From: a virus
DNA length: 64,000 nt
Direction: 5' to 3' (one strand)
IMG/VR virus record: IMGVR_UViG_3300042396_000450
Coordinates: 1 to 64,000 of that record
In this document: positions 1 through 64,000 of the stretch, in pieces
How positions within the stretch are numbered: the stretch's first letter is position 1
Layout of the letters: the number at the start of each line of letters is the position of its first letter
Program-made: the position numbers and the translations under genes
Notes under the pieces: model-generated
The model's input: only the letters and a program-made list of their open reading frames with translations
Told to the model about the DNA's origin: nothing
The model's database searches: none

Positions 1-570
1 GGTGATATAGCTGAGTTCAAGAAGAATAGTAAAGACAACACTCGACGTAACTTAATGATAGCTGGAGGATTATTAGGAGCAGGAGTATTAGGAACAGTTG
101 CAGTTAAAAGTTATTTACGCAATGGTAAATTAGTTAGACAAAGTACACGTAAAGTTAACAAAGTAAATAATGTCATTGATCCAATGAAGTTAACTACACC
201 TAAAGAAATAATAGATAATCATCAATCAGTTATGAGATTAGTTATTCCACATAAATTAGCTAAAAACTTTAAAGAAGGTCAAGTATTAGATCCTGATCAA
301 TTAGACGAACTTGTATCAAATAGTCCTTATTTTAAAATAGATAACAAAAATACACCAACACCATCTAATTTAAAACTTGATAATAATATTAAATTAGATG
401 ATGATAGTATGTCAGACACTTACATTGAAATAGCACATACAGCTAAATCAAATAATACAGCTATTAGATATTACATTAAAGAAGATATGAATAAAAATAA
501 TAAAGGTGTAATCTTAGTAAATAAACATTTAAAAACTCTAGACGGAATGCAAGATTTCAATAGAATCTAA
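1..570 (+). CDS. Leader-module virion-type protein, 5' end outside window
   Basis: The frame is open from base 1, so the true start lies upstream. The visible 189 residues begin with GDIAEF, then a basic stretch, a Gly-rich hydrophobic helix (IAGGLLGAGVLGTVAV) and KSYLRNGKLVRQ. The same order, helix then KSYLRNGKLVRQY, occurs at 24201-25061, so the two are partial paralogs. The remaining ~140 residues are polar and Asn/Asp/Lys-rich with no domain I recognise. A hairpin terminator follows at 683-716. Function unknown; by context and module, a virion-associated and possibly injected protein (inference). Confidence 0.7.
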   Translation, partial: GDIAEFKKNSKDNTRRNLMIAGGLLGAGVLGTVAVKSYLRNGKLVRQSTRKVNKVNNVIDPMKLTTPKEIIDNHQSVMRLVIPHKLAKNFKEGQVLDPDQLDELVSNSPYFKIDNKNTPTPSNLKLDNNIKLDDDSMSDTYIEIAHTAKSNNTAIRYYIKEDMNKNNKGVILVNKHLKTLDGMQDFNRI

Positions 571-747
571 AACAAAAGCAAAACTATCACGTAAGAAAAA
601 AGGTAGGACAACGAAGCAATCTAATCAAGGCGCGACCTAACCTAAGTATAAATTTATACTAAGTACAAGACGCGCACTAAATAAGCTACCTAACATGAAC
701 TAGGTAGCTTTGATCTATTTACCTAAACTTACGTTCTGTATAATCAT
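571..747. other. Intergenic region with palindrome, motif copy and terminator
   Basis: No gene seen. It holds a copy of the dispersed motif (591-601, followed by GGTAGG), a perfect 16-base palindrome AGTATAAATTTATACT at 645-660, the terminator hairpin at 683-716, and a TATAAT at 739-744 just before the terminase ORF. No convincing -35 box lies 16-18 bases upstream of that TATAAT. Confidence 0.6.
683..716 (+). terminator. Rho-independent-type terminator
   Basis: A perfect 10-bp stem, AAGCTACCTA (683-692) with TAGGTAGCTT (701-710), encloses an 8-base loop and is followed by a modest T-rich tail. It would end the transcript of the truncated gene at the left edge and separate it from the terminase. 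Confidence 0.65.
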
Positions 748-819
748 ATGGTTTCCACTTTAATATCCATTATCTGTTATGGTGGATTAGTCCACGTTAT
801 TAACTTAAACTATACTAAC

Positions 820-2469
820 ATGACTTCCCGCGAACAATTAGAAAAAGAACTAGCTAACATAGAGAACAAGTTATATGAACTAGCGATACTAGATAATAAG
901 GATGAACAGTATGAATTAGAATCACTACTAGAAGAACAAAGTTACGTTCAAGCATATCAATCTAGTTACAGTTTCCTAGCTCATAGTTGGCAGACATTCA
1001 ATGGCGAAGTATTCCTACCAGCTAAACATCTACACGCAATAGCCGAACATCTAGATGCAACATTAACTGGTGAAATAAAACGACTTATAATTAACGTACC
1101 ACCTAGAACTGCTAAGTCAGCATTAGTAACTAAAGCATTTCCAGCCTATTGTTGGATAAGGCAGCCTCATCTTAAATTCGCCAACGTTAGTTATGGTTAT
1201 GGATTAGCAGAAGAAGGTAGTGTACATAGTCGTCAGATAATGCAATCTGATTGGTATAAGCGAGGTATGGCTACAGTATGGCGCGATATGGGTGCTACAC
1301 CATGGGAGTTCAGACGCGATAAGAATATGAAGAATGACTATGAGAATAATGCTAATGGTCGTAGATTCGCCACATCATGTCCTGAAGGTATCTTCACTGG
1401 TATTGGTGCAGACACAATTATAATTGACGACCCTGTTAAAGCTAACGCTGCATATAGTAAGAATACACTTGATAAAGTTAATCAATGGGTCAGCAATACT
1501 CTGATGTCGCGTTTAAACAACCAATCAGAAGGTGTTATCATCTTGGTTCAACAAAGGGTTAGTGAAATGGATATGACTGGTTTTTTCTTACAACAAGAAG
1601 GAGTTTGGGAACATCTATGTCTCCCAATGGAATATGAAGACACTCAGAGATACTGGACTCGCATTGGTTGGACTGATTGGCGCACTAATCAGAATGAATT
1701 ACTTGAACCAATTCGATTTCCGCGAGATGTGGTTGAGAGGCTCAAGAAGGACGAGGAATGGAGCTATGCTAGTCAATATCAACAACAACCAGTTCCGCTC
1801 GGTGGTGGACTTATTAGGCGTGAATGGTGGCAGAATTGGTACATACTTCCAACTCAGTTTGATGCAACTTGCATGGCATTCGATTTATCTATGAACGATA
1901 AGGAAACTAGCGATAATACGTCACTTATAGTTATGGGACGTAAGGATAACAAGTTCTACATTATTGACTTAGTGTATGGCAAAATGGATATACTTAAACA
2001 AGTAGAATCCATAATTGAGTTGTGTAATAAGTATCCGATGATAAGAACTAGGTTAATTGAACAACGTGCAAATGGAGATGCTGTAATTGCATTACTTAAA
2101 CGCACGATAACTGGACTTATACCACTCATAACTAAAGGTGATAAAGAACAACGTATCCTTAGTTGTGTGCCAGAAATTAATGCAGGTAACGTATTAGTTC
2201 CAGATGAGAATGTACATAGTTGGATTAAACCACTATTACTAGAAGCTACTATGTTTCCACGTGGTAAGAATGATGATGCTATTGATAGTATGCAGATGGC
2301 ACTTAATCATCTAGTTACGTCAAACATCGTTACTTATATGCCACTTCAAGTTATTACAGATAGTCCAGGTAATACAACTCGTGCTGAAATAAGAGAACAT
2401 ATAATGGATAGTAGTTATGGTGTTACAGTTAATGTGACTCGTAACTATATTAAAGGTTTATTTGAATAA
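820..2469 (+). CDS. terL: Terminase large subunit (packaging ATPase/nuclease)
   Basis: The motor that drives DNA into the prohead and cuts the concatemer. Residues 94-101 (PPRTAKSA) form the Walker A-like loop, 199-205 (TIIIDDP) the Walker B strand ending in DD. The C-terminal RNase H-like nuclease shows its acidic residues in MAFDLS (~353-358), RLIEQ (~411-415) and NDDAIDS (~484-490). The ATG at 820 gives 549 residues. An in-frame ATG at 748 would add 24 hydrophobic residues atypical of terminases and lies only 3 bases after a TATAAT, so I prefer 820. No small terminase subunit was identified nearby. Confidence 0.93.
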   Translation: MTSREQLEKELANIENKLYELAILDNKDEQYELESLLEEQSYVQAYQSSYSFLAHSWQTFNGEVFLPAKHLHAIAEHLDATLTGEIKRLIINVPPRTAKSALVTKAFPAYCWIRQPHLKFANVSYGYGLAEEGSVHSRQIMQSDWYKRGMATVWRDMGATPWEFRRDKNMKNDYENNANGRRFATSCPEGIFTGIGADTIIIDDPVKANAAYSKNTLDKVNQWVSNTLMSRLNNQSEGVIILVQQRVSEMDMTGFFLQQEGVWEHLCLPMEYEDTQRYWTRIGWTDWRTNQNELLEPIRFPRDVVERLKKDEEWSYASQYQQQPVPLGGGLIRREWWQNWYILPTQFDATCMAFDLSMNDKETSDNTSLIVMGRKDNKFYIIDLVYGKMDILKQVESIIELCNKYPMIRTRLIEQRANGDAVIALLKRTITGLIPLITKGDKEQRILSCVPEINAGNVLVPDENVHSWIKPLLLEATMFPRGKNDDAIDSMQMALNHLVTSNIVTYMPLQVITDSPGNTTRAEIREHIMDSSYGVTVNVTRNYIKGLFE

Positions 2470-2473
2470 CACT

Positions 2474-2740
2474 ATGACTATTAATCAGATATTAAAGAAA
2501 GCATATACAGATCAATCTCATATAACTCTGTTTATAGACAACATCGAATATCAGTTTGATAATGCAATAGTAACTAGATTAACTAGAACTGAGATAACAT
2601 TCATGAGTCCGGCGTATCATCCTGATGGAACTTGTCTAATTGAATATACATTTGATAGAACATTAGTTATTGGAGTTGGTCGTATCGTAGCTAGATTAAA
2701 TGTAGATAGTAAGTTACCACCAGATGCGTTCATGTTATAA
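2474..2740 (+). CDS. Hypothetical protein, 88 aa
   Basis: It starts 4 bases after the terminase stop and ends at a strong terminator, so it is probably the last gene of that transcript. A TTG at 2462 would extend it by four residues and overlap terL; the ATG at 2474 is preferred. Mixed alpha/beta composition, no cysteine pair, signal peptide or membrane segment. No family recognised. Position next to terL raises the possibility of a small head or packaging factor, but nothing in the sequence proves it. Confidence 0.7.
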   Translation: MTINQILKKAYTDQSHITLFIDNIEYQFDNAIVTRLTRTEITFMSPAYHPDGTCLIEYTFDRTLVIGVGRIVARLNVDSKLPPDAFML

Positions 2741-2752
2741 TAACGTTAGTGA

Positions 2753-2797
2753 CCAAAAAAATAAGCACCCTCTTAATTGAAGGTGCTTTTTCTTTAT
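2753..2797. terminator. Bidirectional terminator between convergent genes
   Basis: AAGCACC (2763-2769) pairs with GGTGCTT (2782-2788). A T-run follows on the plus strand and an A-run (2754-2761) precedes it, giving a T-run on the minus strand. It can end both the terminase transcript and the HU transcript. Confidence 0.8.
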
Positions 2798-2824
2798 GTT
2801 GCAGTAGTTAAATAACTTCGTCTA

Positions 2825-3127
2825 TTAACCCTGTTTATCGTAACGTGCTTTACTCTTGTATTCTTTAGCTGGTCTGAAGCTAACCTTCTTATGAGCTTCA
2901 ACTAACTTAGGTTCTTTAGTAAAGATAGTGCTAACTGTACGTTCCTTAACTTCAGTTGTGCTAAATGTACCAAATCCCTTAATGCTAACTGACTCAGTTA
3001 ATGATGCTGCTTTAATTGCTTCAATCATAGCCATGAAAGCTACTTGTAACTTGTACTTAGGAATAGTGTCAGTGAACTTATCGTAAACTGCTCTAGAACC
3101 AACTTCTACTAAATGTTCAACGTTCAT
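2825..3127 (-). CDS. HU/IHF-family DNA-bending protein
   Basis: A 100-residue protein of normal HU size. The beta-arm region shows the family signature GFGTFS (residues 51-56) and the C-terminus has VSFRPAKEYK, the HU ending. HU dimers bind and bend DNA with little sequence specificity; a phage copy could act in replication, packaging or genome condensation. It has its own divergent promoter at 3161-3189 (TTGTCA, 17 bp, TTATCT) and shares a terminator with the convergent terminase operon. Confidence 0.93.
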   Translation of the reverse strand: MNVEHLVEVGSRAVYDKFTDTIPKYKLQVAFMAMIEAIKAASLTESVSIKGFGTFSTTEVKERTVSTIFTKEPKLVEAHKKVSFRPAKEYKSKARYDKQG

Positions 3128-3160
3128 TGTAGTTATGTGTATGTAATTAACTAATAACTA

Positions 3161-3189
3161 AGATAACATAGATCTATGAGAAATGACAA
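3161..3189 (-). promoter_or_regulatory. Sigma-70-like promoter of the HU gene
   Basis: On the minus strand TTGTCA (complement of 3184-3189) is separated by exactly 17 bases from TTATCT (complement of 3161-3166), 34 bases upstream of the HU ATG. It is back to back with the plus-strand promoter at 3194-3222, only 4 bases between the two -35 boxes. Confidence 0.65.
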
Positions 3190-3193
3190 CTAC

Positions 3194-3222
3194 TTGCATT
3201 AATTAAGTTAAGTTAGTATGAT
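3194..3222 (+). promoter_or_regulatory. Sigma-70-like promoter of the RHH/KilA-N operon
   Basis: TTGCAT (3194-3199), 17 bases, TATGAT (3217-3222), about 34 bases before the small ORF at 3257. Its -35 box almost abuts that of the HU promoter, so one bound protein could control both directions. Confidence 0.6.
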
Positions 3223-3256
3223 ATAGTGGATGAGTAAGTTAATTAAGTAGTGTATT

Positions 3257-3391
3257 ATGACTAAAACATTAGCAACTAAGATGGTTAACTTTAAAGTAAC
3301 TGAGGAACAATATCAACAGTTAGTTAAGTTGGCTGAACTAGAGAAGAGATCAATTAGTAACTACATTAAACTAAAACTTGAATTATTGTAG
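3257..3391 (+). CDS. Small ribbon-helix-helix-like regulator, 44 aa
   Basis: The translation has a short beta-like strand (MVNFKVTEEQ) followed by two predicted helices (QYQQLVKLAELEKRSIS and NYIKLKLELL), the layout and size of Arc/CopG/MetJ ribbon-helix-helix proteins. Such proteins dimerise and bind operators through the paired strand. It is the first gene after the plus-strand half of the divergent promoter pair and may regulate it. The assignment rests on pattern only; the ORF itself is well placed, with an ATG 34 bases downstream of the -10 box. Confidence 0.6.
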   Translation: MTKTLATKMVNFKVTEEQYQQLVKLAELEKRSISNYIKLKLELL

Positions 3392-3428
3392 TATGATGTA
3401 GAGGTAAGAAAAAATAAGGATAAGTAAT

Positions 3429-3983
3429 ATGAGCGATGTCTATTTAGATGAATATATTTACGCTACAGCACTTGCTAAAGAGCATGGTAAAGAGGTTAAA
3501 CATTGGTTAGAAAACGCAGGAACTAAAAAAGCTATTAAAGCAGTCGAGTCTGAAATTTTAAAACAATGTGTAATTAAACGTCAAGGTGGTAACTTTACTA
3601 AACAAGGAACATGGATTCATAACAAATTATTACCGTACTTTCAACAATGGTTAAATGTACATAGTATTAGATATGAGTTTAAAAGAGACGAAACTGAATT
3701 TAAATTATTATTAGAATCTACATTTAAAGACCTATTAGTGTTTGAATATCAAAAGAAAGTAGATAATTATTATTTAGATTTTTATAATGAAAAATATAAT
3801 CTAGTTATTGAATACGACGAAACACATCATAACAACGTAGATATTAAAGATAACGATATTAAACGTGAACAGTATTTAATTGCTAAATTGAACTGTACTA
3901 TTATTAGAGTTAAACAAGGTGAAGAATTTCAAGGTATTAATCAAATTATTAAATTTATGATGGAGAACAAAATTAATGAGTAA
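3429..3983 (+). CDS. KilA-N-like protein with Vsr/DUF559-type nuclease domain
   Basis: Residues ~10-75 resemble a shortened KilA-N domain (YATALAKEHGK ... NFTKQGTWIHNKLLPYFQQWL). Residues ~105-175 look like a PD-(D/E)XK nuclease of the Vsr/DUF559 type: YYLDFYNEKYNLVIEYDETHH gives the D and E positions, and REQYLIAKLNCTIIRV is the typical closing helix-strand. It is preceded by an AAGGA-like ribosome site and overlaps the next gene by 8 bases, which encodes a second KilA-N protein. KilA-N proteins bind DNA in phages and large viruses; the nuclease fusion suggests a site-directed endonuclease or selfish element (inference). Confidence 0.75.
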   Translation: MSDVYLDEYIYATALAKEHGKEVKHWLENAGTKKAIKAVESEILKQCVIKRQGGNFTKQGTWIHNKLLPYFQQWLNVHSIRYEFKRDETEFKLLLESTFKDLLVFEYQKKVDNYYLDFYNEKYNLVIEYDETHHNNVDIKDNDIKREQYLIAKLNCTIIRVKQGEEFQGINQIIKFMMENKINE

Positions 3984-4884
3984 TATAGTTAAAGCCTTTG
4001 ATTTTAATAACGAATCAATTTATCGCCGCACTTCAGATAACTATTGGAATGCAACTGCAATGTGCAAAGCAGGTGGTAAAAGAATAGATCACTTTTTCGA
4101 GAACAAATGGTCAAAGTCTTATATAGAACAGGTTTCCACGATCACCGGAATTAAGGGTAACGAACTTGTTCAAACAATTAAAGGTGGTAATCCTTATGAA
4201 CAAGGAACTTGGGTACATGAAATAGTTGCAATACGAATAGCCCAATGGTTATCACCTGAATTTGCTGCTAAAGTTGACTTAACTCTATATCAACTAAAAC
4301 AGCAGTATCAACAGTCACATCAATTACTACTAGAACAAGAGTCCGCCAATGTACGCGGGATTCCAATTGCGCCACGTAATGAAGTTGATTTAGCATTCCG
4401 CATTAAGAACTGGATTGATTTATGTACTGATGGTGGTAGATTCTACATTGAACATCCACTAATCAATACTATTAATGCAACAACTAAAACTAGAAGAGTT
4501 GACTTCGTTAAATCTAATGGACGTAATGTTATAGTATATGAGTTAAAGTTAAATAAGATAACTACAAATGACATAGCTAAAACTATAGGAGATAAAGGTT
4601 ATTATCAACTATGTGCTGATAAGTTCAATCGTCCCATTAAGTTTATATTCCTATCACCGTTAGGAATAACTAATGAAGCACAGTTACTACTAGATAGGAT
4701 GAATGATGTGAGTTTCCTAACTACACAACAACTATGTCAGGAGTATTATGTTAAAGGTAAGAAAAATAAGTGGCGCAGTTCTGAATGGTATTTAGATGTG
4801 CAAGTTAAAGATGATAAGTTCTCACATCTATTCACAGATGAGTTTATTAATGATGTTACAGTTAAGTTAACTAAGGTAAAGTAG
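3976..4884 (+). CDS. KilA-N domain protein with PD-(D/E)XK-like C-terminus
   Basis: The N-terminal ~100 residues are a clear KilA-N domain: SIYRRTSDNYWNATAMCKAGGK, then a variable helix, then EQGTWVHEIVAIRIAQWLSPEFAAKV. Residues ~105-120 form a Gln-rich linker. The C-terminal part contains RRVDFVKSNGRNVIVYELKL (~residues 175-194), a D...ELK arrangement typical of PD-(D/E)XK nucleases, and GDKGYYQLCADKF. Translationally coupled to the preceding gene (8-base overlap). The pair may be a two-component DNA-targeting unit. DNA binding is well supported; nuclease activity is inferred. Confidence 0.8.
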   Translation: MSNIVKAFDFNNESIYRRTSDNYWNATAMCKAGGKRIDHFFENKWSKSYIEQVSTITGIKGNELVQTIKGGNPYEQGTWVHEIVAIRIAQWLSPEFAAKVDLTLYQLKQQYQQSHQLLLEQESANVRGIPIAPRNEVDLAFRIKNWIDLCTDGGRFYIEHPLINTINATTKTRRVDFVKSNGRNVIVYELKLNKITTNDIAKTIGDKGYYQLCADKFNRPIKFIFLSPLGITNEAQLLLDRMNDVSFLTTQQLCQEYYVKGKKNKWRSSEWYLDVQVKDDKFSHLFTDEFINDVTVKLTKVK

Positions 4885-4888
4885 AGTT

Positions 4889-5158
4889 ATGAAACACACA
4901 GTATTAATAAGTTGTTTAAGTGGTGTTATTTATGAACAACTTAAACCAGATACATCTAACTACATTACTTATAACTACGATAACGAATCTAAGTTATGGA
5001 CAATTAAATTAACTTGGTATGTAGGTAATAAGTTAATGGGTTATAGATTAGCTATAACTGACTTTGATTTAGATACGATATATCAGAACTTAATTATTGA
5101 GAAGTATACAACTGAAGTTATCGCCGCATATAATAAGTCATTCGCTACGCCAACATGA
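4889..5158 (+). CDS. Hypothetical protein, 89 aa
   Basis: It starts 4 bases after the KilA-N gene and overlaps the next gene by 4 bases (ATGA), so it belongs to the same operon. The composition suggests a small soluble alpha/beta protein with two Trp (LWTIKLTWYVG) and no membrane segment. No family recognised. Confidence 0.65.
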   Translation: MKHTVLISCLSGVIYEQLKPDTSNYITYNYDNESKLWTIKLTWYVGNKLMGYRLAITDFDLDTIYQNLIIEKYTTEVIAAYNKSFATPT

Positions 5159-5382
5159 ATAACATTGAATTTATTAACTACGTTAACACTAACTTTGTAG
5201 ACACATATAAAGCTCATCTACAACAGTATGTTCCTTATCCTCATATAATGTTTAAAAGTATTGAACATAACGTGTTTACTAACATCCCAGTATATCCAGA
5301 TCAAGTTATATCTGAGCAAGCTAAAGATGAGATATTAAACTCTGTTAATAATTACTTCAGTAACTTAATTACAACTAACTAA
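5155..5382 (+). CDS. Hypothetical protein, 75 aa
   Basis: ATGA overlap with the preceding gene indicates translational coupling. Small, aromatic-rich, no membrane segment or recognisable motif. It ends 66 bases before the MuF-type head gene; the gap holds a weak hairpin (AGTCGC/GCGGCT around 5420-5440) with a T-rich tail that may separate early-type genes from head genes. Confidence 0.6.
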   Translation: MNNIEFINYVNTNFVDTYKAHLQQYVPYPHIMFKSIEHNVFTNIPVYPDQVISEQAKDEILNSVNNYFSNLITTN

Positions 5383-5448
5383 GGATAACTAAATTAAGTT
5401 AAACTACATATAACACTAGAAGTCGCCACTAATCGCGGCTTATTTATT

Positions 5449-8400
5449 ATGAACATCAACAAGTACATTAAAGAACAAGATGAGTTAGTTACTGCATTTA
5501 CAGATGGATTAACTAATAGTATAGGTAACTCATTATCGCGTAAACAAGATAACTTAAGTCTCATTATCAGTAATCAATTAAATAAGTTATGGAATGATAG
5601 TTGGAATCTCGGACGTACTCATGCAATAGATGAAACGCCGCCATCCCTTTTTTCTTACTCTGATAGCATTGCGGAATTTGCATCACCACTTGAGAAATTA
5701 AGAAATGAGATTGATGAAATTACTAAGGAAAAGGAAGGTTATCAATCTGAGTTAGATAGAATACGTCGTGATTATCAAGATAAAGAAGGTAATTATAGTG
5801 GTACTAAGATATTAAGATCAATTGATAAAGAAGGTACTTATAATGATGTAGATAAAGTTAGAGCTATTCAAGTTATACGTAATCGTGAAGATGAGTTAAA
5901 TGCACTTATCGCAGCTAAGGATAACTTAATTAAAGATAAACAAGATAAGTTTTTTGAATTAACTGATCCTGCTAACATAGCTAAGTTAAATGAGTTATCT
6001 AAAGATACTAAAGATGTTACACCTGAAGTATTACCTCGTGTTAATAAAGCTGAAGTTAATCAACAATTAAGTAAAGCAGTTAGAGATAGAGATGCTTGGC
6101 GTAAATCATTTGTAGATGAGAATGGTAATTTAAACTTAGCTAAGTATAGAAGAGTTAAAGGTTATGACACTTCTGATAGTGATGCTGATGTATTAAAACA
6201 AATGAAGAGAGAAGAACTTGATTTAATTAATGAAGTTAAACGACATAATCAAACACTTAATGATATTAATGATAGACCTAAATCAACTAAAGGTATATCA
6301 ACTAGAGAACAACGTTTAATTGAACGTACCTTAAAGAAGCAACAGAAGTTACAAACAACTAAGTTAGATGCTAGTAAGATACCTGCTAATATTAGAGATT
6401 CAGTTCAAGCAATTGAACAACGTCGTCAAATTGAATCTACTAGAGGCGATGTACCATTACTTGAACAAACTGAGTTTGGTAAATCGTATTTAAATAGACG
6501 TATTAATACTATAGGTAATGATCTGAACAAACGATATAAAGCGACATTACAACAGATACTTGTTGGTGAAAAAGAAACTAAAACTACTGGTTATTTAGCA
6601 GATAATAGCCCTGATAAAGACGTTACTTATTATAAACGTATTAGTGCAATGTTAACTAGAGAAGATGCTAAACAAATGGAGCAATACAATAAACAACTTG
6701 AGTTAATTAAAACTCGATTAGATGATATCCCAACTAAATTAACTGCAACTAAAGATATGAATGTTTATGAGAGTGTAGCATTCCTTAAACAGAAGTATGA
6801 TCCTGATGTTAAGTTAACTATCCCTGATAAGAAACTACTTAATGAGTTACCAGATAAAGCAGTTTATAAGATGCAGGATTTAAGAGCTTATCGTGACAAG
6901 TTACTTGAGAAAGTAAGAAAACTAAAGAATAATCAGGCTCGTACTAAACGTATTGCAATAACTGAAATGGGACACGCTTATAATCTTGGACGGCTTGATT
7001 ACTACATTAAACAAGATATTAAGTTTGTTAAGTGGAACAATAGTATTGAACATAAACGTGCTATGATTCCCGGCGATTATAATACTAGATATCGTAAAAT
7101 ATACAATAAATTATCTGAGTTAATTAATAGATCACCACAACTTGAGTCATTTAAGATGGATGGTATTGTATGTCCAATATGTCAGGAACGCGCTATCTAT
7201 GATTATGGTTATGGTAAAGGAATAATTAAGATAGATGACTTGTTAAGTAATAGTCAAAGTCAACCACTACTTCACGCAAATTGCTCGTGTTTTCTTACCA
7301 GTGTAGAGGAATCTGAAACTAAAGAACCTTTTAATGTACCAATCTATATATCATCATTACTTAATAACAATGTTGTTAAATGGGCTGCTGCTGGCATATT
7401 AGGAACTGCTGCTATGTATGCGGCATTTAAGAAGAGTAATGTAACTCCACTTAACATACCTGATATTATTAGAAGTAAACCAGCCGTAGTTACAACTAAA
7501 GCATTAAGTCAAGCATTACTAGATGATATTATTGATGTTCCATTAGTTCCATTACAAATACCTGAACGTGTACCAACTACAATTAACATTGATAGAGCAA
7601 ATAAAGTATTAGAAGATGTAGTTAATTGGCGCACTAATACTATTGATGAGTCTATTACTAAAGCTATTGAAATAGATAATAGATATGAATTAGTTAATCC
7701 ATTTATGACAGCAACTACTGAATCTTCAGTAGATGACATTACAACTAGAGTTAAACAATATAACTCTATAACTAAAGCTACTTTAACTAAAGATGATCTT
7801 AATCAATTTAAAGAAGATGTAGATAAAATTCAACATTACATTAATGAAATAGAAGATGCTAATACTAAGATTTATTCATCTATTCAATCAATGAAGTTAG
7901 CTAGAAAAGCAATTATAGATGAAGGGTTGAATAAGCTAAGTGATGAATTAATTCCACCTGGATTTACTCCAGAACAAGTTATTATTAGTAATCCTATTAT
8001 CCAACGATTAGATAATCAGATAATACAATCTGAGAATACATTAAGGAATGCAATTTCATTAAAGTTAGGTGAAACTAGTCATTATTCAACACTAAAAAGA
8101 ATCAGAAATGATTTATTAGATAATGAGTTATTTAAGTTGGAGTACACTAAACGTAAACGTGGTGTTCTATTAAGATTACAAGATAAATTAATTGGTAAAT
8201 TTGATAAAGTTAAAAAAGTTTTTGTTGGTGGACAAGTTAATCCTAGAGTATTAGAACGTGATTTAGAAGAGTTACAGAATACTATACTTTCTAATTACAT
8301 GAATGTAAGTAATGAACAATTTGAATCATATGTTAGACAATTAGATAATATTGAGTTAGCAATAGATGGACAACTTGAGTTAATTAAGAATAAGTTAGGT

Positions 8401-8544
8401 TTGACTAGTTTAGATGCACGTAATTACACAGGTAATGATATGGCAGTATTAACTAGCGAGTTTATTAGTGATTATAAGAATGGTTTAATGCGAAGTAAAC
8501 TTAGAGCTATGGGATTAAGAAATCTATTAATAGATGTAAAATAG
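5449..8544 (+). CDS. MuF-type minor head (head morphogenesis) protein, 1031 aa
   Basis: The centre carries the MuF/gp7 signature: ITEMGHAYNLGRLDYY (~residue 501) like the usual 'RTE..RAYN.GR', then CPIC (~574) and PLLHANCSCFL (~604-614), matching the CxxC...H.NCRC zinc-like pattern. MuF proteins attach to the portal inside or at the head and aid assembly. Unusually long: ~500 mostly coiled-coil residues precede the domain, and after it come a hydrophobic helix (VKWAAAGILGTAAMYAAF, ~643-660) and ~370 more coiled-coil residues with no recognised toxin domain. Long helical arms suggest it also serves as an internal or ejected protein. Contains a dispersed-motif copy at 5648. Confidence 0.85.
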   Translation: MNINKYIKEQDELVTAFTDGLTNSIGNSLSRKQDNLSLIISNQLNKLWNDSWNLGRTHAIDETPPSLFSYSDSIAEFASPLEKLRNEIDEITKEKEGYQSELDRIRRDYQDKEGNYSGTKILRSIDKEGTYNDVDKVRAIQVIRNREDELNALIAAKDNLIKDKQDKFFELTDPANIAKLNELSKDTKDVTPEVLPRVNKAEVNQQLSKAVRDRDAWRKSFVDENGNLNLAKYRRVKGYDTSDSDADVLKQMKREELDLINEVKRHNQTLNDINDRPKSTKGISTREQRLIERTLKKQQKLQTTKLDASKIPANIRDSVQAIEQRRQIESTRGDVPLLEQTEFGKSYLNRRINTIGNDLNKRYKATLQQILVGEKETKTTGYLADNSPDKDVTYYKRISAMLTREDAKQMEQYNKQLELIKTRLDDIPTKLTATKDMNVYESVAFLKQKYDPDVKLTIPDKKLLNELPDKAVYKMQDLRAYRDKLLEKVRKLKNNQARTKRIAITEMGHAYNLGRLDYYIKQDIKFVKWNNSIEHKRAMIPGDYNTRYRKIYNKLSELINRSPQLESFKMDGIVCPICQERAIYDYGYGKGIIKIDDLLSNSQSQPLLHANCSCFLTSVEESETKEPFNVPIYISSLLNNNVVKWAAAGILGTAAMYAAFKKSNVTPLNIPDIIRSKPAVVTTKALSQALLDDIIDVPLVPLQIPERVPTTINIDRANKVLEDVVNWRTNTIDESITKAIEIDNRYELVNPFMTATTESSVDDITTRVKQYNSITKATLTKDDLNQFKEDVDKIQHYINEIEDANTKIYSSIQSMKLARKAIIDEGLNKLSDELIPPGFTPEQVIISNPIIQRLDNQIIQSENTLRNAISLKLGETSHYSTLKRIRNDLLDNELFKLEYTKRKRGVLLRLQDKLIGKFDKVKKVFVGGQVNPRVLERDLEELQNTILSNYMNVSNEQFESYVRQLDNIELAIDGQLELIKNKLGLTSLDARNYTGNDMAVLTSEFISDYKNGLMRSKLRAMGLRNLLIDVK

Positions 8545-8569
8545 ATATGATACCTTAATCAATAAACTT

Positions 8570-8656
8570 ATGTACTTAATGGTAGATTTTGCGCGAACTA
8601 AGAATGCTAAAGATAAGAAACAACGTAGACGTAAACTTAATAAAGGTAAGAAATAA
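8570..8656 (+). CDS. Stand-alone leader-module peptide, 28 aa
   Basis: The ATG at 8570 opens a 28-codon frame beginning MYLMVDFARTKNAKDKKQRR and ending LNKGKK. It matches, end to end, the N-terminal leader found on larger proteins here (for example MYILSDYSLSTFARRLGSKDKK at 12441, given here only in part). It stops one base before the ATG of the next leader-module gene. Either it is a minimal free copy of the leader, or a relic of a gene that lost its body. The close match and tight spacing argue that it is translated. Confidence 0.6.
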   Translation: MYLMVDFARTKNAKDKKQRRRKLNKGKK

Positions 8657-8657
8657 T

Positions 8658-9626
8658 ATGTTTTTAATGTCAGATACAGTTAACTTCAAACGTACCAAAG
8701 TTAAATCATTTATTAGGAAAGGTAAAGTAGTCAGAAGTTACGATAGATCAATAGGAGATAGATTACGTGATATTACTATTGGTGCAACTGGAACTGCATT
8801 ATTAGGTGGTGCATATCTATTAGGTAAACGTAATGGTGCAAGATCATTAGATGAAGTTAAGTCATTAATTAAGAACATTAAACCTGAAGTTCCAGTTAAT
8901 GTACCAACTCCAATCGTTAATGTAACTAATACTCCAAGTGTAGTTAGAGAAGTTATCAATAACACAGTTAAAGAAGTATCTACTAAGTCAAGTAAAGTTA
9001 AAGAGGTTGTAGATAATGCAGTTAAAGATAACGTTATTAAAGTAGACATAACTAGAATACCATTACCTAAAAGAGTAGATAACTTAACTGAGTTTGCTAT
9101 TAATAAAACTACTAGAGATGCTGCTAAAATGACTGATGCTAAATTAGAACAAAGTATTGGTTTAGTTAATAAACGACTTAAAAAGTATGCAGAAAGTAAT
9201 AAACAATTGGTATATTTAGAACGTTTACAAACTAGTTTAAATCAATTAAAAACAGGTAAACATAACTATACAGATTCTTATTTACGTAAAGAGATAATTC
9301 TATATCGAGATAGTTTAGGTCTAACTAAAATAGAACCAGATAAATTAGTTATTGAATCTATCGTAGATAAAGAGTATGTAACTCGATTAAAGAAAATTAA
9401 TAATAGAGATACTATGATTAAACAGATTTATCAAAATGAATTAACTAAACGTCGCAAATCTCCAGAAGTTATTGAAAGAGAATATGACATTGAAAGAACT
9501 GAAAGATTATTACAAGATTTTAGTAGTTCACGCAAACTAACATTATTTAATGACACTAAATCGCGCCATTCCTTTTTTCTTACTGATACAGATGTTCCTA
9601 AATTAAGTAAACTATTAAATAGATAA
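8658..9626 (+). CDS. Leader-module protein, 322 aa
   Basis: I chose the ATG at 8658 because the N-terminus MFLMSDTVNFKR then matches the leader family; an upstream TTG would fuse unrelated residues and overlap the 28-aa peptide. Residues 14-30 contain KVKSFIRKGKVVRSYDR, the shared basic motif, then a Gly/Ala hydrophobic helix (ATGTALLGGAYLLG). The rest is helical and charged, partly Val/Lys/Asn repeats, without recognised enzyme motifs. It overlaps a copy of the dispersed DNA motif at 9573. Predicted membrane-linked virion protein of unknown function. Confidence 0.75.
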   Translation: MFLMSDTVNFKRTKVKSFIRKGKVVRSYDRSIGDRLRDITIGATGTALLGGAYLLGKRNGARSLDEVKSLIKNIKPEVPVNVPTPIVNVTNTPSVVREVINNTVKEVSTKSSKVKEVVDNAVKDNVIKVDITRIPLPKRVDNLTEFAINKTTRDAAKMTDAKLEQSIGLVNKRLKKYAESNKQLVYLERLQTSLNQLKTGKHNYTDSYLRKEIILYRDSLGLTKIEPDKLVIESIVDKEYVTRLKKINNRDTMIKQIYQNELTKRRKSPEVIEREYDIERTERLLQDFSSSRKLTLFNDTKSRHSFFLTDTDVPKLSKLLNR

Positions 9627-9633
9627 TACAACT

Positions 9634-11349
9634 ATGATTATTGCACAATTCAAAGACTCAGATAACTCCGATAAGAAGAAATCTCAAGTAGGTAAGAAAA
9701 TAGGCGGTGTTGCACTATTAGGTGGATCAGCAGCTATAGGAACTCAATCTATTAGAAGTGGTTTACCTAGAGCATTAGGTGTGCGATTAGAACAACATGG
9801 TACTAGTAAAGCATCCGCTAAAGCTATACTATCTGATTATCCTGAAGCTAAAGGTCGATGGGGTAAATTAAAACCATCATTAGGTGGTGTTAATCCAAAT
9901 GGCTTTATTGTAGGTATGGGGTTTGATAAATACAAGAATGATCCTGTACTGAAACATCTACCTGATGAATATAAAGATGTAATTGCATTCTTTGAAGATA
10001 AAGTTGGTGGTTTTCAAGAACGTGGTAAGCATCATGTATTTATATCAGGTAAAAATGCTAATCATCCTAATTGGAATAAACGTAATAAGTTTAGTTCAGT
10101 AACTGATGTGCTAACTAGAAAGGTTCAAGTTGCTGGTTATCGTGGTACTAAAACTGGTAATATAACCGATGCAGATAGACGTGGTGCTGAGAAGATATTT
10201 AGTTTCCTCGATAGAATTAATTCGTTTTTAACTAAGGTTAGTAAAGGTAAAGTTCCTAACATTAAAGAATCAATGCGAAAGAACTTAATAGATAGTGGAT
10301 TACCTAAATCTGAAGTTGACGATACTATAGCTGAAGTATTTGAAGGTAAACCAACTAATGTTAAACGTGCAATTAAATCAGCTAAACAACTTAAAGCAAT
10401 TGAGAAGATTAGAGATACGGCTTCTGGAGATAAAATACTTAAAGAGTTAGGTTATACACAAGAACCAATAGAAGGTTTTGTTAATTTGAAGAAATATGAA
10501 GTAAATAAATTAGATACTACAAGTTATGACAAATTTTATGAAGAGAAAGCTAAATTAAGTAGAAGTGAACAAAAAAGACTTTTAGATAATCATGATTTAT
10601 ACAATGAAATGCGAGATAAATATAAACAAACGACTTCTACATTAGAAGTAAGAGAAATTGTATATGATGCTGTTAATGACGCTTATGTATCAAGTGCTAT
10701 TAAAGAAGTAGACTTAAATCCTAAATTGAATAAGTTATATAAGCAACAATCTCTAGCTAAAACATTATTAGAATCACCTAAGATAAAAGCACTTGAAAAA
10801 CAAGCAACTAATAACATTGGAATGTACATCGTTAAGAAGCCAATTCAAAACGCACTAGCTCAAGTAACTAAACTACTTAAATCAATTCCAATTGGTATGA
10901 CTGGTTTAGTTGGTTCTACGTTATATGTACCCGGAACTGATGAATACTTTAATGACACTAATAGATTTAAGTTTGATCAAGATGATCCCTTTGGTGAACC
11001 TCCATTTCTCGGTAAAGGTAATGCACTTAAAACTAAAGAGGAAGTTAAGGTATTTAAGAATAGATTAGATGCAACTAAGTCATTACTTAAAGAACAAGGT
11101 AACGGTAACTACTTTAAAGGTGCATCTAAATTAATGGGTGCTAATAAAGGTAGAGTGTTAGCAGGACTTGGAATACTTGGAGTTGGTGGAACTGCTGCTG
11201 GATTACTTGGTGCTAAAGGTATTCAATTATTGAAGTCTGATAAGCCTCGCAATAAACGCAGCAAAGTTAAATCCTATGTTCGTAAAGGTAAGTTAGTTCA
11301 AACATTTGAGAGACTTAATCCCTTCTATAATAAAGATAAACGTAAGTAA
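9634..11349 (+). CDS. Virion-type protein with ADP-ribosyltransferase-like 'HGTS' region, 571 aa
   Basis: After a short Lys-rich start and a Gly-rich helix, residues ~51-65 read RLEQHGTSKASAKAIL, followed by HHVFISG (~132) and LYVPGTDEYF (~429). This H-G-T-S ... (Y/F) ... E-like order resembles PARP/Tpt1-type ADP-ribosyltransferases. The paralog at 21607 repeats all three blocks. Near the C-terminus come a second Gly-rich helix and KVKSYVRKGKLVQTFER (~residue 543). Compare T4 Alt, a virion ART injected with the DNA; here that is only an analogy. A central ~250-residue insertion is absent from the shorter paralog. ART activity is a hypothesis; the paralogy and motifs are visible. Confidence 0.7.
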   Translation: MIIAQFKDSDNSDKKKSQVGKKIGGVALLGGSAAIGTQSIRSGLPRALGVRLEQHGTSKASAKAILSDYPEAKGRWGKLKPSLGGVNPNGFIVGMGFDKYKNDPVLKHLPDEYKDVIAFFEDKVGGFQERGKHHVFISGKNANHPNWNKRNKFSSVTDVLTRKVQVAGYRGTKTGNITDADRRGAEKIFSFLDRINSFLTKVSKGKVPNIKESMRKNLIDSGLPKSEVDDTIAEVFEGKPTNVKRAIKSAKQLKAIEKIRDTASGDKILKELGYTQEPIEGFVNLKKYEVNKLDTTSYDKFYEEKAKLSRSEQKRLLDNHDLYNEMRDKYKQTTSTLEVREIVYDAVNDAYVSSAIKEVDLNPKLNKLYKQQSLAKTLLESPKIKALEKQATNNIGMYIVKKPIQNALAQVTKLLKSIPIGMTGLVGSTLYVPGTDEYFNDTNRFKFDQDDPFGEPPFLGKGNALKTKEEVKVFKNRLDATKSLLKEQGNGNYFKGASKLMGANKGRVLAGLGILGVGGTAAGLLGAKGIQLLKSDKPRNKRSKVKSYVRKGKLVQTFERLNPFYNKDKRK

Positions 11350-11354
11350 ATAAT

Positions 11355-12437
11355 ATGCCAAGAACTATAGGATCTAAAGATAAACAGAAACGTAAATCCC
11401 GCAACATACTAGGTACTGTAGCTAAAGTTGGAGCAGGTCTAGTTGGAGCAGGATTAGTTGGTGGTACTATTTATACTGGAGCTAGAATAGGTGCTATTAA
11501 TAAAGGATTACAGCGTAGCAACGTAGATGGTTATGAAGCATTTAAAAATAGTCCTAAGTTTGTTAAGATTGCTTATGGTAAGTTATCTGATTTAAATGAA
11601 AACTTAGCTAAAACTATAGCTAATGATTCTAATAGTCCAATACAAGGACAAGGTAAAACCCTATTAGATAATGCTCGTAGAAATAAACTTAAGATGCGTA
11701 AGGGATTTCTCGAAAGCACTAAGTTAGATCAGAAGATTAATGCACAGAAAGCTGCCATAGCTCATACTAAAACAGGAGATTTAGCTGGACAATCTGATGA
11801 GTTTAAGAAGAGTATTGTTGATAGACAACGTGATGCACGTAAGAAAACAAGAGCAGAAGGTGATTTAACTAGACGTATGCAAGATGAAATTGGTCAGTAT
11901 TTTCAGACTACTTCCAGTGGTACAAGTAATAAAGCTAAGGTTCATCCAATGATATTACGTCCTGGTTATACTACTACACCAAGAATAGGTAAAGCTCCAC
12001 GAAAGAAGTTCCTCGGTTTATTTAACAACTTATCATTAAGTAATATGTTTATTCTATCTGATGTAAATCAATCTAATTATGCTCGTAGACTAGGAAGTAA
12101 AGATAAAAAGAAGAGGAAGGATAGAACACCTTATGAAATTTTTAATGAAGCGCAGAATAAACAAATTAGAAGTATGACACCTGAACAACGTGAAAATCAA
12201 GCTAGAAAGTCAGCATTAATAATGGGCGGTATTGGAACTGGTTATGGTGCAGTAATACATGGTGCGGCTCATGCTGATAGTAACCTCGGTAAAATGATGT
12301 ATGGTTCAATGCAAGGTACTAAAAAGTTAACTGTTCCACTTGCAATTGCAGGTACAGCTATTGGTGCTGGACTTGGTGGTGGATTAAGTTATTACTTAGC
12401 TAAACGTAGACAAAAACAAGCACTTAACTCTAAATAA
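11355..12437 (+). CDS. Two-leader fusion protein, 360 aa
   Basis: It begins MPRTIGSKDKQKRKSR plus a Gly-rich hydrophobic helix. At residue 231 (ATG at 12045) a complete second leader starts: MFILSDVNQSNYARRLGSKD, followed by a charged linker and another Gly-rich C-terminal helix (~residues 285-345). So it is either a fusion of two leader-module proteins or one message with an internal start giving a 130-residue product. The middle is basic and helical. No enzyme motif seen. Confidence 0.72.
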   Translation: MPRTIGSKDKQKRKSRNILGTVAKVGAGLVGAGLVGGTIYTGARIGAINKGLQRSNVDGYEAFKNSPKFVKIAYGKLSDLNENLAKTIANDSNSPIQGQGKTLLDNARRNKLKMRKGFLESTKLDQKINAQKAAIAHTKTGDLAGQSDEFKKSIVDRQRDARKKTRAEGDLTRRMQDEIGQYFQTTSSGTSNKAKVHPMILRPGYTTTPRIGKAPRKKFLGLFNNLSLSNMFILSDVNQSNYARRLGSKDKKKRKDRTPYEIFNEAQNKQIRSMTPEQRENQARKSALIMGGIGTGYGAVIHGAAHADSNLGKMMYGSMQGTKKLTVPLAIAGTAIGAGLGGGLSYYLAKRRQKQALNSK

Positions 12438-12440
12438 ATT

Positions 12441-12872
12441 ATGTACATTTTATCTGACTATTCATTATCAACATTTGCAAGACGATTAGGTTCTAAAGAT
12501 AAGAAACCTCGTAATAAAAGACGTGAGTTACTAACAGTTGGTGGATCTACTTTAGTTGGAAGTGGTTTAGGTTATGGTGCTTATAAATATGGATACAAAC
12601 CTAAAATAAATAAACGTATTAAAACGTTAAATGATTTTGTAGATGAACAACGTAACGTATTAAAGAACCTAGATCGTGTAGAACTTGAAGGTGGTGGTTC
12701 TAATTATAAACTTAGAGATAGTATAGCTAAGAATATAGATGACACTAAAGATTTAATTAAAGGTGTAAAAGGAAGTAAGTTAAGTGGAAAGATAGGTTTA
12801 ACTTTAAGTGGCGGTTTATTAGGAGCTACGTTAGCAGCTAGATATTACAATAATAAAAATAAAACTAAATGA
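12441..12872 (+). CDS. Leader-module membrane protein, 143 aa
   Basis: A textbook example of the module: MYILSDYSLSTFARRLGSKD, basic patch, then a Gly-rich hydrophobic helix (TVGGSTLVGSGLGYGAYKYG, ~residues 33-52), a charged helical middle and a second Gly/Ala-rich helix near the C-terminus. It overlaps the next gene by 4 bases (ATGA). Function unknown; predicted membrane-inserting virion protein. Confidence 0.7.
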   Translation: MYILSDYSLSTFARRLGSKDKKPRNKRRELLTVGGSTLVGSGLGYGAYKYGYKPKINKRIKTLNDFVDEQRNVLKNLDRVELEGGGSNYKLRDSIAKNIDDTKDLIKGVKGSKLSGKIGLTLSGGLLGATLAARYYNNKNKTK

Positions 12873-13591
12873 AACAAGTTAAAGTTAAACAATCAGTTCG
12901 TAAAGGTAAGTTAGTACGTGGTTATAATCGTGTACTAACTAAAGTAACGGATAAGTTATTTAAGAGAGATAAGGATGGTAAGAAGAAGTTAACCAATCTT
13001 AGTAAAGGATTAATAGGCGCGACTTCTATAGCAGGTTTATTAACTGCATTTAAATATCGTCGCAACATAGCTCAGTTAAGTGAGAAGATTGTAAATAAGG
13101 TTAGTCCAACTGTTAAAACTATAGTTAATAAAACTGCTAAAACTATAAGTCAACCTATCACTAATACAACTGGTGATATTATGGCAGCTAGTGTAACTGG
13201 TGGAGCTATGACTAGAGACGCTAGACGTAAATACATACGCGAATTAGATAACTTACCAAGTGAAGCAGTTAATATACAACCGTTTACTAAACGTGAAGAT
13301 AGTTTAATTACTAGACGTATTAAACGTAATGATGCAACACTTAATAAACGAGTTAATAATGCACGTGGTAAACTAACTTCAGTTAACTATAATTCAGATA
13401 ATGATCTATATTTAGCTATCAAGACTAATAAAGACTTTAGTTATAAGGGAGCTAGTAATATTGAAGATAGACGTGCAACTCGTAAAGCATTAGCTAAGAA
13501 ACTTAAACAACAGTTAGGAGTTAATCCAGGAACTCCAAATCCAGCAACTCCAGTTAAACGTAAACGTGGTAGACCTAAGAAGTCAACTTAG
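12869..13591 (+). CDS. Basic virion-type protein with C-terminal AT-hook
   Basis: It starts with VKVKQSVRKGKLVRGYNR, the shared basic motif, followed by a hydrophobic segment (LIGATSIAGLLTAF). The C-terminus ends in TPVKRKRGRPKKST, a canonical AT-hook (RGRP core), which binds the minor groove of AT-rich DNA. That would suit an AT-rich phage genome and a protein that must stay with DNA in the capsid. Its stop codon overlaps the stop of the convergent hydrolase gene. The AT-hook is clear in sequence; the role is inferred. Confidence 0.72.
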   Translation: MKQVKVKQSVRKGKLVRGYNRVLTKVTDKLFKRDKDGKKKLTNLSKGLIGATSIAGLLTAFKYRRNIAQLSEKIVNKVSPTVKTIVNKTAKTISQPITNTTGDIMAASVTGGAMTRDARRKYIRELDNLPSEAVNIQPFTKREDSLITRRIKRNDATLNKRVNNARGKLTSVNYNSDNDLYLAIKTNKDFSYKGASNIEDRRATRKALAKKLKQQLGVNPGTPNPATPVKRKRGRPKKST

Positions 13592-14424
13592 TTATTATAT
13601 AGATGTTTAATAATAGGTTTAGTTACATTACTTCTGGTATCTGCATTTGTTAAATAAGCATCTAATCTATGACTATTAACGTTAGGTATTACAACTGAGT
13701 TTGGCGCACGTAACTTCTCGAACCAATCTTTATCACCCATTATATTAAGATCATTCTTAGTTGGTAATAATTTAAAGTCACTTGTTCCAATAGTTGCTAC
13801 TTTAACTTTAATGCCTCGTTTATTTAAAATGTATTGAATATCTCTAGCCATATTACCTCCAGCACTATATCCAACTATACTTATTCGTTTAGTTGGATTT
13901 TTAATGTGCCAACTATAAATCTCTTCAGCTAATTTAATTGACTCATCGTTACGACCTCTGAAGAATGGTTCACTTACTTTTTTAACTAACTTAGGGAAAT
14001 AAGCCGGATCATTCTTATCTATCGTCTGTAATTTAAAGGTGTGATCTAATGATATGAACTGTATATTTTTTCTTACCTTAACAGGCGTTGCTCGTTGTAA
14101 AGCAGTTGTTAATCCTTCAGCTTGTTTTAATACTCCTTCATTTGCAGCAACTCCACCAAATCCACCTATAGTAAATGTAATATCATCAATATTATTCTTT
14201 AATATAATACCCACATTAGGATTAACTTTAATTGACTTAGCTGCTTTATCTAAGTTGCCTATATAACGTCGTTTTAGTAATAGGTAACTAGCAGCAGTTA
14301 GTCCAAGTGTACTTGCAGTAACTATAGTTGCTTTAACTAATGCACTGTCTTGTTTACGTTGGTACTGTTTAACTAGTTTACCTTTCCTTACATACGATTT
14401 AACTTTAACGTCTTGTTTAACCAT
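13588..14424 (-). CDS. Alpha/beta-hydrolase-like protein with virion motif and membrane helix
   Basis: Residues 5-24 carry VKVKSYVRKGKLVKQY, the virion motif; ~30-50 form a membrane helix. The body shows an oxyanion-type GGFGG (~87-91), nucleophile elbow GYSAGG (185-190, Ser187) and a late His (SHRLDAY, His252), with Asp near 231-233, the order of a serine lipase/esterase triad. It is transcribed against the surrounding late genes and its ATG overlaps the stop of the XRE regulator (TAATG), so the two form a mini-operon. Could be a membrane-acting esterase or toxin-like effector. Contains a motif copy at 14066. Hydrolase fold likely, substrate unknown. Confidence 0.75.
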   Translation of the reverse strand: MVKQDVKVKSYVRKGKLVKQYQRKQDSALVKATIVTASTLGLTAASYLLLKRRYIGNLDKAAKSIKVNPNVGIILKNNIDDITFTIGGFGGVAANEGVLKQAEGLTTALQRATPVKVRKNIQFISLDHTFKLQTIDKNDPAYFPKLVKKVSEPFFRGRNDESIKLAEEIYSWHIKNPTKRISIVGYSAGGNMARDIQYILNKRGIKVKVATIGTSDFKLLPTKNDLNIMGDKDWFEKLRAPNSVVIPNVNSHRLDAYLTNADTRSNVTKPIIKHLYNN

Positions 14425-14636
14425 TAGATGTCACTTAGAAAATAGATTATTTTTTTATTTAATGCTCGACTAAAGTTGCCTAGTCTATCTGCTGCTACAG
14501 AATACTTACCTGTCTCTATCTTACTTAATACACTTCTCTGCATAAATAGTTCCTTAGCTAACTGTTCCTGAGTTAAATTAGCTTCTTGTCTAGCTCGTTT
14601 AATTTTGTTACCGATTAACTTACGTTTATCTATCAT
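14424..14636 (-). CDS. XRE-family helix-turn-helix regulator, 70 aa
   Basis: A minimal Cro/CI-type domain: IGNKIKRARQEANLTQEQLAKELFMQRSVLSKIETGKYSV is the standard five-helix HTH with recognition helix MQRSVLSKIE. It heads a two-gene minus-strand operon with the hydrolase. The divergent gap to 14729 contains the direct repeat CACTAT at 14659-14664 and 14677-14682, 18 bases apart, a candidate operator. A regulator plus potentially harmful hydrolase in opposite orientation to late genes looks like a moron or a controlled effector (inference). Confidence 0.88.
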   Translation of the reverse strand: MIDKRKLIGNKIKRARQEANLTQEQLAKELFMQRSVLSKIETGKYSVAADRLGNFSRALNKKIIYFLSDI

Positions 14637-14728
14637 GTGCTTATTAAGAACAATAACCCACTATGTCTATTATATTCACTATTATGAAACATATAGAGCT
14701 AGTAGGAGTTAAATCACAATAAACAAGT
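14637..14728. promoter_or_regulatory. Divergent control region with CACTAT direct repeats
   Basis: Contains CACTAT twice, 18 bases apart (14659 and 14677), and on the minus strand a TATAAT (complement of 14670-14675 area) suited to the XRE gene. The spacing would place a repressor dimer on the same DNA face about two turns apart. Operator role is inferred from position. Confidence 0.35.
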
Positions 14729-15952
14729 ATGAATAAATTAGCTTATTTTTCAGCTTCTAATTTAGAAACAATAAGTGAGTCACCTAATAAGGTAATTAAG
14801 AAAGGATTAGTCCTAATTGAAGGTACTCATGTTGACTCTAAGAAGAGAACACATACATTTAGTCCAGCTAGAATACGTGAGATAGTTAGTAACTCTAATG
14901 CGTTATTTGCTAAGACTCGCATTCCAGTATTGATGGATCATAAGAAGGAGCAATCTAGTGTTATTGGAGATGTAGAATCTCAATTTCAATGCACTACTAT
15001 TAATGAAGATAATTTTCCTGGTGCTGATGATAAGGGATTAACTGGTAAGTTAGGTATCTTTGTTAATCAAATCGCAATTAAAAGTGGTGAAGCAATACGT
15101 CAGTTAAATGAAGGATTATTAAACACACTTAGTCCTGGCATTGATGTAGTAAGTAATGCAATACGTGAAATTAGTGCAACACCTAATCCCGCCATTGCTA
15201 ATCTAAGTCTATTTAAACGTGCTGAATTTGAATCAGATGCACTTACATTTGACGACTTAGAGAACAGTGATGATATGTTAGATAAGATTCGTAATCAATA
15301 CGAAGATTTAACTAATAAGTTATGGGAACTAACTGAAACTATTCAGACTATTGATGAACAAGCACTTAACGGTCAGAGTCGTGAAGAAGTACAGTATCAA
15401 GCTATTAATGATTTCGCCACTCGTTTTCTTACGTTGATTGGATCTGGTGAGGAAGAACAAGATCCTATGATGCAGGAAGCTAATGGTGGATCTTATCCGA
15501 ACCAAGTGCAAGGTTATCAAGCTCAAGGTCAACAACAGAATTGGGGTATGCCTCCTAATGATCCTAACGCTCGTTATGCTAGTGGATTACCTATTGCAGC
15601 ATTTAGTATGGCTGAGATGGAAGCAGTTAATCGTGCTGAGTTCGGGTTGCTCCGCGAAAGCATTGATGGTGTTAAGAATTTAGGTAAACGTGTTATTAAT
15701 CGCGTTAGTAAAGATGCAGATGATGTTAAACAATCATTTGTTAATAAAGTTGCACAGCAGAAACAAGTTAAAGCTGGAAGATTACGTAAATACGGATCTG
15801 CAACTTATCAAGCTGGTAAAACTGCATTGAAGACTAAAACTGGTAAAGGTTTAGCTATCGGTACTGGTGCATTAGTTGGAACTGGATTAGCTGTTGGAGC
15901 ATACCGCGGATTAAGTGGTAAGAAACAAACTGTAATAAATAACTATAACTAA
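14729..15952 (+). CDS. Head maturation protease fused to scaffold-like tail
   Basis: Residues 65-85 (IPVLMDHKKEQSSVIGDVES, His71) and 131-160 (LNTLSPGIDV...AIREISATPNPAIANLS, Ser135) match the H...S order of Mu-I/S78-like prohead proteases. After ~190 an acidic Gln-rich region looks like scaffold. From ~276 comes GLPIAAFSMAEMEAVNRAEF, a block shared with the next gene, and the C-terminus has a Gly-rich hydrophobic helix (~372-392). Such proteases process the scaffold and capsid during maturation. Recurrent xAEF tetrapeptides (RAEF twice here, MAEF, VAEF, FAEF, IAEF elsewhere) are candidate cleavage sites, not proven. Located three genes before the scaffold and capsid, as expected. Confidence 0.82.
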   Translation: MNKLAYFSASNLETISESPNKVIKKGLVLIEGTHVDSKKRTHTFSPARIREIVSNSNALFAKTRIPVLMDHKKEQSSVIGDVESQFQCTTINEDNFPGADDKGLTGKLGIFVNQIAIKSGEAIRQLNEGLLNTLSPGIDVVSNAIREISATPNPAIANLSLFKRAEFESDALTFDDLENSDDMLDKIRNQYEDLTNKLWELTETIQTIDEQALNGQSREEVQYQAINDFATRFLTLIGSGEEEQDPMMQEANGGSYPNQVQGYQAQGQQQNWGMPPNDPNARYASGLPIAAFSMAEMEAVNRAEFGLLRESIDGVKNLGKRVINRVSKDADDVKQSFVNKVAQQKQVKAGRLRKYGSATYQAGKTALKTKTGKGLAIGTGALVGTGLAVGAYRGLSGKKQTVINNYN

Positions 15953-15957
15953 CGTCT

Positions 15958-16587
15958 ATGAATTATACAAATCGTCCTATTGCTGCCTATACGATGGCAG
16001 AATTTGAATCATTAACTAGCGACAACGCTGATTTTGCTAGAGGTAGAGGTAAGGATAAGAAGAAACGTAAATCTCGTGCTGGTTTATATGCTGGTATTGG
16101 TGCTGGTGCAGTTGGATTAGCTGGACTTGGAGCTGCTGGTATGAGATATGGTGGTGCTGAACTATCTAGACGTAAACAATTAGATAAGTTACGTAAAGCG
16201 CGTGTAGGATCTGATGATATTTCATCTCTTGGTGATGAAATGGCTGGACGTGGAGCTAGAGGTAGATTTGATAGTGATATGAAAGCTGTTGGTAAGAAAT
16301 CTCAACAATTTGGTGATTGGATGGGTAATCCTATTAATAAAGCTAAAGCTGCTTATGACTCATCTGATATTGGTGCTAACGTTCCTTACTCTAATTTAAA
16401 ATCTAAGAAATCTGTAATTGGTTCTACTGGTAGTATAGGTAATCGTGCTAGACAAACTGTTGAAGCTGCTCGTAATGTACTTGGAACTCGTGCTGGTAAA
16501 ATCGGACTTGGTGCTTTAGCTGCTGGAACTGTTGCTGGTGCTGGTTATGGTATTTACAAAGCTATGAAGAAAGGTAAGAAAAAATAA
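15958..16587 (+). CDS. Leader-module protein in head cluster, 209 aa
   Basis: It starts with RPIAAYTMAEFES, echoing the protease's PIAAFSMAEMEA, then NADFARGRGKDKKKRKSR, the leader motif. Two Gly/Ala-rich hydrophobic helices follow (GIGAGAVGLAGLGAAG, ~41-56, and LGALAAGTVAGAGYGIY near the C-terminus) flanking a polar middle. It overlaps the next gene by one base. Likely a virion membrane-active protein, perhaps processed after MAEF or FAR (inference). Confidence 0.7.
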   Translation: MNYTNRPIAAYTMAEFESLTSDNADFARGRGKDKKKRKSRAGLYAGIGAGAVGLAGLGAAGMRYGGAELSRRKQLDKLRKARVGSDDISSLGDEMAGRGARGRFDSDMKAVGKKSQQFGDWMGNPINKAKAAYDSSDIGANVPYSNLKSKKSVIGSTGSIGNRARQTVEAARNVLGTRAGKIGLGALAAGTVAGAGYGIYKAMKKGKKK

Positions 16588-16868
16588 TGCAGTTATTATC
16601 TGACTACCGAATAGCTGATTTCGCTAGGACTCCTGGTAGTAAGGATAAGAAACCTCGCAAGTTTAGCTTACGTAAATTAGGTAGAGCTACATTAACTAGT
16701 GAAGCTGCTAGTGGTGCAGCTAATGGAGCGCAAATCGGTGGAGTCTTAGGTTTAATATCTAGTAACCCTAAAAATACATTTCGTAGAACATTAAGAGGTA
16801 GTGCTGCTGGATTAGCCATTGGTACAGGACTCGGTATAAGACACGCATATAAACAACAAAACAAATAA
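16587..16868 (+). CDS. Short leader-module protein, 93 aa
   Basis: MQLLSDYRIADFARTPGSKD plus KKPRK is the leader; a Gly/Ala-rich hydrophobic region (SGAANGAQIGGVLGLIS and GSAAGLAIGTGLGI) occupies the rest. Little else is present, so it is nearly a bare leader plus membrane hairpin. Shares the TAATG junction with the preceding gene and lies directly before the scaffold. Confidence 0.68.
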   Translation: MQLLSDYRIADFARTPGSKDKKPRKFSLRKLGRATLTSEAASGAANGAQIGGVLGLISSNPKNTFRRTLRGSAAGLAIGTGLGIRHAYKQQNK

Positions 16869-16880
16869 CTAAGACGTATT

Positions 16881-17792
16881 ATGAACGAAGCTATTGAATA
16901 TCACAATCAACTATTTGCGGATTTAGTTGAGAATCTACAAAATGCAGTTGCCGCTGGTGTGATGTTGAAGGACGAATATAAGCAACACATGACTCAAGCA
17001 TATCTCGACCTACAAGAACGCATTGCTGCTGAATTAGAAATTGATGAAGAAGATATCTATGATGTAGTTGGTGAAGCTGCTTACTCTACTGGTGATGAAG
17101 TTGCCGAATTTAGTGTAGGTAGTGAATATGGTGCAGCGTTACTTGAACTTGGCGAAGCTGCTGGTTATGATGACATTGAGGAATATCTAATTGATCTCAG
17201 TGATGCTCTAGAATGTAATCCTGATGTATTACTTGGTATCATTGAAGGTGAAATTGCTCCTACTGATAATCTCTCATTAGCACTATCTGAAGTTCTCGGA
17301 CTTGATGAAGCTACTGAAAATCAACTATTAGTTATGGGTATTGAAAGTCGTGGTGAAGACATCAATGATTACTTAGATACGAATGAAGAATTAGATGAAG
17401 AAGACCAGGAAGCTGACTATGCTACATACCAGAACAGTGAGTTCGCCGAATTTAAACGCAACACTGAGATTAAAGAAGCTCTAGCTGATGTAGCTGAACG
17501 TGCTTACGCTCTTGTAGAAGCTGGTAAGATGACTCCATTTGCAGTTCAATCTCTACTGGGTAACTTCAGTGCTAATGAACGTATCGCGGCATTTAGTACC
17601 GTGTGTGCTGAGAACGAAGTTGATCCTGCAACTCAACTCTATGCAATGAATACTGTACTTGAAATCTTCGACCGTATGCCAGCTATGGAAATGGGATTCT
17701 TCGCTGAGGAAGTTCTTGATGAAGAAGAATTAGATGAAGAAGCTGATTTGAGTTCTATTGCTGCTAACTACATTAAAAAATATCGTTCATAA
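16881..17792 (+). CDS. Acidic scaffold-like protein, 303 aa
   Basis: Strongly acidic, with runs such as EELDEEDQEAD and LDEEELDEEAD, helical, Cys-poor. It sits between the protease and the capsid gene, the classic place for scaffolding protein. VAEF (~74) and SEFAEF (~189) could be protease sites, and IAAFS recurs from the protease and its neighbour. Codon usage is slightly more GC-rich than neighbours, like other highly expressed head genes here. Scaffold role is by context and composition. Confidence 0.7.
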   Translation: MNEAIEYHNQLFADLVENLQNAVAAGVMLKDEYKQHMTQAYLDLQERIAAELEIDEEDIYDVVGEAAYSTGDEVAEFSVGSEYGAALLELGEAAGYDDIEEYLIDLSDALECNPDVLLGIIEGEIAPTDNLSLALSEVLGLDEATENQLLVMGIESRGEDINDYLDTNEELDEEDQEADYATYQNSEFAEFKRNTEIKEALADVAERAYALVEAGKMTPFAVQSLLGNFSANERIAAFSTVCAENEVDPATQLYAMNTVLEIFDRMPAMEMGFFAEEVLDEEELDEEADLSSIAANYIKKYRS

Positions 17793-17795
17793 ACT

Positions 17796-18650
17796 ATGCC
17801 TTATTTCAATCAATCTCAAACGTTTCTAGTTGATCCTGCCATTCTCGCATTCAGTGATGGTAATCATCCTAATGTGTCGGCAACTGTGCAGAATACTTAC
17901 ATTAGTCTTAATACTGAAGCTCGCAAACAAGTTCCTGCTGGACTATTTGTTGCTCAAGTAGGTAACGTACTGCGCTTCCTACCTCGTACTAAGTTAACTG
18001 CTGTAACTGCTACTGGTGCTGCAACTGTAACTGCATCTCCAACTAATATCTTTGTTGCTGGTGATGTATTAACTGTAGTTGAACCATATTCTACGCTAAC
18101 TATCACTACTGTAACTGCTGCTCAAACTGTAACTGTTACTGTAGAAGGTTTAACTGCAACTGCAACTGCAACAACTAACAATACTACAACTACTGCTAGT
18201 GAAGTTGCTACTGCTATTAATGCTACTGCTGGATTATCTGATTTAGTTCGTGCAGCATCTATTACTAACAAGGTATTTATCTTTGCAGTTGATGGACTTA
18301 CTAACCGCGCCATTACAACTGCTGGTACTGTAACTAGTGCTGCATTATCTAGTGCAACTCTAGTTCCTAATGCAACTGCTGTTGGTACTATTGCATTTAT
18401 TGATTACACAACTGGTGTTATTACATTAACTGGTAACGCAAGTGTAGCTCTACCTATTGGTACTAATATCGGTGTTAGAGTTAATGCAATTGTAGGACTT
18501 CATGTTCATGCAGTTGATTATACTGTTGCAACAGCTAAGGATCTAGCTCTCTATACTATTGCTAATGGTGTTCGTATCCAGTATCTACCATACTTCGATG
18601 GTGATATTGCTAGACGATTCCCTAGCATCAATTTCGCTTACAAATTCTAA
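17796..18650 (+). CDS. Putative head decoration protein, 284 aa
   Basis: A Thr/Ala/Val-rich beta protein immediately upstream of the capsid gene. Segments such as TGVITLTGNASVALPIGTNI are typical of decoration/stabilisation proteins that cap capsomers. Residues ~65-190 form a low-complexity T/A/V insertion that looks like an immunoglobulin-like or extended beta domain. The C-terminus (VDYTVATAKDLALYTIANGV) suits a surface beta fold. Assigned by order and composition. Confidence 0.62.
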   Translation: MPYFNQSQTFLVDPAILAFSDGNHPNVSATVQNTYISLNTEARKQVPAGLFVAQVGNVLRFLPRTKLTAVTATGAATVTASPTNIFVAGDVLTVVEPYSTLTITTVTAAQTVTVTVEGLTATATATTNNTTTTASEVATAINATAGLSDLVRAASITNKVFIFAVDGLTNRAITTAGTVTSAALSSATLVPNATAVGTIAFIDYTTGVITLTGNASVALPIGTNIGVRVNAIVGLHVHAVDYTVATAKDLALYTIANGVRIQYLPYFDGDIARRFPSINFAYKF

Positions 18651-18720
18651 CTAACCGGGCGTTAATGACGTATGTTAATGATGTATGTTATCGCGCCCAC
18701 TATCCTACTTTTTTCTTACT
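18651..18720 (+). promoter_or_regulatory. Capsid-gene leader with 13-base tandem repeat and motif copy
   Basis: GTTAATGACGTAT (18661-18673) is repeated with one change at 18674-18686, followed by GTTA. The repeats are flanked by GGGCG (18657-18661) and CGCCC (18694-18698), which could pair. The dispersed motif TTTTTTCTTAC (18709-18719) ends one base before the capsid ATG. This is the only place where an exact motif copy abuts a start codon. Confidence 0.5.
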
Positions 18721-19857
18721 ATGGGTTCAGTTTCTAATTTTCTTACCGATAAGTTGCAAGCTAAAGTTGCCGAAACTCTAGTAGACGATACTATTGCTCG
18801 TCTGCGTCAGAGAACTAAACTTATTGATCAATTCATGCCTATTAAGACGTATGAGGACGATGAGTTCCTAGCATACGTAAGTGAACGTCTCACACCAGTT
18901 GCGAACTTTATTGCTGCTGGTGCTGAACCTCCAGTTATCTCTCATGGTGGTTTCCGTCGAGTAATCGGTGAACTAGCTAAGTTAGGTAATAGCTATTCAT
19001 TCGATGAAGTAACTCAGAAACAGATGCGTAAGGCAATGGAAGAAGCTGCCTATAAACGCGCTAGTGTTATGACCATGAAGTTAACTGATAACTCCGTCAT
19101 TAAGGGTACTAACGATATGCTCGTTAAGTATCTCTATGGTCACATTGAGGGGATCGTCCAATCTCATGCTGATAGACTTACTAGCATGGCTTGGCAAGTT
19201 GTTCAGACTGGTCAATTGAGTGTATCTGATGCAATTACTAAGGTTGCATGGACAATTGATTTCCGTCGTCCTGGTGCTAGTTATAACCACTTCCCTGATG
19301 CTCTTGTTGCTACTGGTAACACTGCATCTCCTAAGTTGAACAAGTGGACTGACTACGCTAATGCTGATGGTATCGCTAACTTAGAAGATGCTGTAACTAC
19401 TTATGTCAATACTAATGGTTACAAGCCTGATCTCATCGTAATGAGTAATACTGCATTGCGTGATCTTCAGAAACAAGCATCTACTATTGCTCGTGCTAGA
19501 CAATCAGTTGGATTTGCACAAGTAGGTTCTGTTAGCTTCCCAATGTTACAAGAGGTAATGGCTTCTAATAACCTACCTCCTATTAAGGATTATGATGAGT
19601 TCTATCAAGTAGATAATACCTACTCTGGTAATACTAATACTATTGATAGCTACATCAGTAATGCTCGATTCCTTAATGAGAATTGCTTCGTATTCCTCAA
19701 GGATGGAATGGGTGAGCAAGCTATTGGTACTCCTGAAGAACAGAAAGTTGTTAAAGATGGTGTATTAACAGGTACTGAATCTCCTGTAATGGTACGTGTT
19801 TATGAGAAGACAACTGTGCCTATCAACGATGTTTTGCAAGCGATTGAAACTTTTTGT
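18721..19857 (+). CDS. Major capsid protein, exon 1
   Basis: The sequence has the pattern of a Caudoviricetes major capsid protein: acidic helical N-terminus, FMPIKTYEDDEFLAYV, a core with FDEVTQKQMRKAMEEAAYKR, and a C-terminal domain with DLIVMSNTALRDLQKQ, found after the decoration gene. I prefer ATG 18721; ATG 18685 would translate through the motif and repeat. Reading on past 19857 gives five codons and a stop at 19873, inside a group I intron. Splicing 19857 to 20117 adds VLPVIYSPKNLYAQVVR, a typical hydrophobic capsid C-terminus, for a 396-residue protein. The exon end TTTTTGT pairs with GTAAAAA (19883-19889), closing with a U-G pair. Confidence 0.88.
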
Positions 19858-20116
19858 AGTCGCCTATTTAAGTAATTAAGTAGTAAAAATTCGGTGAATT
19901 GCTGGAAACTCCAGAAGTGGACAATCAGCAGCCAAGCTTAACCAGGAATGGTTTTGAAGGTTCAACGACTAGGTTTCGAGTCCAGACCGGACAGTAACAA
20001 ACCCACGAGTGCCGAACATCCCAAGTGGATGATGATATAGTCTGAACAGTAGATATAACACATGAAACTACTGATACGTAGGATAAAGAGCTTACGTGGT
20101 AACAAAATGATCAATG
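19858..20116 (+). ncRNA. Group I self-splicing intron in the capsid gene, no internal ORF
   Basis: Core elements are clear: AATCAGCAGCCAAGC (19923-19937, Q-like), GGTTCAACGACTAG (19959-19972, R-like) and GATATAGTCTGAACA (20034-20048, S-like). GACTA (19967-19971) pairs with TAGTC (20038-20042) as P7. The 5' site after 19857 is set by the P1 helix TTTTTGT/GTAAAAA with the conserved U-G pair. The 3' end at G20116 is chosen because it restores a capsid-like reading frame. Length about 259 bases, too small for an endonuclease; the nearby GIY-YIG gene is outside. The intron's presence is near certain; the 3' boundary could be off by a few bases. Confidence 0.9.
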
Positions 20117-20170
20117 GTTTTACCAGTAATTTATTCTCCCAAGAATCTGTATGCTCAAGTAGTTAGATAA
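20117..20170 (+). CDS. Major capsid protein, exon 2
   Basis: Seventeen codons, VLPVIYSPKNLYAQVVR, then TAA at 20168-20170. In-frame with exon 1 only after intron removal; upstream in the same frame a TGA at 20108-20110 blocks read-through. The 'LPVIY.PK..Y' pattern fits the last beta strand of HK97-fold capsid proteins. Its short length means the intron sits at the very 3' end of an essential gene, a common intron site. Confidence 0.75.
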   Translation, partial: VLPVIYSPKNLYAQVVR

Positions 20171-20206
20171 TAATTCCCTATTTCTAACTAGACCGAGTTT
20201 AAGTTG

Positions 20207-20215
20207 TGGTATAAT
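20207..20215 (+). promoter_or_regulatory. Extended -10 promoter for the homing endonuclease
   Basis: TGGTATAAT (20207-20215) is an extended -10 element, 26 bases before the ATG at 20242. No clear -35, as allowed for extended -10 promoters. It would let the endonuclease be expressed separately from the capsid transcript. Confidence 0.5.
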
Positions 20216-20241
20216 GATCTTATGACGTAAATGAGATTATT

Positions 20242-21543
20242 ATGCCACAATTTATTTATTTGGTGACAAACTCAATTAATGATAAAAAATATGTTGGACA
20301 AACAAATAGGACAATTGAAAAGCGTTGGTCAGAACATATTAGAGCCGGTAATTATGTTGGAACTAAAAGTTTATTATCAAAAGCAATTAAGAAATATGGT
20401 GTAGATAAATTTAAAATTGAAATTATTAAAACTTTAGAAACAACAGATCAGTCAGAAATTGATAAAACTGAAGTTTATTTTATTAAAGAATATAATGCTT
20501 TAACACCTAACGGTTATAACGTATTAAATGGTGGTAAAGGTTGTTTTCTAACACCTGAAGGTAAAGAGTATTTAAAAAGAACGATGACGAGTCGTTGGCA
20601 GAATAAAAGTTATCGAGCTTCTATGTTAGGTAGCACTTTAATTTCTGCTAGATTAAAAAACAATACCTCTGAAGCTAAATTAAAACGAGGTAATAGTTTA
20701 GTTAGAAATCGTCGTTACTTAATAACTACACCAGATGGAATTGAGTATTGTACTTACGGTGTAACTCACTTACAACAACTAGATTTAGATGTAAGTAGTT
20801 TAATTAAAGTTGCTCGTAATAAGATGACTAATCATAAAGGTTATAAAGTTAAATCACTTAATGATGATTATGTAACTGTAGATAAAACATATTTAGATTA
20901 CGTTAACAAATACGAATGTATTAGTTTAAATAAAGATAACTACAGTTTTTGTTCTTATGGTATTGATGCTATTAAAGAACAACTTAAATTAGATATATGT
21001 CAGAAGACAATATCACATCACATTAATAACGCTAATTTAATTAACGGTTATCAAGTTAGAGATATTAATGCAGAACCAATTATTAAACAATATCTACCAG
21101 ATGCTGAACGCTTCATATTGACAACACCTGAAGGTGTTAGTTTCTGTCGTTACGGTATGGAAGATTTAACTGAAGAAACTGGATTAAATGCTAAAGCGGT
21201 GTACCCATTAATGAATCCAAATAGTCCTCGTTATGGTCGCAAAATTAACGGTTGGAGTTGTGTTAGAGCTAATGAATCAGAGGAAACAAGAGATAAGTTA
21301 TTAGCTGATAAAGCTGCTAAGTTAGCTGAAGATAAGTTAATCAATGATGCTAAAAAGAGTTGGCAACAAGTAGTTAATAAACGTTACCTATTAACTAACT
21401 TAATAACTAATGAACAGTTATGTTGTTATGGATTAGTTCATCTCCGAGAATCACATGGTCTAGATGGTAGTTGTTTAATTAAAGTAATTAAGGGTAAAAT
21501 TAAACATCACAAAAACTGGACGTGCATTAAGATAGAAAACTGA
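20242..21543 (+). CDS. GIY-YIG homing endonuclease with four C-terminal DNA-binding repeats
   Basis: Residues 4-21 (IYLVTNSINDKKYVGQT) form the GIY-YIG core, followed by RWSEHIRAG and EVYFIKEYN, supplying the catalytic Arg and Glu. The C-terminal half holds four ~50-residue repeats, each with a pattern like 'RYLITTP.G...C.YG...L......' ending in 'HKGYKV' or 'HKNWTC' (starting ~residue 152, 215, 290 and 385), resembling NUMOD-type modules. It lies 71 bases downstream of capsid exon 2, with its own extended -10 and its own terminator. It most likely cuts intronless capsid alleles and mobilises the adjacent intron in trans. Confidence 0.88.
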   Translation: MPQFIYLVTNSINDKKYVGQTNRTIEKRWSEHIRAGNYVGTKSLLSKAIKKYGVDKFKIEIIKTLETTDQSEIDKTEVYFIKEYNALTPNGYNVLNGGKGCFLTPEGKEYLKRTMTSRWQNKSYRASMLGSTLISARLKNNTSEAKLKRGNSLVRNRRYLITTPDGIEYCTYGVTHLQQLDLDVSSLIKVARNKMTNHKGYKVKSLNDDYVTVDKTYLDYVNKYECISLNKDNYSFCSYGIDAIKEQLKLDICQKTISHHINNANLINGYQVRDINAEPIIKQYLPDAERFILTTPEGVSFCRYGMEDLTEETGLNAKAVYPLMNPNSPRYGRKINGWSCVRANESEETRDKLLADKAAKLAEDKLINDAKKSWQQVVNKRYLLTNLITNEQLCCYGLVHLRESHGLDGSCLIKVIKGKIKHHKNWTCIKIEN

Positions 21544-21571
21544 CATTAACAGCGAAGCAAATAACACTTAT

Positions 21572-21605
21572 AATGATGGTAGTAATAAACTATCGTCATT
21601 TTTAT
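21572..21605 (+). terminator. Terminator after the homing endonuclease
   Basis: AATGATGGTAGT (21572-21583) pairs with ACTATCGTCATT (21589-21600), 12 bp with two G-U pairs and a 5-base loop, followed by TTTTATT. It isolates the endonuclease from the next virion gene, whose ATG is 6 bases beyond the stem. Confidence 0.7.
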
Positions 21606-21606
21606 T

Positions 21607-22404
21607 ATGGGTAAGAAAAAAGATAATCGTAATCAACCTAACTATATTAAAGCTGGATTATATGGAACAGGTACGGCATTATTAGGACAACAAACTATTA
21701 GATCCGGCATTCCAAGAGCATTAGGTGTCAGACTTGAATCACATAGTACAAGTAGAAAAAATGCTAAATCTATATTGAAGAATGGTGGTTATCTAGATCC
21801 TAATTACGGTGGAACTGGTGCTAGTAAAGCAGTTAATGATACCGACTTCATAGATAAATCTAAAAACTATATTCACCTAACTGGAGCGCATAAAAATACT
21901 AAAGTTAACATGGGCGGAACTGTAAGTAATGTATTATACCGAAAAATACAACGGGGTATGTATCGTGGTATAACTGGTGAGACATTATCAGCAATAGATG
22001 ATCCTAAATTACTACCTAATATGTATGCGGGTATGACAGGATCGAAGGGTAGAAGTTTATATGTGGGCGGATCTGATAGATACTTCGACAAGAATTTCAT
22101 ACCAGATTCAGATGATGTAGCACTTAAATCCGCGAAGAAAGTTAAAGTATTCGGTAATAGATTTGCGGCAGTTCGGGACACATTAAAGAGATATGGTAAA
22201 GGTAATTATATTAAAGGTGCTGCTAGATTAATGGGAGCAAATAAGAGTCGTGTAGCAGCAGGATTAGGAATATTAGGTGCTGGTGCATTAGGAACTGCTT
22301 ATTTAGGTAAGAAAACAATGGAATCACTTGGTAATGTTAAATCATACAATCGCAAATCTAAATCGGGTAAAATAGTTAAAGTAAACTCATATAAACGTAA
22401 ATAA
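21607..22404 (+). CDS. ADP-ribosyltransferase-like virion protein, short paralog
   Basis: A 265-residue paralog of 9634-11349. Shared blocks: QTIRSGIPRALGVRLESHSTS (about residues 30-48, given in part: PRALGVRLESHSTS), AKSIL, YIHLTG (~88), SLYVGGSDRYF (~152), KVKVFGNR, GKGNYIKGAARLMGANKSR and a C-terminal Gly-rich helix. The first His sits in HSTS rather than HGTS. The end has a degenerate basic motif (SYNRKSKSGKIVKVNSYKRK). Lack of the long central insertion defines the conserved core. ART activity is a hypothesis from the H-x-T-S and following hydrophobic-strand pattern. Begins with a motif copy within codons 2-4. Confidence 0.7.
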   Translation: MGKKKDNRNQPNYIKAGLYGTGTALLGQQTIRSGIPRALGVRLESHSTSRKNAKSILKNGGYLDPNYGGTGASKAVNDTDFIDKSKNYIHLTGAHKNTKVNMGGTVSNVLYRKIQRGMYRGITGETLSAIDDPKLLPNMYAGMTGSKGRSLYVGGSDRYFDKNFIPDSDDVALKSAKKVKVFGNRFAAVRDTLKRYGKGNYIKGAARLMGANKSRVAAGLGILGAGALGTAYLGKKTMESLGNVKSYNRKSKSGKIVKVNSYKRK

Positions 22405-22408
22405 CAAT

Positions 22409-23113
22409 ATGCCGCGCAAATTAGGTGATAAAGATAAAAAGAAGAGAAAGTCTAGAAAGTTATTAGTTAATAGTGCATTACTAGGAATACCAACTGGATT
22501 AGGATTACTTGCTGGTAAAGGTGCATCTAATTACTGGAGTAATACTAAAGGTATTGAAAAATATGGAGCTAGAACATTAACTCCTAAACTACTACAAGAA
22601 TTTTATAACAACAAAGAGCTAACTAAAGAACATCGAAAAGACTTAGTAAAAAGAATAAAAAGTTTAAATAAACCACAATTACAAAAGTTAGATTCTGAAA
22701 TAAATTTATTAGCGGATCAAAAATTAGAAAGACCTAAGTTCTCTTTATATGAGACATATAATAATCCAGCTAAAAAACTTGAATATGAAAAACAACTTAA
22801 AGAATATAACAGATTAGATGAACAACGAGATTTCTATAGACAGATGAGAAGAAAAGTTAGAGATAGTAATAGAAAGGTGAAAGATAGTTATCAAAAAGCT
22901 AAAAATGATGCTATACGTTATTACAGAGATACATTACAGGATGAGGCTTTAAAATATGCTGATACAAAAAGAGATAGATTATATAATACTGCATACAGTA
23001 AAGTTAAACGGGTTAACTTAATTAAAGGTGGACTAATTGGCTTAGGAGTAGGTAGCGCATTACTTGGAGTTAATGAGTTAAGGAATCGTAATAAACGTAA
23101 TAGGCTCAAATAA
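22409..23113 (+). CDS. Leader-module coiled-coil protein, 234 aa
   Basis: MPRKLGDKDKKKRKSRKL is the basic half of the leader without the hydrophobic start; a Gly-rich helix follows (ALLGIPTGLGLLAG, ~25-38). The centre is a long charged coiled coil, and a second Gly-rich helix lies near the C-terminus (LIGLGVGSALLGV). Same layout as the next gene. Function unknown. Confidence 0.68.
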   Translation: MPRKLGDKDKKKRKSRKLLVNSALLGIPTGLGLLAGKGASNYWSNTKGIEKYGARTLTPKLLQEFYNNKELTKEHRKDLVKRIKSLNKPQLQKLDSEINLLADQKLERPKFSLYETYNNPAKKLEYEKQLKEYNRLDEQRDFYRQMRRKVRDSNRKVKDSYQKAKNDAIRYYRDTLQDEALKYADTKRDRLYNTAYSKVKRVNLIKGGLIGLGVGSALLGVNELRNRNKRNRLK

Positions 23114-23114
23114 C

Positions 23115-23681
23115 ATGGCACGTAAACTAGGTTCTAAAGACAAGAAGAAGCGTAAACTTAGATTAGTTAACATAGGTACAGTAGGTGGACTTGGTGCAAT
23201 TGTAGGAAGTGGAGTTAATATGATTGGACTTAAATCATTAACTGAACAACGAAAACGTGAGTTAGGTGTAAGTAATTTAGACATAAGGGATAAACGACGT
23301 AAACTAACTGAACTTATTGCTAATGATTATCGTAATGATGTTAAATCAGGTAAACGTATTGTAGATGAAGCTAAGAAAGTAGCGGTACTTACATATCAAG
23401 CTAAACGAGATACGGGAGCTAAGATAAACGATGATGAGTTACGTGAAGTTATGGAACGTCCGAATAAGTTAATTGAGCAGTTTACTAAACAAGCTAAAGA
23501 TAGAGGTAAATCGCAATCTAATGTTAGACGTACTATAACTAAACAACTTAAAAATGATGCTTATAACGCAAGTAATAAAATCATTAAATCACGTCTATTA
23601 GGAGGTGCTGCAATTGGAGCATTAGCAGCAGGTGGAAGTTATGCAGTTTATAAGAAGTTAACTAAACGTAAGAATAAATAA
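23115..23681 (+). CDS. Leader-module protein, 188 aa
   Basis: MARKLGSKDKKKRKLR opens the protein, followed by a Gly-rich helix (IGTVGGLGAIVGSGVNMIG), a charged helical core, and a C-terminal helix (LLGGAAIGALAAGGSYAVY). It begins one base after the previous stop, so the two are co-translated. Architecture is N-terminal basic, helix, coil, helix, as in its neighbours. Confidence 0.68.
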   Translation: MARKLGSKDKKKRKLRLVNIGTVGGLGAIVGSGVNMIGLKSLTEQRKRELGVSNLDIRDKRRKLTELIANDYRNDVKSGKRIVDEAKKVAVLTYQAKRDTGAKINDDELREVMERPNKLIEQFTKQAKDRGKSQSNVRRTITKQLKNDAYNASNKIIKSRLLGGAAIGALAAGGSYAVYKKLTKRKNK

Positions 23682-23683
23682 CT

Positions 23684-23815
23684 CTATTTAACTTGTTTAT
23701 ATAACTTCTGCAATACTTTATCTCTACTAACATTTTTAACTTTAGATTCTCTAGTTCTAATTCTCTTTTGTAATGACTTACTTAACCTATACCATTTAGA
23801 CTTAGGAATATACAT
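23684..23815 (-). CDS. Small basic protein, 43 aa
   Basis: On the minus strand an ATG (complement of 23813-23815) opens 43 codons, MYIPKSKWYRLSKSLQKRIR onward, ending KLYKQVK. It fills the gap between two plus-strand genes and converges on 23115-23681 with a 2-base gap. Strongly basic and helical; could bind nucleic acid. Coding status rests on fit to the gap and codon usage typical of this phage. Confidence 0.45.
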   Translation of the reverse strand: MYIPKSKWYRLSKSLQKRIRTRESKVKNVSRDKVLQKLYKQVK

Positions 23816-23841
23816 GATAGATAACTTAAACAACTTTAACT

Positions 23842-24195
23842 ATGATAACTCTAATCAATGATCTGGCTAACTTCGCACGAGGTAAAGGTGATAAGGATAA
23901 ACGTAAGAGACAAGTTAAACGTGCTGGTAGATGGTGGACTCCTAATCAAGTAACTGCTGCAACTAGACCTGGTAAAAAGAATGCTGTATTAGCAAGTAAG
24001 AAAATAAATGGAGTTGTTAAATATAAACTACTTAACTTTGGTGACAGTACAATGAGTGATTGGACTAAACACAAGGATAAGAAGAGACGTTCAAATTACT
24101 TATCTCGTAGTGGTGGTATTAGAAATAAGAGTGGTGAATTAACTAAAAACGATAAGTTCTCAGCTAATTACTGGAGTAGGAAAATTAATTGGTAA
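23842..24195 (+). CDS. Leader-module protein with 'HKD..R..Y' virus-type domain, 117 aa
   Basis: Leader: MITLINDLANFARGKGDKDK. The C-terminal part, FGDSTMSDWTKHKDKKRRSNYLSRSGG ... NYWSRKINW (shown in pieces), matches a small domain I know from large DNA viruses and phages in which a conserved FG..., (D/E)(Y/W)T.HKD..R...Y..R and a terminal 'W' motif recur (possibly DUF5754). Its role is unknown in all cases. Here it is attached to the phage's own leader, implying virion location. The next small ORF at 25058 resembles another such virus-type domain. Confidence 0.68.
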   Translation: MITLINDLANFARGKGDKDKRKRQVKRAGRWWTPNQVTAATRPGKKNAVLASKKINGVVKYKLLNFGDSTMSDWTKHKDKKRRSNYLSRSGGIRNKSGELTKNDKFSANYWSRKINW

Positions 24196-24200
24196 CTAAT

Positions 24201-25061
24201 ATGTTTCTAATATCAGATGTAACTACATTTAGTAAGAAAAAAGGTAAACGTAATAACTTATTACTTGGTGGCGCAATTCTCGGTACTGGTTTATTAGGAG
24301 TTGTAGGAGTTAAATCTTATCTTCGTAATGGTAAATTAGTTAGACAATATAATCGTAATCAGGTTGTTAAAAAGGTAACTGAACCTGTTGTTGAATCAAC
24401 TAATAAAAGTAGTTTAGTAAATAATTTAATACAGAAAAATTATCCAACTGCATCACCCGAATTAGTTAAGAATATGCAGAATAATCCCTGGTATTTAGTT
24501 GGAGGTGAATTAGGTAAAAAAGCTAAACAATATAATATTAATATTGATGAAGCTATTGGGGTTCATACTTATATGGGAGGTGGTTATAAAGAGATAAATA
24601 ATTATTTAAGAGATAAAGTTAAAAATCCTAACTTATATAATGATGAATTAGAACAGTTATCTAATAACGCTATAAGTGGTATAAATAAATTACAATCAAT
24701 AGATGTTAATAAGATACCTAAGTTAGATAGATATATTAAACTTAATCCTGAAACAATTGATAATTATCAAGTTGGTAAAGATTATGTAACTCCACAAATA
24801 ACAAGCACTACTGGATTACCGATTAATAAACAAGATATAAATGAAGCTGCTTTAGTCGCTAGTGATGCTAATGTAAAAATGGTATATAAACCTAAAGTTA
24901 ATAGTACCGCTAAAAATCTAGGTGATGTTCATTTAATAGAGAAAAATGAATATGTTTATTTACCTGGTACTAAATTTAAAGTTAGTAGTAAGAAAAAAGA
25001 GATAGTTAATATTGGTGGTAAACCTAGAGTTATTAACGTTATCTACATGGATGAACTATGA
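24201..25061 (+). CDS. Leader-module protein with R-S-E-type ADP-ribosyltransferase-like domain, 286 aa
   Basis: The ATG at 24201 gives MFLISDVTTFSKKKGKR, the leader; ~18-37 is a Gly-rich helix and ~37-50 KSYLRNGKLVRQY. The C-terminal 170 residues follow the order of toxin-type mono-ADP-ribosyltransferases: TYMGGGYKEINNYLR (~122-136, the substrate-side helix), Arg in DRYIKL (~178), a Ser-Thr-Thr block after a beta strand (ITSTTG, ~203), and EKNEYVYLPGTKFKV (~247-261), resembling the E-x-E/'LPpgt.f.V' closing strand. The exact glutamate spacing is not canonical. Best reading: a virion-delivered ART effector; activity is unproven. Confidence 0.72.
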   Translation: MFLISDVTTFSKKKGKRNNLLLGGAILGTGLLGVVGVKSYLRNGKLVRQYNRNQVVKKVTEPVVESTNKSSLVNNLIQKNYPTASPELVKNMQNNPWYLVGGELGKKAKQYNINIDEAIGVHTYMGGGYKEINNYLRDKVKNPNLYNDELEQLSNNAISGINKLQSIDVNKIPKLDRYIKLNPETIDNYQVGKDYVTPQITSTTGLPINKQDINEAALVASDANVKMVYKPKVNSTAKNLGDVHLIEKNEYVYLPGTKFKVSSKKKEIVNIGGKPRVINVIYMDEL

Positions 25062-25120
25062 ACAACAACTACACTAAACCAACTCTAAGAGAACGCATTA
25101 AATCGAGTTATGAGAAGTAG
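25058..25120 (+). CDS. Short peptide, 20 aa, possible remnant
   Basis: ATGA overlap with the ART-like gene starts MNNNYTKPTLRERIKSSYEK and stops. 'Y.KP.LRERIK' resembles the start of a longer viral domain that normally continues into a Gly/Trp/Ser-Ala-Arg-Lys segment, absent here. So it may be a truncated gene or a functional micro-peptide. Low confidence. Confidence 0.35.
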   Translation: MNNNYTKPTLRERIKSSYEK

Positions 25121-25129
25121 TGGTATTTA

Positions 25130-25948
25130 TTAACTATTAACTAACTTACGAAAACACATATCTAACATAGGAATCATTTCAACTTCATAAGCTGATGTAT
25201 TAGGTCTATATCTACCTTTACCTAACTTAACGTTAATTTTAGTTGGATTATTACCTGTAGTTGTCTTATAAGTATCAGCAACTAAGTTAGCGAATCTGTG
25301 CATTGTAGATTTATCTGCAACAAAACCCTTACTCTTAATATAGTCACTTAAAATGACATATCCATTATGAGTTGTTAGTTCCGTAGTTACAGTTAACTCA
25401 TTTAACATTACATCAAGATTAGGAAAGTTAGTTACTGTGGCATTTCTAAGTTGTTTATATTCTGTAGTTATATTACTTAACTCATCTACTTTATCGCTTA
25501 GTAACTTAAGTGAATTAAGAATAGCTTTATTATCATCATTAATAACAGCACCAGTTAAATCCTTAACCCAATTAACGAAACCATATTGTGCCAACTTACG
25601 ATAAGTGTTGCGTGCGGTAACATTAGCAGCTTTAGATTCAAATGCGTAATACTCGATAATTAAAGTTGCTGCTGTTGATGTAATAATTTTACAAGTTCCA
25701 CCATCTTTATTTCCTTCTAGCTGTGGACTAAAAACGTTACCCAGTAAAGGTTCTAGCATTTTTAGCTGTGTACTAACACCAGTATTATCAGCTAATGGGT
25801 TTACTATTCTTTGAGACATTGTTTGTTGTGTAACTCCACATAATCGCGCCAATCCACTAATACTAACTCCAGCATCCCGTCCATCTGGAGTAATGTAAAA
25901 CTCAACATCATTAATAACAGAGGGTTGTACAATAATTTTATCTGACAT
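25130..25948 (-). CDS. Regulator paralog 1 ('SGLARLCGV' family), 272 aa
   Basis: N-terminal ~85 residues: FYITPDGRDAGVSISGLARL, CGVTQQTMSQRI, LEPLLGNVF, followed by ITSTAATLIIEYYAFES. The 'S.SGLA.LCGVT...(I/M)SQ' part looks like a helix-turn-helix. The C-terminal half is helical with EYKQLRNATVT, shared with 40470-41324. A third copy starts at 63711. Similar proteins are frequent in cyanobacteria and their phages, with no established function that I can name; antirepressor or DNA-binding regulator is the best guess. Its promoter overlaps a 10-bp inverted repeat (25978-26010), consistent with autoregulation. Confidence 0.75.
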   Translation of the reverse strand: MSDKIIVQPSVINDVEFYITPDGRDAGVSISGLARLCGVTQQTMSQRIVNPLADNTGVSTQLKMLEPLLGNVFSPQLEGNKDGGTCKIITSTAATLIIEYYAFESKAANVTARNTYRKLAQYGFVNWVKDLTGAVINDDNKAILNSLKLLSDKVDELSNITTEYKQLRNATVTNFPNLDVMLNELTVTTELTTHNGYVILSDYIKSKGFVADKSTMHRFANLVADTYKTTTGNNPTKINVKLGKGRYRPNTSAYEVEMIPMLDMCFRKLVNS

Positions 25949-25977
25949 GACTAATTCATCCTTAATTAACTACACTT

Positions 25978-26021
25978 GACTTAGATACAAACTAACTAAC
26001 TATCTAAGTCACCTCATTATA
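25978..26021 (-). promoter_or_regulatory. Promoter with 10-bp inverted repeat upstream of regulator 1
   Basis: On the minus strand TATAAT (complement of 26016-26021) is followed by GACTTAGATA and, 13 bases on, its exact complement TATCTAAGTC (plus coordinates 25978-25987 and 26001-26010). The -35 is weak. The palindrome covers the expected start of transcription, so it is an operator or a leader hairpin. Confidence 0.6.
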
Positions 26022-26111
26022 ACTGATAAATAGTTAAAATACATAACATTCTCCTTTTTTCTTACAAGTTAAACATTTCCAATTATAATTAAGTAAACTA
26101 CATTAATTAAT

Positions 26112-26417
26112 ATGGCATTTAAATTACCATCATTTAATCTACTTAGAAAAGCTGCTTCTAAACGTGTTCCTGGTGTTGCAGGATCTAAAGTTGGATCACT
26201 TGGTAATAATAGAACTGGAGTTACTAAAACCTATGCAACTAGAGGTGCTGCACGTAAAGCTAATCAACTTGGACTATTAAGTAGACTTAAACCACGTCAA
26301 CCTGTTAAACCACTTCAACCATCTCAACCTAAAGGACTTAGTAATCGAGCATTTGGAGCAAGTAGAACACCTAAAATTCGTGAATCATTTGGTAGTTACA
26401 ACAAACGAGTTAAGTAA
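26112..26417 (+). CDS. Small basic Pro/Gln-rich protein, 101 aa
   Basis: Highly basic (many Arg/Lys), with a RLKPRQPVKPLQPSQPKG Pro-rich stretch and no hydrophobic helix. It sits 2 bases before a tail-type gene. No leader hydrophobic start, but similar basic composition to the virion proteins. Possibly DNA- or capsid-binding. A motif copy lies at 26055 in the gap before it. Confidence 0.6.
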   Translation: MAFKLPSFNLLRKAASKRVPGVAGSKVGSLGNNRTGVTKTYATRGAARKANQLGLLSRLKPRQPVKPLQPSQPKGLSNRAFGASRTPKIRESFGSYNKRVK

Positions 26418-26418
26418 T

Positions 26419-27201
26419 ATGACAATAACTAAGCAACAACTTATAGATAAATACAATGAAGTTTATGCAGCAGATAATGGTGTTAATAAGACCTTCGTTG
26501 AATTAACTAAAGATGAGAAGGTAGAAGCATTACTACAATTCGTAACTGCTATTAGTGGTGGATCTGGTGGTGACGCTAGTGCCACTAATCAAACAGCCGT
26601 TCAAGCTAATCCAGGAAGTAATGCAACAAAAGCAGTAGCAGTACAAGGTGTAACAGGGGGTAAATCTATTCCAGTTACAGGTACATTTTTCCAAAATATT
26701 CAACCTGTCAGCATGACTGCTGCACCTGCGGGATTAGCTTACGCATCCTCAACCACAATTACTCGCGCTGCTAACACCACAACTTATACTGCTTCTGCAC
26801 CAAACTTTGATGTTTATGGCGGTCTATTCCAACTTCAAAATATAGGCGAAGCTGGTAAAGGTATATTCCTTTCTTATTTTGAAATATCTCTCAATCTATC
26901 TTCTGTACCAGCAGGTATGACTTCTTTTGCGGTACACTTATACCCTACAGCACCTACAAATATTGCAGATAATAGTATCTGGACAATTGGTTCTGACCCT
27001 GTTCTAGACCCTGTAGGTTTCAATGTACCTATGAGTTTAGCTAAAGGAGGGGGTAAGGTTGTTGGCGTTATTAGAGACTTAAATCAATTGTTTATTTTAA
27101 CCAGTTCAAGTTTGTGGGGATATCTGGTTACTAACGGTGCAATTGACCCGGCTGCTAACTCAGAAACAGGGACTATACGTGCTAGGAGTTTTGCACCATG
27201 A
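26419..27201 (+). CDS. Tail/adsorption-type structural protein, 260 aa
   Basis: The ATG at 26419 follows directly on the previous stop; an upstream ATG would overlap the earlier gene. After an N-terminal helix (~residues 1-45) and a Gly/Ser/Ala linker, the rest is a beta-rich domain (VYGGLFQLQNIGEAGKGIFL, LSSVPAGMTSFAVHLYP, LWGYLVTNGAIDPA), like phage proteins found with receptor-binding tips. Codon usage shifts towards C/G from about 26560. It overlaps the next gene by 4 bases. Confidence 0.65.
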   Translation: MTITKQQLIDKYNEVYAADNGVNKTFVELTKDEKVEALLQFVTAISGGSGGDASATNQTAVQANPGSNATKAVAVQGVTGGKSIPVTGTFFQNIQPVSMTAAPAGLAYASSTTITRAANTTTYTASAPNFDVYGGLFQLQNIGEAGKGIFLSYFEISLNLSSVPAGMTSFAVHLYPTAPTNIADNSIWTIGSDPVLDPVGFNVPMSLAKGGGKVVGVIRDLNQLFILTSSSLWGYLVTNGAIDPAANSETGTIRARSFAP

Positions 27202-28082
27202 GAACTTCTACTAGAATGGTGGTGTTGGGTGGTTTTAAATGTGTTCTTGATTTAATTTTTGCTATAGCCTCTGTCGCTTATGGATTAAGACAGCTTTCCA
27301 GGTTTTGGACTGGTGCAGCTATAAGAGTAATGAGAACTAGTGATAACTCAGAATTAGATATAGGTTTTATTGGAGAGGATTTAGATGTAGTTACATTATT
27401 AGCATTTGTCGGTTTGGCCAACGGTGAGATTGTTATCTGGTATGATCAATCTGGCAATGGTCGTCATGCAGTTTCAACGGCGGGGAGGCGGCCGCGCATT
27501 GTTAGCAATGGCGTTTTACAAACGGAAGGCGGAAAGCCTGCCATCTTGTTCGATGGCGTGGATGATTATTTAGCTGCCCCTTCTCCGCTTATTGACACAA
27601 CGCACAGTCTGTTTGTTTTATTCACACCAAAGATTGAAAATCAATTTGGGGCTGTTTTTGGGCAGTGGTCTTCTGGACAAATTGGCCGTTTTTACTTAAT
27701 TGCAAACCAAATTTCAAGTGGAGCTGCGTCGGCTGGGTTTTTGAACTTAGCCAACACTACAGCGACGGGAGGCGGAGGAGGCAGTGGTTTCGCCGCAGAA
27801 GTTGCTATTTCAAATACACCCACTTTAATCACATCTATATCAAGCACCGGAAGCGAGCAGTGGAAACTGTTTAAGAACGGCACGGAATGGGATAGCGCAA
27901 CAATTACGAGCGTCTATACGGGGGTCAATAGCGCGATAGGCTCGTTGAATGGAACTGGATCATTGCTCCCATTCGACGGCACTGTATCAGAATTGATTTC
28001 GTTCCCATCGGCACTCTCCACCACCGACCGCCAAACGCTTGAGCGCAATCAGGGTAAGTACTACAGCATCACAGTAGCTTGA
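27198..28082 (+). CDS. Lectin-like receptor-binding protein, foreign composition, 294 aa
   Basis: VAYGLRQLSRFWTGAAIRVM, SDNSELDIGF, IWYDQSGNGRHAV and PAILFDGVDDYL are hallmarks of arabinofuranosidase-like/LamG-type lectin domains common at phage tail tips. The C-terminal part is a concanavalin-like jelly roll ending in LSTTDRQTLERNQGKYYSI. From ~27440 to 28080 the DNA is much richer in G+C (GGCGGCCGCGC) than the rest of the window, a sign of recent transfer. The first ~35 residues are hydrophobic and may anchor the protein. Predicted role: host-surface glycan binding. Confidence 0.78.
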   Translation: MRTSTRMVVLGGFKCVLDLIFAIASVAYGLRQLSRFWTGAAIRVMRTSDNSELDIGFIGEDLDVVTLLAFVGLANGEIVIWYDQSGNGRHAVSTAGRRPRIVSNGVLQTEGGKPAILFDGVDDYLAAPSPLIDTTHSLFVLFTPKIENQFGAVFGQWSSGQIGRFYLIANQISSGAASAGFLNLANTTATGGGGGSGFAAEVAISNTPTLITSISSTGSEQWKLFKNGTEWDSATITSVYTGVNSAIGSLNGTGSLLPFDGTVSELISFPSALSTTDRQTLERNQGKYYSITVA

Positions 28083-28113
28083 GGAAAATCATATTAGTGG
28101 ATAATTAAAAACC

Positions 28114-28545
28114 ATGACAAAACAACAATGGCTGCTTTCTCAAATTGAACAATTCCCTGAACTATCTCCCAGGGAATTAACTTCATACCTCAACGATAAA
28201 GTATTAGTAGATAATCCAGTGCCAATAGGACAAGTATCTGTGACAACTACCTTAGAGGAAGTATCTGCGGTGGTTGCTGACAATGAAGTATTAGCTATAG
28301 CTGAGAGTCCAGTCTATTTAAGGATATTAGATGCTATTGTCCAAAAAAGACCTGATTGGATTATTGGAAATTTAACTACTTTAAAACGTGGGGGTAAACT
28401 AACCCAAGCTCACTTTGATGCCATCATAGCGTTACTTCAAAGGACTCAACCAGACCCTAGCTATCAAGAGCAAATATTGATAAGCCCTGCCGAGTTGGCA
28501 GGATATGGGGCTATTTTAGTTGGTGATGTTGAGGAATTAATTTAA
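28114..28545 (+). CDS. Hypothetical protein with adsorption cassette, 143 aa
   Basis: Follows the lectin gene by 31 bases and shares its less biased codon usage. Helical, acidic, no cysteine, with an N-terminal WLLSQIEQFPELSPRELTSYL helix-turn-helix-like stretch and a central PDWIIGNLTTLKRGGKLTQ. May be a chaperone or partner of the receptor-binding protein. No family recognised. Confidence 0.62.
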   Translation: MTKQQWLLSQIEQFPELSPRELTSYLNDKVLVDNPVPIGQVSVTTTLEEVSAVVADNEVLAIAESPVYLRILDAIVQKRPDWIIGNLTTLKRGGKLTQAHFDAIIALLQRTQPDPSYQEQILISPAELAGYGAILVGDVEELI

Positions 28546-28580
28546 TGTTATTATTAACTTAACCAATTACCGTAACAACT

Positions 28581-28934
28581 ATGTCTATCTCATCTTCATT
28601 CAACCGTGAGAAACTAAATCCTACATTATCTAAAGCATTATCATTTACTGGTGCTATTGCTCAAGGTACAAATGAATTTATTGTTGATATTAACTTAACT
28701 ATTACTAAGGATGATACAACTACAGTAGTTAAAACTGTTCAACGTATTGTTATTCCACTTAATATTCTCAATAACAAATTAACAGTTATTCCTAAACAAT
28801 ATGTATTTCCAGGTAGTGCCACTACTTATTCTAGTGGTGGTACAACTCCATTATTAAGTGCTGGCACTATTGGTAATATAATTGATTTAAATACATTCTT
28901 AACTCAAGCTGGTGATACACCAGAAAACTCATGA
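28581..28934 (+). CDS. Hypothetical structural protein, 117 aa
   Basis: Native phage codon usage resumes here. Thr/Ile/Val-rich beta protein (INLTITKDDTTTVVKTV), no membrane helix. ATGA overlap with the following gene. Position upstream of the connector genes suggests a small head or neck component. Confidence 0.6.
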   Translation: MSISSSFNREKLNPTLSKALSFTGAIAQGTNEFIVDINLTITKDDTTTVVKTVQRIVIPLNILNNKLTVIPKQYVFPGSATTYSSGGTTPLLSAGTIGNIIDLNTFLTQAGDTPENS

Positions 28935-29215
28935 ACTTAACAACTAAAGTAACTTTAATTCAACAATACATGGATCGTAATGGTAACATCTATCCAGCTA
29001 ACTTACCTTATCTCTATGGTCAGTTACCAGAAGACATTAGAGATAATGGTGCTTATGTTAAATCACTTGAAACAGTTGAGATTACATTAGAACCATATCA
29101 AATGATTAACGTAGATGAAATAGATGCTGGTACTGCTAATCGTCCAGAGAGAGTTAAGAAGCAAGTAGTTAAACAACGTGACTTAATTGAGACAACTGAA
29201 ATAACTAAGGTGTAA
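28931..29215 (+). CDS. Hypothetical structural protein, 94 aa
   Basis: Coupled to the previous gene by a 4-base overlap and one base before a leader-module gene. Mixed sequence with a charged C-terminus (RPERVKKQVVKQRDLIETTE). No family recognised; possibly a neck or connector accessory. Confidence 0.6.
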   Translation: MNLTTKVTLIQQYMDRNGNIYPANLPYLYGQLPEDIRDNGAYVKSLETVEITLEPYQMINVDEIDAGTANRPERVKKQVVKQRDLIETTEITKV

Positions 29216-29216
29216 T

Positions 29217-29486
29217 ATGTTCCTAATGACAGATATCAATAGGAGTGCTGTCATTAGAACAGCTAACTTCAAACGCGGTCGAGATAAAGTTAAGCGTAAG
29301 AAAAAAAAGGGAATCAACTACAAAGAAACTAAAGATACAGTTAAAGTAGGTCAAAAGTTAGCATCAACTGGGACTAATATAAGTCGTGAACTTCGTGGTT
29401 GGCTCAAATTAGTAAATCGCACGAAAGATGACCTTCGACGACTTAATTTCCTCAGAGCAGCTAGAAAAATAGCTAAAGGTGAATAA
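29217..29486 (+). CDS. Leader-module protein, 89 aa
   Basis: MFLMTDINRSAVIRTANFKRGRDKVKRKKKKG (given in part: MFLMTDINRSAVIR) is the leader without a Gly-rich helix. The remainder is a basic amphipathic helix region. It shares its stop/start junction with the next gene (TAAATG). Contains a G-A8 version of the dispersed motif coding Lys codons. Its position among neck genes widens the spread of the family beyond the head cluster. Confidence 0.68.
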   Translation: MFLMTDINRSAVIRTANFKRGRDKVKRKKKKGINYKETKDTVKVGQKLASTGTNISRELRGWLKLVNRTKDDLRRLNFLRAARKIAKGE

Positions 29487-30077
29487 ATGACCTATACACC
29501 TATCTACTGCAATAAGGAATCAATCGGGCGCAAATTGAAGGCGCGACTTAATATCAAACCAAGTCAATATCAATCTGCACCATATAGTAGTCTACCTAGT
29601 AATGAAGTTGATGATGTTCTGGTTGATGAAGTTATCGAACAACAAGAGGAGTTCCTTAACTTAATACTCAATCAGATATATGAGTTACCGCTAATCAATA
29701 ATCACTCAATACTAACTACTATTGTTGATGATCTAGTAATAGCGGAGTTACTGCGTATCCACTTCATAGGAACTGGAATGGCGCAACTAGGTGGTGATGT
29801 GGCGGGAACTAGTACAGATACTAAGTTACACGCATACAGTCTACTGGCGATGTTAACTACTGGTCATAACATATACATTCCCGGTATGCCTCTAGTAGCA
29901 ACTAATGTTGGAGTTGCACAACCTCAACCAATTAGATTAACAGGTGAAGTTAATAGAAGTAGTTATGACGATACTATAACTCGACTTGAAGTGTACGTTA
30001 CAACTAGACCTAAGTTAGCAGCACTTCGTGATGTTGAGTTTATTAATGAAACAGGTAAAGGAGATATATACTGGTGA
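29487..30077 (+). CDS. Putative head-tail connector protein, 196 aa
   Basis: First of four overlapping genes that lead to the tail tube, the usual place of adaptor, stopper and tail-completion proteins. It has helical segments (VDDVLVDEVIEQQEEFLNLIL, shown in part) similar in layout to gp6-type adaptors, and a central Gly-rich loop. Assigned by gene order and size. Confidence 0.6.
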   Translation: MTYTPIYCNKESIGRKLKARLNIKPSQYQSAPYSSLPSNEVDDVLVDEVIEQQEEFLNLILNQIYELPLINNHSILTTIVDDLVIAELLRIHFIGTGMAQLGGDVAGTSTDTKLHAYSLLAMLTTGHNIYIPGMPLVATNVGVAQPQPIRLTGEVNRSSYDDTITRLEVYVTTRPKLAALRDVEFINETGKGDIYW

Positions 30078-30301
30078 AGATAAACAGTGATAAGTTAACT
30101 GAGTTAAGTAATCAATTTAAAACGATGAGAGATTACACAGTTGGAGATCGTGATATTGCGCCACTTATATTAGATGAAGTTAGTTATCCAATTAAACTTA
30201 GAGTTAATCAAGGTATTCCTAACGTAGCGAAGTTATCTAGACCTACTACTAAATACGAAGAGTTAATTAAGTCTATAGTTAAGGTGTTGCTGAAACCATG
30301 A
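30074..30301 (+). CDS. Small neck-region protein, 75 aa
   Basis: Starts GTG/ATG-like within a 4-base overlap with the connector gene and ends overlapping the next. Compact, mixed charge, no membrane helix. Probably a small neck component; the start codon is GTG at 30074. Confidence 0.58.
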   Translation: MKINSDKLTELSNQFKTMRDYTVGDRDIAPLILDEVSYPIKLRVNQGIPNVAKLSRPTTKYEELIKSIVKVLLKP

Positions 30302-30747
30302 TTAATGAAGATTACTTAACTGGACATATAGCTAACTATCTTAAACGTGAACTTAATAGACGTGCTAATGACGAAGGATTAACTGTACCTATTATTAATA
30401 GCTATCGTTTATATGATGCGTTTAATGTACCTGTGCAAGACTTCCCACTAATTAAAGTATTTAGAACTAGTTCACAATACACTGTTAGTAATAAACGACT
30501 TAGCTCTATTCAAGTTCACTATTCATTAGTGTTACCTAATCTAGAGGTATTATTACCTTATTTAAATTGGGTTGATTATAATATTAATGAGGTACTTAGT
30601 TTTGCATTACATGATATAACTGTATTTATAGAACCAACTTCTAAACGTTGCGAATACAGAACATTAATGAATGAGTTAGGAACTCCTATTTATAGTTTCC
30701 TCCGTTTCTCCTTCAACGTAACAGAAGGTCAACCTACTATTTGTTAA
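30298..30747 (+). CDS. Putative tail completion/terminator protein, 149 aa
   Basis: Coupled by overlap to the upstream gene and directly before the tail tube gene. Alpha/beta pattern with FPLIKVFRTSSQYTVSNKRL and YRTLMNELGTPIYSFLRFSF, compatible with the tail terminator fold (gpU-like), which caps the tube at the head. By position and size. Confidence 0.58.
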   Translation: MINEDYLTGHIANYLKRELNRRANDEGLTVPIINSYRLYDAFNVPVQDFPLIKVFRTSSQYTVSNKRLSSIQVHYSLVLPNLEVLLPYLNWVDYNINEVLSFALHDITVFIEPTSKRCEYRTLMNELGTPIYSFLRFSFNVTEGQPTIC

Positions 30748-30757
30748 GGCTACAATT

Positions 30758-31549
30758 ATGACAATCGGTAAATTATACGACACTATTAAAGGCGTTGCTA
30801 ATTTAAAGTTAACTCGTCTATCTGATGGTGCATTATTACATCTACCTACTCCAACTGGATTTGTAATTGATAACGGTATTGAAGAAAAGATTCAAACAAC
30901 TCAAAATAACCAGGGTGAAATGACTCGTTCTGGTAGTTACATTACTGGACGTATGCCAGTTCTGCGAGTTGTCTATTCCTATATGCAACCAGAGATCCTG
31001 CAATTTAAAATTGGCAATCAATTTGATGCTAAGACTGGCACATTAGATGTAGTTAAGAGTTATCAAGTAACTCAGAATAACTATGCGGCAGTTACAACTG
31101 GTTTTCTAGGTTATGGTGTTGCACTTAACGCTCCTAGTAAAGCATCTGTTCAACGTAATAATCTCTCAGTTCAATTAACTCAAGTTAGTATTGCGAGTTT
31201 TAGTGCAACTACAGATGATACATTTGCAGTTGGAGCATCTCTCAATGTTAAGTTCTCTAATAATCTCGTTACCGCAAATGAAACAGTTAGTTTAACTACA
31301 ACTGAAACATTTACTGGAACTGGTATTAGTGATAACGTAGTTGGCGCACATAAAGTTAGTGCATTACTAATTACGAAGGCTAATAAAGTAATTCACTTTA
31401 AATGTGATAACGTAACACCTAGTTACACGGGATCTACACTTGATCCGAAGGCAGATGCAATTGAAATACCATTCTTCATTAATGATGTTCCAGGTGTCTG
31501 TTTCCCTTATGAATGGAATTATGTACCTATTCAAGTTGGTTGTAACTAA
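30758..31549 (+). CDS. Major tail tube protein
   Basis: 263 residues of beta-rich sequence immediately before the tail chaperone pair and tape measure, the invariant place for the tube protein. An Ile/Glu-containing N-terminal region, TRSGSYITGRMPVLRVVYSY, and long Thr/Ser strands fit the tube fold. No second large sheath-like gene is present, supporting a non-contractile tail. Confidence 0.75.
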   Translation: MTIGKLYDTIKGVANLKLTRLSDGALLHLPTPTGFVIDNGIEEKIQTTQNNQGEMTRSGSYITGRMPVLRVVYSYMQPEILQFKIGNQFDAKTGTLDVVKSYQVTQNNYAAVTTGFLGYGVALNAPSKASVQRNNLSVQLTQVSIASFSATTDDTFAVGASLNVKFSNNLVTANETVSLTTTETFTGTGISDNVVGAHKVSALLITKANKVIHFKCDNVTPSYTGSTLDPKADAIEIPFFINDVPGVCFPYEWNYVPIQVGCN

Positions 31550-31567
31550 TTAATGTAATAATAGTAG

Positions 31568-32038
31568 ATGAATAATCTACTATTTAAATCTATGAATAAC
31601 TTTGATATAACATACAGTGACGGAACTATAGATACAGTTAAGCGTGTAACTCGCACTAAGTTAAAGGACTTAATTGTACTACAACAGAAACTCCTCTACT
31701 TTTTTCTTACTCATAATGCTAATGTCGGGGCTTGTGTTGCTGATGATGCGTGTTGGAGTGTAATTGAAACTACATCTAAATTACTAGCAGTAGTTGGAGA
31801 TGGAGCAGTCAAGTTAGAGTTACTTGAGGATAATTTAGAACAGTTAAGTAATATATTCTTCACTACATCTACACCTGAAGAAATAGCTCAATACACTAAT
31901 ATCGGTAAGATGATTGAAGCTGAAACATGGTACAAGCCATCTCTCATCAGTCAGTTACATCAACTTAATTATCGAGGAGATAGTGGTGAAGCAATAAAAA
32001 AAATGACACAGGAACAACCAGAAGTTCCTACGCTATAG
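31568..32038 (+). CDS. Tail assembly chaperone, short (G-like) product
   Basis: A 156-residue zero-frame product. Its place between tube and tape measure is that of lambda gpG. Close to its end the message contains A_AAA_AAA (31996-32002) read as Ala-Ile-Lys-Lys-Met, after which 12 codons lead to TAG. An alternative ATG at 31592 exists. Contains a motif copy (31700) coding FFLT. Confidence 0.82.
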   Translation: MNNLLFKSMNNFDITYSDGTIDTVKRVTRTKLKDLIVLQQKLLYFFLTHNANVGACVADDACWSVIETTSKLLAVVGDGAVKLELLEDNLEQLSNIFFTTSTPEEIAQYTNIGKMIEAETWYKPSLISQLHQLNYRGDSGEAIKKMTQEQPEVPTL

Positions 32039-32283
32039 ATTTAGCGGCATTAATTGAGATATATGGTGGTGTTGAGAATGCACTACTACTAGTTAACTCA
32101 CTAGATGATCTGGAGATACATGATCTGATTAATCAGACAACTGAGTTACGTAAAGATCCATCAGTTCGAGATGCTGAGGAAGTAGAAAGAGATTGGAATG
32201 ATTATGTTATTAATAATGATCTAGATCAGGAGATAATCGTAGACGGTAAGAAAACAAGTATAAATCAATTAATGGGGTTCTAA
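31568..32283 (+). CDS. Tail assembly chaperone, frameshifted (GT-like) product
   Basis: A -1 shift at A_AAA_AAA (31996-32002) enters a frame that is open to the TAA at 32281-32283 and has no suitable start of its own. The fusion would be about 238 residues, with an acidic extension (YAIDLAALIEIYGGVENALL and onwards to NQLMGF). This G/GT arrangement is the standard strategy of long-tailed phages: the extension binds the tube or tape measure. Its stop overlaps the tape measure ATG by one base, as expected. Confidence 0.85.
31996..32002 (+). promoter_or_regulatory. -1 ribosomal frameshift slippery site A_AAA_AAA
   Basis: The zero-frame phase is ATA AAA AAA ATG, so the heptamer A AAA AAA is correctly phased for a tandem -1 slip of two lysyl-tRNAs. 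Downstream -1 frame is open for 93 codons and ends exactly at the tape measure gene. Confidence 0.85.
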
Positions 32284-35200
32284 TGGATCAATATAATCAA
32301 GACGTTAACATTAACTTCCAAGGTGAAGATAATATAAGTGGAGTTATTGATAAAGTTAATGAGAAAGTTGGTTCATTACAATTCAAGATAATGGCACTTA
32401 ACATAGGGTTAGGTGCATTTGGTAAACAGTTATTTACTAACTCTGATAACTTAGCTAAGTTTACTAAGGTTCTTGGTACAACTGATGTTCTATTAAATAA
32501 GACATTTGCAGTAACTGGAGTAGTTAAAGTATTCTCAATACTAGGAACTGGTATTAATGATGCGAAAGCTAACTTAGATAGATTTAATGATGGATTGAAA
32601 GCAATGCAAGCTAGTGGACTTGATATTGGCATTATTACGCAATTCACGCAATTACAAGATGCAGTATTAGGAAGTCGTAATGCTCTAGATTCATTTAGTT
32701 TAACTGCATTAACTACATTTAATAGATTCAATAAAGTTAAATCAGAAGTAGCTACATTGTTTCCTGAGAATGATCCATTTATTAAGAATCTATCTACTAG
32801 TATTCAGAAACTAGTTAATGAGGATCTTAAAAATGCAGTAACTAGTATTGACGCATTAAAAGCTAGTTATGAAGCTGCGTCGTCTGGTTTTACTGAAGCT
32901 GCTGATAACCAAGCTGTAATGACAGCAGGACTTAAATTAGCTAAAGCTGGTGGTGCTGATACTGGAGCAACTATGAAGGTACTTGCTCAAACTATTAGTG
33001 CTTATAATCTGAGTGCTGGTGATGCAACTAAAGTTAGTGCAGTTCTAAATCAAACTGTACAATTAGGTGTAACTACAATACCAGAATTAAGTAATGGTTT
33101 TGCTCAAGCAGCAGTAACAGCTAACGCAGCTAAGATTAAATTGCAAGAGTTAGGTGCTGCTGTAGCAACATTAACATTAAAAGGTTTTGACACAAACAGT
33201 GCATTAACAGGTATTGAATCATTATCGCGCGTAATTATCAGCAAAACTCCTCAAGCTGCTGCTGCATTGCGAGAATTACGTGATGAAGGTGGTAAACCAA
33301 TTAGATTTGACGTTAGTGAAATAAAAGCTAAAGGTCTTACTAAAGCAATACAGGATTTAAATATAGCAGCTAAGGGTAACGTTGAAGTAATTCGTGAAAT
33401 AATTGCAGATTCTACTTCTTATAATACTTTCTTAGCATTAGCAGCTAATAACTCTGAGAAATTGGGTGAATTTACTCAGAAGATGTTTGATGTTAGTAAA
33501 ACAGGTGAAGTTGCACGTAAAGCATTAGATAGTGTATTTGGAATTAAATTAAATAACCAAGCTGAAACATTCGATGCAATTGTAAATAGAATAACTGAAC
33601 AATTCATACAATTTGGTGAACAGTTAGCTCCATTCTTTGACACTGGAGTTAAAGCATTAGAAACGTTCACTAAAACATTATCTGGAATTAGTCCAGAAAT
33701 GAAGAAGACTATAGCATCAATATTGCTAGGTCAATTAGCATTTAATAAAGTAACTGATACTATTGGTATTTTAGTTGGAACTATAACTAAAGCATTCTTA
33801 GCATATCAAGGTTTGCGAGTAACCTTGATGTTCATGAATGGAACTATAGGTGAACAGTTCAACTTAATTAATGGATTAATTAAAACTAAAGCAGGATTAG
33901 TTCCCGTAATTAAACAGTTAATGGGATTTGATCAATCACATCTATTAATACAAACTAAATTAAATACAGTTACTAAAACTAGGGGTGAATTGCTTAAAGC
34001 TGTATTTACTGGAGAAGGTGATAGATTAACTAACCTTAAACAATTAGTTGGTTTAGAGAAACAATATGAACTTAATGTAGGTGAGTTAAACAAAACATTA
34101 GATGGTAGAAATAAGATACTTGATAATCAAGTAGATAAAGTTAATGGAGTTATTAAAGCAACGGCTAAAGTAAAGGATGCTGAAGCTACAGCTAACTCTA
34201 TTAAACAAGAAGGTCTACAACTATTAGATGAGTTAGAGATATCTAATGCTAAACAACTTGATATTAAAACTAAATTAATTAAGGTAGAAGATGATCTTAA
34301 ATTAGGTGGTTCTAATACTGTTGCATTACAGAAGGAATCAATACTACTTAATAATCAATTAACTAATTCACTTGATGAACAACAACAACTACAAGAGTTA
34401 ATTAACGTAAATAACGTTAAGTATGGTGATGCAACTAAAGCATTAGTAACATCAGAACTCGCACTTGATTCAACTAGACTTGCAGCTAAGGAAAGACTTA
34501 GTGTTATAGTTACTAAACAATTAGCTATTGAACAACTGCAAGCTAACTTAACTATCTATAATGAGAAAGCAGTTAAGTTATCTACTGCTGCTGAGTTATT
34601 AAGAACTAAAGCTAAAGTTGATTCTGCCAACGCTTCTATTTTCTTACAACGTGCAGAGTTTCTACAAACTAAATCAACTGAATATGCAACGTTAGCAACT
34701 ACAACTCAAACTGCTATTATCGCTGGTAATGCAGAAGTTAGAAAACTTAAAATAGCAGCATCATTAGCAGAACAAGTTGCTGATGGTAATTTAATTAAAG
34801 TACAAGTAGGTTTAGGTACTAGTTACATTGCTAATAGTTTACTAACGAGAATACTGTTCTTCGATATTACTAATTTAGCTGGAGCTACTAAAGCAGTTAG
34901 TGTTGCAGGAACTGGATTTGCAGGTGTAATTGGTGGTTTATGGACAACATCAATTGGTATAGCTAGTGCAACATTAAGATTCCTAGATGCTCAACTTACA
35001 ACACTGTATCTTAAATTAGCTCCATTTACATTAGCGTTAGCTCCCATAGCAGTAGCATTAGGATTAATTGGTACTATTGGTTATGAAGCATTCTTCGGAA
35101 TGACAGGTCAATTAAATAACTTAAATAAAGAATTAAAAGAATTAGATAAACAAGGACAACTTAATTTAATACGTGAATTAGATAAATTACAAATTAATAA

Positions 35201-38200
35201 ACAACTTAATGAATCAGAACAGAAGAGATTACAACTATTGAAAGAATCAGTAAGTGTAGCTAAAGAAGCTGATGAAAGTTCTAAAGGTGTTATGGATCGT
35301 GTGGGCGATTTTAATAATACTATAGAAAAGTTTAATGCAACTAAAATTATATTTAATGGTATTATCAGTGGATTTGGTAAAGTTATTAATTTATTTAGAG
35401 CAGATGCTGTAGTAAAAGTTCTTGATGATATAGATGTTGCATCATTAAAAACTCGTGATTCTATTAATGAATTAACTAAATCAACTAAGAAACTTCAATT
35501 GGGATTTACTGGAATTGAAGAAGTAGATAAATTAATTAAGCAAGGTAAAATACTTAGCGCAACAGACATAGATAAAATTGCTAATGAAGCTAAAGTTGCA
35601 ACTAAGAGAACTGAATTAGAAATATCAATTAATGAAAATAAAATTAAGGCAGTTAGTGAACAACTTAAAGATTTCGATAAGTTAAGTATTGAAGAACGTA
35701 AACAAGCTAGTGACCACGAAAAACAATTAGATACACATCGTACAATATTAGAAACTGCTAATGATAAATTGAAAGATGTATTAAGTAAGAAAAAAGAGAT
35801 AGATAAGGCGCGAATAGAATATCAAACTCAACAGAACATATTACTTAAGCGCGTATTAGATAATAATCTGGAAATAGAAAAAGGTAGCACTACTATAGAA
35901 GGTGATCAAGGAGCTAACGCACTTCAAACTAGAATGAAGAAGGGACTTAGATTGGCGCAAACTGATCTAGAACAATATCGTCGTCAAGTTAAAGCAACAT
36001 TAGATGGAACTGGTGAATATCTTGATGCTAATAATAAGAAGGTTAAAATTGACGTAACTGATATGACTGATTACGTTAATAAATTTGACACTAATGTTAA
36101 TGGAGTTATTAGTAGTATTGATCAGTTATATCAAGTTAATGGTACTAGTGCAACTGAAGCAGCTAAAACACTTAAAGCTGTATTAGATACTAATAAACAA
36201 GAGATGAATATAACTGATTATATTAATGGAATTAACCAAGCTATAGGTTACATGAGAGATGGAAGTAAAGTAACAATAGACTTACTTAACTTAGAAGGTG
36301 AAACTCGACGGGCTATGTTAGATAGTGGAGTTACATCAACTAGAGAAACAAATGCTGCGATACGTAAGTTAAATGCAGCTAAGTTAGAAGAGGAAATTAA
36401 TAATCAGAAACAACTAATTGAATTTACTAAAGCTACATCTGGTGCAGATCAGAAGAAGTTAGATGCTGCTAAGTTAAAGTTACTTGAACAACAACTAGCT
36501 GCACAACAACGTGATAATCTTAAAGCTGAATTAGATGAAAGATTTAAACAACAACAAGTAGCATTAGATAGAGAACAAGAGTTAATTAAGTTAGATAAAG
36601 CTAAACGTCTTATTAGTGAAGAAGAATATAACAATAAGATAGCTGAGGATACTAAACGTAACTTAGATTTAAAACGTAAACAACTACTACAGGAACTAGA
36701 GTTAAATAAAAATGATTTAGAGAAAACTAAGTCTATTAATAATCAATTACTAGGAATTGATGTACAACAACAAGAGTTAATAACATCTAATTTAGAACGT
36801 GCAATTAATGTACGATCTAAAAAACGTGAATTAGAGTTAACTAGAGAACAAGCTTTAGTTGTTTTGAATAGAAGTAAGTTCTTAACTACTGAAGAACAAT
36901 CTATCAGAGATATAGATGTGGTAAGAAAAAAGGAGATATTAAATAAACAACTATCTCTTAATGAACAACTTAAGTTAGTTGAACATGATAAAACTAAACA
37001 GACGGAAATACAGAATCAATTACTTAATCTACAGTTAGATTATCAGAAGATAATAACTGATAATTTAGAACGTGAGTTTACTAAACGTAGTAAACTCATT
37101 GAAAATGCCGCGAATAGAACTAAGTTAGTTTACCGTGAATTAACTAACACCATTGATAATAATGTAGCATCACTTAACGAAGAGAATAAGATAATAGATA
37201 GTCGTAATAAGTTAACATCATCTACACTTGAAAATGAAAGTGCGCGATTAACTAACTCACTTAAAGTAACTAACGATATTGAGAAACGTGCTGCTATTGA
37301 AACTAAGATAGCTCAACTGCGCGAATCTAATCGTGTAGTTACAGATGCTACTGAACAACGTAGTTTAATTAATCAACAGAAGTTAATTGAATTATCATTG
37401 CAGAAACAACAAATAGAGTTAGATAGTCGGCGCAATGATGCTAATAATAACAGTAAGTTAATACAACTTGAGTTAGAGAAAGCTATTAAACAGAAGAGAA
37501 ATAAAGAAGATATAGATGCAATTAAAATTAGATTAGATGCTAATAAACAAGAACAATTAGCTATCACTAAACAGAATGAGTTACTAGATGTAACTAAACG
37601 TAATCAAAGTGAGATTAATAGTAATGCAAGTAGAGAACTAGAGATTAGACAACGTATAGGTAGAGAAGGTGGATTGCTCGATCTAGAGATAACTAAACAA
37701 AATGAGAAAATAGCTAGGTATGAGAAGATTGCACAACTGGCAAATCTAGAAGCTACAATTGCAGAAACTAATGCTAATAAAATGCAATTAGCTGGTGATC
37801 TACAAATTAAAAATTACCAAATGCGATTAGACCTTCTTAATAAACAAGCTGAATTAGAACAACAGCATCAAGATAATACACAACGTATGTTTAAGATGGC
37901 TGAGGGATTAGCAGTAAGTGATTATCAGAAACGTAAGTTAGCAGAACAAGCTGCTAAACAAGAGTTACTTAACCTTAATAAGAAACATCAAATAGAACGT
38001 GATATATTAGCTATTCAAATTAAGATGAATGAACTAGCTCTAATTAAAAGTGAGTTAGATCAAAAGAGTGCCGAAAAGAAATTAGCAGCAGAACTTAAAG
38101 TACAAGAAGCTGAAACAGCTAAAGTATTAAAGAGTAGAACTGCAACTGATGAAGAGAAGAAAGGATCATTAGCAACATTAGATGCTAAGAAGTTTGCATA

Positions 38201-38708
38201 TCAAGCTAAGTTAGAAGAACGTCCTATATTAGAACAGCAAGCAGAATTAAATAGATATACTAATACTATTCAAAAGGCTGCATTAGATAATAAACAACGT
38301 AATGAAACTCAAGATAAGACCGTTGCAGTTGCTAAATCTACATTTACTACTGCTGATGATCGTGCCATTTATCGGGCATTAATGAATAATCTAAGAGGAG
38401 ATAGACGTGAGTTAGATAACACTCGTATTAATTTCAGTCAGGAGAAGTTATCCAACTTATTTTCTTACCCTAATAGTAATGTCAACTTAGAAAGACCTAA
38501 CTTTGATTCAAATAGTGGTAAGTCTAAATCAAGTAATAGTAAGTTAAATAAAGATGTAGTTATTAACTTTAATCCAACTACTAATATTGAAGTTAAAGGT
38601 AATGCTGATGTTAAGGAGTTCTCTAAACAACTTAATAGTGAAAGTGATAAGTGGATTAAGGGACTTCATGAAACACTTCGTAAAGTTAACACTGAATTAG
38701 GTAACTAA
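32283..38708 (+). CDS. Tail tape measure protein, 2141 aa
   Basis: The largest gene. Residues ~200-330 contain the TP901-type core (LKLAKAGGADTGATMKVLAQ, ISAYNLSAGDATKVSAVLNQ, VTTIPELSNGFAQAAVTANA). Two hydrophobic regions lie near ~475-515 and ~860-950. From ~1000 to the end it is an almost continuous Lys/Glu/Gln/Leu coiled coil. By the usual ~1.5 angstrom per residue, tail length would be near 320 nm (rule-of-thumb estimate). The start overlaps the chaperone stop. Two motif copies (35785, 36921) and a short variant (38460) lie inside. Confidence 0.95.
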   Translation: MDQYNQDVNINFQGEDNISGVIDKVNEKVGSLQFKIMALNIGLGAFGKQLFTNSDNLAKFTKVLGTTDVLLNKTFAVTGVVKVFSILGTGINDAKANLDRFNDGLKAMQASGLDIGIITQFTQLQDAVLGSRNALDSFSLTALTTFNRFNKVKSEVATLFPENDPFIKNLSTSIQKLVNEDLKNAVTSIDALKASYEAASSGFTEAADNQAVMTAGLKLAKAGGADTGATMKVLAQTISAYNLSAGDATKVSAVLNQTVQLGVTTIPELSNGFAQAAVTANAAKIKLQELGAAVATLTLKGFDTNSALTGIESLSRVIISKTPQAAAALRELRDEGGKPIRFDVSEIKAKGLTKAIQDLNIAAKGNVEVIREIIADSTSYNTFLALAANNSEKLGEFTQKMFDVSKTGEVARKALDSVFGIKLNNQAETFDAIVNRITEQFIQFGEQLAPFFDTGVKALETFTKTLSGISPEMKKTIASILLGQLAFNKVTDTIGILVGTITKAFLAYQGLRVTLMFMNGTIGEQFNLINGLIKTKAGLVPVIKQLMGFDQSHLLIQTKLNTVTKTRGELLKAVFTGEGDRLTNLKQLVGLEKQYELNVGELNKTLDGRNKILDNQVDKVNGVIKATAKVKDAEATANSIKQEGLQLLDELEISNAKQLDIKTKLIKVEDDLKLGGSNTVALQKESILLNNQLTNSLDEQQQLQELINVNNVKYGDATKALVTSELALDSTRLAAKERLSVIVTKQLAIEQLQANLTIYNEKAVKLSTAAELLRTKAKVDSANASIFLQRAEFLQTKSTEYATLATTTQTAIIAGNAEVRKLKIAASLAEQVADGNLIKVQVGLGTSYIANSLLTRILFFDITNLAGATKAVSVAGTGFAGVIGGLWTTSIGIASATLRFLDAQLTTLYLKLAPFTLALAPIAVALGLIGTIGYEAFFGMTGQLNNLNKELKELDKQGQLNLIRELDKLQINKQLNESEQKRLQLLKESVSVAKEADESSKGVMDRVGDFNNTIEKFNATKIIFNGIISGFGKVINLFRADAVVKVLDDIDVASLKTRDSINELTKSTKKLQLGFTGIEEVDKLIKQGKILSATDIDKIANEAKVATKRTELEISINENKIKAVSEQLKDFDKLSIEERKQASDHEKQLDTHRTILETANDKLKDVLSKKKEIDKARIEYQTQQNILLKRVLDNNLEIEKGSTTIEGDQGANALQTRMKKGLRLAQTDLEQYRRQVKATLDGTGEYLDANNKKVKIDVTDMTDYVNKFDTNVNGVISSIDQLYQVNGTSATEAAKTLKAVLDTNKQEMNITDYINGINQAIGYMRDGSKVTIDLLNLEGETRRAMLDSGVTSTRETNAAIRKLNAAKLEEEINNQKQLIEFTKATSGADQKKLDAAKLKLLEQQLAAQQRDNLKAELDERFKQQQVALDREQELIKLDKAKRLISEEEYNNKIAEDTKRNLDLKRKQLLQELELNKNDLEKTKSINNQLLGIDVQQQELITSNLERAINVRSKKRELELTREQALVVLNRSKFLTTEEQSIRDIDVVRKKEILNKQLSLNEQLKLVEHDKTKQTEIQNQLLNLQLDYQKIITDNLEREFTKRSKLIENAANRTKLVYRELTNTIDNNVASLNEENKIIDSRNKLTSSTLENESARLTNSLKVTNDIEKRAAIETKIAQLRESNRVVTDATEQRSLINQQKLIELSLQKQQIELDSRRNDANNNSKLIQLELEKAIKQKRNKEDIDAIKIRLDANKQEQLAITKQNELLDVTKRNQSEINSNASRELEIRQRIGREGGLLDLEITKQNEKIARYEKIAQLANLEATIAETNANKMQLAGDLQIKNYQMRLDLLNKQAELEQQHQDNTQRMFKMAEGLAVSDYQKRKLAEQAAKQELLNLNKKHQIERDILAIQIKMNELALIKSELDQKSAEKKLAAELKVQEAETAKVLKSRTATDEEKKGSLATLDAKKFAYQAKLEERPILEQQAELNRYTNTIQKAALDNKQRNETQDKTVAVAKSTFTTADDRAIYRALMNNLRGDRRELDNTRINFSQEKLSNLFSYPNSNVNLERPNFDSNSGKSKSSNSKLNKDVVINFNPTTNIEVKGNADVKEFSKQLNSESDKWIKGLHETLRKVNTELGN

Positions 38709-38751
38709 CGTAGCCACTGATATAATAAGTGTAATTAATAAGTGATTAAAT

Positions 38752-39477
38752 ATGTTTATTTTAAATGATGTTGATTTAAGTAACTATGGTAGAGGTAGAG
38801 ATCGTGTTAAACGTAAAAGTAGAGGTAACTTATTACGTAATGCTGCAATTGGAGTTGGTGGATTAGCAGTTGCAGGTGGATTAGGTTATTTAGCATTAAG
38901 AGGTAAAGGTAAAGCAGTAACTAAAACTCCCGTAACTACAGTTAGTAAACCTAAATATAAAACAAATTATTTTGGTTTAAATGAAGATAACCCTATAACT
39001 TTACCTGATAATATATCAGCTAGACAACTTGAGTTAGCGAAACGGGGTAATCTAAAAGCATTAGGTATTAAAGGTAAAGAAGCTAATACTCAAAGTGTTA
39101 CTAATAGATTAAATTATTTATTTTATGGTGAAAATAAAGGTAGGGGTAAATTAAAGTTTAATAATATAAATGAAGTTAAAAATTTAATTAGAAAACGACG
39201 TAAAGATATTATAGGAAATCAAAAAGAAAGCTATCTTAAATATGTAAAAGATGTAAAAAAACATAATAATTTATTTAGTTCCGATTCAATAATGCGACAA
39301 AAAATTAATTCGTATAATCAATATAAAAAACAAAATTTATCAATTGAACAATCAATGCAAAATAAAAATATGAAAGATCAAAGAGATAAAATAACAGATG
39401 TAACTCAAAAAGTTCCAGGTGAGAAATATTACTACTATAGTCGCAACAATAATAATGTAATTAATTTAATAACGTAA
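38752..39477 (+). CDS. Leader-module protein, 241 aa
   Basis: MFILNDVDLSNYGRGRDRVK plus RKSRG is the leader; a Gly-rich helix follows (AAIGVGGLAVAGGLGYLALRG, shown in part; ~residues 31-50). The body is very basic and Asn/Lys/Tyr-rich with no recognised motif. Immediately downstream of the tape measure, far from the head genes, so the family is not confined to one locus. A 5-A motif variant lies just at its stop (39474). Confidence 0.7.
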   Translation: MFILNDVDLSNYGRGRDRVKRKSRGNLLRNAAIGVGGLAVAGGLGYLALRGKGKAVTKTPVTTVSKPKYKTNYFGLNEDNPITLPDNISARQLELAKRGNLKALGIKGKEANTQSVTNRLNYLFYGENKGRGKLKFNNINEVKNLIRKRRKDIIGNQKESYLKYVKDVKKHNNLFSSDSIMRQKINSYNQYKKQNLSIEQSMQNKNMKDQRDKITDVTQKVPGEKYYYYSRNNNNVINLIT

Positions 39478-39497
39478 GAAAAATAGGATAACTAATC

Positions 39498-40121
39498 ATG
39501 TATCAATTTAGTATTTCAATTCCTCTAATTAAATGTTACGTTCGCAATGAATATCTATTTAACTTAGAATCTGGTTATGGTGAATTTACTCCAGTTGTTG
39601 TGTTCGGGTTAACTAGTTTAACTGGACGTGCAATTGGATTTCACATAATGACTAATGGTGGCGCACAAATAGCACGAGTTCCAATTAGTGCATTAGTTAG
39701 TAGAGTTGATGCAAATAACTTAAATCTTGATTGGTTACAATTATGGGATTGTTTCAGTTATCAAACTCAAGTTGTTTCTTACGATTATCTGAAGGAAATG
39801 AAATGTAAGGTTCTACTTAAAGATAAGAACTGGTATCAAGGTGAATATGTATTTACTATTGATTGGATAGGTGGTGATTGGGCAGAAGAAGCTAGTGATT
39901 ATAAATGTGGACATCTAATTAAATTAGATAATGGATGTTATGCAATTCAACCTAATAATCGTATCTATTGGTTAGGTGATCCATCATTCATAACAGAACC
40001 ATTAACTGAGTTTCCTGGTTATAAGATTAATACTCATAATTGGAAGTGCGAGAATCAAGATAAATGGGTAACTGAGAATACAGATAATTATTTTTATCAT
40101 ATTGACAAAGTTGAAGAATAG
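39498..40121 (+). CDS. Conserved viral-type hypothetical protein, 207 aa
   Basis: Rich in Trp/Tyr/Cys with pieces such as FTPVVVFGLTSLTGRAIGFH, LQLWDCFSYQ, KCGHLIKLDNGCYAIQPNNR and YFYHI. I recognise this as a widespread uncharacterised protein of phages and large viruses ('GEF.P.VVFG..S..GRA.GFH') but no function is established. Small beta-rich fold expected. A single-gene unit before the tRNA. Confidence 0.68.
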   Translation: MYQFSISIPLIKCYVRNEYLFNLESGYGEFTPVVVFGLTSLTGRAIGFHIMTNGGAQIARVPISALVSRVDANNLNLDWLQLWDCFSYQTQVVSYDYLKEMKCKVLLKDKNWYQGEYVFTIDWIGGDWAEEASDYKCGHLIKLDNGCYAIQPNNRIYWLGDPSFITEPLTEFPGYKINTHNWKCENQDKWVTENTDNYFYHIDKVEE

Positions 40122-40277
40122 AGTTATAGTAACTAATGTTAGACGTAGGTACTCCTTGATATACTAGCAGAATATCCGACCCTACGTTATGATATTACTA
40201 GGAGTTAATTACTAACTCAAAGAGTTATCAAGTTATCATAACTGTTAGTCGGTGAAACATTAAGGATAACTCTCCAA
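40122..40277 (+). other. Leader region of the tRNA gene
   Basis: No ORF. It contains inverted repeat ACGTAGG (40143-40149) with CCTACGT (about 40180-40186) and several short AGGAGTTA/AACTC repeats. It may hold the tRNA promoter or processing signals; nothing firmer can be said. Confidence 0.35.
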
Positions 40278-40351
40278 CCAAACCTGGGCTAATGGTAAGC
40301 CGCCTCTTTTGGGAAGAGGACATCATGAAAGTTCAATTCTTTCGGTTTGGA
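40278..40351 (+). tRNA. tRNA-Pro (anticodon UGG)
   Basis: A full cloverleaf folds by eye: acceptor CCAAACC/GGTTTGG, D stem GGCT/AGCC with loop AATGGTA, anticodon stem CCTCT/AGAGG with loop TTTGGGA (anticodon TGG, G37), and T stem GAAAG/CTTTC with loop TTCAATT. Discriminator base A at 40351; CCA is not encoded. UGG reads CCA and CCT, the main proline codons in this AT-rich genome, so it probably supplements host tRNA supply. Followed by a terminator. Confidence 0.92.
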
Positions 40352-40376
40352 TTGTTTGTGACATATATTGCCTCCT

Positions 40377-40407
40377 AACTCAAGTATTAGCGTACTTGAG
40401 TTTTTTA
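40377..40407 (+). terminator. Rho-independent terminator after tRNA-Pro
   Basis: ACTCAAGTA (40378-40386) pairs with TACTTGAGT (40393-40401), 9 perfect base pairs with a 6-base loop, then TTTTTATT. It ends the tRNA transcript just before the next promoter. Confidence 0.88.
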
Positions 40408-40411
40408 TTAT

Positions 40412-40461
40412 CCTTGTCATTTTGAAATAAAGGTACTATACTTTAAACAGTAGTCACAAGG
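40412..40461 (+). promoter_or_regulatory. Sigma-70 promoter flanked by CCTTGT/ACAAGG
   Basis: TTGTCA (40414-40419), 17 bases, TATACT (40437-40442), followed by the ATG at 40470. CCTTGT (40412-40417) overlaps the -35 and its complement ACAAGG (40456-40461) lies downstream of the start site, so the promoter is bracketed by an inverted repeat. Its sequence differs from the repeats at the other two paralogs. Confidence 0.7.
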
Positions 40462-40469
40462 TTAATAAT

Positions 40470-41324
40470 ATGAGTGAGATAACTTACGCACAATCTTATA
40501 TTGGTGAAGATGATATTGAATTGTATGTAACTAACGATGGTAAAGTTACAGGAGTTAGTCTATCAGGACTTGCTAAATTATGTGGTGTAACTAGAAAAGC
40601 AATAAGTCAAGTTACTAACAGCTTAACAGCACCCGGAACGAATACATACCCGAAATCGCTAGAACCCTTAGCTGGTAAGGTTTTTAACCCGGAAGTAACT
40701 GGAGAACGAGGTGCAAAAATAGTAATGGAAGATGTTGCAATTAGAATAGTTGAGTATTACGCTTATGAATCTAGAGTTAAAACAGATGTAGCTAAAACTA
40801 ATTTTCGTTTGTTAGCACAGAAAGGTTTAAATGCTTATATTAAAGAACTTACACCAACTGATAATGTAACATCAGTTAACTTAAATGACATTCAGAATAC
40901 ATTAACTCAACTTCTATTAAAGGTAGATGAGAATAATAAACAACTACTTGAGAATCAACAGATAGTAGTTGAATATAAACAACTTAGAAATACAACAGTT
41001 ACTATTATTCCAGGAGTAGATAAATTATTAAACGATTATTTAGAATTAGATAGTGATTTAACATTAACATCTAGTGATAGAATACCTTTAACTAAATGGT
41101 TAGAAGTTGAGAAAGGTTGTACATTAGATAGAAAAACACTACATAAGTTAGCTCACTTAGTTAGTGGTGCTTATAAGTCAACCACAAATAAAGAACCAGT
41201 TAGAGGTACATTTGTTAAACGTATTGTTAATGGTAAGAAAAAAGTACAAGCTAATACTTGTTTATATTCGTCAGATGAATTTCCAATATTAGAGATGGCA
41301 TTTAATAATTTAATGGGGGTTTAA
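40470..41324 (+). CDS. Regulator paralog 2 ('SGLAKLCGV' family), 284 aa
   Basis: Same order as 25130-25948: LYVTNDGKVTGVSLSGLAKL, CGVTRKAISQV, LEPLAGKVFNPEV, AIRIVEYYAYES, then RLLAQKGLNAYIKEL and EYKQLRNTTVT in a helical C-terminal half. The two differ most in the helix after CGVT and at the C-terminus. Putative DNA-binding or antirepressor-like regulator. It has a strong promoter and its own terminator upstream, so it is an independent unit. Contains a motif copy at 41233. Confidence 0.78.
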   Translation: MSEITYAQSYIGEDDIELYVTNDGKVTGVSLSGLAKLCGVTRKAISQVTNSLTAPGTNTYPKSLEPLAGKVFNPEVTGERGAKIVMEDVAIRIVEYYAYESRVKTDVAKTNFRLLAQKGLNAYIKELTPTDNVTSVNLNDIQNTLTQLLLKVDENNKQLLENQQIVVEYKQLRNTTVTIIPGVDKLLNDYLELDSDLTLTSSDRIPLTKWLEVEKGCTLDRKTLHKLAHLVSGAYKSTTNKEPVRGTFVKRIVNGKKKVQANTCLYSSDEFPILEMAFNNLMGV

Positions 41325-41327
41325 GTT

Positions 41328-41714
41328 ATGAATAATCAATTAGTTAAGTTAAGTAAAAAAAATAATATAGTAGCGGCATTTATTGAACATTACAAATTAG
41401 GATTAATAGATTACAATGTAATGCTAAAACAACTAACGTTAACTTTATGGGAAGTTACAAACACATTAATTGATGAATTTAAGTTACGTAAAGTAATTGA
41501 TCCAATTCAATTAGTTAAATTAGATGATGTTCAAATTGAGTTAGAATACCTCTACTTAATTAACTACATTCAACCTCATTTAGAATGTTTAGCTATCTAT
41601 ATGAAATCACATGAGGTAGAAGTAAACACAATTAAAAGTTATATTATTAATAACGATAACTTAAATGAAGTTAATATTGATGATATAACTATGTTAAATA
41701 ACTTACTATTTTAA
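41328..41714 (+). CDS. Hypothetical protein, 128 aa
   Basis: Three bases after regulator 2, same transcript. All-helical, with alternating Leu/Ile and acidic residues; no motif recognised. Could act with the regulator. Confidence 0.62.
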   Translation: MNNQLVKLSKKNNIVAAFIEHYKLGLIDYNVMLKQLTLTLWEVTNTLIDEFKLRKVIDPIQLVKLDDVQIELEYLYLINYIQPHLECLAIYMKSHEVEVNTIKSYIINNDNLNEVNIDDITMLNNLLF

Positions 41715-41719
41715 ACAAC

Positions 41720-41854
41720 ATGATTAACAACAAATTAACTGGTACTTTAGTTACAGATAAACTAGTACCTCTATATGATAAAGATAACAAGTTAATAGGT
41801 TACTTTAATAATCCATTAGCAGATCCTAAGTTAGTTAAAGAAGTATTTAAATAG
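41720..41854 (+). CDS. Small protein, 44 aa
   Basis: ATG at 41720, five bases after the preceding stop, reading MINNKLTGTLVTDKLVPLYD and on to LVKEVFK. Compact with a charged C-terminal helix. It is followed by a strong terminator, which supports its being the last gene of the regulator 2 operon. Confidence 0.55.
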   Translation: MINNKLTGTLVTDKLVPLYDKDNKLIGYFNNPLADPKLVKEVFK

Positions 41855-41861
41855 ATAAAAT

Positions 41862-41897
41862 AAATCCACTAGCAATTAAGTTAGTGGATTTATTAGT
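41862..41897. terminator. Terminator between convergent operons
   Basis: AAATCCACTA (41862-41871) pairs with TAGTGGATTT (41882-41891), a perfect 10-bp stem with a 10-base loop and T-rich tails on both strands. It serves the plus-strand regulator 2 operon and the minus-strand Dps/MazG/ClpP operon. Confidence 0.75.
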
Positions 41898-41900
41898 ATG

Positions 41901-41972
41901 TTATTTATCTCGTCTGTTAAGCTTCGCCATTAACAATAGATAAACTAATCTAGATATGCCATTATATCTCAT
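41901..41972 (-). CDS. Micro-ORF, 23 aa
   Basis: ATGA overlap with the 59-aa gene; reads MRYNGISRLVYLLLMAKLNR and ends RRDK. Hydrophobic centre. It ends 4 bases before the terminator stem. Plausible last gene of the minus-strand operon, but too short to be sure. Confidence 0.3.
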   Translation of the reverse strand: MRYNGISRLVYLLLMAKLNRRDK

Positions 41973-42148
41973 ACGTAACTAACTCTAACTATCTCACAGT
42001 TAACATATCTACTTTTAATTACATTACCAGCTAACTGATGATTACACTTCTCACGATTAACAGTTACATTAACTAACTCATTAGCACCAATACACCAATG
42101 TCCATCTGATTTAAGATAGTTAAATTTAACATCATATTGTTCAATCAT
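41969..42148 (-). CDS. Small protein, 59 aa
   Basis: Starts inside the Dps stop (ATGA overlap). MIEQYDVKFNYLKSDGHWCI begins it; two other Cys follow (REKCNHQ and NCEIV). Looks like a small beta barrel with a possible metal site (C, H, C, C). Its tight coupling to dps suggests co-expression. Confidence 0.55.
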   Translation of the reverse strand: MIEQYDVKFNYLKSDGHWCIGANELVNVTVNREKCNHQLAGNVIKSRYVNCEIVRVSYV

Positions 42149-42684
42149 TGCAAGTGCTTCTCTATTAAATAAACAAACTTAATTAACGTAGCTGCTAATT
42201 CTAATAATGTATTAGCATTAACTCTATCACCATTATCATCTAAATCATTACTACAATCAGTAACTTCTTTAATAACGTAAGAAAATAGAGTAGCTAGTTT
42301 AGTGAGACATTCATTACTATCACTACAACAACTGATAATATCAACGTTAGATAACTCAGTTGTATTACAACTAATAGTAGCATTACCTCCAAATGCTACT
42401 ATAACTTCAGCAATAACATCAACATAACTATCTAACTCACTTTGAATATCATCTAACATACTATGAACTGCTTTAAAGTTCATACCTTTAATGTTCCAAT
42501 GACTTATTCTAGTTAAGTTACGTAAATCAAACAGTAGATTAAGTAACTCACTTAACTTAGTTACAGAATGGGTGCGGATCTCAGGACTAATTAATAAACT
42601 AGTTACATTAGGAGTATTAGTAACTGTAGTTGCTGCAAATGTAGATAATCTTCTGTTAGCTAATGCTTCTTTAATCTTATTCAT
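42145..42684 (-). CDS. dps: Dps-like ferritin (DNA-protection/iron-oxidising protein)
   Basis: All five ferroxidase ligands of Dps are present with correct spacing: His62 (SHWNIKG), His74 (KAVHSM), Asp78, Asp89 and Glu93 (VDVIAEV), giving a di-iron centre between two subunits. Length 179, slightly longer than typical owing to an N-terminal extension MNKIKEALANRRLSTFAATT whose 'RLSTFA' echoes the virion leader (SLSTFAR). Dps oxidises Fe(II) with H2O2 and shields DNA. In a phage it could protect phage or host DNA during infection, or be packaged. It overlaps mazG by 4 bases. Confidence 0.85.
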   Translation of the reverse strand: MNKIKEALANRRLSTFAATTVTNTPNVTSLLISPEIRTHSVTKLSELLNLLFDLRNLTRISHWNIKGMNFKAVHSMLDDIQSELDSYVDVIAEVIVAFGGNATISCNTTELSNVDIISCCSDSNECLTKLATLFSYVIKEVTDCSNDLDDNGDRVNANTLLELAATLIKFVYLIEKHLQ

Positions 42685-43160
42685 CTATTGTCACCACTAC
42701 CTTTTAATGTGTTGTTTACATCACGTTTAGTTAACTTAGCTACGTTAATCTCAATTAACTCTTCTGTAGTTAAATTAAGTTGTTTTAATTCATTTATTAT
42801 AAAGTCATGATAACTAAGCAGTGTAAATACACAATCAGTTGTATTATTATCACCTCTATATAGTCGCTTTAAAAATCCCGCTAACTGCAATGATAATTCA
42901 CTAACTGATAATAAATTATCAAACTCAAATTTTAAAGCTGATTTTAATGGAGGAAATCCTACTTTATTTAAAGCTAATACTAAATAAGCTAGTACGTCAC
43001 CTAACTCTTTTTTCTTACTTAACTCATCATCTGCTAAATTATATTCATTAAGTTCTTCTATTAATCCTGCAATATAAACAGTCAATTTGCTTCGCTCATC
43101 TGCAATTGCATACTTATTACTAAATTCAATTAACCAAGTTGAGTATTCATTTAAGTTCAT
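42681..43160 (-). CDS. MazG-like nucleotide pyrophosphohydrolase
   Basis: The all-alpha NTP-PPase signature is clear: GLIEELNEYN (Glu35, Glu36, Glu39) and KKELGDVLAYL (Glu52, Asp55), the EExxE...ExxD metal site. Residues ~85-159 are an extra helical domain. Phage MazG proteins hydrolyse dNTPs or alarmone-like nucleotides; here it sits with ClpP and Dps, a stress-response-like set. 4-base overlaps on both sides show one operon. Confidence 0.82.
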   Translation of the reverse strand: MNLNEYSTWLIEFSNKYAIADERSKLTVYIAGLIEELNEYNLADDELSKKKELGDVLAYLVLALNKVGFPPLKSALKFEFDNLLSVSELSLQLAGFLKRLYRGDNNTTDCVFTLLSYHDFIINELKQLNLTTEELIEINVAKLTKRDVNNTLKGSGDNR

Positions 43161-43663
43161 ATAATTTCACTAATAAGTCCTAATTCTAAAGCTTGTTGTG
43201 CAGTTAAATATGTATCTTTCAACATCATATTGCTAGTTAACTTAGTGTCTTTATAACACTCCATACAATATGACTCTAATTTATCCCACCAATCAATTAC
43301 ATTCTTAGTTCCAGTTAAATCATGCTTAATACTACCTCTTAATTCATGTACCATAAATGTTGTATAACTACTACACTTACTAGTAGCTGCACATAATAAT
43401 AATGTACCACCACTAGCTACATAACCTTCTGCAATAATAGTTATATTAAGTGAACTACGTTTAATAACTTCATACATCTTAAGTGAACTAGTTACACATC
43501 CACCATAACAATCTAGATAAATAGTAATTGATTTATCAGCAGATGATTTTAAATTAGATTCTAATTCACGCAATAGATAAACAAACTTAGTTGATGATAA
43601 GTTATTAATGTTTCCAGTAAAATATAAATCAGTACCTTTATAGAAGCATTCAAATTCGGACAT
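43157..43663 (-). CDS. ClpP-like serine protease
   Basis: Compact 168-residue ClpP fold with the full triad: Ser84 in GYVASGGTLL, His106 in FMVHEL and Asp150 in LKDTYLTAQQALELGLI. YLDCYGGCV (~49-57) is the strand before the handle region. Could be a ClpP subunit or a head-type protease. The head cluster has its own protease, and the gene is with mazG and dps, so I favour interference with or supplementation of host Clp proteolysis, a hypothesis. Confidence 0.85.
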   Translation of the reverse strand: MSEFECFYKGTDLYFTGNINNLSSTKFVYLLRELESNLKSSADKSITIYLDCYGGCVTSSLKMYEVIKRSSLNITIIAEGYVASGGTLLLCAATSKCSSYTTFMVHELRGSIKHDLTGTKNVIDWWDKLESYCMECYKDTKLTSNMMLKDTYLTAQQALELGLISEII

Positions 43664-43739
43664 TATCTACCTCATTTATTAACTTAGTTAACTTATCTTC
43701 AATAATAACTACACTATCATCATCATCTACACATCTCAT
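43650..43739 (-). CDS. Possible micro-ORF, 29 aa
   Basis: Minus-strand ATG at 43739 gives MRCVDDDDSVVIIEDKLTKL and on to NEVDNVRI, overlapping the start of the ClpP gene by 14 bases. Acidic. The frame fits the gap between clpP and the divergent tail gene, but a second overlapping micro-ORF (43723-43782) also exists and neither is decisive. Confidence 0.25.
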   Translation of the reverse strand: MRCVDDDDSVVIIEDKLTKLINEVDNVRI

Positions 43740-43826
43740 CTACACTAAACCATTCTAATTCTATTACTTGTTTCTTACTCATACTTGTTACACTTGTAAT
43801 TGACGGAGTTATACACTTTAATTAAC

Positions 43827-44312
43827 ATGACTTGCGAATTATCAACAACTAGTTTAATCAAGAATCTATATATAGAATGTCAAACACCTATATTAGATCA
43901 ATTCAGCATAACTAATAGAGCTACATTTAATAGTGTTAGTTATTTAGTTATTCCAGTTATATCATCTAATTATACTAGATTATTAACCGAACGATCAGAA
44001 TTAGTAGATACATTAAATACCGCATTTATTAGACCTAAACCTGTGCGAGTTGGATTTACTGTACGTATAGTTAACAATGATTGGAATGTACATCGTTGTC
44101 TAGAGTTTCTAGCTATTAGTAGTGTTACTAGTAGTTACAATAACTATATTCCAGTAACTGTAATTGATTATGTGCGACCTGAAGTAACTGATGCTACTGC
44201 TACAGTTCGTAAAGGTATGCTAACTTTATCTGCTGGTAATGGTAGAACTGGTAACTATACTGAAGATTATGAGATTACATTTAATGAAATAACTAAACGA
44301 GTGATAATGTAA
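43827..44312 (+). CDS. Putative distal tail protein, 161 aa
   Basis: I take the ATG at 43827 rather than TTG 43800. Beta-rich, with paired strands (YLVIPVISSNYTRLL, VGFTVRIVNNDWNVHRCLEF) and a small C-terminal barrel. Placed directly before the large hub gene, as distal tail proteins are. Identity by position. Confidence 0.58.
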   Translation: MTCELSTTSLIKNLYIECQTPILDQFSITNRATFNSVSYLVIPVISSNYTRLLTERSELVDTLNTAFIRPKPVRVGFTVRIVNNDWNVHRCLEFLAISSVTSSYNNYIPVTVIDYVRPEVTDATATVRKGMLTLSAGNGRTGNYTEDYEITFNEITKRVIM

Positions 44313-44329
44313 AGGACAAAGTCAACATT

Positions 44330-46993
44330 ATGTTTATTCTTACTAATACAGATTTACCGGAATTAGCAACTACATACTATAACAGTTGTATTAATAGCAT
44401 TCTTAAACAATCAACTAGTTTAACTAATAGTGGTTTAATATCGAAGCTATTTAGTAATGTAACTACAACTATTACAACTGTAACTGCGAATAATAATGGA
44501 ACATACGAATTAACTACAGATACATTACCTGATTTAATAACAACTACAAATGGAACATTCACATTAGCTAAGGATATTAATAACCCTGTTAATGGTGAGT
44601 TTATTTACATTAATAATAAAGTAGTTATTTATAGTGCAGTTAATTTAATTAATGTAACTGTATTTAGTTCACCAATAGTTAATTCACTTAGAATACCTAC
44701 TATAAATGGATTAGCAGGATTGCCAGTTCTATCTAACATAACTATTAGTGAATCATTTCAAGATCATCCAACTGCATCTATTAGTTTAGTTACTAGCGTT
44801 AATTACATTGCTCAAGTTAGAAGTCTATTTAGAGTAAGTAGTTTATTTAATCTCAGTAAATATCAGTTTGTAGTTAATAGTTATAATGAAGAGTTATCTA
44901 GTGATGATGATATATTAAGAGTTAATATTAACCTGCGCGGAAAATGGGATAACTATGTTAATTATCCAATAGCACTTAATAATACAACTGATATTAACAA
45001 TAACTTTCAAGATCCAGAATGTTCAATTGATGCAACTGAAATAGCTAAAACTAAGAAGTACGTAACTATTAATGAAGTTGCTGCTAAAAGTGGAGCTAGG
45101 ATAACTGGCATTGAAGGAACTGTAATTGTAGATAAATCAGATAATAATGCAACTGTAACATTAGGTAGTTTAATTAATGAATACCTTGATATTAATTCTG
45201 CATTTGTTGATTACAATAAACCTGATGTAATAGTATGTAGAAAACTTAATGCTGTTACTAGTTGGACATATAATAGTGATAAGATATTAAGTAACTTTAA
45301 TACTACTATTAATCGTAATTTACCATTACCAATTAACGGTAGTTACGGATCAATCAATAACAACATCAGTTACACATCGTTAGTTCCAACAACTATAACT
45401 AATCGTGTAACATCACTAACTGCTGAAAATACATTTATCATTCCATATCCAACTATCTACAATTACACAACTCCTGATAACTTTAATGACGCTGGTAATA
45501 TAGTTATTGAGGAAGCAACTAAGGATATACAATCTAAGTTTGAAAATCGTAAACCAGTTAAACGTACTTATATTAAAGGTGATTTAGATGCAGCAACTTG
45601 TCCATCTAACATAACTAGACTTAAAACACTTGATCTTAATCATGATAAGAGTGGTGTAACTAAAACTATCATAGATATAACTGAAGAAGATAATAATCCA
45701 ATAAGTGAAGTTACGCGACGTTATGGATTTGCATATACAGCATGGGATATAACATTAATTAGTGGTGAAAGTATTGAATTAGATAGTGCTGCTACTAATT
45801 GGTGGACACTAATTGAAGAAACTAAAACTACATATAACTATGATAATAAAACTGGATATCTACTTGGTTATGATTTAACTGGACGTAAACTAATTCGCGC
45901 CAATATAGAAGGTGATGATAGATATACTCAAGAATATCAACTTGCAGTTAACGATGGTGAAACTCCATCTAGTGCGGATACTGCAACTTATAACACTTAT
46001 CAATTTAAGTTTGTTCGTGTTACAGGAGCTAAGAGATATGAGTTAGCTCAACATAGAGATTACTATCGTCAATTTGGACAACAATCTAAGTTTATTAAAC
46101 AATGCAATAAAGATGGTTCTAGTAGTTATGTAGCAGATCCAACTTATATTGAACCTATGTTTGTAATAGCTGAAGCAGAACAATATAGTTGTTTCTTAAG
46201 TGTTGATAATCCACTTAATTTAGAACGCGAATCAGGAGATCCAGTTGAACCACCATTAACTAGTGGTCAGGAGACATATAATAGAACATTCCTTAAAATA
46301 CTATCATCTAAGAATAGTGCTAAACAACAGAACTTCCGTAGTGACTATCAAGGTGAAGACACTTATATCTCATATACAAGTAACTTTACATCACAAGATC
46401 CTGGATTTCGTGCAGTTACTGAAGAAACAAGTAGTTCAACTAATACAGGAATACCACCTGTACATACTCGTAAACCACCTAAATATGAATTAATTGAACC
46501 TAAGAAAGAAGAAGATAAAGTTACTAATAATTATAGATATGTTTATTGGACAACCCCTTATACTGGTGGTTATCCTAGAACTGGTAGTTATAACTTCGAT
46601 AAAGCTAAGAATATAAATGAAGTAACTGCTGCTGTTAATAATCAACTTAGAATAGATGATATTAGAAATACATTAACATCAACTATGACTATTCCATATA
46701 ACGATAGTATTACAACTGGAGATAAAGTAACTGTTATATTTAATGGTTTACAATGTCGAAGACGAGTAGTTAGTATAACTCATTCTATAGAACAAGAGGT
46801 TACTAATGTTGGTATTGAAACTACAGCAGTAACTAATTTAACTATGGGTATTGATAGAGATATTAGTGTTAGTAGTAAAAAAGAAAAGATAGTTAAACCC
46901 GTTAAACCAACACCTAAAACCCCATCTGATGTTTATGCTGAAGGATTTAAATTAGGTTCATTATTACCAAATACACTAGGACGTGGATCATGA
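44330..46993 (+). CDS. Tail hub/baseplate-type protein, 887 aa
   Basis: Large beta-rich protein with the layout of gp27/Tal-like hub proteins; the N-terminus MFILTNTDLPELATTY loosely resembles the leader pattern. SPIVNSLRIPTINGLAGLPVLSN, ISESFQDHPTASIS (~140-155) is like the hub entry strand, and the C-terminal TIPYNDSITTGDKVTVIFNG, RRRVVSITHSI is the hub 'second barrel' often seen in such proteins. Positioned between distal tail and fibre genes. Confidence 0.68.
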   Translation: MFILTNTDLPELATTYYNSCINSILKQSTSLTNSGLISKLFSNVTTTITTVTANNNGTYELTTDTLPDLITTTNGTFTLAKDINNPVNGEFIYINNKVVIYSAVNLINVTVFSSPIVNSLRIPTINGLAGLPVLSNITISESFQDHPTASISLVTSVNYIAQVRSLFRVSSLFNLSKYQFVVNSYNEELSSDDDILRVNINLRGKWDNYVNYPIALNNTTDINNNFQDPECSIDATEIAKTKKYVTINEVAAKSGARITGIEGTVIVDKSDNNATVTLGSLINEYLDINSAFVDYNKPDVIVCRKLNAVTSWTYNSDKILSNFNTTINRNLPLPINGSYGSINNNISYTSLVPTTITNRVTSLTAENTFIIPYPTIYNYTTPDNFNDAGNIVIEEATKDIQSKFENRKPVKRTYIKGDLDAATCPSNITRLKTLDLNHDKSGVTKTIIDITEEDNNPISEVTRRYGFAYTAWDITLISGESIELDSAATNWWTLIEETKTTYNYDNKTGYLLGYDLTGRKLIRANIEGDDRYTQEYQLAVNDGETPSSADTATYNTYQFKFVRVTGAKRYELAQHRDYYRQFGQQSKFIKQCNKDGSSSYVADPTYIEPMFVIAEAEQYSCFLSVDNPLNLERESGDPVEPPLTSGQETYNRTFLKILSSKNSAKQQNFRSDYQGEDTYISYTSNFTSQDPGFRAVTEETSSSTNTGIPPVHTRKPPKYELIEPKKEEDKVTNNYRYVYWTTPYTGGYPRTGSYNFDKAKNINEVTAAVNNQLRIDDIRNTLTSTMTIPYNDSITTGDKVTVIFNGLQCRRRVVSITHSIEQEVTNVGIETTAVTNLTMGIDRDISVSSKKEKIVKPVKPTPKTPSDVYAEGFKLGSLLPNTLGRGS

Positions 46994-47160
46994 ACGACTA
47001 TATGAAGTTACTAGAAGATGAGTTAAGAAGACTAGTTAAGAATAAGGTTACAGTTAATGTAGTTAATAGTAATTATGTTATTGATGTTAGAGGTAAACAA
47101 ATAACTGTACCTCTAACAAATACAACAACCGTAAGAAAAAATAGTATTAAGAGTAAGTAG
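46990..47160 (+). CDS. Small protein, 56 aa
   Basis: ATGA overlap with the hub stop; MNDYMKLLEDELRRLVKNKV, then a beta hairpin (VNSNYVIDVRGKQITV) and a basic end that includes the motif copy (47131-47141) as VRKN. It converges with and overlaps the minus-strand gene by 14 bases. Perhaps a tail tip accessory. Confidence 0.55.
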   Translation: MNDYMKLLEDELRRLVKNKVTVNVVNSNYVIDVRGKQITVPLTNTTTVRKNSIKSK

Positions 47161-47566
47161 CGTCCTCGTATTTAAACCTACTATAATAACGTTCCTCTAC
47201 TATATGTTTCTCACTATTTAATACACCATGTAATTTAATATTTCCCTCTTTAATTTGTTGATCTAATGCTAATTTAAGTAAAACTAAATCTATGTTATGT
47301 TTAGTAACTAGTTCATCTAAGGTATAACCTTTAGGTAAACTAGCTTCTTTTAACTGTAATTTAAATAGATCAAGTAATACTGGTTGCACATAATCACTAT
47401 GGCGTAATAAATAGGCGCGATTAATTGATTGTTCTATTTCTAATTTAAGCGTCTCTTCTTTTTTCTTACATTCATAAAGTTCATTTAATTGAGTTAAATA
47501 AACTGGTTTATTATCAACTAATGTTAGTTGAAGTAGTTCATTGATTGCTTTATCTAGGTTATTCAT
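47147..47566 (-). CDS. Hypothetical protein, 139 aa
   Basis: Last of three overlapping minus-strand genes wedged between hub and fibre genes. Helical (LKLEIEQSINRAYLLRHSD) with a C-terminal winged-helix-like stretch (LDELVTKHNIDLVLLKLALD). No family recognised. Orientation opposite to tail genes suggests a regulatory or moron unit. Confidence 0.6.
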   Translation of the reverse strand: MNNLDKAINELLQLTLVDNKPVYLTQLNELYECKKKEETLKLEIEQSINRAYLLRHSDYVQPVLLDLFKLQLKEASLPKGYTLDELVTKHNIDLVLLKLALDQQIKEGNIKLHGVLNSEKHIVEERYYSRFKYEDATYS

Positions 47567-47814
47567 AGTGCGTTAAGTATGTCAAGGTAACTAACAAGTT
47601 TAATATCAGTAATAACATCTGGTAGATCACAGAATCTCACATTTAAATAATCTTCAACTAATCCATAATAACGTACTGTATTATAACCATTAGCTTTTAA
47701 ATAAATACCAATATTGTGTAGTGTAGCTGTTCTATCAGGTAATCCTTCTAATGGTGGTAATTTACCATTTAAAACATTATTAATAACGTCGCTAACTTGT
47801 TGTTTAGTTATCAT
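47563..47814 (-). CDS. Small protein with C-terminal SYLDILNAL tail, 83 aa
   Basis: Overlaps both neighbours by 4 bases. ITKQQVSDVINNVLNGKLPP gives a helical start; the last residues are LVSYLDILNAL, nearly the same as in the next gene (LSYLDILDKL) and like the end of 57859-58269 (TYESILNAL). A shared tail on otherwise unrelated proteins may be an interaction or degradation tag. Confidence 0.6.
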   Translation of the reverse strand: MITKQQVSDVINNVLNGKLPPLEGLPDRTATLHNIGIYLKANGYNTVRYYGLVEDYLNVRFCDLPDVITDIKLVSYLDILNAL

Positions 47815-48059
47815 AGTTTATCTAATATGTCAAGGTAACTAAGTTGTGGTAATTCTTTAACAGCAGATAGATTTATTATTTCTACATTACAAGTTTTCTC
47901 TAACCAAGCTATTGTAGTCATATTAAATGGGTTAGCTATAGCGGACATTTGATTATAAGTACGTCCACTTAATCTAATTGATGTAGGTCTATTACCACTT
48001 TCTTTATAAGAACATCGAATTAAATTGCGGATATATGATTGAGCTTCTTGTAAGTTCAT
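47811..48059 (-). CDS. Small protein with C-terminal SYLDILDKL tail, 82 aa
   Basis: First gene of the minus-strand trio. Basic N-terminal half (SYIRNLIRCSYKESGNRPTS), with a TYNQMSAIANPFNMTTIAWL segment, ending LSYLDILDKL. Its upstream gap faces the fibre gene's short motif variant (48085). Confidence 0.6.
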   Translation of the reverse strand: MNLQEAQSYIRNLIRCSYKESGNRPTSIRLSGRTYNQMSAIANPFNMTTIAWLEKTCNVEIINLSAVKELPQLSYLDILDKL

Positions 48060-48095
48060 ATATTATAATTACTCATATACACTATTTTCTTACTC

Positions 48096-51000
48096 ATGAC
48101 AACAACCTATAGTTCGGGTAAATTACAACTTACATTTAATTCAGGTAATGTATCTGTAGTTAATGGTTCAGGTAACTTAGGAGTTACAGGAACTTACTAT
48201 ATCTCTATTCAAGGTCGGAATCTAATTGGACTTAATCTGAATAGTACATTAGTTCCAGTTACTTTAACTACAACATCTACATTAACTATAACATTACCAT
48301 CATTAGCTAGTGGTGAAACTTGGTCTGACATAGTTATATCAGCATCAACTACTAATAACGTATCTGCCTTAACTCAAGTAATGGTAGTTAATAGTGCTGA
48401 TTTTAATTCGCCAGTTATATTAACTAGTGTTGAGTTGTTCAAGCTAACTACACTTGCTCGTACTGTAGCTAACTCTGCTGCATTACCAGCAACACCAATT
48501 CAGGGACTTATAAGATACATAACTAACCTCAACTACTACTATGAATACGATGAATACAGTACAGCAACTGTAGATAACTTAACTGTATTAACTGCAACTA
48601 CTGGTAGATGGCTTAGAGTAGGTGCAATTAGTACGTATATAACTGATACTACAGCTACAGATGGATGTGATCAAGATGTTCGCACACCTAATCTAATTGT
48701 TAATGCACCATCATATACTTGTGATGGTAGTAAAGGTGATGGAGTTACCTTCTGGTTACGTAATGAATTTAGCACTATTATTTCAAGTGGAACTAGAATT
48801 AGTTGTACTGTGCGATTATTTGAGGAAGATAAATCTCAATTGTTCGATAGTCTCCTAATACTAGAACTACTTGGTTATGTTAATTTAATAACTGGAGTAT
48901 TAGATGCTTCAGTTAGTAGTGGTGAAGTAACTTATCAACCTCGTAGTCAATGGTTAACATTACCAGAGGATCTCGACATTGGTTATGCTGCTGTAGTTAG
49001 AGTTAGTCCTAAATTCACCATTACTGATTTAGATAACAATGTTCCATATCTAGCTAACTTAACTACATACGTTACATTTGCTCCAACTAGCGGTATCTAT
49101 ACTCCTGGTGTATTCGGCAACTTAATTTACAACGAATATGATAAGTGGCGCATTTATTCTGATGTTGGACTTAGTGTAATTAAGAGTAAGGGTAGTGGAA
49201 TAGTTAATAATTATGAACTTAATGATATATCCGCCGAAACTATAACAGGGTTAAGTTCTAATACCGCCAACCAGTATATTTTTCTTACTAGTAATGGTAC
49301 TTCGTTCGCATCAACTACTAGTTCATTCGTTAGTGCAGTTAAGCGATGTGTAGTTAGTACAGTTAATGGTATAGGAACTCCAGTTAGTTATGGTAGCTTC
49401 GCGTTAAATAACACTAAGAAGTTATCTGTAACTGTTAATTATCCAACTAGTGTTAGAAGTAATTATCCTGATGCTCTTATTGCAGGTTCTAGTAAAGGTA
49501 AGTTTAATGCAACTAATGTTGTTATCTATATTAAGAATAGTAGTAATGCCGTATTCGTAACTGAAGTTAACATAACTCCATCTGCTAGTAATGATGTTTA
49601 TGTACTTAATTATAGTGACTTTACTAGTTCTACATTAGCAACACCATCTAGTAATTATGGTTTATATACACCATTAAGTGTAACTACTTCAACTCCATCT
49701 AACAGTAGTACATTTCCTACTGGTAGTTATGAAGTGTTTGTTGCATTTAAATACACTGGAGTTGTTACAGTTATTGATCATAGTGTTAGTGAGTTATATG
49801 AGATAACAAGTAACCTGAGTGAGTTATTCTCAACTAGTGCAACAGTATGGTATAGCGATAATGGTGTTCCTAGTAGTTTAATTGGTGAAGATGGTTCATA
49901 TTATCTTAATTATGATAATGCTAATATTTATAAGAAGGTTAATGATACTTGGAGTTTAGATGGAAATATTAGTGTTATTTCACCTTCATTTACTACTATT
50001 GCAGTTAGTGGACAAAGTAATGTAGTTGCAGATCAAACTAATGATAGTTTAACTCTAGTTGCAGGAACTGGTATTACATTAACTACTAATGCCACAACCG
50101 ATGCTATTACTATTACTGGAACTAGCGTCACTAATACATTTAGTACAATAACTGTAGCTGGACAATCTGATATAGTTGCTGATAATGGAACTGATACATT
50201 AACTATTGCTGCTGGTAGTGGTATTACCTTAACTACAAATTCTGCTACTGATACATTAACTATCGCAGGAACTGCTGTTAGTAATACATTTAGTACAATT
50301 GCAGTTAGTGGTCAATCTGATGTAGTAGCTGATAGTGCCAGTGATACTATTACGTTAGTTGCTGGAACTGGAATGACTATTACAACTAACACCACTACAG
50401 ATACTATTACTTTTGAAAGTAGTGGTGTTAATGTTGATGTTACGCGAACTTCTACAATGTCTAATAGTATTGGAACTGGTAGTAAGACGTTTACTTATAC
50501 TGCTAGTTCTAACTTAGGATGGTTAGTTAGTACGAGATTGCGTGCTGCGTATGATGTTTCTAACTATATGGAAGGTGTAGTTACTGCTGTTAGTAGTACC
50601 TCAGTTACTATTACATCAGATAATGCAGTTGGTAGTGGAACTTATACTAGTTGGAACATAACAATAGCTGGAGATAAAGGTTCTACTGGAAGTGCTGGTA
50701 GTTTAAATGCCGCATCTGGATTTATATTAACTCCTGTTGGAAGTCCCATTACTACATCAACTAACGAAGTTGGTTTCTATGTCGATAGCACTGATAACTT
50801 ATTTAAAACTAGAGACGTTAATAATGGTACAGTTAGAACATTAGCATCATTAAATAGAGTTCAAGCATTTACTCAAACACAATATGCTACACCTGTTATT
50901 AATAATTCTGCTACTGGGACAGTAACTTTAGACGGTAGTGCTAGTAATGTTTTCATACTAACTCTAACTGGAAACCTGACTCTGACCATGAACAACATTC

Positions 51001-51197
51001 AAGTTGGAGCAACTTATATCATCTACTTAATTCAAGATGAAACTGGTAGTAGAACTATTACACTTGATGCTATATTTAAACGATTAACTGGTGATACAAC
51101 TACAGTTAATACAACAGCTAATAAAGTTAATATGTTAACTGGAGTAGCTAGATCATCTAGTGCAATTACATTAGCTCCTATATCAGTTGAGGTTTAA
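48096..51197 (+). CDS. Tail fibre protein, 1033 aa
   Basis: Thr/Ser/Val-rich beta structure. Residues ~630-770 contain three tandem repeats of ~45 residues built on 'FSTIAVSGQSDVVAD...D.LTLVAGTGITLTTN..TD.ITI', typical of trimeric beta-helix fibre shafts. A short collagen-like GDKGSTGSAG (~865) and a C-terminal domain (TGTVTLDGSASNVFILTLTG, TYIIYLIQDETGSRTITLDA) follow. Starts three bases after a TTTTCTTAC variant. Likely receptor-contact fibre. Confidence 0.8.
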   Translation: MTTTYSSGKLQLTFNSGNVSVVNGSGNLGVTGTYYISIQGRNLIGLNLNSTLVPVTLTTTSTLTITLPSLASGETWSDIVISASTTNNVSALTQVMVVNSADFNSPVILTSVELFKLTTLARTVANSAALPATPIQGLIRYITNLNYYYEYDEYSTATVDNLTVLTATTGRWLRVGAISTYITDTTATDGCDQDVRTPNLIVNAPSYTCDGSKGDGVTFWLRNEFSTIISSGTRISCTVRLFEEDKSQLFDSLLILELLGYVNLITGVLDASVSSGEVTYQPRSQWLTLPEDLDIGYAAVVRVSPKFTITDLDNNVPYLANLTTYVTFAPTSGIYTPGVFGNLIYNEYDKWRIYSDVGLSVIKSKGSGIVNNYELNDISAETITGLSSNTANQYIFLTSNGTSFASTTSSFVSAVKRCVVSTVNGIGTPVSYGSFALNNTKKLSVTVNYPTSVRSNYPDALIAGSSKGKFNATNVVIYIKNSSNAVFVTEVNITPSASNDVYVLNYSDFTSSTLATPSSNYGLYTPLSVTTSTPSNSSTFPTGSYEVFVAFKYTGVVTVIDHSVSELYEITSNLSELFSTSATVWYSDNGVPSSLIGEDGSYYLNYDNANIYKKVNDTWSLDGNISVISPSFTTIAVSGQSNVVADQTNDSLTLVAGTGITLTTNATTDAITITGTSVTNTFSTITVAGQSDIVADNGTDTLTIAAGSGITLTTNSATDTLTIAGTAVSNTFSTIAVSGQSDVVADSASDTITLVAGTGMTITTNTTTDTITFESSGVNVDVTRTSTMSNSIGTGSKTFTYTASSNLGWLVSTRLRAAYDVSNYMEGVVTAVSSTSVTITSDNAVGSGTYTSWNITIAGDKGSTGSAGSLNAASGFILTPVGSPITTSTNEVGFYVDSTDNLFKTRDVNNGTVRTLASLNRVQAFTQTQYATPVINNSATGTVTLDGSASNVFILTLTGNLTLTMNNIQVGATYIIYLIQDETGSRTITLDAIFKRLTGDTTTVNTTANKVNMLTGVARSSSAITLAPISVEV

Positions 51198-51199
51198 TC

Positions 51200-51892
51200 A
51201 TGTTTACTTTTCCAGTTGGTTTTTTTAATCCTATTGTTAGTGGTGGTGTAGATCCTTTTGCCGCAAACGTAGCTCTATTTCTGAAAGGCAATGGATCTAA
51301 TGGTAGTACAAATATCATTGACAGTTCACCAAATCCTAAAACAATTTCTGTTTTTGGCACTGCTCAAATTAGTACAGCGCAAAGTAAATATGGTGGGAGT
51401 AGTTTGTTTTCGACAGATACAACTTTGGGTAGCTTTGTACAAGCAACTACTACAATAAACTTGTCAAACTATACATTTGAAGTCTGGATATACCAGACAG
51501 TAGTATCTGATTGGACTTTATTTGCTGGTAGTATGCTTGGGGACGTTGATTTTAGTATTAATGGAAGTCAAATAAGAATAGGTAGAACAAACGTATCATG
51601 GGATATTACAACAAATGTAGCATTCACTTACAATACATTTCAACATATTGCTTTTTCTCGTTCTAATTATACTCAAAAAATATTTCTAAACGGATTAGAA
51701 GTATTTAGCAGTAATTATGAAATCCCACTTACAGCAACAAATCCTAGAGTAATGTGTACCAGAGATAATTATCAGGGGACGTTTGTTAGACAATTGTATG
51801 GTGGTTATGTAGATTCAGTTAGGTTAACTGATTCTGTTGGCAGGTATACTACTACTTTTAACCCTGAAACTGACACTTACTTGAATGTTTAA
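51200..51892 (+). CDS. LamG/concanavalin-type lectin protein, 230 aa
   Basis: After a short Pro/Gly leader, residues ~25-225 follow a Laminin-G/jelly-roll pattern: SSPNPKTISVFGTAQIS, TFEVWIYQTVVSDWTLFAGS, FQHIAFSRSNYTQKIFLNGL, YGGYVDSVRLTDSVGRYTTT. Such domains bind carbohydrate. Two bases after the fibre stop, so it is probably the fibre's terminal adhesin. Its codon usage is less biased than surrounding genes, suggesting acquisition. Confidence 0.8.
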   Translation: MFTFPVGFFNPIVSGGVDPFAANVALFLKGNGSNGSTNIIDSSPNPKTISVFGTAQISTAQSKYGGSSLFSTDTTLGSFVQATTTINLSNYTFEVWIYQTVVSDWTLFAGSMLGDVDFSINGSQIRIGRTNVSWDITTNVAFTYNTFQHIAFSRSNYTQKIFLNGLEVFSSNYEIPLTATNPRVMCTRDNYQGTFVRQLYGGYVDSVRLTDSVGRYTTTFNPETDTYLNV

Positions 51893-51929
51893 TTATGAAA
51901 TTTGCTCAACAACTACTATCTAACTTATT

Positions 51930-52823
51930 ATGAACGAACGTAAATTAATAGATGAAATTAAACGCTTAGTTAACAATGATGTAATTATTGGTTACTATAA
52001 TGGAACTACATTTACTGACGATAATGGTAAAACATACGCTTCCAGCTATTTAGTAACTAATAATTCTCCTATTGGTAGAGGATTCATAGTTCCATATGAA
52101 GGTAAATGGTTAGTTGTAGTAGCTAATAATAATCAAGAGGTAAGAAAAAATATAATAACTAGTAGAAGGAAGATAAGTATTGAAGATAAACCTAAACTTA
52201 CTATTGATTATTTACTAGTTAACCCATTAATTAAATATGCTGGGACTATCATACCAGTAAATAACACATTTTATACAATTAGAGATAACAAATGGAAAAA
52301 GTATGAATTACCAGAAATAAGAGGATACTTAAATTATTATATTGATAGTAACTATGTTGTTATAAAAGGTGATGAAAAGGATGAGAGATTTAATCAATTA
52401 ATCGTTTTAAAAGATGACGTATTTACAACCTATACATATCCAGAAGAACTTCCTGTATTAAAAACATGGCGCAAAGATTTTTTTAATACTTATGATAAGT
52501 ATAAGGACTTTTATATTTATGGTAATCCTAGTAGTGGTATTAGTAAGATATTTACAGGGCGACAAAATAGATTATATAAATTATCCGGTATAAATGTAGA
52601 TTTTTTTTATGGATCTTCACGTTTAGATGACATTATTGAAGCATTAAGTTTAGAACAATCTATTAATCTAAATATTGTTTCATGTCGTTTTACTGAGGAT
52701 GACATTACTAATTGTAGGAAAGAACCATTTAAAGTGAAAAGTCCTAAATTAGATACTAATATTATTTCTCCTGAAGAAGTAAACAAACAAACTATTGTTA
52801 GCACTTATATTAAATTTCAATGA
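51930..52823 (+). CDS. Hypothetical protein before the portal, 297 aa
   Basis: Beta-rich and Tyr/Lys/Asn-rich, with GRGFIVPYEGKWLVVVANNN and a later domain containing GNPSSGISKIFTGRQNRLYK. No signal peptide. It overlaps the portal gene by 4 bases, so the products may act together, or it may be the last tail-tip gene. Not recognised. Contains a motif copy at 52140. Confidence 0.6.
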   Translation: MNERKLIDEIKRLVNNDVIIGYYNGTTFTDDNGKTYASSYLVTNNSPIGRGFIVPYEGKWLVVVANNNQEVRKNIITSRRKISIEDKPKLTIDYLLVNPLIKYAGTIIPVNNTFYTIRDNKWKKYELPEIRGYLNYYIDSNYVVIKGDEKDERFNQLIVLKDDVFTTYTYPEELPVLKTWRKDFFNTYDKYKDFYIYGNPSSGISKIFTGRQNRLYKLSGINVDFFYGSSRLDDIIEALSLEQSINLNIVSCRFTEDDITNCRKEPFKVKSPKLDTNIISPEEVNKQTIVSTYIKFQ

Positions 52824-54061
52824 ATAACCATTATCTGTCATCTCAAATAACTGGATTAACTACTAACATTGTTCAAGAGTTAGTAAGTCCACATAAACAC
52901 ACAATCCGCGATTATGAATCCATACTTCGTAATCCCTGGGCTAAGGAATGCTGTAATATTAAATCACTCAGAGCAACTGTAACTATAGGTGATTATCAGA
53001 ATAAGAATAAAGAACATCAGGACTTCATACTTGATGCTATAGCTAATATGGATGGCACATTATCTGACATAGTAGGACGATTATGTAGTGCTATGCCATT
53101 TGGACATAGCAGTGCTGAAATAGCATTTAAACCAATACGTTCATTTGGTAAGACTCGCTACACACTGAAGGGAATTAATCTACTCGATCCTAAGAGAGTG
53201 CGTTATGCTGGTGCTGCTGGTAAATTAACTCATATTCGATATAACGATGGGATTCGTGCATTATGGATTCCTTATAACAAGTGTCTTCATATTACTAACG
53301 GATTAGTTACTAACTATAACGAACGTACTGCTTATGGTGATCCAGAGTGCGAAACAGCCTATCCATACGTCAAACTATACGAGATTATATTCAGTGAAAT
53401 GGCGGTTAGTGCTAAGACACTTGCGGTAGGTATATTACTAGGTCGTGCTGATACTGAGAATACTGTTTACTTACAAAATAAAGATGGTAGTCAATACATA
53501 GACGTTAGAACTGGTAAACCTGTAGCTATTAGTGCTGTAGCTAACCTAGCTGAACAGTTTCAGAACCTTGAAACTCACAGTCATATAGTTACCGATAAAC
53601 GTAATGAAGTTAGTGCCTTACAGATACCAGCAGGTGAACAGTTCTGGAATCTCGCAGAATCTATGTTGCGTAAGAATATATTTGCTGCATTTGGTGTACC
53701 TAGTATGGTGCTTGACGAAGGTAGTGGCGGTATTGCAACTGCTACACTCAGTGTTAAACATTTGTCAATTCTAGATAGTACAGTTGAAGCAACAGTTAAG
53801 AAGATTAGAGATCAACTGATTGAGAAAGTTATACGTCCACTTATTATATGGAACTATGGTGTTCAAGATGATTATGGTAGCTTCGCAGTTACTAATGTTA
53901 ATGATCCGACTCAGGAGAGCGCACAGATACAAAACTTCATAACTGCATTTACTACACAAGTAATACCCATGACTGATCTAGAAGCAATGAATAAGTTTCG
54001 TGAGTTGATGAAATTATCACCAACTACAGAAGTTAGTCAGCCGGAGACTCAAAGCTATTAA
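52820..54061 (+). CDS. Portal protein
   Basis: 413 residues with the Mu gp29/DUF935-like portal pattern: MPFGHSSAEIAFKPI, LLDPKRVRYAG, ALWIPYNKCLHIT, YPYVKLYEIIFSEMAVSAKT, and FAAFGVPSMVLDEGSG, ending with an acidic tail after VTNVNDPTQESAQIQNFITA. Portals form the dodecameric DNA gate and bind terminase and MuF proteins. It lies ~50 kb from the terminase and ~33 kb from the capsid gene, at the end of the tail block, an unusual place. It overlaps the convergent coiled-coil gene by 29 bases. Confidence 0.85.
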   Translation: MNNHYLSSQITGLTTNIVQELVSPHKHTIRDYESILRNPWAKECCNIKSLRATVTIGDYQNKNKEHQDFILDAIANMDGTLSDIVGRLCSAMPFGHSSAEIAFKPIRSFGKTRYTLKGINLLDPKRVRYAGAAGKLTHIRYNDGIRALWIPYNKCLHITNGLVTNYNERTAYGDPECETAYPYVKLYEIIFSEMAVSAKTLAVGILLGRADTENTVYLQNKDGSQYIDVRTGKPVAISAVANLAEQFQNLETHSHIVTDKRNEVSALQIPAGEQFWNLAESMLRKNIFAAFGVPSMVLDEGSGGIATATLSVKHLSILDSTVEATVKKIRDQLIEKVIRPLIIWNYGVQDDYGSFAVTNVNDPTQESAQIQNFITAFTTQVIPMTDLEAMNKFRELMKLSPTTEVSQPETQSY

Positions 54062-54233
54062 CTAAACTTTGCTTCTTACTTAATTTATTATTTAATCGCT
54101 CATGTAGATCATTTATAGAATCTTTATAAAATTTAAGTTCGTCCTTAAGTGAATCTACTGTATCCTGGGTATCCTGAATATTATACATACTTATAACCTT
54201 GTTTAATTGCATATTGAGCAGTTGCATAACCAT
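54033..54233 (-). CDS. Small coiled-coil protein, 66 aa
   Basis: Begins with a hydrophobic stretch MVMQLLNMQLNKVISMYNI, then a heptad-rich coiled coil (DSLKDELKFYKDSINDLHER) and ends NSFESPAD. Last of the minus-strand metabolism block, overlapping the portal 3' end. No Cys lipobox or strong transmembrane helix, so spanin is unlikely. Confidence 0.5.
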   Translation of the reverse strand: MVMQLLNMQLNKVISMYNIQDTQDTVDSLKDELKFYKDSINDLHERLNNKLSKKQSLVNSFESPAD

Positions 54234-54246
54234 CTAATTCCTTCTA

Positions 54247-54366
54247 TCATGAGTTCCATCTCCTATCAATATAACTCCTTATTCTTTCAAAACTCTGACC
54301 AACGTAGAATCTAAGTGCTTCACGTAATTGATCAGGAGTTATATTAGGTATTGTTGATATAACCAC
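54247..54366 (-). CDS. Small protein with GTG start, 39 aa
   Basis: The 130-base gap holds a minus-strand frame starting GTG at 54366 (VISTIPNITPDQLREALRFY and on to DRRWNS), 2 bases after the kinase stop. 'TPDQLREALRFYVGQSFERI' forms a plausible amphipathic helix. No ATG is available in frame; coding is likely but not certain. Confidence 0.4.
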   Translation of the reverse strand: MVISTIPNITPDQLREALRFYVGQSFERIRSYIDRRWNS

Positions 54367-54368
54367 AT

Positions 54369-55169
54369 TTATAAAATACCAAGAGCTACTAGTTCATTGT
54401 ATAACACTTCTATATTACATTGATAATAAGTATAGTGAGAACCACTTCCACCATAATAGTCATCTTCATGAATTTCACCCATTGAGCAGCTAATCGCATA
54501 TAACTTCTTATAGGTAAGAAAACTAATGGTCGGATCTATGCTAGTAATGAGATTATCAAATGCCTCAAAGTTAGCTAATGGTTCATCTCCATCATAGTAT
54601 GTAATATCGTCATCCCAACAGTTACCACTACTACCACCAGTAAACCAACTATCTGATTTAAAATATGGTTGATTAATGGTACAACCTAGATTATATTTAT
54701 CTGCAAACACTAACCAATCTGGTTTAACTGCAACTTTATGTAACTTCATCGTTGTATTCTCAAATAGAAATTTAAATTCATCTAAGTTAGGTACATCTAG
54801 AGGTAATGTCTTAATACTAAATGCACTAGAGATATCACGTCTATTAACATCATTAATTAAACACTGATTACGATTCTCTTCCCAGTAATGTATCTCTATC
54901 TCAGTTAACTCTTTATTCTTAACTAGTGCATTAATAACTAGAGTTAATTGTTCATTAGTGTGAATTAAACCATCAATAATAAATGTATCAGTTATATAAC
55001 GAATATAGTTATCTAACCTAGTTAACTTATTAACTGCATTCTTCTTATAACGTTTAAGTAGATCATCAAAATCAATATGTCTAATACGTTTATTATTAGA
55101 TGATTCTAGTTCCTTCGCAAATGTAGTTTTCCCACTACTCGGCAATCCCATCAATATTAATACTTTCAT
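54369..55169 (-). CDS. P-loop kinase-like protein, 266 aa
   Basis: Walker A GLPSSGKTT at residues 8-16, HIDFDDLLKRY (~36-46), and NRNQCLINDVNRRD (~99-112) as the Arg-rich lid fit polynucleotide kinase or small-molecule kinase folds. The C-terminal ~110 residues add a Trp/Asp/Gly-rich domain (SWFTGGSSGNCWDDDITYYD, DDYYGGSGSHYTYYQCNIEV) of unknown role. Could repair nucleic acid ends. Overlaps ruvC by 35 bases. Confidence 0.68.
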   Translation of the reverse strand: MKVLILMGLPSSGKTTFAKELESSNNKRIRHIDFDDLLKRYKKNAVNKLTRLDNYIRYITDTFIIDGLIHTNEQLTLVINALVKNKELTEIEIHYWEENRNQCLINDVNRRDISSAFSIKTLPLDVPNLDEFKFLFENTTMKLHKVAVKPDWLVFADKYNLGCTINQPYFKSDSWFTGGSSGNCWDDDITYYDGDEPLANFEAFDNLITSIDPTISFLTYKKLYAISCSMGEIHEDDYYGGSGSHYTYYQCNIEVLYNELVALGIL

Positions 55170-55620
55170 CTTTAATGTATGTAATTACAATAGCTGTTGC
55201 ATCTGCACTATGAGAACTCGTAAACTTAGTAGTAGTTCCTAGATACTCATTAACTGAGTTACTAATCATAGCTTTATCAGCTTTACCAGTTCCAGTTACT
55301 ACTAACTTAATATGTTTAGGAGTGTAACTATAAATAGACATGGATTTTAGTCTACTTAATACTTCAAATATACCAATGGCGCGATTTAGGCGTTCTCCAT
55401 TGTTACCGCGACCTAGAAATACTGGTGCTTCGTATATCAGAGTATCTGGTGAATGCTCCGTCAATAACTTCTGATATTGGTGATAAATATGAACTAACTT
55501 ATCGGAATCATCAGGTTGAGTTGCTGTTATTTCTCCAGTAGAGATAATCTTATTAACATCGGTATCGAATACACAATAACCGATGTTAACAATGCCGGGA
55601 TCTATGCCAATTAATATCAT
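55135..55620 (-). CDS. RuvC-like Holliday junction resolvase
   Basis: RNase H-fold resolvase with Asp7 (GIDPGIVNIGY), Glu64 (IYEAPVF), Lys-rich VVTGTGKADK (~107-117) and His137/Asp140 (SSHSADA), the catalytic pattern of RuvC. It would resolve branched DNA in replication and before packaging. Length 161, normal for RuvC. Confidence 0.9.
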   Translation of the reverse strand: MILIGIDPGIVNIGYCVFDTDVNKIISTGEITATQPDDSDKLVHIYHQYQKLLTEHSPDTLIYEAPVFLGRGNNGERLNRAIGIFEVLSRLKSMSIYSYTPKHIKLVVTGTGKADKAMISNSVNEYLGTTTKFTSSHSADATAIVITYIKDESINIDGIAE

Positions 55621-55637
55621 GATTATAGTTAACTTAA

Positions 55638-56120
55638 CTACATCAATAATAACTCTATATTAACTGGAGTGTAGTTAACGCATTCTACAGATACACATTT
55701 AAACAACTTAGAGTCGTGTGTAGTTATTGAGTTATGAAGATGTCCATGTACATTGATGAAGTTAACTCTACTTACTGGTTTGTGAGTTAGAAGTACATTA
55801 GTTAAGTTAACCTCTAGTTCTAACTCATTATAGACATCGAGGAAACCAACATTCTTAAACCATGTATTAGTGTGACCTTTATCATGATTGCCACGAATTA
55901 GATACTTACTGCCATTTAGTTGATCCATTATTAACTTAGTGTCGCGGAATCCAGCAAACGTAACATCACCTAAGTTATATACTATGTCATCATCATTAAC
56001 TACACTATTCCAATTGCTGATAATTACATCGTGCATATCACCAGTAGTTAGAAATGGTCTATTGCAATACTCAATTACCTTATGATGAAATAGATGTAAA
56101 TCACTAATTACGTAAATCAT
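55638..56120 (-). CDS. Calcineurin-like phosphoesterase, 160 aa
   Basis: Metal-binding motifs in order: ISDLHLFHH (Asp, His), NLGDVTF (Gly-Asp), IRGNHDKGH (Gly-Asn-His-Asp), LLTHKP (His) and VHGHLHN (Gly-His-x-His). I use the ATG at 56120 so that the protein starts MIYVISD as family members do; ATG 56129 is also possible. Typical substrates are cyclic nucleotides, phosphoproteins or nucleic acids. Confidence 0.87.
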   Translation of the reverse strand: MIYVISDLHLFHHKVIEYCNRPFLTTGDMHDVIISNWNSVVNDDDIVYNLGDVTFAGFRDTKLIMDQLNGSKYLIRGNHDKGHTNTWFKNVGFLDVYNELELEVNLTNVLLTHKPVSRVNFINVHGHLHNSITTHDSKLFKCVSVECVNYTPVNIELLLM

Positions 56121-56583
56121 AATCTGCAAACGTTATGTTATCTAATTTAACTTGATTAATTAATGTCCAGTTACTCCAATCCAAATTAAGATATCTATCA
56201 CCATTAACTACATTATAAGTATGAGTAATAAATAACTTAGTTACATGAGGTAACAGCGTAGCATAGATACTAGATCCACCTATTATCCAGATAGGTTTGT
56301 TATATGATCTAGCTACACTGATTGCAGTATTAATATCACTGATGAAGAATGTCTCAGATTCGTTAGTAGTCAATCCCTTGTCGCGCGTAATGATGATATT
56401 AACGCGGTTAGGAAGCTTCCTAGAGCGTAGATCACCTCTGAAGGTATTAGCTCCCATTATGACTACTCCACCTGTTGTGAGTGCCTTAAAACGCTGCATA
56501 TCGGCACAGTCATAATTAACTAATTTGCCGCCATTACCAATGCAGTTATTGAGAGATATATTAGCTATTAGATTCATAATCAA
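56104..56583 (-). CDS. Dihydrofolate reductase
   Basis: Type I DHFR of 159 residues: LIANISLNNCIGNGGKLVNY (substrate and NADPH loop), MQRFKALTTGGVVIMGANTF (FK...G..V.MG..T), IWIIGGSSIYATLLPHVTKL (IGG...Y). It makes tetrahydrofolate, which ThyA (58371) oxidises to dihydrofolate, so the two form the phage's dTMP pathway. ATGA overlap with the ATPase gene. Confidence 0.92.
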   Translation of the reverse strand: MIMNLIANISLNNCIGNGGKLVNYDCADMQRFKALTTGGVVIMGANTFRGDLRSRKLPNRVNIIITRDKGLTTNESETFFISDINTAISVARSYNKPIWIIGGSSIYATLLPHVTKLFITHTYNVVNGDRYLNLDWSNWTLINQVKLDNITFADYDLRN

Positions 56584-57500
56584 TTCCTTTGTCTAGTTAT
56601 CCACTGTAATATTGTATTAATTTTAGTATCAGGTTCTACAGCTTTAATTAAATCAGCAATATCTTTATTTGATAAACTTACATTTTCATCATAAATCTGT
56701 TTTCTTACCTCTGATTTATTTTTATATTCATTAGGATCTACTTGCCATTCAATACTTCCATTTTCTAATTTAAAGATGTAATTTGTTTCATCTATTTGTT
56801 CAATGTTATTTTTAATTTGATATAAGCGTTTAATTTTCTTATTAGGAGATGGTTGATCTAATGCCCAAATAATTTCAGGATATTGAACTATACCACTAAA
56901 ACCGCGTACCGATCTAGTAGTGTATTTATTATCCTTAATTTCACTCTTGTTAACTAATTGAGTAAATACAACTGCAATATTATATTTAAGAGCGATAGTA
57001 GCAAACCATTGTAGACAAGGTAGAACTTGACACGTATTTTCATCAACAATATTAAATCCAGATAACGAATCAACTATTAATAGTTCAATGTTTTCTGATT
57101 CAATAATCTTTTCAATTAATTCAATATCATCACTAACGTTATATGTAACTATCTCTAGTGGATTTTTAGGTGTAATGTAGTTGTTTCTACTACCACCTAA
57201 TAAATCAATACGTTTAACGAATGATTTAATACGACCTTCTGTATCAATAATTAATACTCTACCTGTATCTTTAATTTCATAATCTTCTCTAGGTAAAAAT
57301 GGTATATTACTAGTTATTGATAAACTAGCACCAACTAGACACCAACTTTTACCAATACCACCTTCAGCAACTACAGCACTAACACGACCTTTAGGAAATA
57401 AACCTCCTATATATTCAACTTCTACATTTTCAACTTCAAGATTCATAACAGTGTGTCGTAAACTTGGAATATATAGACTTTCAACAAATACATCATTCAT
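56580..57500 (-). CDS. RepA-like (AAA_25) hexameric ATPase/helicase
   Basis: Walker A AEGGIGKS (45-52) after FPKGRVSAVV, a RecA-type core with VLIIDTEG (~85), Walker B ELLIVDSLSG (~138-147), and AVVFTQL. This resembles plasmid RSF1010 RepA and phage replicative ATPases that load or act as helicase. The C-terminal ~60 residues may be a winged helix (SLSNKDIADLIKAVEPD). It is the only helicase-like gene in view. The replication polymerase is not in the window. Confidence 0.78.
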   Translation of the reverse strand: MNDVFVESLYIPSLRHTVMNLEVENVEVEYIGGLFPKGRVSAVVAEGGIGKSWCLVGASLSITSNIPFLPREDYEIKDTGRVLIIDTEGRIKSFVKRIDLLGGSRNNYITPKNPLEIVTYNVSDDIELIEKIIESENIELLIVDSLSGFNIVDENTCQVLPCLQWFATIALKYNIAVVFTQLVNKSEIKDNKYTTRSVRGFSGIVQYPEIIWALDQPSPNKKIKRLYQIKNNIEQIDETNYIFKLENGSIEWQVDPNEYKNKSEVRKQIYDENVSLSNKDIADLIKAVEPDTKINTILQWITRQRN

Positions 57501-57597
57501 CTTATTAAGGGTTTATATGTTGTATATGATTAATTATAAACTACAACATTGTCAGGGGTGGATAGGAAATGTTGTAAATAAAATAATTAAGTATTAT
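57501..57597. other. Gap with stem-loop
   Basis: ACAACATT (about 57542) and AATGTTGT (about 57568) can form an 8-bp stem with a long loop (~16 bases). No strong T-run, so terminator function is uncertain. No ORF seen. Confidence 0.3.
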
Positions 57598-57750
57598 TTA
57601 AGATTCATAATTCATAATAATACAGGTAAGTAAGAAAAAAGGTAGGGCGATTTCAACACTTGTATAATCTGATGCTAAGTATCTATCCGCCACTCCAAAC
57701 ATGAATCCGCCAGTTAGTAATGTGAAACTAATCCATCTCAGTTGTTTCAT
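57598..57750 (-). CDS. Small membrane protein, 50 aa
   Basis: Minus-strand ATG at 57750: MKQLRWISFTLLTGGFMFGV, then ADRYLASDYTSVEI and ALPFFLLTCIIMNY, so two hydrophobic segments in 50 residues. A copy of the dispersed motif (57630-57640) falls in the second segment. Size and topology would suit a holin-like protein but no lysis gene is adjacent. Alternatively a small regulator of host membrane proteins. Confidence 0.5.
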   Translation of the reverse strand: MKQLRWISFTLLTGGFMFGVADRYLASDYTSVEIALPFFLLTCIIMNYES

Positions 57751-57858
57751 CTGATTAATGTATCCAATCTAATAATTCATTACAAGTAATAACACCGTTA
57801 CATTGATAAACGTAGTTAAGTTATCTAAAGTACCACTTAACTTACATCAAGTTATCTA

Positions 57859-58269
57859 TCATAGTGCATTTAATATTGATTCATATGTAACAGGTGTATC
57901 ATCATCATCATCTAATTCATTATCACCATCAAAGTCATCTAATATTTTTTCTAATTCAGCATACATATTATGATATTGATCGTAATCTTTATTACGTTTA
58001 GCTGCTTTTAGTAAATCATAGAAACTAGTGTATTTAGAATTAATAACATAGTCTACATAATCATAAGCCTCACTATCATCATTTAACCATTCTCGTAATT
58101 CATCATAACTATAATTATAACTACCGCAAGTGTCGTCATTAGCAATAATATCAAGCATTCTATCATCTGAATCATAGAATGATATATTACTACCTAATTG
58201 ATAATATAACTCTTGTGCTTTATCAGTAGATCTACTAGATAAATATGCTGCAAATTCATAAATGTCCAT
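57859..58269 (-). CDS. Very acidic protein with YESILNAL tail, 136 aa
   Basis: Dominated by Asp/Glu/Tyr, with FDGDNELDDDDDTPV near the C-terminus and final TYESILNAL. Net charge strongly negative over its length, as in DNA-mimic antirestriction or anti-defence proteins, though no homology is claimed. The tail resembles the endings of the two proteins at 47563-48059. Lies between a replication block and thyA. Confidence 0.6.
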   Translation of the reverse strand: MDIYEFAAYLSSRSTDKAQELYYQLGSNISFYDSDDRMLDIIANDDTCGSYNYSYDELREWLNDDSEAYDYVDYVINSKYTSFYDLLKAAKRNKDYDQYHNMYAELEKILDDFDGDNELDDDDDTPVTYESILNAL

Positions 58270-58288
58270 GTTATTACCTCTAATTAAA

Positions 58289-58318
58289 ATAACCCTAGTT
58301 AATGTTAACTAAGGTTAT
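58289..58318 (-). terminator. Hairpin between thyA and the acidic protein gene
   Basis: ATAACC-TAGTTAA (58289-58302) pairs with TTAACTA-GGTTAT (58305-58318), 13 pairs with one internal mismatch and a 2-base loop. On the minus strand it is followed by ATTTTAATT, so it can end the thyA transcript. Confidence 0.6.
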
Positions 58319-58370
58319 ATGATGTCTATTTAAGTGATGTTATTTAAGTCGTTCTGCTACGCGAAGTTGA

Positions 58371-59345
58371 TTAATATCCTCCTACCACTGTAATATCACC
58401 ACGTAATGTTGGATGATGTTGATAATCATTAATTACAAAGTCATCAATAACGAAGTCTTGCAAATACCGTTGACCTCTATCTCTAATAGTTAAAGTAGGT
58501 AACGTATAGGGAACTCTAGTTAATTGCTCATTAACTTGTTCAACATGGTCACTATAGATGTGATGATCAGCAGTTGCAATAACTAACTCACCTGGTTCAT
58601 ATCCAGTACATTTAGCATACATAGATAGAAGTAGTGCATACTGAGCGATGTTATACGCGCCACCGAGGAATAAATCCCAACTGCGTAGGTATAACATTAT
58701 ACTTAACTTACCATTACTTACATTGACTGAGTAGTGAGTATGACAAGCTGGAAGTATTACTGATTCATTACCACATTTATAAGCCATTGAATAAACAGTA
58801 GTTGGATTCCAATAACTTACAAGAAAAGACTTACGATCAGGTGTCTTTTTAATTCCATCAATTACAAATCTAGTTTGATCTAGTGTACTATATCTGTACT
58901 CAGAATCTATTTGGGTAGACCAATAATGTGTATATTCCCAACTTGTACTATTACTATAATGAAGTGGAATAATTTCGCTAGTAATAACACCATCATCAAC
59001 TAACTGTTGCCATTGTTTGGTTAACTCAACTGTATTATCAGCAGTTAACTTAACACCTTTATTACGCCAATACTGTTTAGCACCCCATTCATCCCAGATA
59101 GTACACTTAACATTATGTAACTTAACTACATCATTGCTACCATCTATAAACCACAACATCTCATTGAATGCTGATTTATAAAATGTACGTTTAGTAGTTA
59201 ATAGTGGAAATCCATCTGATAGATTAAATCTAACTAAACCACCAAATCTACTAATAATATATTTGTCATCATGACCATATATATTTTTTCTTACGCCATT
59301 ATCAATTACATCTTGTAGCAGGTTCAAAAATTGTTGTTCTGACAT
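58371..59345 (-). CDS. thyA: Thymidylate synthase (ThyA)
   Basis: Contains the active-site LPACHTHYSV with Cys201 (most ThyA have PCHT(F/L)(Y)), FPLLTTKR near residue 47-53, YLRSWDLFLGGAYNIAQYAL (~217-236) and NDYQHHPTLRGD. Converts dUMP to dTMP with methylene-tetrahydrofolate. Slightly longer than bacterial ThyA (264 aa) through an insert around residues 100-170. With DHFR, deaminase and dNMP kinase it makes a complete thymidylate route. Confidence 0.93.
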   Translation of the reverse strand: MSEQQFLNLLQDVIDNGVRKNIYGHDDKYIISRFGGLVRFNLSDGFPLLTTKRTFYKSAFNEMLWFIDGSNDVVKLHNVKCTIWDEWGAKQYWRNKGVKLTADNTVELTKQWQQLVDDGVITSEIIPLHYSNSTSWEYTHYWSTQIDSEYRYSTLDQTRFVIDGIKKTPDRKSFLVSYWNPTTVYSMAYKCGNESVILPACHTHYSVNVSNGKLSIMLYLRSWDLFLGGAYNIAQYALLLSMYAKCTGYEPGELVIATADHHIYSDHVEQVNEQLTRVPYTLPTLTIRDRGQRYLQDFVIDDFVINDYQHHPTLRGDITVVGGY

Positions 59346-59641
59346 AATCCAGCTTTCCTTACTTGAATATTATTGTTAATTAAATACTGTAATCCTTCTA
59401 ACTTAGAGTGTTCATTGAAGTAAACAACTCTTCTAATACCTTTATTTACAATTTCTCTAGCACAGTAAATACATGGAGAATAACTAATAAATAAATCATC
59501 TCCTGGTGTAGCTAATTGTAATCCTATTTCTTCAGCATGATAATATTGACATCCAATAACTTCATTAATTGCTTTCATTAAAAACAACTTATGATTATCA
59601 TGTAATACATCAAATCCACCACCTGTTATAAGTGTAACCAT
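59324..59641 (-). CDS. dCMP-deaminase-like zinc enzyme with nucleotidyltransferase-like start, 105 aa
   Basis: Zinc motifs HAEE (His35, Glu37) and SYSPCIYC (Cys57, Cys60) mark a cytidine/dCMP deaminase core. At 105 residues it is much shorter than phage dCMP deaminases (~150-190). Its N-terminus ITGGGFDVLHDNHKLFLMKA looks like the first strand-helix of a cytidylyltransferase ('G.FD.lH..H...l..A'), suggesting a fusion or reuse. It would supply dUMP to ThyA, its overlapping neighbour (22-base overlap). A good AGGAG ribosome site precedes the ATG. Confidence 0.75.
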   Translation of the reverse strand: MVTLITGGGFDVLHDNHKLFLMKAINEVIGCQYYHAEEIGLQLATPGDDLFISYSPCIYCAREIVNKGIRRVVYFNEHSKLEGLQYLINNNIQVRKAGLCQNNNF

Positions 59642-59658
59642 ACTAACTCCTAAATAAA

Positions 59659-59684
59659 AGTGTTAGTTAATATTAACTAACACT
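59659..59684 (-). terminator. Perfect 26-base palindrome terminator
   Basis: A perfect palindrome built from AGTGTTAGTTAAT (59659-59671) and its exact complement, followed on the minus strand by TTTTATTT. It ends the CYTH gene's transcript and leaves a ribosome site (AGGAG) before the deaminase. Confidence 0.72.
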
Positions 59685-59691
59685 AAATATC

Positions 59692-60351
59692 TTATTTAAT
59701 TAACTCTTGAAAGTCTACACTATCCCAGATTAATCTAGTAGTACCATAATAATAATCATAGTTATTACTATAGTAGTTAAACATCTTATTTAATAACTCA
59801 CTATCTAACTCAGTTAAACCTAACTTAGTTAACGTAGAACGACATAACTTAGTTGCTCTAGTTACATCTTTCTGATCATCTACAATTACTTCTACTTCAC
59901 ATAATCCACCGTAACCTGCATTAATATCAACACAGATATTAAACTTATCAGTCTTATATTCACGTCTACATCTACTCCATTTAGATTGATATGTTAAACC
60001 TAGACTTAATAGTATGTTATCTAACTCATGTAATGATTCACCTCTAATTAGTTCTTTCTCTACACGAACTACACCATTATCAGCATCTTCAGTATTGTAT
60101 TTGAAAATTAATAGTGTACCACCTTTATCGTCATATCTAGTTCTAATAGCTAACTTAGATGTAGTTAGTAATTCATTCTTAAATGACAGATTTAGTTTAT
60201 CTGCTAATTTAACAAGACTCTCCTCTGTGTAAGAAAAATAGTGGTTAAGTTGATTGCTATCTACAATATCTACATTTGGATATAACGTAATGATGCGAGA
60301 TTTAAGATCATCAACATCACTAACTAATGCTTTAACTTCTACTTCAATCAT
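59692..60351 (-). CDS. CYTH-domain protein (triphosphatase/adenylate cyclase-like)
   Basis: The founding motif ExExK is visible as IEVEVKAL (Glu3, Glu5, Lys7). Other tunnel residues: LAIRTR (~74), LLIFKYN, VVRVEKEL (~99), RCRREYK and CEVEVIV (~162). This is the CYTH/ThTPase fold that cleaves triphosphates or makes cyclic AMP. In phages it may act on nucleotide or RNA triphosphates. Length 219. Which activity it has cannot be told. Confidence 0.82.
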   Translation of the reverse strand: MIEVEVKALVSDVDDLKSRIITLYPNVDIVDSNQLNHYFSYTEESLVKLADKLNLSFKNELLTTSKLAIRTRYDDKGGTLLIFKYNTEDADNGVVRVEKELIRGESLHELDNILLSLGLTYQSKWSRCRREYKTDKFNICVDINAGYGGLCEVEVIVDDQKDVTRATKLCRSTLTKLGLTELDSELLNKMFNYYSNNYDYYYGTTRLIWDSVDFQELIK

Positions 60352-60354
60352 TTA

Positions 60355-60882
60355 TCAATTACCTATTACTTGTACTAAACCGCGATAACTTTGACGTGCA
60401 TCATTAAGTGCATTATGAATTGGTAACTCATTCTCTAATCGCTCATAATAATCAGGTAAATTACGAGCTAATCTAAATGAAGTTACATCTAATAATGGAT
60501 ATGGTGAAAATTCCATTATTGAGTCAAATTCAACCCATGTTTCCAGTGCTAATGTAATGAAGTTAGTTTCAACTGGAAATGGAACATCTGCAAATAACTT
60601 AATGTTAGGATATCTCTTATTTAAATCAATCCAATCATAGATAAAATCCCTAGTTAATTCTTCACTATTAGATTCACCTAGATGTGGTGTTACATTAACT
60701 TCAATCCAATCTACATCTTTTTTCTTACCTACACGTTTAGCATACTTATAATTAGCTTCAGAATACTTGTATATTTCCTCAATTACATTACCATTACTAT
60801 CTCCAATTACAATACCATAACTGAAGGCATCACCATATAAACCCATTGATTCAACATCTAATACCGCAACAATGTAACTCAT
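60355..60882 (-). CDS. DnaQ-like 3'-5' exonuclease (DEDDh type)
   Basis: AVLDVESMGLYG (Asp9, Glu11), FADVPFPVE (Asp in middle motif, ~99) and HNALNDARQSYRGLV (~158, His/Asp of the DEDDh signature). An RNase T/exonuclease fold of 175 residues. Could proofread, degrade host DNA or RNA, or process recombination ends. 3-base gap from the CYTH gene. Confidence 0.82.
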   Translation of the reverse strand: MSYIVAVLDVESMGLYGDAFSYGIVIGDSNGNVIEEIYKYSEANYKYAKRVGKKKDVDWIEVNVTPHLGESNSEELTRDFIYDWIDLNKRYPNIKLFADVPFPVETNFITLALETWVEFDSIMEFSPYPLLDVTSFRLARNLPDYYERLENELPIHNALNDARQSYRGLVQVIGN

Positions 60883-60884
60883 GT

Positions 60885-61127
60885 TTATTTACCTATGTTA
60901 GCTCTTAATTGTTTACATTGCTTAGTGTAATAGTTATCTGGAAATACACAATCTTCTAATTTAAGATTAACTGTATTAACTCTAACTCGACTAAACGTTA
61001 ATGTAGTAACTACACCTAATATAAATAAGATAACTAATAATAAGTTATTAGGTGTAGTAGGTTTATTAATACTAAGCTTCTTAATAAACTTAAATGTAGA
61101 TTCTAAATCATCATCTATTTTACTCAT
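60885..61127 (-). CDS. Small single-span membrane protein, 80 aa
   Basis: Charged N-terminus, transmembrane helix NNLLLVILFILGVVTTLTF (~27-45), then an outside region with two Cys (EDCVFPDNYYTKQCKQL). The topology and Cys pair suit an inner-membrane spanin subunit or a redox-sensitive protein, but it lacks a long coiled coil. Overlaps the kinase gene by 8 bases. Confidence 0.6.
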   Translation of the reverse strand: MSKIDDDLESTFKFIKKLSINKPTTPNNLLLVILFILGVVTTLTFSRVRVNTVNLKLEDCVFPDNYYTKQCKQLRANIGK

Positions 61128-61683
61128 ACAAGTCCTCCACTATTTTTCTTACCTTATCACGTAATTCCTCTATTGTACCACTATTATCAATATAATATTG
61201 AGTTGGTACGAATGACCAATCATCTAATTTAATGTCCAGGTCAGTTGATTTAGTTTCACCTCTCCCATCTATGTGAAGTAACACTAACTCATAATCTAGT
61301 AACTTCAATAACTCTAACTCCGTTTGGTTGCGACAATCAACTATAGCTACATTACCTATAATAGAGTTAATGACATTCTTAGTTGCACCAGGAACTAGAT
61401 AGTTACCACCTGGATAGAGTGACTTAAATACATGAAAGAAGTTGTACATTAAATCATTGTAGGTAAATGATTCTAAGTTACCTGTAACTGGATTAACTAC
61501 AGGTTTAACTCTAAACTCCTTATCATCTAAACTACCTCTATCTAAACCTAACCAATCTTCTAATGGTGTTTTAAATGCACGACTAAACTTAACTATAGTT
61601 AGAGGAACTAATTCACTCAGTAGTTCAGCTACTGTATCCTTACCTGCATCAGACTTATCAGACCAAACTATAAATAACTTCAT
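61120..61683 (-). CDS. Deoxynucleoside monophosphate kinase
   Basis: P-loop SDAGKDT (11-17), FSRAFKTPLEDWLGLDRGSL (~33-52) and DLMYNFFHVF fit the phage dNMP kinase family (T4 gp1-like), with an acidic/Arg-rich lid near ~115. It phosphorylates dNMPs made by ThyA and related enzymes. Starts one base from the divergent ATG at 61685. Confidence 0.82.
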   Translation of the reverse strand: MKLFIVWSDKSDAGKDTVAELLSELVPLTIVKFSRAFKTPLEDWLGLDRGSLDDKEFRVKPVVNPVTGNLESFTYNDLMYNFFHVFKSLYPGGNYLVPGATKNVINSIIGNVAIVDCRNQTELELLKLLDYELVLLHIDGRGETKSTDLDIKLDDWSFVPTQYYIDNSGTIEELRDKVRKIVEDLYE

Positions 61684-61684
61684 T

Positions 61685-62770
61685 ATGCCAACTTTATTAG
61701 GACGTATTTTAATTAATCGTCAATTACCAAGCAAAGGTCAATTACTACAGGCTACAGCAAACAGAGCTAAATCTTTCATTAAAAATCCAATTAATACATT
61801 AAAAGAGGGATTAAATACTCATAAAACTGCTAATAATATCGCAAATAATCAAAGCACTATTATTGGTAGAACTTTAATCAATCGTCAATTACCCGGTAAA
61901 CGTGAGATACTTCAATCTGCGGGTAATGCAATTAAATCCGTTGTTAAAAATCCAATTCAAGCAGTTAAATCTGGATTAGCTAGAGATAAATTAGCTGTTC
62001 AAAAATGGGGATATCATACTGGACAAACTCGCGGACAAACAGCTATTAACCTTGGTAAACATATAGCTAGTGGAGTTTATAAAGGTGGAGGTAAGGATAT
62101 GCTAGTTAATACTGGTGGATTAATTGGCAGTATTAAGGGTGCAGCAATCGGCGGTAAAATAGGTTCACTAGCTGGAGATTGGGCTGGTGCAGCTACAGCA
62201 CGTAAAGGGTTAGACGATCTTGAAGCTACTCGTAACGCATTTAAGATTCGCAATAACCCTAACTTTCAGAAACAACCACTTAACGTTAAAGCTCGCATAC
62301 TAGCTAAACGCGCATCTGGTTATGCTAAGGCGAATAAGAAGGGATTTAATAGCGAACTTAAACAAGATACTATTGGTTGGGGTATTGGTAATAGTACTGC
62401 TGGTGCACTAGCTAATGTTGCACCAGCAGTACCATTTAAAGGTGCAGCAGTAGCAATGAAAACAACTAAACCTGTATATAAGGGTTTTCGTGTTGCTAAG
62501 AGAATAGCTACTACTAATACACCTAAGATTGGTAGAGTTAAAGCTCTACGTACTGGCATTACTAAGGGTGCTACATCTACTGGTAGAACTCTTCGACGTA
62601 ATCTAAATCCTGCTAGAGCAGTTAAAACAGGACTTAATAGAGAGAAGACTATGTATAACAGTGTTAATAATAGTCTATCTAAATTACCTCGTGTTCCAGC
62701 AGGAGTTAGTTTCAATAACTCTTATTTATTATGTGACTTTAATGTATCTACTATTAAATATAGGAGATAG
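61685..62770 (+). CDS. Basic Gly-rich virion-type protein with tandem repeat, 361 aa
   Basis: Residues ~4-43 and ~58-97 are a direct repeat ('L.GR.LINRQLP.K...LQ...N..KS..KNPI...K.GL'). A long Gly/Ala region (~140-175, LIGSIKGAAIGGKIGSLAG) and a Lys/Arg-rich half follow. The C-terminus ends SYLLCDFNVSTIKYRR, which aligns with the leader of other family members (YILSDYSLSTFARR), so the leader can also be C-terminal. It stands alone on the plus strand amid minus-strand metabolism genes, with its ATG only one base from that of the divergent kinase. Predicted injected/virion protein. Confidence 0.72.
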   Translation: MPTLLGRILINRQLPSKGQLLQATANRAKSFIKNPINTLKEGLNTHKTANNIANNQSTIIGRTLINRQLPGKREILQSAGNAIKSVVKNPIQAVKSGLARDKLAVQKWGYHTGQTRGQTAINLGKHIASGVYKGGGKDMLVNTGGLIGSIKGAAIGGKIGSLAGDWAGAATARKGLDDLEATRNAFKIRNNPNFQKQPLNVKARILAKRASGYAKANKKGFNSELKQDTIGWGIGNSTAGALANVAPAVPFKGAAVAMKTTKPVYKGFRVAKRIATTNTPKIGRVKALRTGITKGATSTGRTLRRNLNPARAVKTGLNREKTMYNSVNNSLSKLPRVPAGVSFNNSYLLCDFNVSTIKYRR

Positions 62771-62868
62771 ATGATGATAGGTGCTGCAATTAAAAACGTT
62801 AATATTACTGCAACACTATCACTACCTGGAATGTCATTAAAAAATAACTCAATTAGTTGTCGTCGCAT
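62722..62868 (-). CDS. Small membrane protein, 48 aa
   Basis: Minus-strand ATG at 62868 inside the end of the preceding gene (16-base overlap): MRRQLIELFFNDIPGSDSVA, then a strong transmembrane helix (VILTFLIAAPIIIYLLYLIV) and a charged C-terminus TLKSHNK. It also overlaps the 3' end of the plus-strand gene by 49 bases. Chosen over the plus-strand frame 62771-62899 because it has a helix of correct length and the orientation of its upstream neighbours. Holin-like or small regulatory. Confidence 0.52.
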   Translation of the reverse strand: MRRQLIELFFNDIPGSDSVAVILTFLIAAPIIIYLLYLIVDTLKSHNK

Positions 62869-63038
62869 GGGAACACATCCTTACAATAAGTCCAATTAAG
62901 TACATTTTGTTCAATAACTTCTAAATCAGAGTCTATCCATCTGTAATCTATATATTTAGCTAATAGATATATTTTCTTACCGCTTTCATATTCTATTTGA
63001 ACTAAACATTCATCAGTTGTATCAGGTAACTTATTCAT
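62853..63038 (-). CDS. Small hypothetical protein, 61 aa
   Basis: Overlaps the HD gene by 8 bases and the 48-aa gene by 16. Mixed sequence with YESGKKIYLLAKYIDYRWI, four Trp/Tyr and three Cys (DECLVQ, YCKDVFPC). Possibly a small beta barrel; not recognised. A 4-T motif variant (62972) falls inside. Confidence 0.58.
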   Translation of the reverse strand: MNKLPDTTDECLVQIEYESGKKIYLLAKYIDYRWIDSDLEVIEQNVLNWTYCKDVFPCDDN

Positions 63039-63624
63039 CTTGCACTAATCCTCTCTTAATTCCTTCAGTAATACAATACTCAGTTATATAGCTGTATTCA
63101 GGTAACATCTCATCAATGTACACAGCTATCTTATTTCTAATTGATGAAGCACTAACTTGTTTCCACATCGGTGGAGCAGTACCATTAACTAGATGAGAAT
63201 AGACCAGCATACTACCAGCTAATTTATCAATAGCTTTAGCATACTTAGCTTCAATAGTTAACTGGTTCTTAAATTCATACCATAGATTAGAATACTCAGC
63301 TATGAGAGATGATTCAAGGTAAGAAAAAAGGTTGAGTGCCGCCAATTCCTCTTGAGTATCGTGTTCATCAGTATGGTCATCAAAGTTTACATCACCCGCA
63401 TTTATTTCACCTAGATCGTGTACTAGACATAACTTAATGATGTGCAGTAGTTGATCATTAGTTACTCGGTCATCTAGCATAGTTACACACATCATAACCA
63501 TAGTAAACGTATGTTCAGCTACATTCTCACGTCTACTACCAGTTACATTCATTATCTGACGTACTGTATCTACTGATGCGGCGGATTTGAGGATGAAGTC
63601 AATTGTCATAAGTTCCTTTAACAT
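63031..63624 (-). CDS. HD-domain 5'-deoxynucleotidase (YfbR/HDDC2-like)
   Basis: The HD metal motifs are in order: RRENVAEHTFTM (His38), LCLVHDLGEINAGD (His-Asp) and a C-terminal Asp in AIDKLAGSM. This family removes phosphate from dNMPs (dAMP, dUMP, dTMP) and fits the nucleotide-metabolism block. Two in-frame ATGs near the start (MLKELMTIDF); the first is used. An exact motif copy lies inside (63319). Confidence 0.85.
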   Translation of the reverse strand: MLKELMTIDFILKSAASVDTVRQIMNVTGSRRENVAEHTFTMVMMCVTMLDDRVTNDQLLHIIKLCLVHDLGEINAGDVNFDDHTDEHDTQEELAALNLFSYLESSLIAEYSNLWYEFKNQLTIEAKYAKAIDKLAGSMLVYSHLVNGTAPPMWKQVSASSIRNKIAVYIDEMLPEYSYITEYCITEGIKRGLVQDE

Positions 63625-63627
63625 TAC

Positions 63628-63683
63628 TTGTTATTTCTAACTATTTATGTTTATAATGAAAAAGACAGCGAGTAAACTGTCTT
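63628..63683 (+). promoter_or_regulatory. Promoter and inverted repeat upstream of regulator 3
   Basis: TTGTTA (63628-63633), 18 bases, TATAAT (63652-63657), then AAGACAG (63662-63668) and CTGTCTT (63677-63683), a 7-bp inverted repeat with an 8-base loop placed over the start of transcription. The ATG is at 63711. Same layout as at paralog 1, different repeat sequence. Confidence 0.65.
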
Positions 63684-63710
63684 ATCATTTATATATTGAG
63701 TTGATTAACT

Positions 63711-64000
63711 ATGGACATTGTAACACCTGTTAAGTCTGATAATGGAATTACCTTTTATATTTCCAATGATGGTAAACAAACAGGAATTAGCATATCAGGA
63801 TTAGAACGGTTACTAGGGTTAAGTGAAAAGGGGAGTTTATTTTCTGGTAAGAATAAATTAATGGAAGATTGTCAAAATGGGACTCCCCGCGAAACAATAC
63901 CAGAATCTCTACAACCTATATGGGGTAAGGTTTTCAACACCTCCGCGCTAGGATCTGATAATGCAATGATTATCACTGAAGAAGCTGCTGTAACAATTAT
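63711..64000 (+). CDS. Regulator paralog 3 ('ISGLERLLG' family), truncated by window
   Basis: Open to the right edge. FYISNDGKQTGISISGLERL, LGLSEKGSLFSGKN, IPESLQPIWGKVFNTS and ITEEAAVTI match the N-terminal domain of paralogs at 25130 and 40470, with a different helix after the turn. So only the first ~96 residues are visible. Its promoter resembles that of paralog 1. Confidence 0.75.
   Translation, partial: MDIVTPVKSDNGITFYISNDGKQTGISISGLERLLGLSEKGSLFSGKNKLMEDCQNGTPRETIPESLQPIWGKVFNTSALGSDNAMIITEEAAVTI

Follow-up and report, generated by a model that had tools for sequence, protein, structure and literature searches.

An ORF-less group I intron and a neighbouring GIY-YIG endonuclease gene at the major capsid gene of a probable cyanophage: a candidate for collaborative homing

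The concept of collaborative homing was defined for F-CphI (PMC6083498), whose locus in S-PM2, as given there from Zeng et al. 2009, unites an ORF-less group I intron in psbA with a separate, neighbouring endonuclease gene, just as is the case at the locus of the current study. The pairing of an intron with an adjacent endonuclease is already known from cyanophage psbA, from T3/T7-like phages and from ICP1 terL (PMC6083498, PMC10448857). Two routes to the cooperation have been proposed, an endonuclease pre-adapted to the intron site or turnover after the loss of an intronic gene (PMC3984707, PMC10448857), and PMC10448857 puts forward that such loci arise by endonuclease turnover. Introns in capsid genes are known as well (PMC3706429): mycobacteriophage LittleE likewise has a probable group I intron in its major capsid gene, with splicing shown. 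For the control of endonuclease expression, I-TevI, I-TevII, I-TevIII, segB and mobE provide the precedent that read-through messages are silent and that a late promoter of the gene's own gives rise to the translatable message (PMC2988022, PMC3014915).

The DNA analysed here is a stretch of 64,000 bp (the window), corresponding to positions 1 to 64,000 of a source record of 111,623 bp, and comes from a probable freshwater cyanophage. A cyanobacterial host is likely because the large protein encoded at 48096-51197 is, among sequenced phages, almost confined to cyanophages of Aphanizomenon, Planktothrix and Nodularia, and because the closest relatives of the capsid protein belong to two Pseudanabaena phages (26%). 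A search of bacterial and archaeal genomes for capsid relatives found none, and a Pfam/Rfam search for further introns in distant capsid relatives was negative at all 20 loci. The locus has the arrangement of a collaborative pair: the group I intron contains no ORF, and a free-standing endonuclease gene lies beside it (Table 1).

Table 1. Features of the capsid-endonuclease locus and its surroundings (window coordinates unless a contig is named)
Feature	Position	Strand	Basis or remark
Major capsid protein gene, exon 1	18721..19844	+	phrog_29; start MGSVSNFL; start Met shared by L034 and L036
ORF-less group I intron, 265 nt	19845..20109	+	RF00028; gap-free spliced protein; covarying helices; terminal G 20109
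Capsid exon 2	20110..20170	+	61 nt (1 nt, 19 codons and stop); L034/L036 alignment
P1, exon GCGAU (19840-19844) with guide GUCGC (19859-19863)	19840..19863	+	fold; U 19844.G 19859
P2, 8-bp hairpin	19864..19883	+	fold; directly 3' of P1
Divergence hot spot, exon parts of 27 and 61 nt, proposed endonuclease target zone	19818..20170	+	comparison with L034 and L033
24-bp RNA hairpin enclosing the endonuclease start codon	20200..20254	+	arms 20200-20223 and 20231-20254
Extended -10-like element TGGTATAAT	20207..20215	+	5' arm of hairpin; consensus match only
Free-standing GIY-YIG endonuclease gene (HEG-A), 433 aa	20242..21543	+	PF01541, phrog_314, I-TevI structures
Stretch replaced by the HEG-B cassette in L028	20135..21500	+	junctions 25 nt past the intron and within the last 37 nt of the gene
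Terminator-like hairpin after the endonuclease gene	21572..21600	+	z = -2.8; overlaps promoter-like site of next gene
Proteins with a tag like FAR(R/G)xGxKDKKKRK	12099, 12495, 16051, 16641, 22430, 23136, 23893, 29292	+	N-terminal tag
Proteins with the motif V(K/N)SYxRxGKxVKxYxRx	13588-14424 (-), 21607-22404, 24189-25061; L036:8069-8689		

Identity, borders and fold of the capsid intron

By its match to phrog_29 (E = 9e-23), the interrupted gene encodes a major head protein. An alternative start would be the ATG at 18685, which lies open in the same frame, and the unspliced reading frame (18721-19875, or 18685-19875 from the upstream ATG) is truncated by the insertion. A preliminary description of this DNA had assigned a group I intron to the capsid gene, and the assignment is borne out by a match of Rfam RF00028 (Intron_gpI) to 19842-20062 with 80.4 bits at a gathering score of 50 (E = 8e-19). 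It is the sole Rfam match in the 64-kb window, and no second group I intron occurs in the 111,623-bp record. That the intron lacks an ORF also proved correct for the full 265 nt.

The borders, however, had to be redrawn. Whereas the splice sites had been placed at 19858-20116, to give an intron of 259 bases at a distance of 18 codons from the end of the capsid gene, homology of the spliced capsid protein and covarying helices define an intron of 265 nt at 19845-20109 that splits an Ile codon 19 codons ahead of the stop. Joining of 19844 to 20110 (at the nucleotide level, ...CAAGCGAU followed by AUCAAUGG...) yields the protein ...QAISMVLPVIYSPKNLYAQVVR (also written ...DVLQAISMVLPVIYSPKNLYAQVVR), which aligns with no gap at the junction to QAISLVLPVIYSPKNLYAQVIR of contig L034 and QSISMCLPVIYNPKTLYSQVVK of contig L036. 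The capsid C-terminus is uninterrupted in both of these relatives (protein identity 97% and 74%, respectively). The alignment of intronless relatives, suggested as a check in the preliminary description, contradicts the junction proposed there and favours 19844/20110. The junction 19857/20117 was rejected, its protein (...QAIETFCVLP...) having two residues more than the relatives. The L034 sample might be a metatranscriptome, in which case L034 could represent spliced RNA and not an intronless allele; the junction 19844/20110 would be supported in both cases.

A U-G pairing in P1 had been noted before, but in the wrong helix. The candidate P1 of UUUUUGU/GUAAAAA conflicts with protein homology and with P2, on whose last base its guide strand would begin, and was rejected; the P1 adopted instead pairs GCGAU with GUCGC and has the U.G at the splice site. 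The adjoining P2 (CUAUUUAA-GUAA-UUAAGUAG) is kept as a hairpin of different letters (UUGUUCUU-GUAA-AGGAACAA) in a related intron on contig L033, with 5 of the 8 pairs changed on both sides. The conserved core, consisting of P3, P4-P6, P7, P8 and the P3/P7 pseudoknot, is present, and the hairpins resembling P7.1/P7.2 that lie between P7 and P3 point to an intron of subgroup IA. Covariation was evaluated in an alignment of five introns, from the window, L033, a dUTPase gene (L179), a DNA polymerase gene (L186) and Flavobacterium phage FpV21, in which 98.3% of the cells are paired and 18 of 46 pairs are changed on both sides. Individual helices are paired at 91.7-100%, covariation is seen in P2, P3, P8, P9 and P9.1, and control structures shifted by 1-3 columns pair at 27-49%. 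The 3' ends of the introns agree (UAACAAA...G). The U.G at the 5' splice site, the terminal intron G at 20109 and the in-frame joining of the exons are all present; splicing would restore the normal capsid protein.

Near-identical intron cores were observed at other loci. One is in the dUTPase gene (L179:6559-7425, minus strand) with an HNH-type ORF inside, and one in the DNA polymerase gene (L186:6897-7899) with a GIY-YIG ORF inside, both below the Rfam gathering score. A stretch of 51-54 nt of the intron core, 96-98% identical, recurs in phage FpV21 (L072:1995-2200) and in 21 further Flavobacterium psychrophilum phage records, followed by a GIY-YIG-like ORF annotated as hypothetical only.

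The endonuclease gene and its start region

The adjacent free-standing GIY-YIG endonuclease of the preliminary description and its spacing of 71 bases from exon 2 are both upheld. HEG-A carries an N-terminal GIY-YIG domain (PF01541, 5e-11), matches the homing endonucleases of phrog_314 (2e-22) and begins 71 nt past the capsid stop. The I-TevI catalytic domain (1mk0/1ln0, 2e-5) is its only match among solved structures. The C-terminal part comprises four repeats of ~50 aa, mutually 22-41% alike, which we read as probable DNA-binding modules. The structure model has a mean pLDDT of 54.8. Its confident regions are confined to the catalytic domain and some of the last module, residues 1-90 reaching a pLDDT of about 85-90 over most of their length.

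The start codon of HEG-A at 20242 sits in the 3' arm of the 24-bp hairpin (z = -11.6; 0/200 shuffles). When 54 gene starts were compared (-50 to +20), that of the endonuclease showed the strongest fold at -29.8 kcal/mol, followed by -16.1 for the second strongest, with a median of -5.5 kcal/mol. A promoter of the gene's own, as claimed earlier, is plausible from the extended -10-like element, one of three occurrences of TGNTATAAT in 64 kb, but a -35 that would go with this element is not recognisable. The start codon in a stable hairpin, together with a candidate promoter placed such that its own transcript would escape the 5' arm, amounts to an apparent I-TevI-type layout. The start of HEG-B, a different endonuclease gene on contig L028, has the equivalent layout in other letters (z = -5.8). 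In L036 the endonuclease start codon also lies in a stem, the fold being no better than chance (z = -0.9). An I-TevI-type operator would be expected to resemble the homing site, and a colinear match of 57 nt at the HEG-A promoter looked attractive in this respect; ranking only 21 of 72, it did not exceed background and was rejected. As to the terminator previously assigned to the gene, a hairpin does exist at 21572-21600; its role is uncertain because the promoter-like site of the next gene overlaps it. That next gene, too, has a -10 element and a hairpin just ahead of its start codon (within 21546-21625; z = -2.8), so this phage may make frequent use of starts with a promoter in a hairpin.

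The genes around the locus have further features. In the neighbourhood of the capsid and protease genes, seven proteins or more, probably eight, begin with an N-terminal tag like FAR(R/G)xGxKDKKKRK, which may direct packaged proteins to the capsid or mark them for processing by the prohead protease. Adjoining the tagged proteins, the ORF 24189-25061 gives a sub-threshold match to an ADP-ribosyltransferase exoenzyme (PF03496, 20.7 bits at a cut-off of 23.4); we take it to be reminiscent of T4 Alt, a packaged protein. A second motif, V(K/N)SYxRxGKxVKxYxRx, is common to several otherwise unlike capsid-region proteins, and the protein at 25130-25948 (minus strand) is weakly matched to a BstA-type abortive infection replication inhibitor (phrog_6287, 8e-6).

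Alleles and divergence at the end of the capsid gene

Scans for alleles covered 2.9 million viral contigs. This intron and HEG-A were found together in 32 of 32 near-identical contigs, with the intron and the hairpin almost invariant and SNPs too few for covariation analysis of either. The viral contig scans returned neither a copy of the capsid intron lacking an endonuclease gene nor a near-identical allele lacking the intron, as would be needed to prove transfer.

Four related alleles differ from this state, those of L028, L033 and L034 being on short contigs. L028 is the same as the window through the intron bar one intron base and shows its first difference in exon 2 at 20135. It carries HEG-B, a GIY-YIG gene 28% identical to HEG-A, the final 37 nt of which are identical to window 21501-21537 (the contig stops just before the stop codon). 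Exon 2 of L028 has 9-10 bases changed, stays in frame and conserves the protein. The comparison documents the exchange of one endonuclease cassette for another next to an intron that stayed in place, whichever the direction, and shows that this intron and HEG-A are separable. A chimeric assembly of L028 is conceivable; its junctions fall in shared sequence, where those of real recombination would fall also. L036 has no intron and a third GIY-YIG gene immediately behind the capsid gene, so an endonuclease can occupy the locus without the intron. The endonucleases of L036 and the window share modules at 44-49% identity, and this likeness, despite absence of the intron in one and presence in the other, fits with one shared target. 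L034, likewise intronless, ends 50 nt past the capsid stop inside a similar promoter-like stretch, and a search for the continuation of this contig found none. In L033, the insertion site of a related intron (79% over the core) is displaced by 22 nt in the downstream direction, and the contig ends inside this intron.

The alleles diverge most in the last part of the capsid gene. Comparison of the window with L034 gives 22 changes in the last 93 coding nt and 32 in the first 1092 (p = 4e-12), and that with L033 gives 17 changes in 40 nt and 35 in 1106 (p = 4e-14), where the p-values assume independent sites, an assumption violated by recombination, and hence describe the contrast and are not a neutral test. 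The changes are mostly synonymous and have an abrupt border 27 nt upstream of the intron site. The hot spot includes both intron sites, at 0 and +22 nt, as well as the junction of L028 at +25 nt. A sharp hot spot of exchange is what a local cleavage target would predict, and the last ~90 nt of the capsid gene are likely the target zone of the endonucleases. Each cassette would appear to bring its own recoded exon tail.

Probable homing at the capsid locus and its relation to known systems

The locus is a candidate for collaborative homing, which is likely the process at work. According to the mechanism we propose, splicing would rejoin the capsid message for synthesis of the normal capsid protein, and the endonuclease would cut the capsid gene of a co-infecting relative within its last ~90 coding bases. 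Donor-templated repair would then copy the intron, the recoded exon tail and the endonuclease gene as a unit, with the donor itself shielded by the intron or by the recoded exon. On capsid transcripts reading through, the endonuclease start codon would be held in the hairpin and stay silent, and transcripts initiated from the promoter inside the hairpin would be missing most of the 5' arm and become translated. Over time, endonuclease cassettes would displace one another at the site and the intron would persist. For this explanation as a whole, collaborative homing with a hairpin-timed endonuclease and cassette turnover beside a kept intron, we have a modest preference. Several points count against it: the intron is dispensable for presence of an endonuclease, as L036 demonstrates; the free-standing endonucleases of T4 generally cut at a distance of hundreds to thousands of bases (PMC2988022); the promoter and homing site are not alike above background in the manner of I-TevI; and the L036 hairpin is no stronger than chance.

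Intron and endonuclease could also be independent neighbours, the latter an ordinary free-standing enzyme that cuts in or near the capsid gene, is protected against by the recoded exon and has the intron as a separate hitch-hiker. The equivalent placement of the intronless L036 endonuclease, the capability of a recoded exon tail to protect by itself and the occurrence of one intron with two different endonucleases all speak in favour. We nonetheless regard this as doubtful, for two intron sites and the L028 junction within 25 nt are beyond the expectation for random neighbours, and intron and endonuclease are never apart in the 32 contigs. A different history, in which the intron once held an endonuclease gene of its own and a free-standing gene took over after its loss (a route considered in PMC10448857), gains from the HNH and GIY-YIG genes inside the closest introns by core (L179 and L186) and from the turnover seen beside the capsid intron in L028. 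It is possible but rather unlikely, considering that the 265-nt intron retains no endonuclease remnant and that the intron of L033, as far as the contig runs, is short as well, such that a loss event is nowhere visible. Along with the favoured collaborative mechanism, we entertain the tentative idea that collaborative homing is here assembled, or reassembled, in nature: cassettes with recoded tails would compete for one site, and the intron, arisen at two points 22 nt apart, would be the portable shield kept through the swaps.

Two of the component assignments also have competing readings. The 24-bp hairpin might function as a terminator of capsid transcripts or as a DNA cruciform and not as a translation switch, and a terminator scan does list it with a T-rich tail. 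That tail is endonuclease coding sequence, however, and the start codon is within the 3' arm; in L028 the start codon is again in a hairpin arm of other letters, with a weaker T tail. We consider the terminator or cruciform role unlikely. A non-functional intron, with a capsid protein that ends at the intronic stop (ORF 18685-19875), agrees with continuation of the capsid ORF for 10 codons into the intron, yet is highly improbable in view of intact, covarying core helices, of the uninterrupted C-terminus in relatives and of an exon 2 that L028 maintains in frame and conserved in protein despite its base changes.

Seen next to known systems, the collaborative-homing candidate shares with S-PM2 the residence in an important gene, and it adds a case from a probable cyanophage. 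F-CphI is of Endo VII type and its host gene is psbA, whereas the endonuclease here is GIY-YIG and the host gene that of the capsid; cleavage was demonstrated for F-CphI and is here a prediction; and the part of PMC6083498 cited in this study describes no cassette swap such as that of L028. The ICP1 terL intron with T5orf172 (GIY-YIG subfamily) likewise combines a spliced structural or packaging gene with an adjacent free-standing GIY-YIG-type endonuclease, which in ICP1 lies beside the first exon of terL and here after the last exon of the capsid gene (PMC10448857). Splicing of terL was shown by RNA (PMC10448857); that of the capsid gene is predicted. The capsid intron of LittleE differs in its 819 bp and internal LAGLIDADG-like endonuclease gene from the 265-nt, ORF-less one described here (PMC3706429). 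The T4 td intron and its I-TevI have the GIY-YIG catalytic domain in common with HEG-A, I-TevI being the nearest solved structure, but I-TevI is encoded inside its intron, and the HEG-A gene follows only after the host gene's stop codon (PMC2988022, PMC3014915). T4 segB and Aeh1 mobE have, as HEG-A appears to, the start region in an RNA hairpin and a promoter that lets the own transcript escape (PMC2988022, PMC3014915). The start-codon hairpin that seemingly times the endonuclease gene would extend this control to a probable cyanophage, outside the T4-like phages.

What the current locus adds is a GIY-YIG case in a probable cyanophage capsid gene, an apparent control by hairpin and a set of alleles that bears on the formation of the pair. 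The origin of cooperation between intron and endonuclease is an open question, and the alleles separate its steps: the intron with one endonuclease, the same intron with another, an endonuclease without intron, and an intron at a neighbouring site. L028, in particular, is a specific case in which the endonuclease turned over and the intron stayed, to be compared with the proposal made in PMC10448857.

Follow-up and report, generated by a model that had tools for sequence, protein, structure and literature searches.

Proteins related to the bacterial mini-ferritin Dps, the pyrophosphohydrolase MazG and the protease ClpP have each been described in phages. Mass spectrometry of purified virions of Proteus phage Privateer detected its Dps (QIN94861; PMC7881722). 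This protein carries all five ferroxidase ligands and a basic N-terminal tail (+3), and its gene lies among nucleotide-metabolism genes with no adjacent ClpP or MazG annotated. The freshwater cyanophage S-SRM01 (MW015081) likewise encodes a Dps, annotated as a 'DNA starvation/stationary phase protection protein', whose gene has porin and 'histone H1' genes as neighbours; ClpP or MazG neighbours are not annotated there. MazG-like proteins are known from cyanophages of the S-PM2 type (PMC6850273, PMC2297514). According to PMC6850273, a cyanophage MazG neither binds nor hydrolyses (p)ppGpp and prefers dGTP and dCTP. Concerning ClpP, a review holds that the patchily distributed ClpP proteins of jumbo phages are likely deployed against the host (PMC7824862). 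ClpP domains outside the head module are also encoded by Mycobacterium phage Tourach (gp90) and Bacillus phage vB_BcoS-136 (clpP1), where they are found beside RNA ligase and replication genes. A literature search for phage, Dps, MazG and ClpP together returned only an unrelated paper.

The locus described here joins all three. It lies in a window of 64,000 nucleotides, bases 1-64000 of IMG/VR record IMGVR_UViG_3300042396_000450 (111,623 bases), with a G+C content of 0.325. The major capsid protein (MCP; 18685-19875) is homologous to those of the Pseudanabaena phages Pam2 and PA-SR01 (25.7% identity, E 8e-31), and several other structural genes of the window have homologues in PA-SR01, with partial synteny. 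The phage is siphovirus-like and, by these comparisons, a distant relative of the freshwater cyanophages PA-SR01 and Pam2. A cyanobacterial host is likely because of the MCP match and the structural-gene homologues in PA-SR01, a link that rests on 26% MCP identity and partial synteny. A domain search of PA-SR01 gave no match for ferritin or ClpP domains.

How is the locus organised? Read along the minus strand, it begins with a ClpP-fold serine protease (43157-43663, 168 aa), followed by a MazG-like pyrophosphohydrolase (42681-43160, 159 aa), a Dps mini-ferritin (42145-42684, 179 aa) and a small ORF (41969-42148, 59 aa) that matches nothing in Pfam or NCBIfam. Successive ORFs overlap by four bases, with the coding-strand sequence ATGA at every junction. 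The initial annotation had described three overlapping genes at 42145-43663; these coordinates are right, and the genes are co-directional and translationally coupled, with the 59-aa ORF, absent from that description, adding a fourth coupled gene. At the downstream end, between convergent genes, stands a terminator-like hairpin of 15 pairs (41859-41894; one such hairpin found against 0.3 expected), while promoter-like sites show no excess (16 versus 16.0 in shuffles). Upstream of clpP lies the 19-codon remnant of a further minus-strand gene (43723-43782), which is intact in some relatives. The cassette is surrounded by plus-strand tail genes, with flanking plus-strand genes at 41328-41714 on one side and 43800-46993 on the other. 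It sits between the tape measure gene (32283-38708) and 44330-46993. Its G+C content (0.277-0.294) is slightly under the gene mean of 0.330 (sd 0.038). The sole tRNA gene found in the record, tRNA-Pro(TGG), is located at 40278-40351, near the variable region.

Opposite strand, terminator and variability among relatives are the marks of a moron, or accessory operon. We consider it probable that clpP-like, mazG-like, dps and the 59-aa ORF form such an operon within the tail region, which would give the phage a conditional benefit and would not be essential to it.

The variability became apparent from related contigs. When each of the three proteins was used to scan IMG/VR, all relatives recovered were near-identical. 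Across the six contigs that span dps, the gene is intact and identical in four and truncated by a deletion in two (L006 and L007). The deleted stretch of 526 bases (41974-42499) removes most of dps together with the 59-aa ORF, and ends Dps right after H62, leaving a 62-residue stub. Both contigs share the same deletion junction and come from different metagenomes, which makes an assembly error unlikely. Dps is thus dispensable in nature, as seen in these two contigs. The gene upstream of clpP encodes 90 aa in L006 and L005, and L005 carries one extra gene. MazG alleles diverge between near-identical flanks: there are at least two, of 157 or 159 aa, with up to 60 nucleotide differences. The cassette behaves like an accessory operon whose genes are frequently exchanged. 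L006 and L007 carry a different 276-aa gene in place of the stretch containing 40470-41714, beside the dps deletion, a replacement that marks the neighbourhood as an exchange hotspot. Two BstA-like genes were also noted in the window, at 40470-41324 (matching PHROG 6287) and at 25130-25948. Another side observation concerns the end of the record, where a fragment with the FGE-sulfatase fold is found at 111259-111507 on the minus strand (L064:9259-9507); domains of this type are often varied by diversity-generating retroelements.

Such gains and losses, the truncated dps in two of six relatives and the truncated upstream gene of the window itself would also fit a decaying cassette, carried as baggage and of no current benefit. 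We regard this as quite improbable, since the active-site residues of ClpP and Dps and the MazG motif are intact, and every one of the seven ClpP copies of sufficient length, that of the window among them, is complete. With a dN/dS of about 0.10-0.25 in the pairs where it was computable (few changes), ClpP is by this estimate under purifying selection; the corresponding values for MazG are 0.04-0.59. Selection on dps is not measurable because its five intact copies, again counting the window's, are identical.

The ClpP-like protein has clear matches to Pfam CLP_protease (E 1.5e-17) and PHROG 94 (E 1.6e-20). Its residues S84, H106 and D150 align with those of solved ClpPs that we take to be the catalytic triad, and on that assignment the full triad reported by the initial annotation is present. 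Residue 12 pairs with residues 28-32 of the solved ClpPs, and the N-terminal axial-loop segment is missing; in ClpP, the N-terminal stretch forms the axial loops. The predicted structure reaches a pLDDT of 53.3. Models of ATP-dependent ClpP score 39 to 51 bits, below their NCBIfam cut-offs (TIGR00493, 39 of 308.6 bits), and the Clp ATPase domain PF07724 was found in none of the four phage records searched, with 14 of 14 controls positive. A host-encoded Clp ATPase is a possible partner.

The best NCBIfam score belongs to NF045542, 'head maturation protease, ClpP-related', and the top PHROG match is to head maturation proteases as well. In Bacteroides phage BKO1-TP4, moreover, a homologue of the ClpP-like protein adjoins terminase and portal genes. 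Could the ClpP-like protein therefore be the head maturation protease of this phage, and the cassette a displaced head module? We hold this to be highly improbable. The NF045542 score of 66.9 bits misses the cut-off of 120, the gene stands among tail genes, and with 168 aa the protein lacks the extension that brings its BKO1-TP4 homologue to about 345 aa. A separate head protease candidate is encoded ahead of the MCP (14729-15952; PHROG 976, E 3.3e-6); a Pfam search with this protein matched nothing, and it is homologous to a PA-SR01 gene annotated 'Mu-like prophage I protein'. The relatives in Tourach and vB_BcoS-136, which differ from the window's protein in neighbourhood and share 25.7-25.9% identity, also sit outside head modules. 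On account of the separate candidate and of these phage relatives, the ClpP-like enzyme of the accessory operon is probably a free phage protease rather than one that works with a phage Clp ATPase.

The second gene product is probably MazG-like by its sequence. It matches PHROG 229 (E 6.8e-6) and retains the EExxE-12-ExxD metal motif (EExxE at residues 35-39, ExxD at 52-55), which is invariant in four aligned alleles. The pyrophosphohydrolase named by the initial annotation is upheld to that extent; on the other side, the Pfam score is sub-threshold (E 0.012, 16.2 bits against a cut-off of 22), for which reason only the label 'MazG-like' is used, and NCBIfam gave no match. The predicted structure is all-helical, but with a pLDDT of 39.9. 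A tblastn search of 50,697 phage records at E 0.01 detected no relative of the protein, which sets it apart from the MazG of S-PM2-type phages. Elsewhere in the record, at 69631-69912 on the minus strand (L062:5631-5912), a further 93-aa protein is MazG-like (Pfam E 0.014). A role as a (p)ppGpp enzyme was rejected as stated, a cyanophage MazG being without that activity (PMC6850273), although the divergence of the window's protein makes this conclusion less than certain. The enzyme would probably trim (d)NTP pools instead. Together with the head-maturation-type score of ClpP and the absence of a Clp ATPase in the records searched, the specificity of that cyanophage MazG weakens the proposal that all three proteins act in host stress responses.

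The third protein matches Pfam Ferritin with 51.4 bits (E 1.5e-13, cut-off 24.5) over residues 43-179, the whole core, and PHROG 3636 with E 3.4e-19. The Dps signature HWNxxGxxFxxxVH occurs once (42463-42501, minus strand), with zero matches expected in 100 shuffles. Aligned with four solved bacterial Dps segments, the five ferroxidase ligands H62, H74, D78, D89 and E93 are invariant, which bears out the complete set proposed initially: the ferroxidase centre is intact. Among NCBIfam models, proteobacterial Dps (PRK09448) scores 83.6 bits versus 12.3 for cyanobacterial DpsA, under the PRK09448 equivalog cut-off of 114 bits; judged by this score, the protein is a divergent Dps and not a PRK09448 equivalog. 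It resembles proteobacterial Dps, including the Brucella and Agrobacterium structures 3ge4 and 1o9r, in its full-length domain, ligands, HWN motif and long basic tail, and differs in its identity of about 35% and its sub-cut-off score. Taken together, it is a bacterial-type Dps with an apparently working centre. Such a protein would assemble into the usual 12-subunit cage, which would oxidise Fe(II) using peroxide and retain the iron, while the basic N-terminal tail would bind DNA. Dps would thereby shield replicating phage DNA from Fenton damage inside the infected cell.

The N-terminal region deserves a closer look. It comprises 61 residues before the first ferroxidase histidine and has a net charge of +3. 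In 78 other viral Dps measured, the same stretch spans 6-51 residues (median 26) with a median charge of 0, so the tail is longer here than in all of them; in 71 bacterial Dps the medians are 48 residues and +3. Within this region, the initial annotation had seen an 'RLSTFA' resembling the virion leader. That leader is shared by 12 ORFs of the structural region (starts at 9634, 11355, 12441, 15958, 16587, 21607, 22409, 23115, 23842, 24189, 29217 and 38752), with a basic KDKKKRK-type stretch as its core. It opens with a short hydrophobic start and FAR; then come basic residues resembling GSKDKKKRK and a hydrophobic segment rich in Gly. Against an HMM built from the 12 window ORFs, whose training members score 43-69 bits, Dps obtains 0.3 bits (E 8.7), which places it 34th among the 115 ORFs listed (128 scored); RLSTFA was rejected as a virion leader. 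The resemblance is of a common kind: 24% of ORFs share a 5-mer with some other ORF within the first 30 residues, and one leader protein also contains LSTFA. By length and charge, the region is better read as a basic tail.

Packaging of Dps is nevertheless possible on grounds other than RLSTFA. In this alternative, Dps would be produced at a late stage and built into the particle, either to condense or protect the genome there or to reach the next host along with the DNA. The strongest precedent is Privateer, whose Dps was found in purified virions despite the position of its gene in a nucleotide-metabolism cluster; a phage Dps can thus be virion-associated with its gene far from the head genes (PMC7881722). 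The window's Dps shares the five ligands and basic tail of the Privateer protein. Here dps is outside the head module, surrounded by tail genes of the other strand; the leader argument fails, and two of six relatives live without an intact Dps. We therefore find packaging in this phage doubtful, while giving it some credence.

How widespread is Dps among viruses? The initial annotation held that few phages carry it. A degenerate DNA pattern encoding HWNxxGxxFxxx[L/I/V/M/F]H, checked first on the window and on other loci, was run against the IMG/VR viral_contigs and hit at least 119 stretches; all 80 loci among the matches listed encode Dps by an HMM built in this analysis. Viral Dps is fairly common, contrary to that statement. 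Among 50,697 records of named phages, 14 carry Dps with the window's protein as query and 23 with a phage-type query, counts that include some short or unannotated Staphylococcus and Salmonella records, possibly host DNA. The ligands were compared in 84 viral Dps, made up of the 80 loci among the matches listed, contigs L078 and L079 and two Streptomyces phages. Ligands 1, 2, 4 and 5 are H, H, D and E in all 84 (80 of them among the matches listed), and the third is D in only eight; the other 76 lack it (same set, 80 among the matches listed). The residues at this position include G in 46, E and Q in 12 each, and A, N and S in two each of the 84 (80 among the matches listed). G, Q or E at the third ligand in most viral Dps suggests an altered metal site. 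The Dps of S-SRM01 is of this short-tailed phage type, with G at the third ligand, and thus differs from that of the window.

In a tree of 105 rows, a large viral group is separate from bacterial-type Dps, and a bacterial source of this group is possible. The window's Dps joins Pseudomonadota weakly (93/77), with a long branch of 1.8 and odd composition; the NCBIfam scores agree with this placement. The bacterial rows of the tree come only from a scan with patterns made from Pseudomonadota Dps, so that a Pseudomonadota origin of the protein is tentative.

Some viral dps genes do lie close to head genes. In L078, dps is found between a head-tail adaptor gene and scaffold/protease-like and MCP genes, in L079 between a portal/protease-family gene and the MCP, and in L269 and L242 directly behind a portal gene. 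Dps is part of a fusion protein of 371-754 aa in eight of the 80 loci among the matches listed, one of these ORFs being open at the 3' end. The longest, a 754-aa ORF (L227:303-2567, minus strand), joins Ferritin (315-454, 8.5e-12) to a Peptidase_S78 prohead protease (526-677, 4.4e-44), and L209 has a portal/protease-family stretch fused to Dps. The L227 fusion is preceded by a kinase/phosphatase-like stretch. Portal PHROG 776 is matched by 10 of the 105 genes directly adjoining viral dps, counted among the matches listed. These arrangements raise a broader reading, in which phages have widely and repeatedly recruited Dps as a virion protein built into heads, and the long-tailed, ferroxidase-competent Dps of the window, with its head-protease-like ClpP, is the bacterial-type version. 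We judge it unlikely. Head-gene neighbours of viral dps are a minority overall: among 121 larger neighbours, Pfam matches in the best 25 families comprise four to terminase, two to S78, two to capsid and one to portal. In the isolates Privateer, LAh_8, Kenrey and S-SRM01, dps is placed among nucleotide-metabolism, tRNA or accessory genes.

The locus draws attention to functions in iron handling and DNA protection that are rarely discussed for phages. Viral Dps comes in two kinds: a bacterial type with the full ferroxidase site, as in the accessory operon described here, and a large group with an altered third ligand. The natural dps deletion strains offer a ready control for the role of Dps. 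If the head reading were true, a cage-forming Dps, whether free, portal-adjacent or fused to a prohead protease, would protect or arrange the genome inside the head. If Dps is packaged, as the mass spectrometry of Privateer suggests for that phage, phage particles would contain a protector of the bacterial nucleoid.
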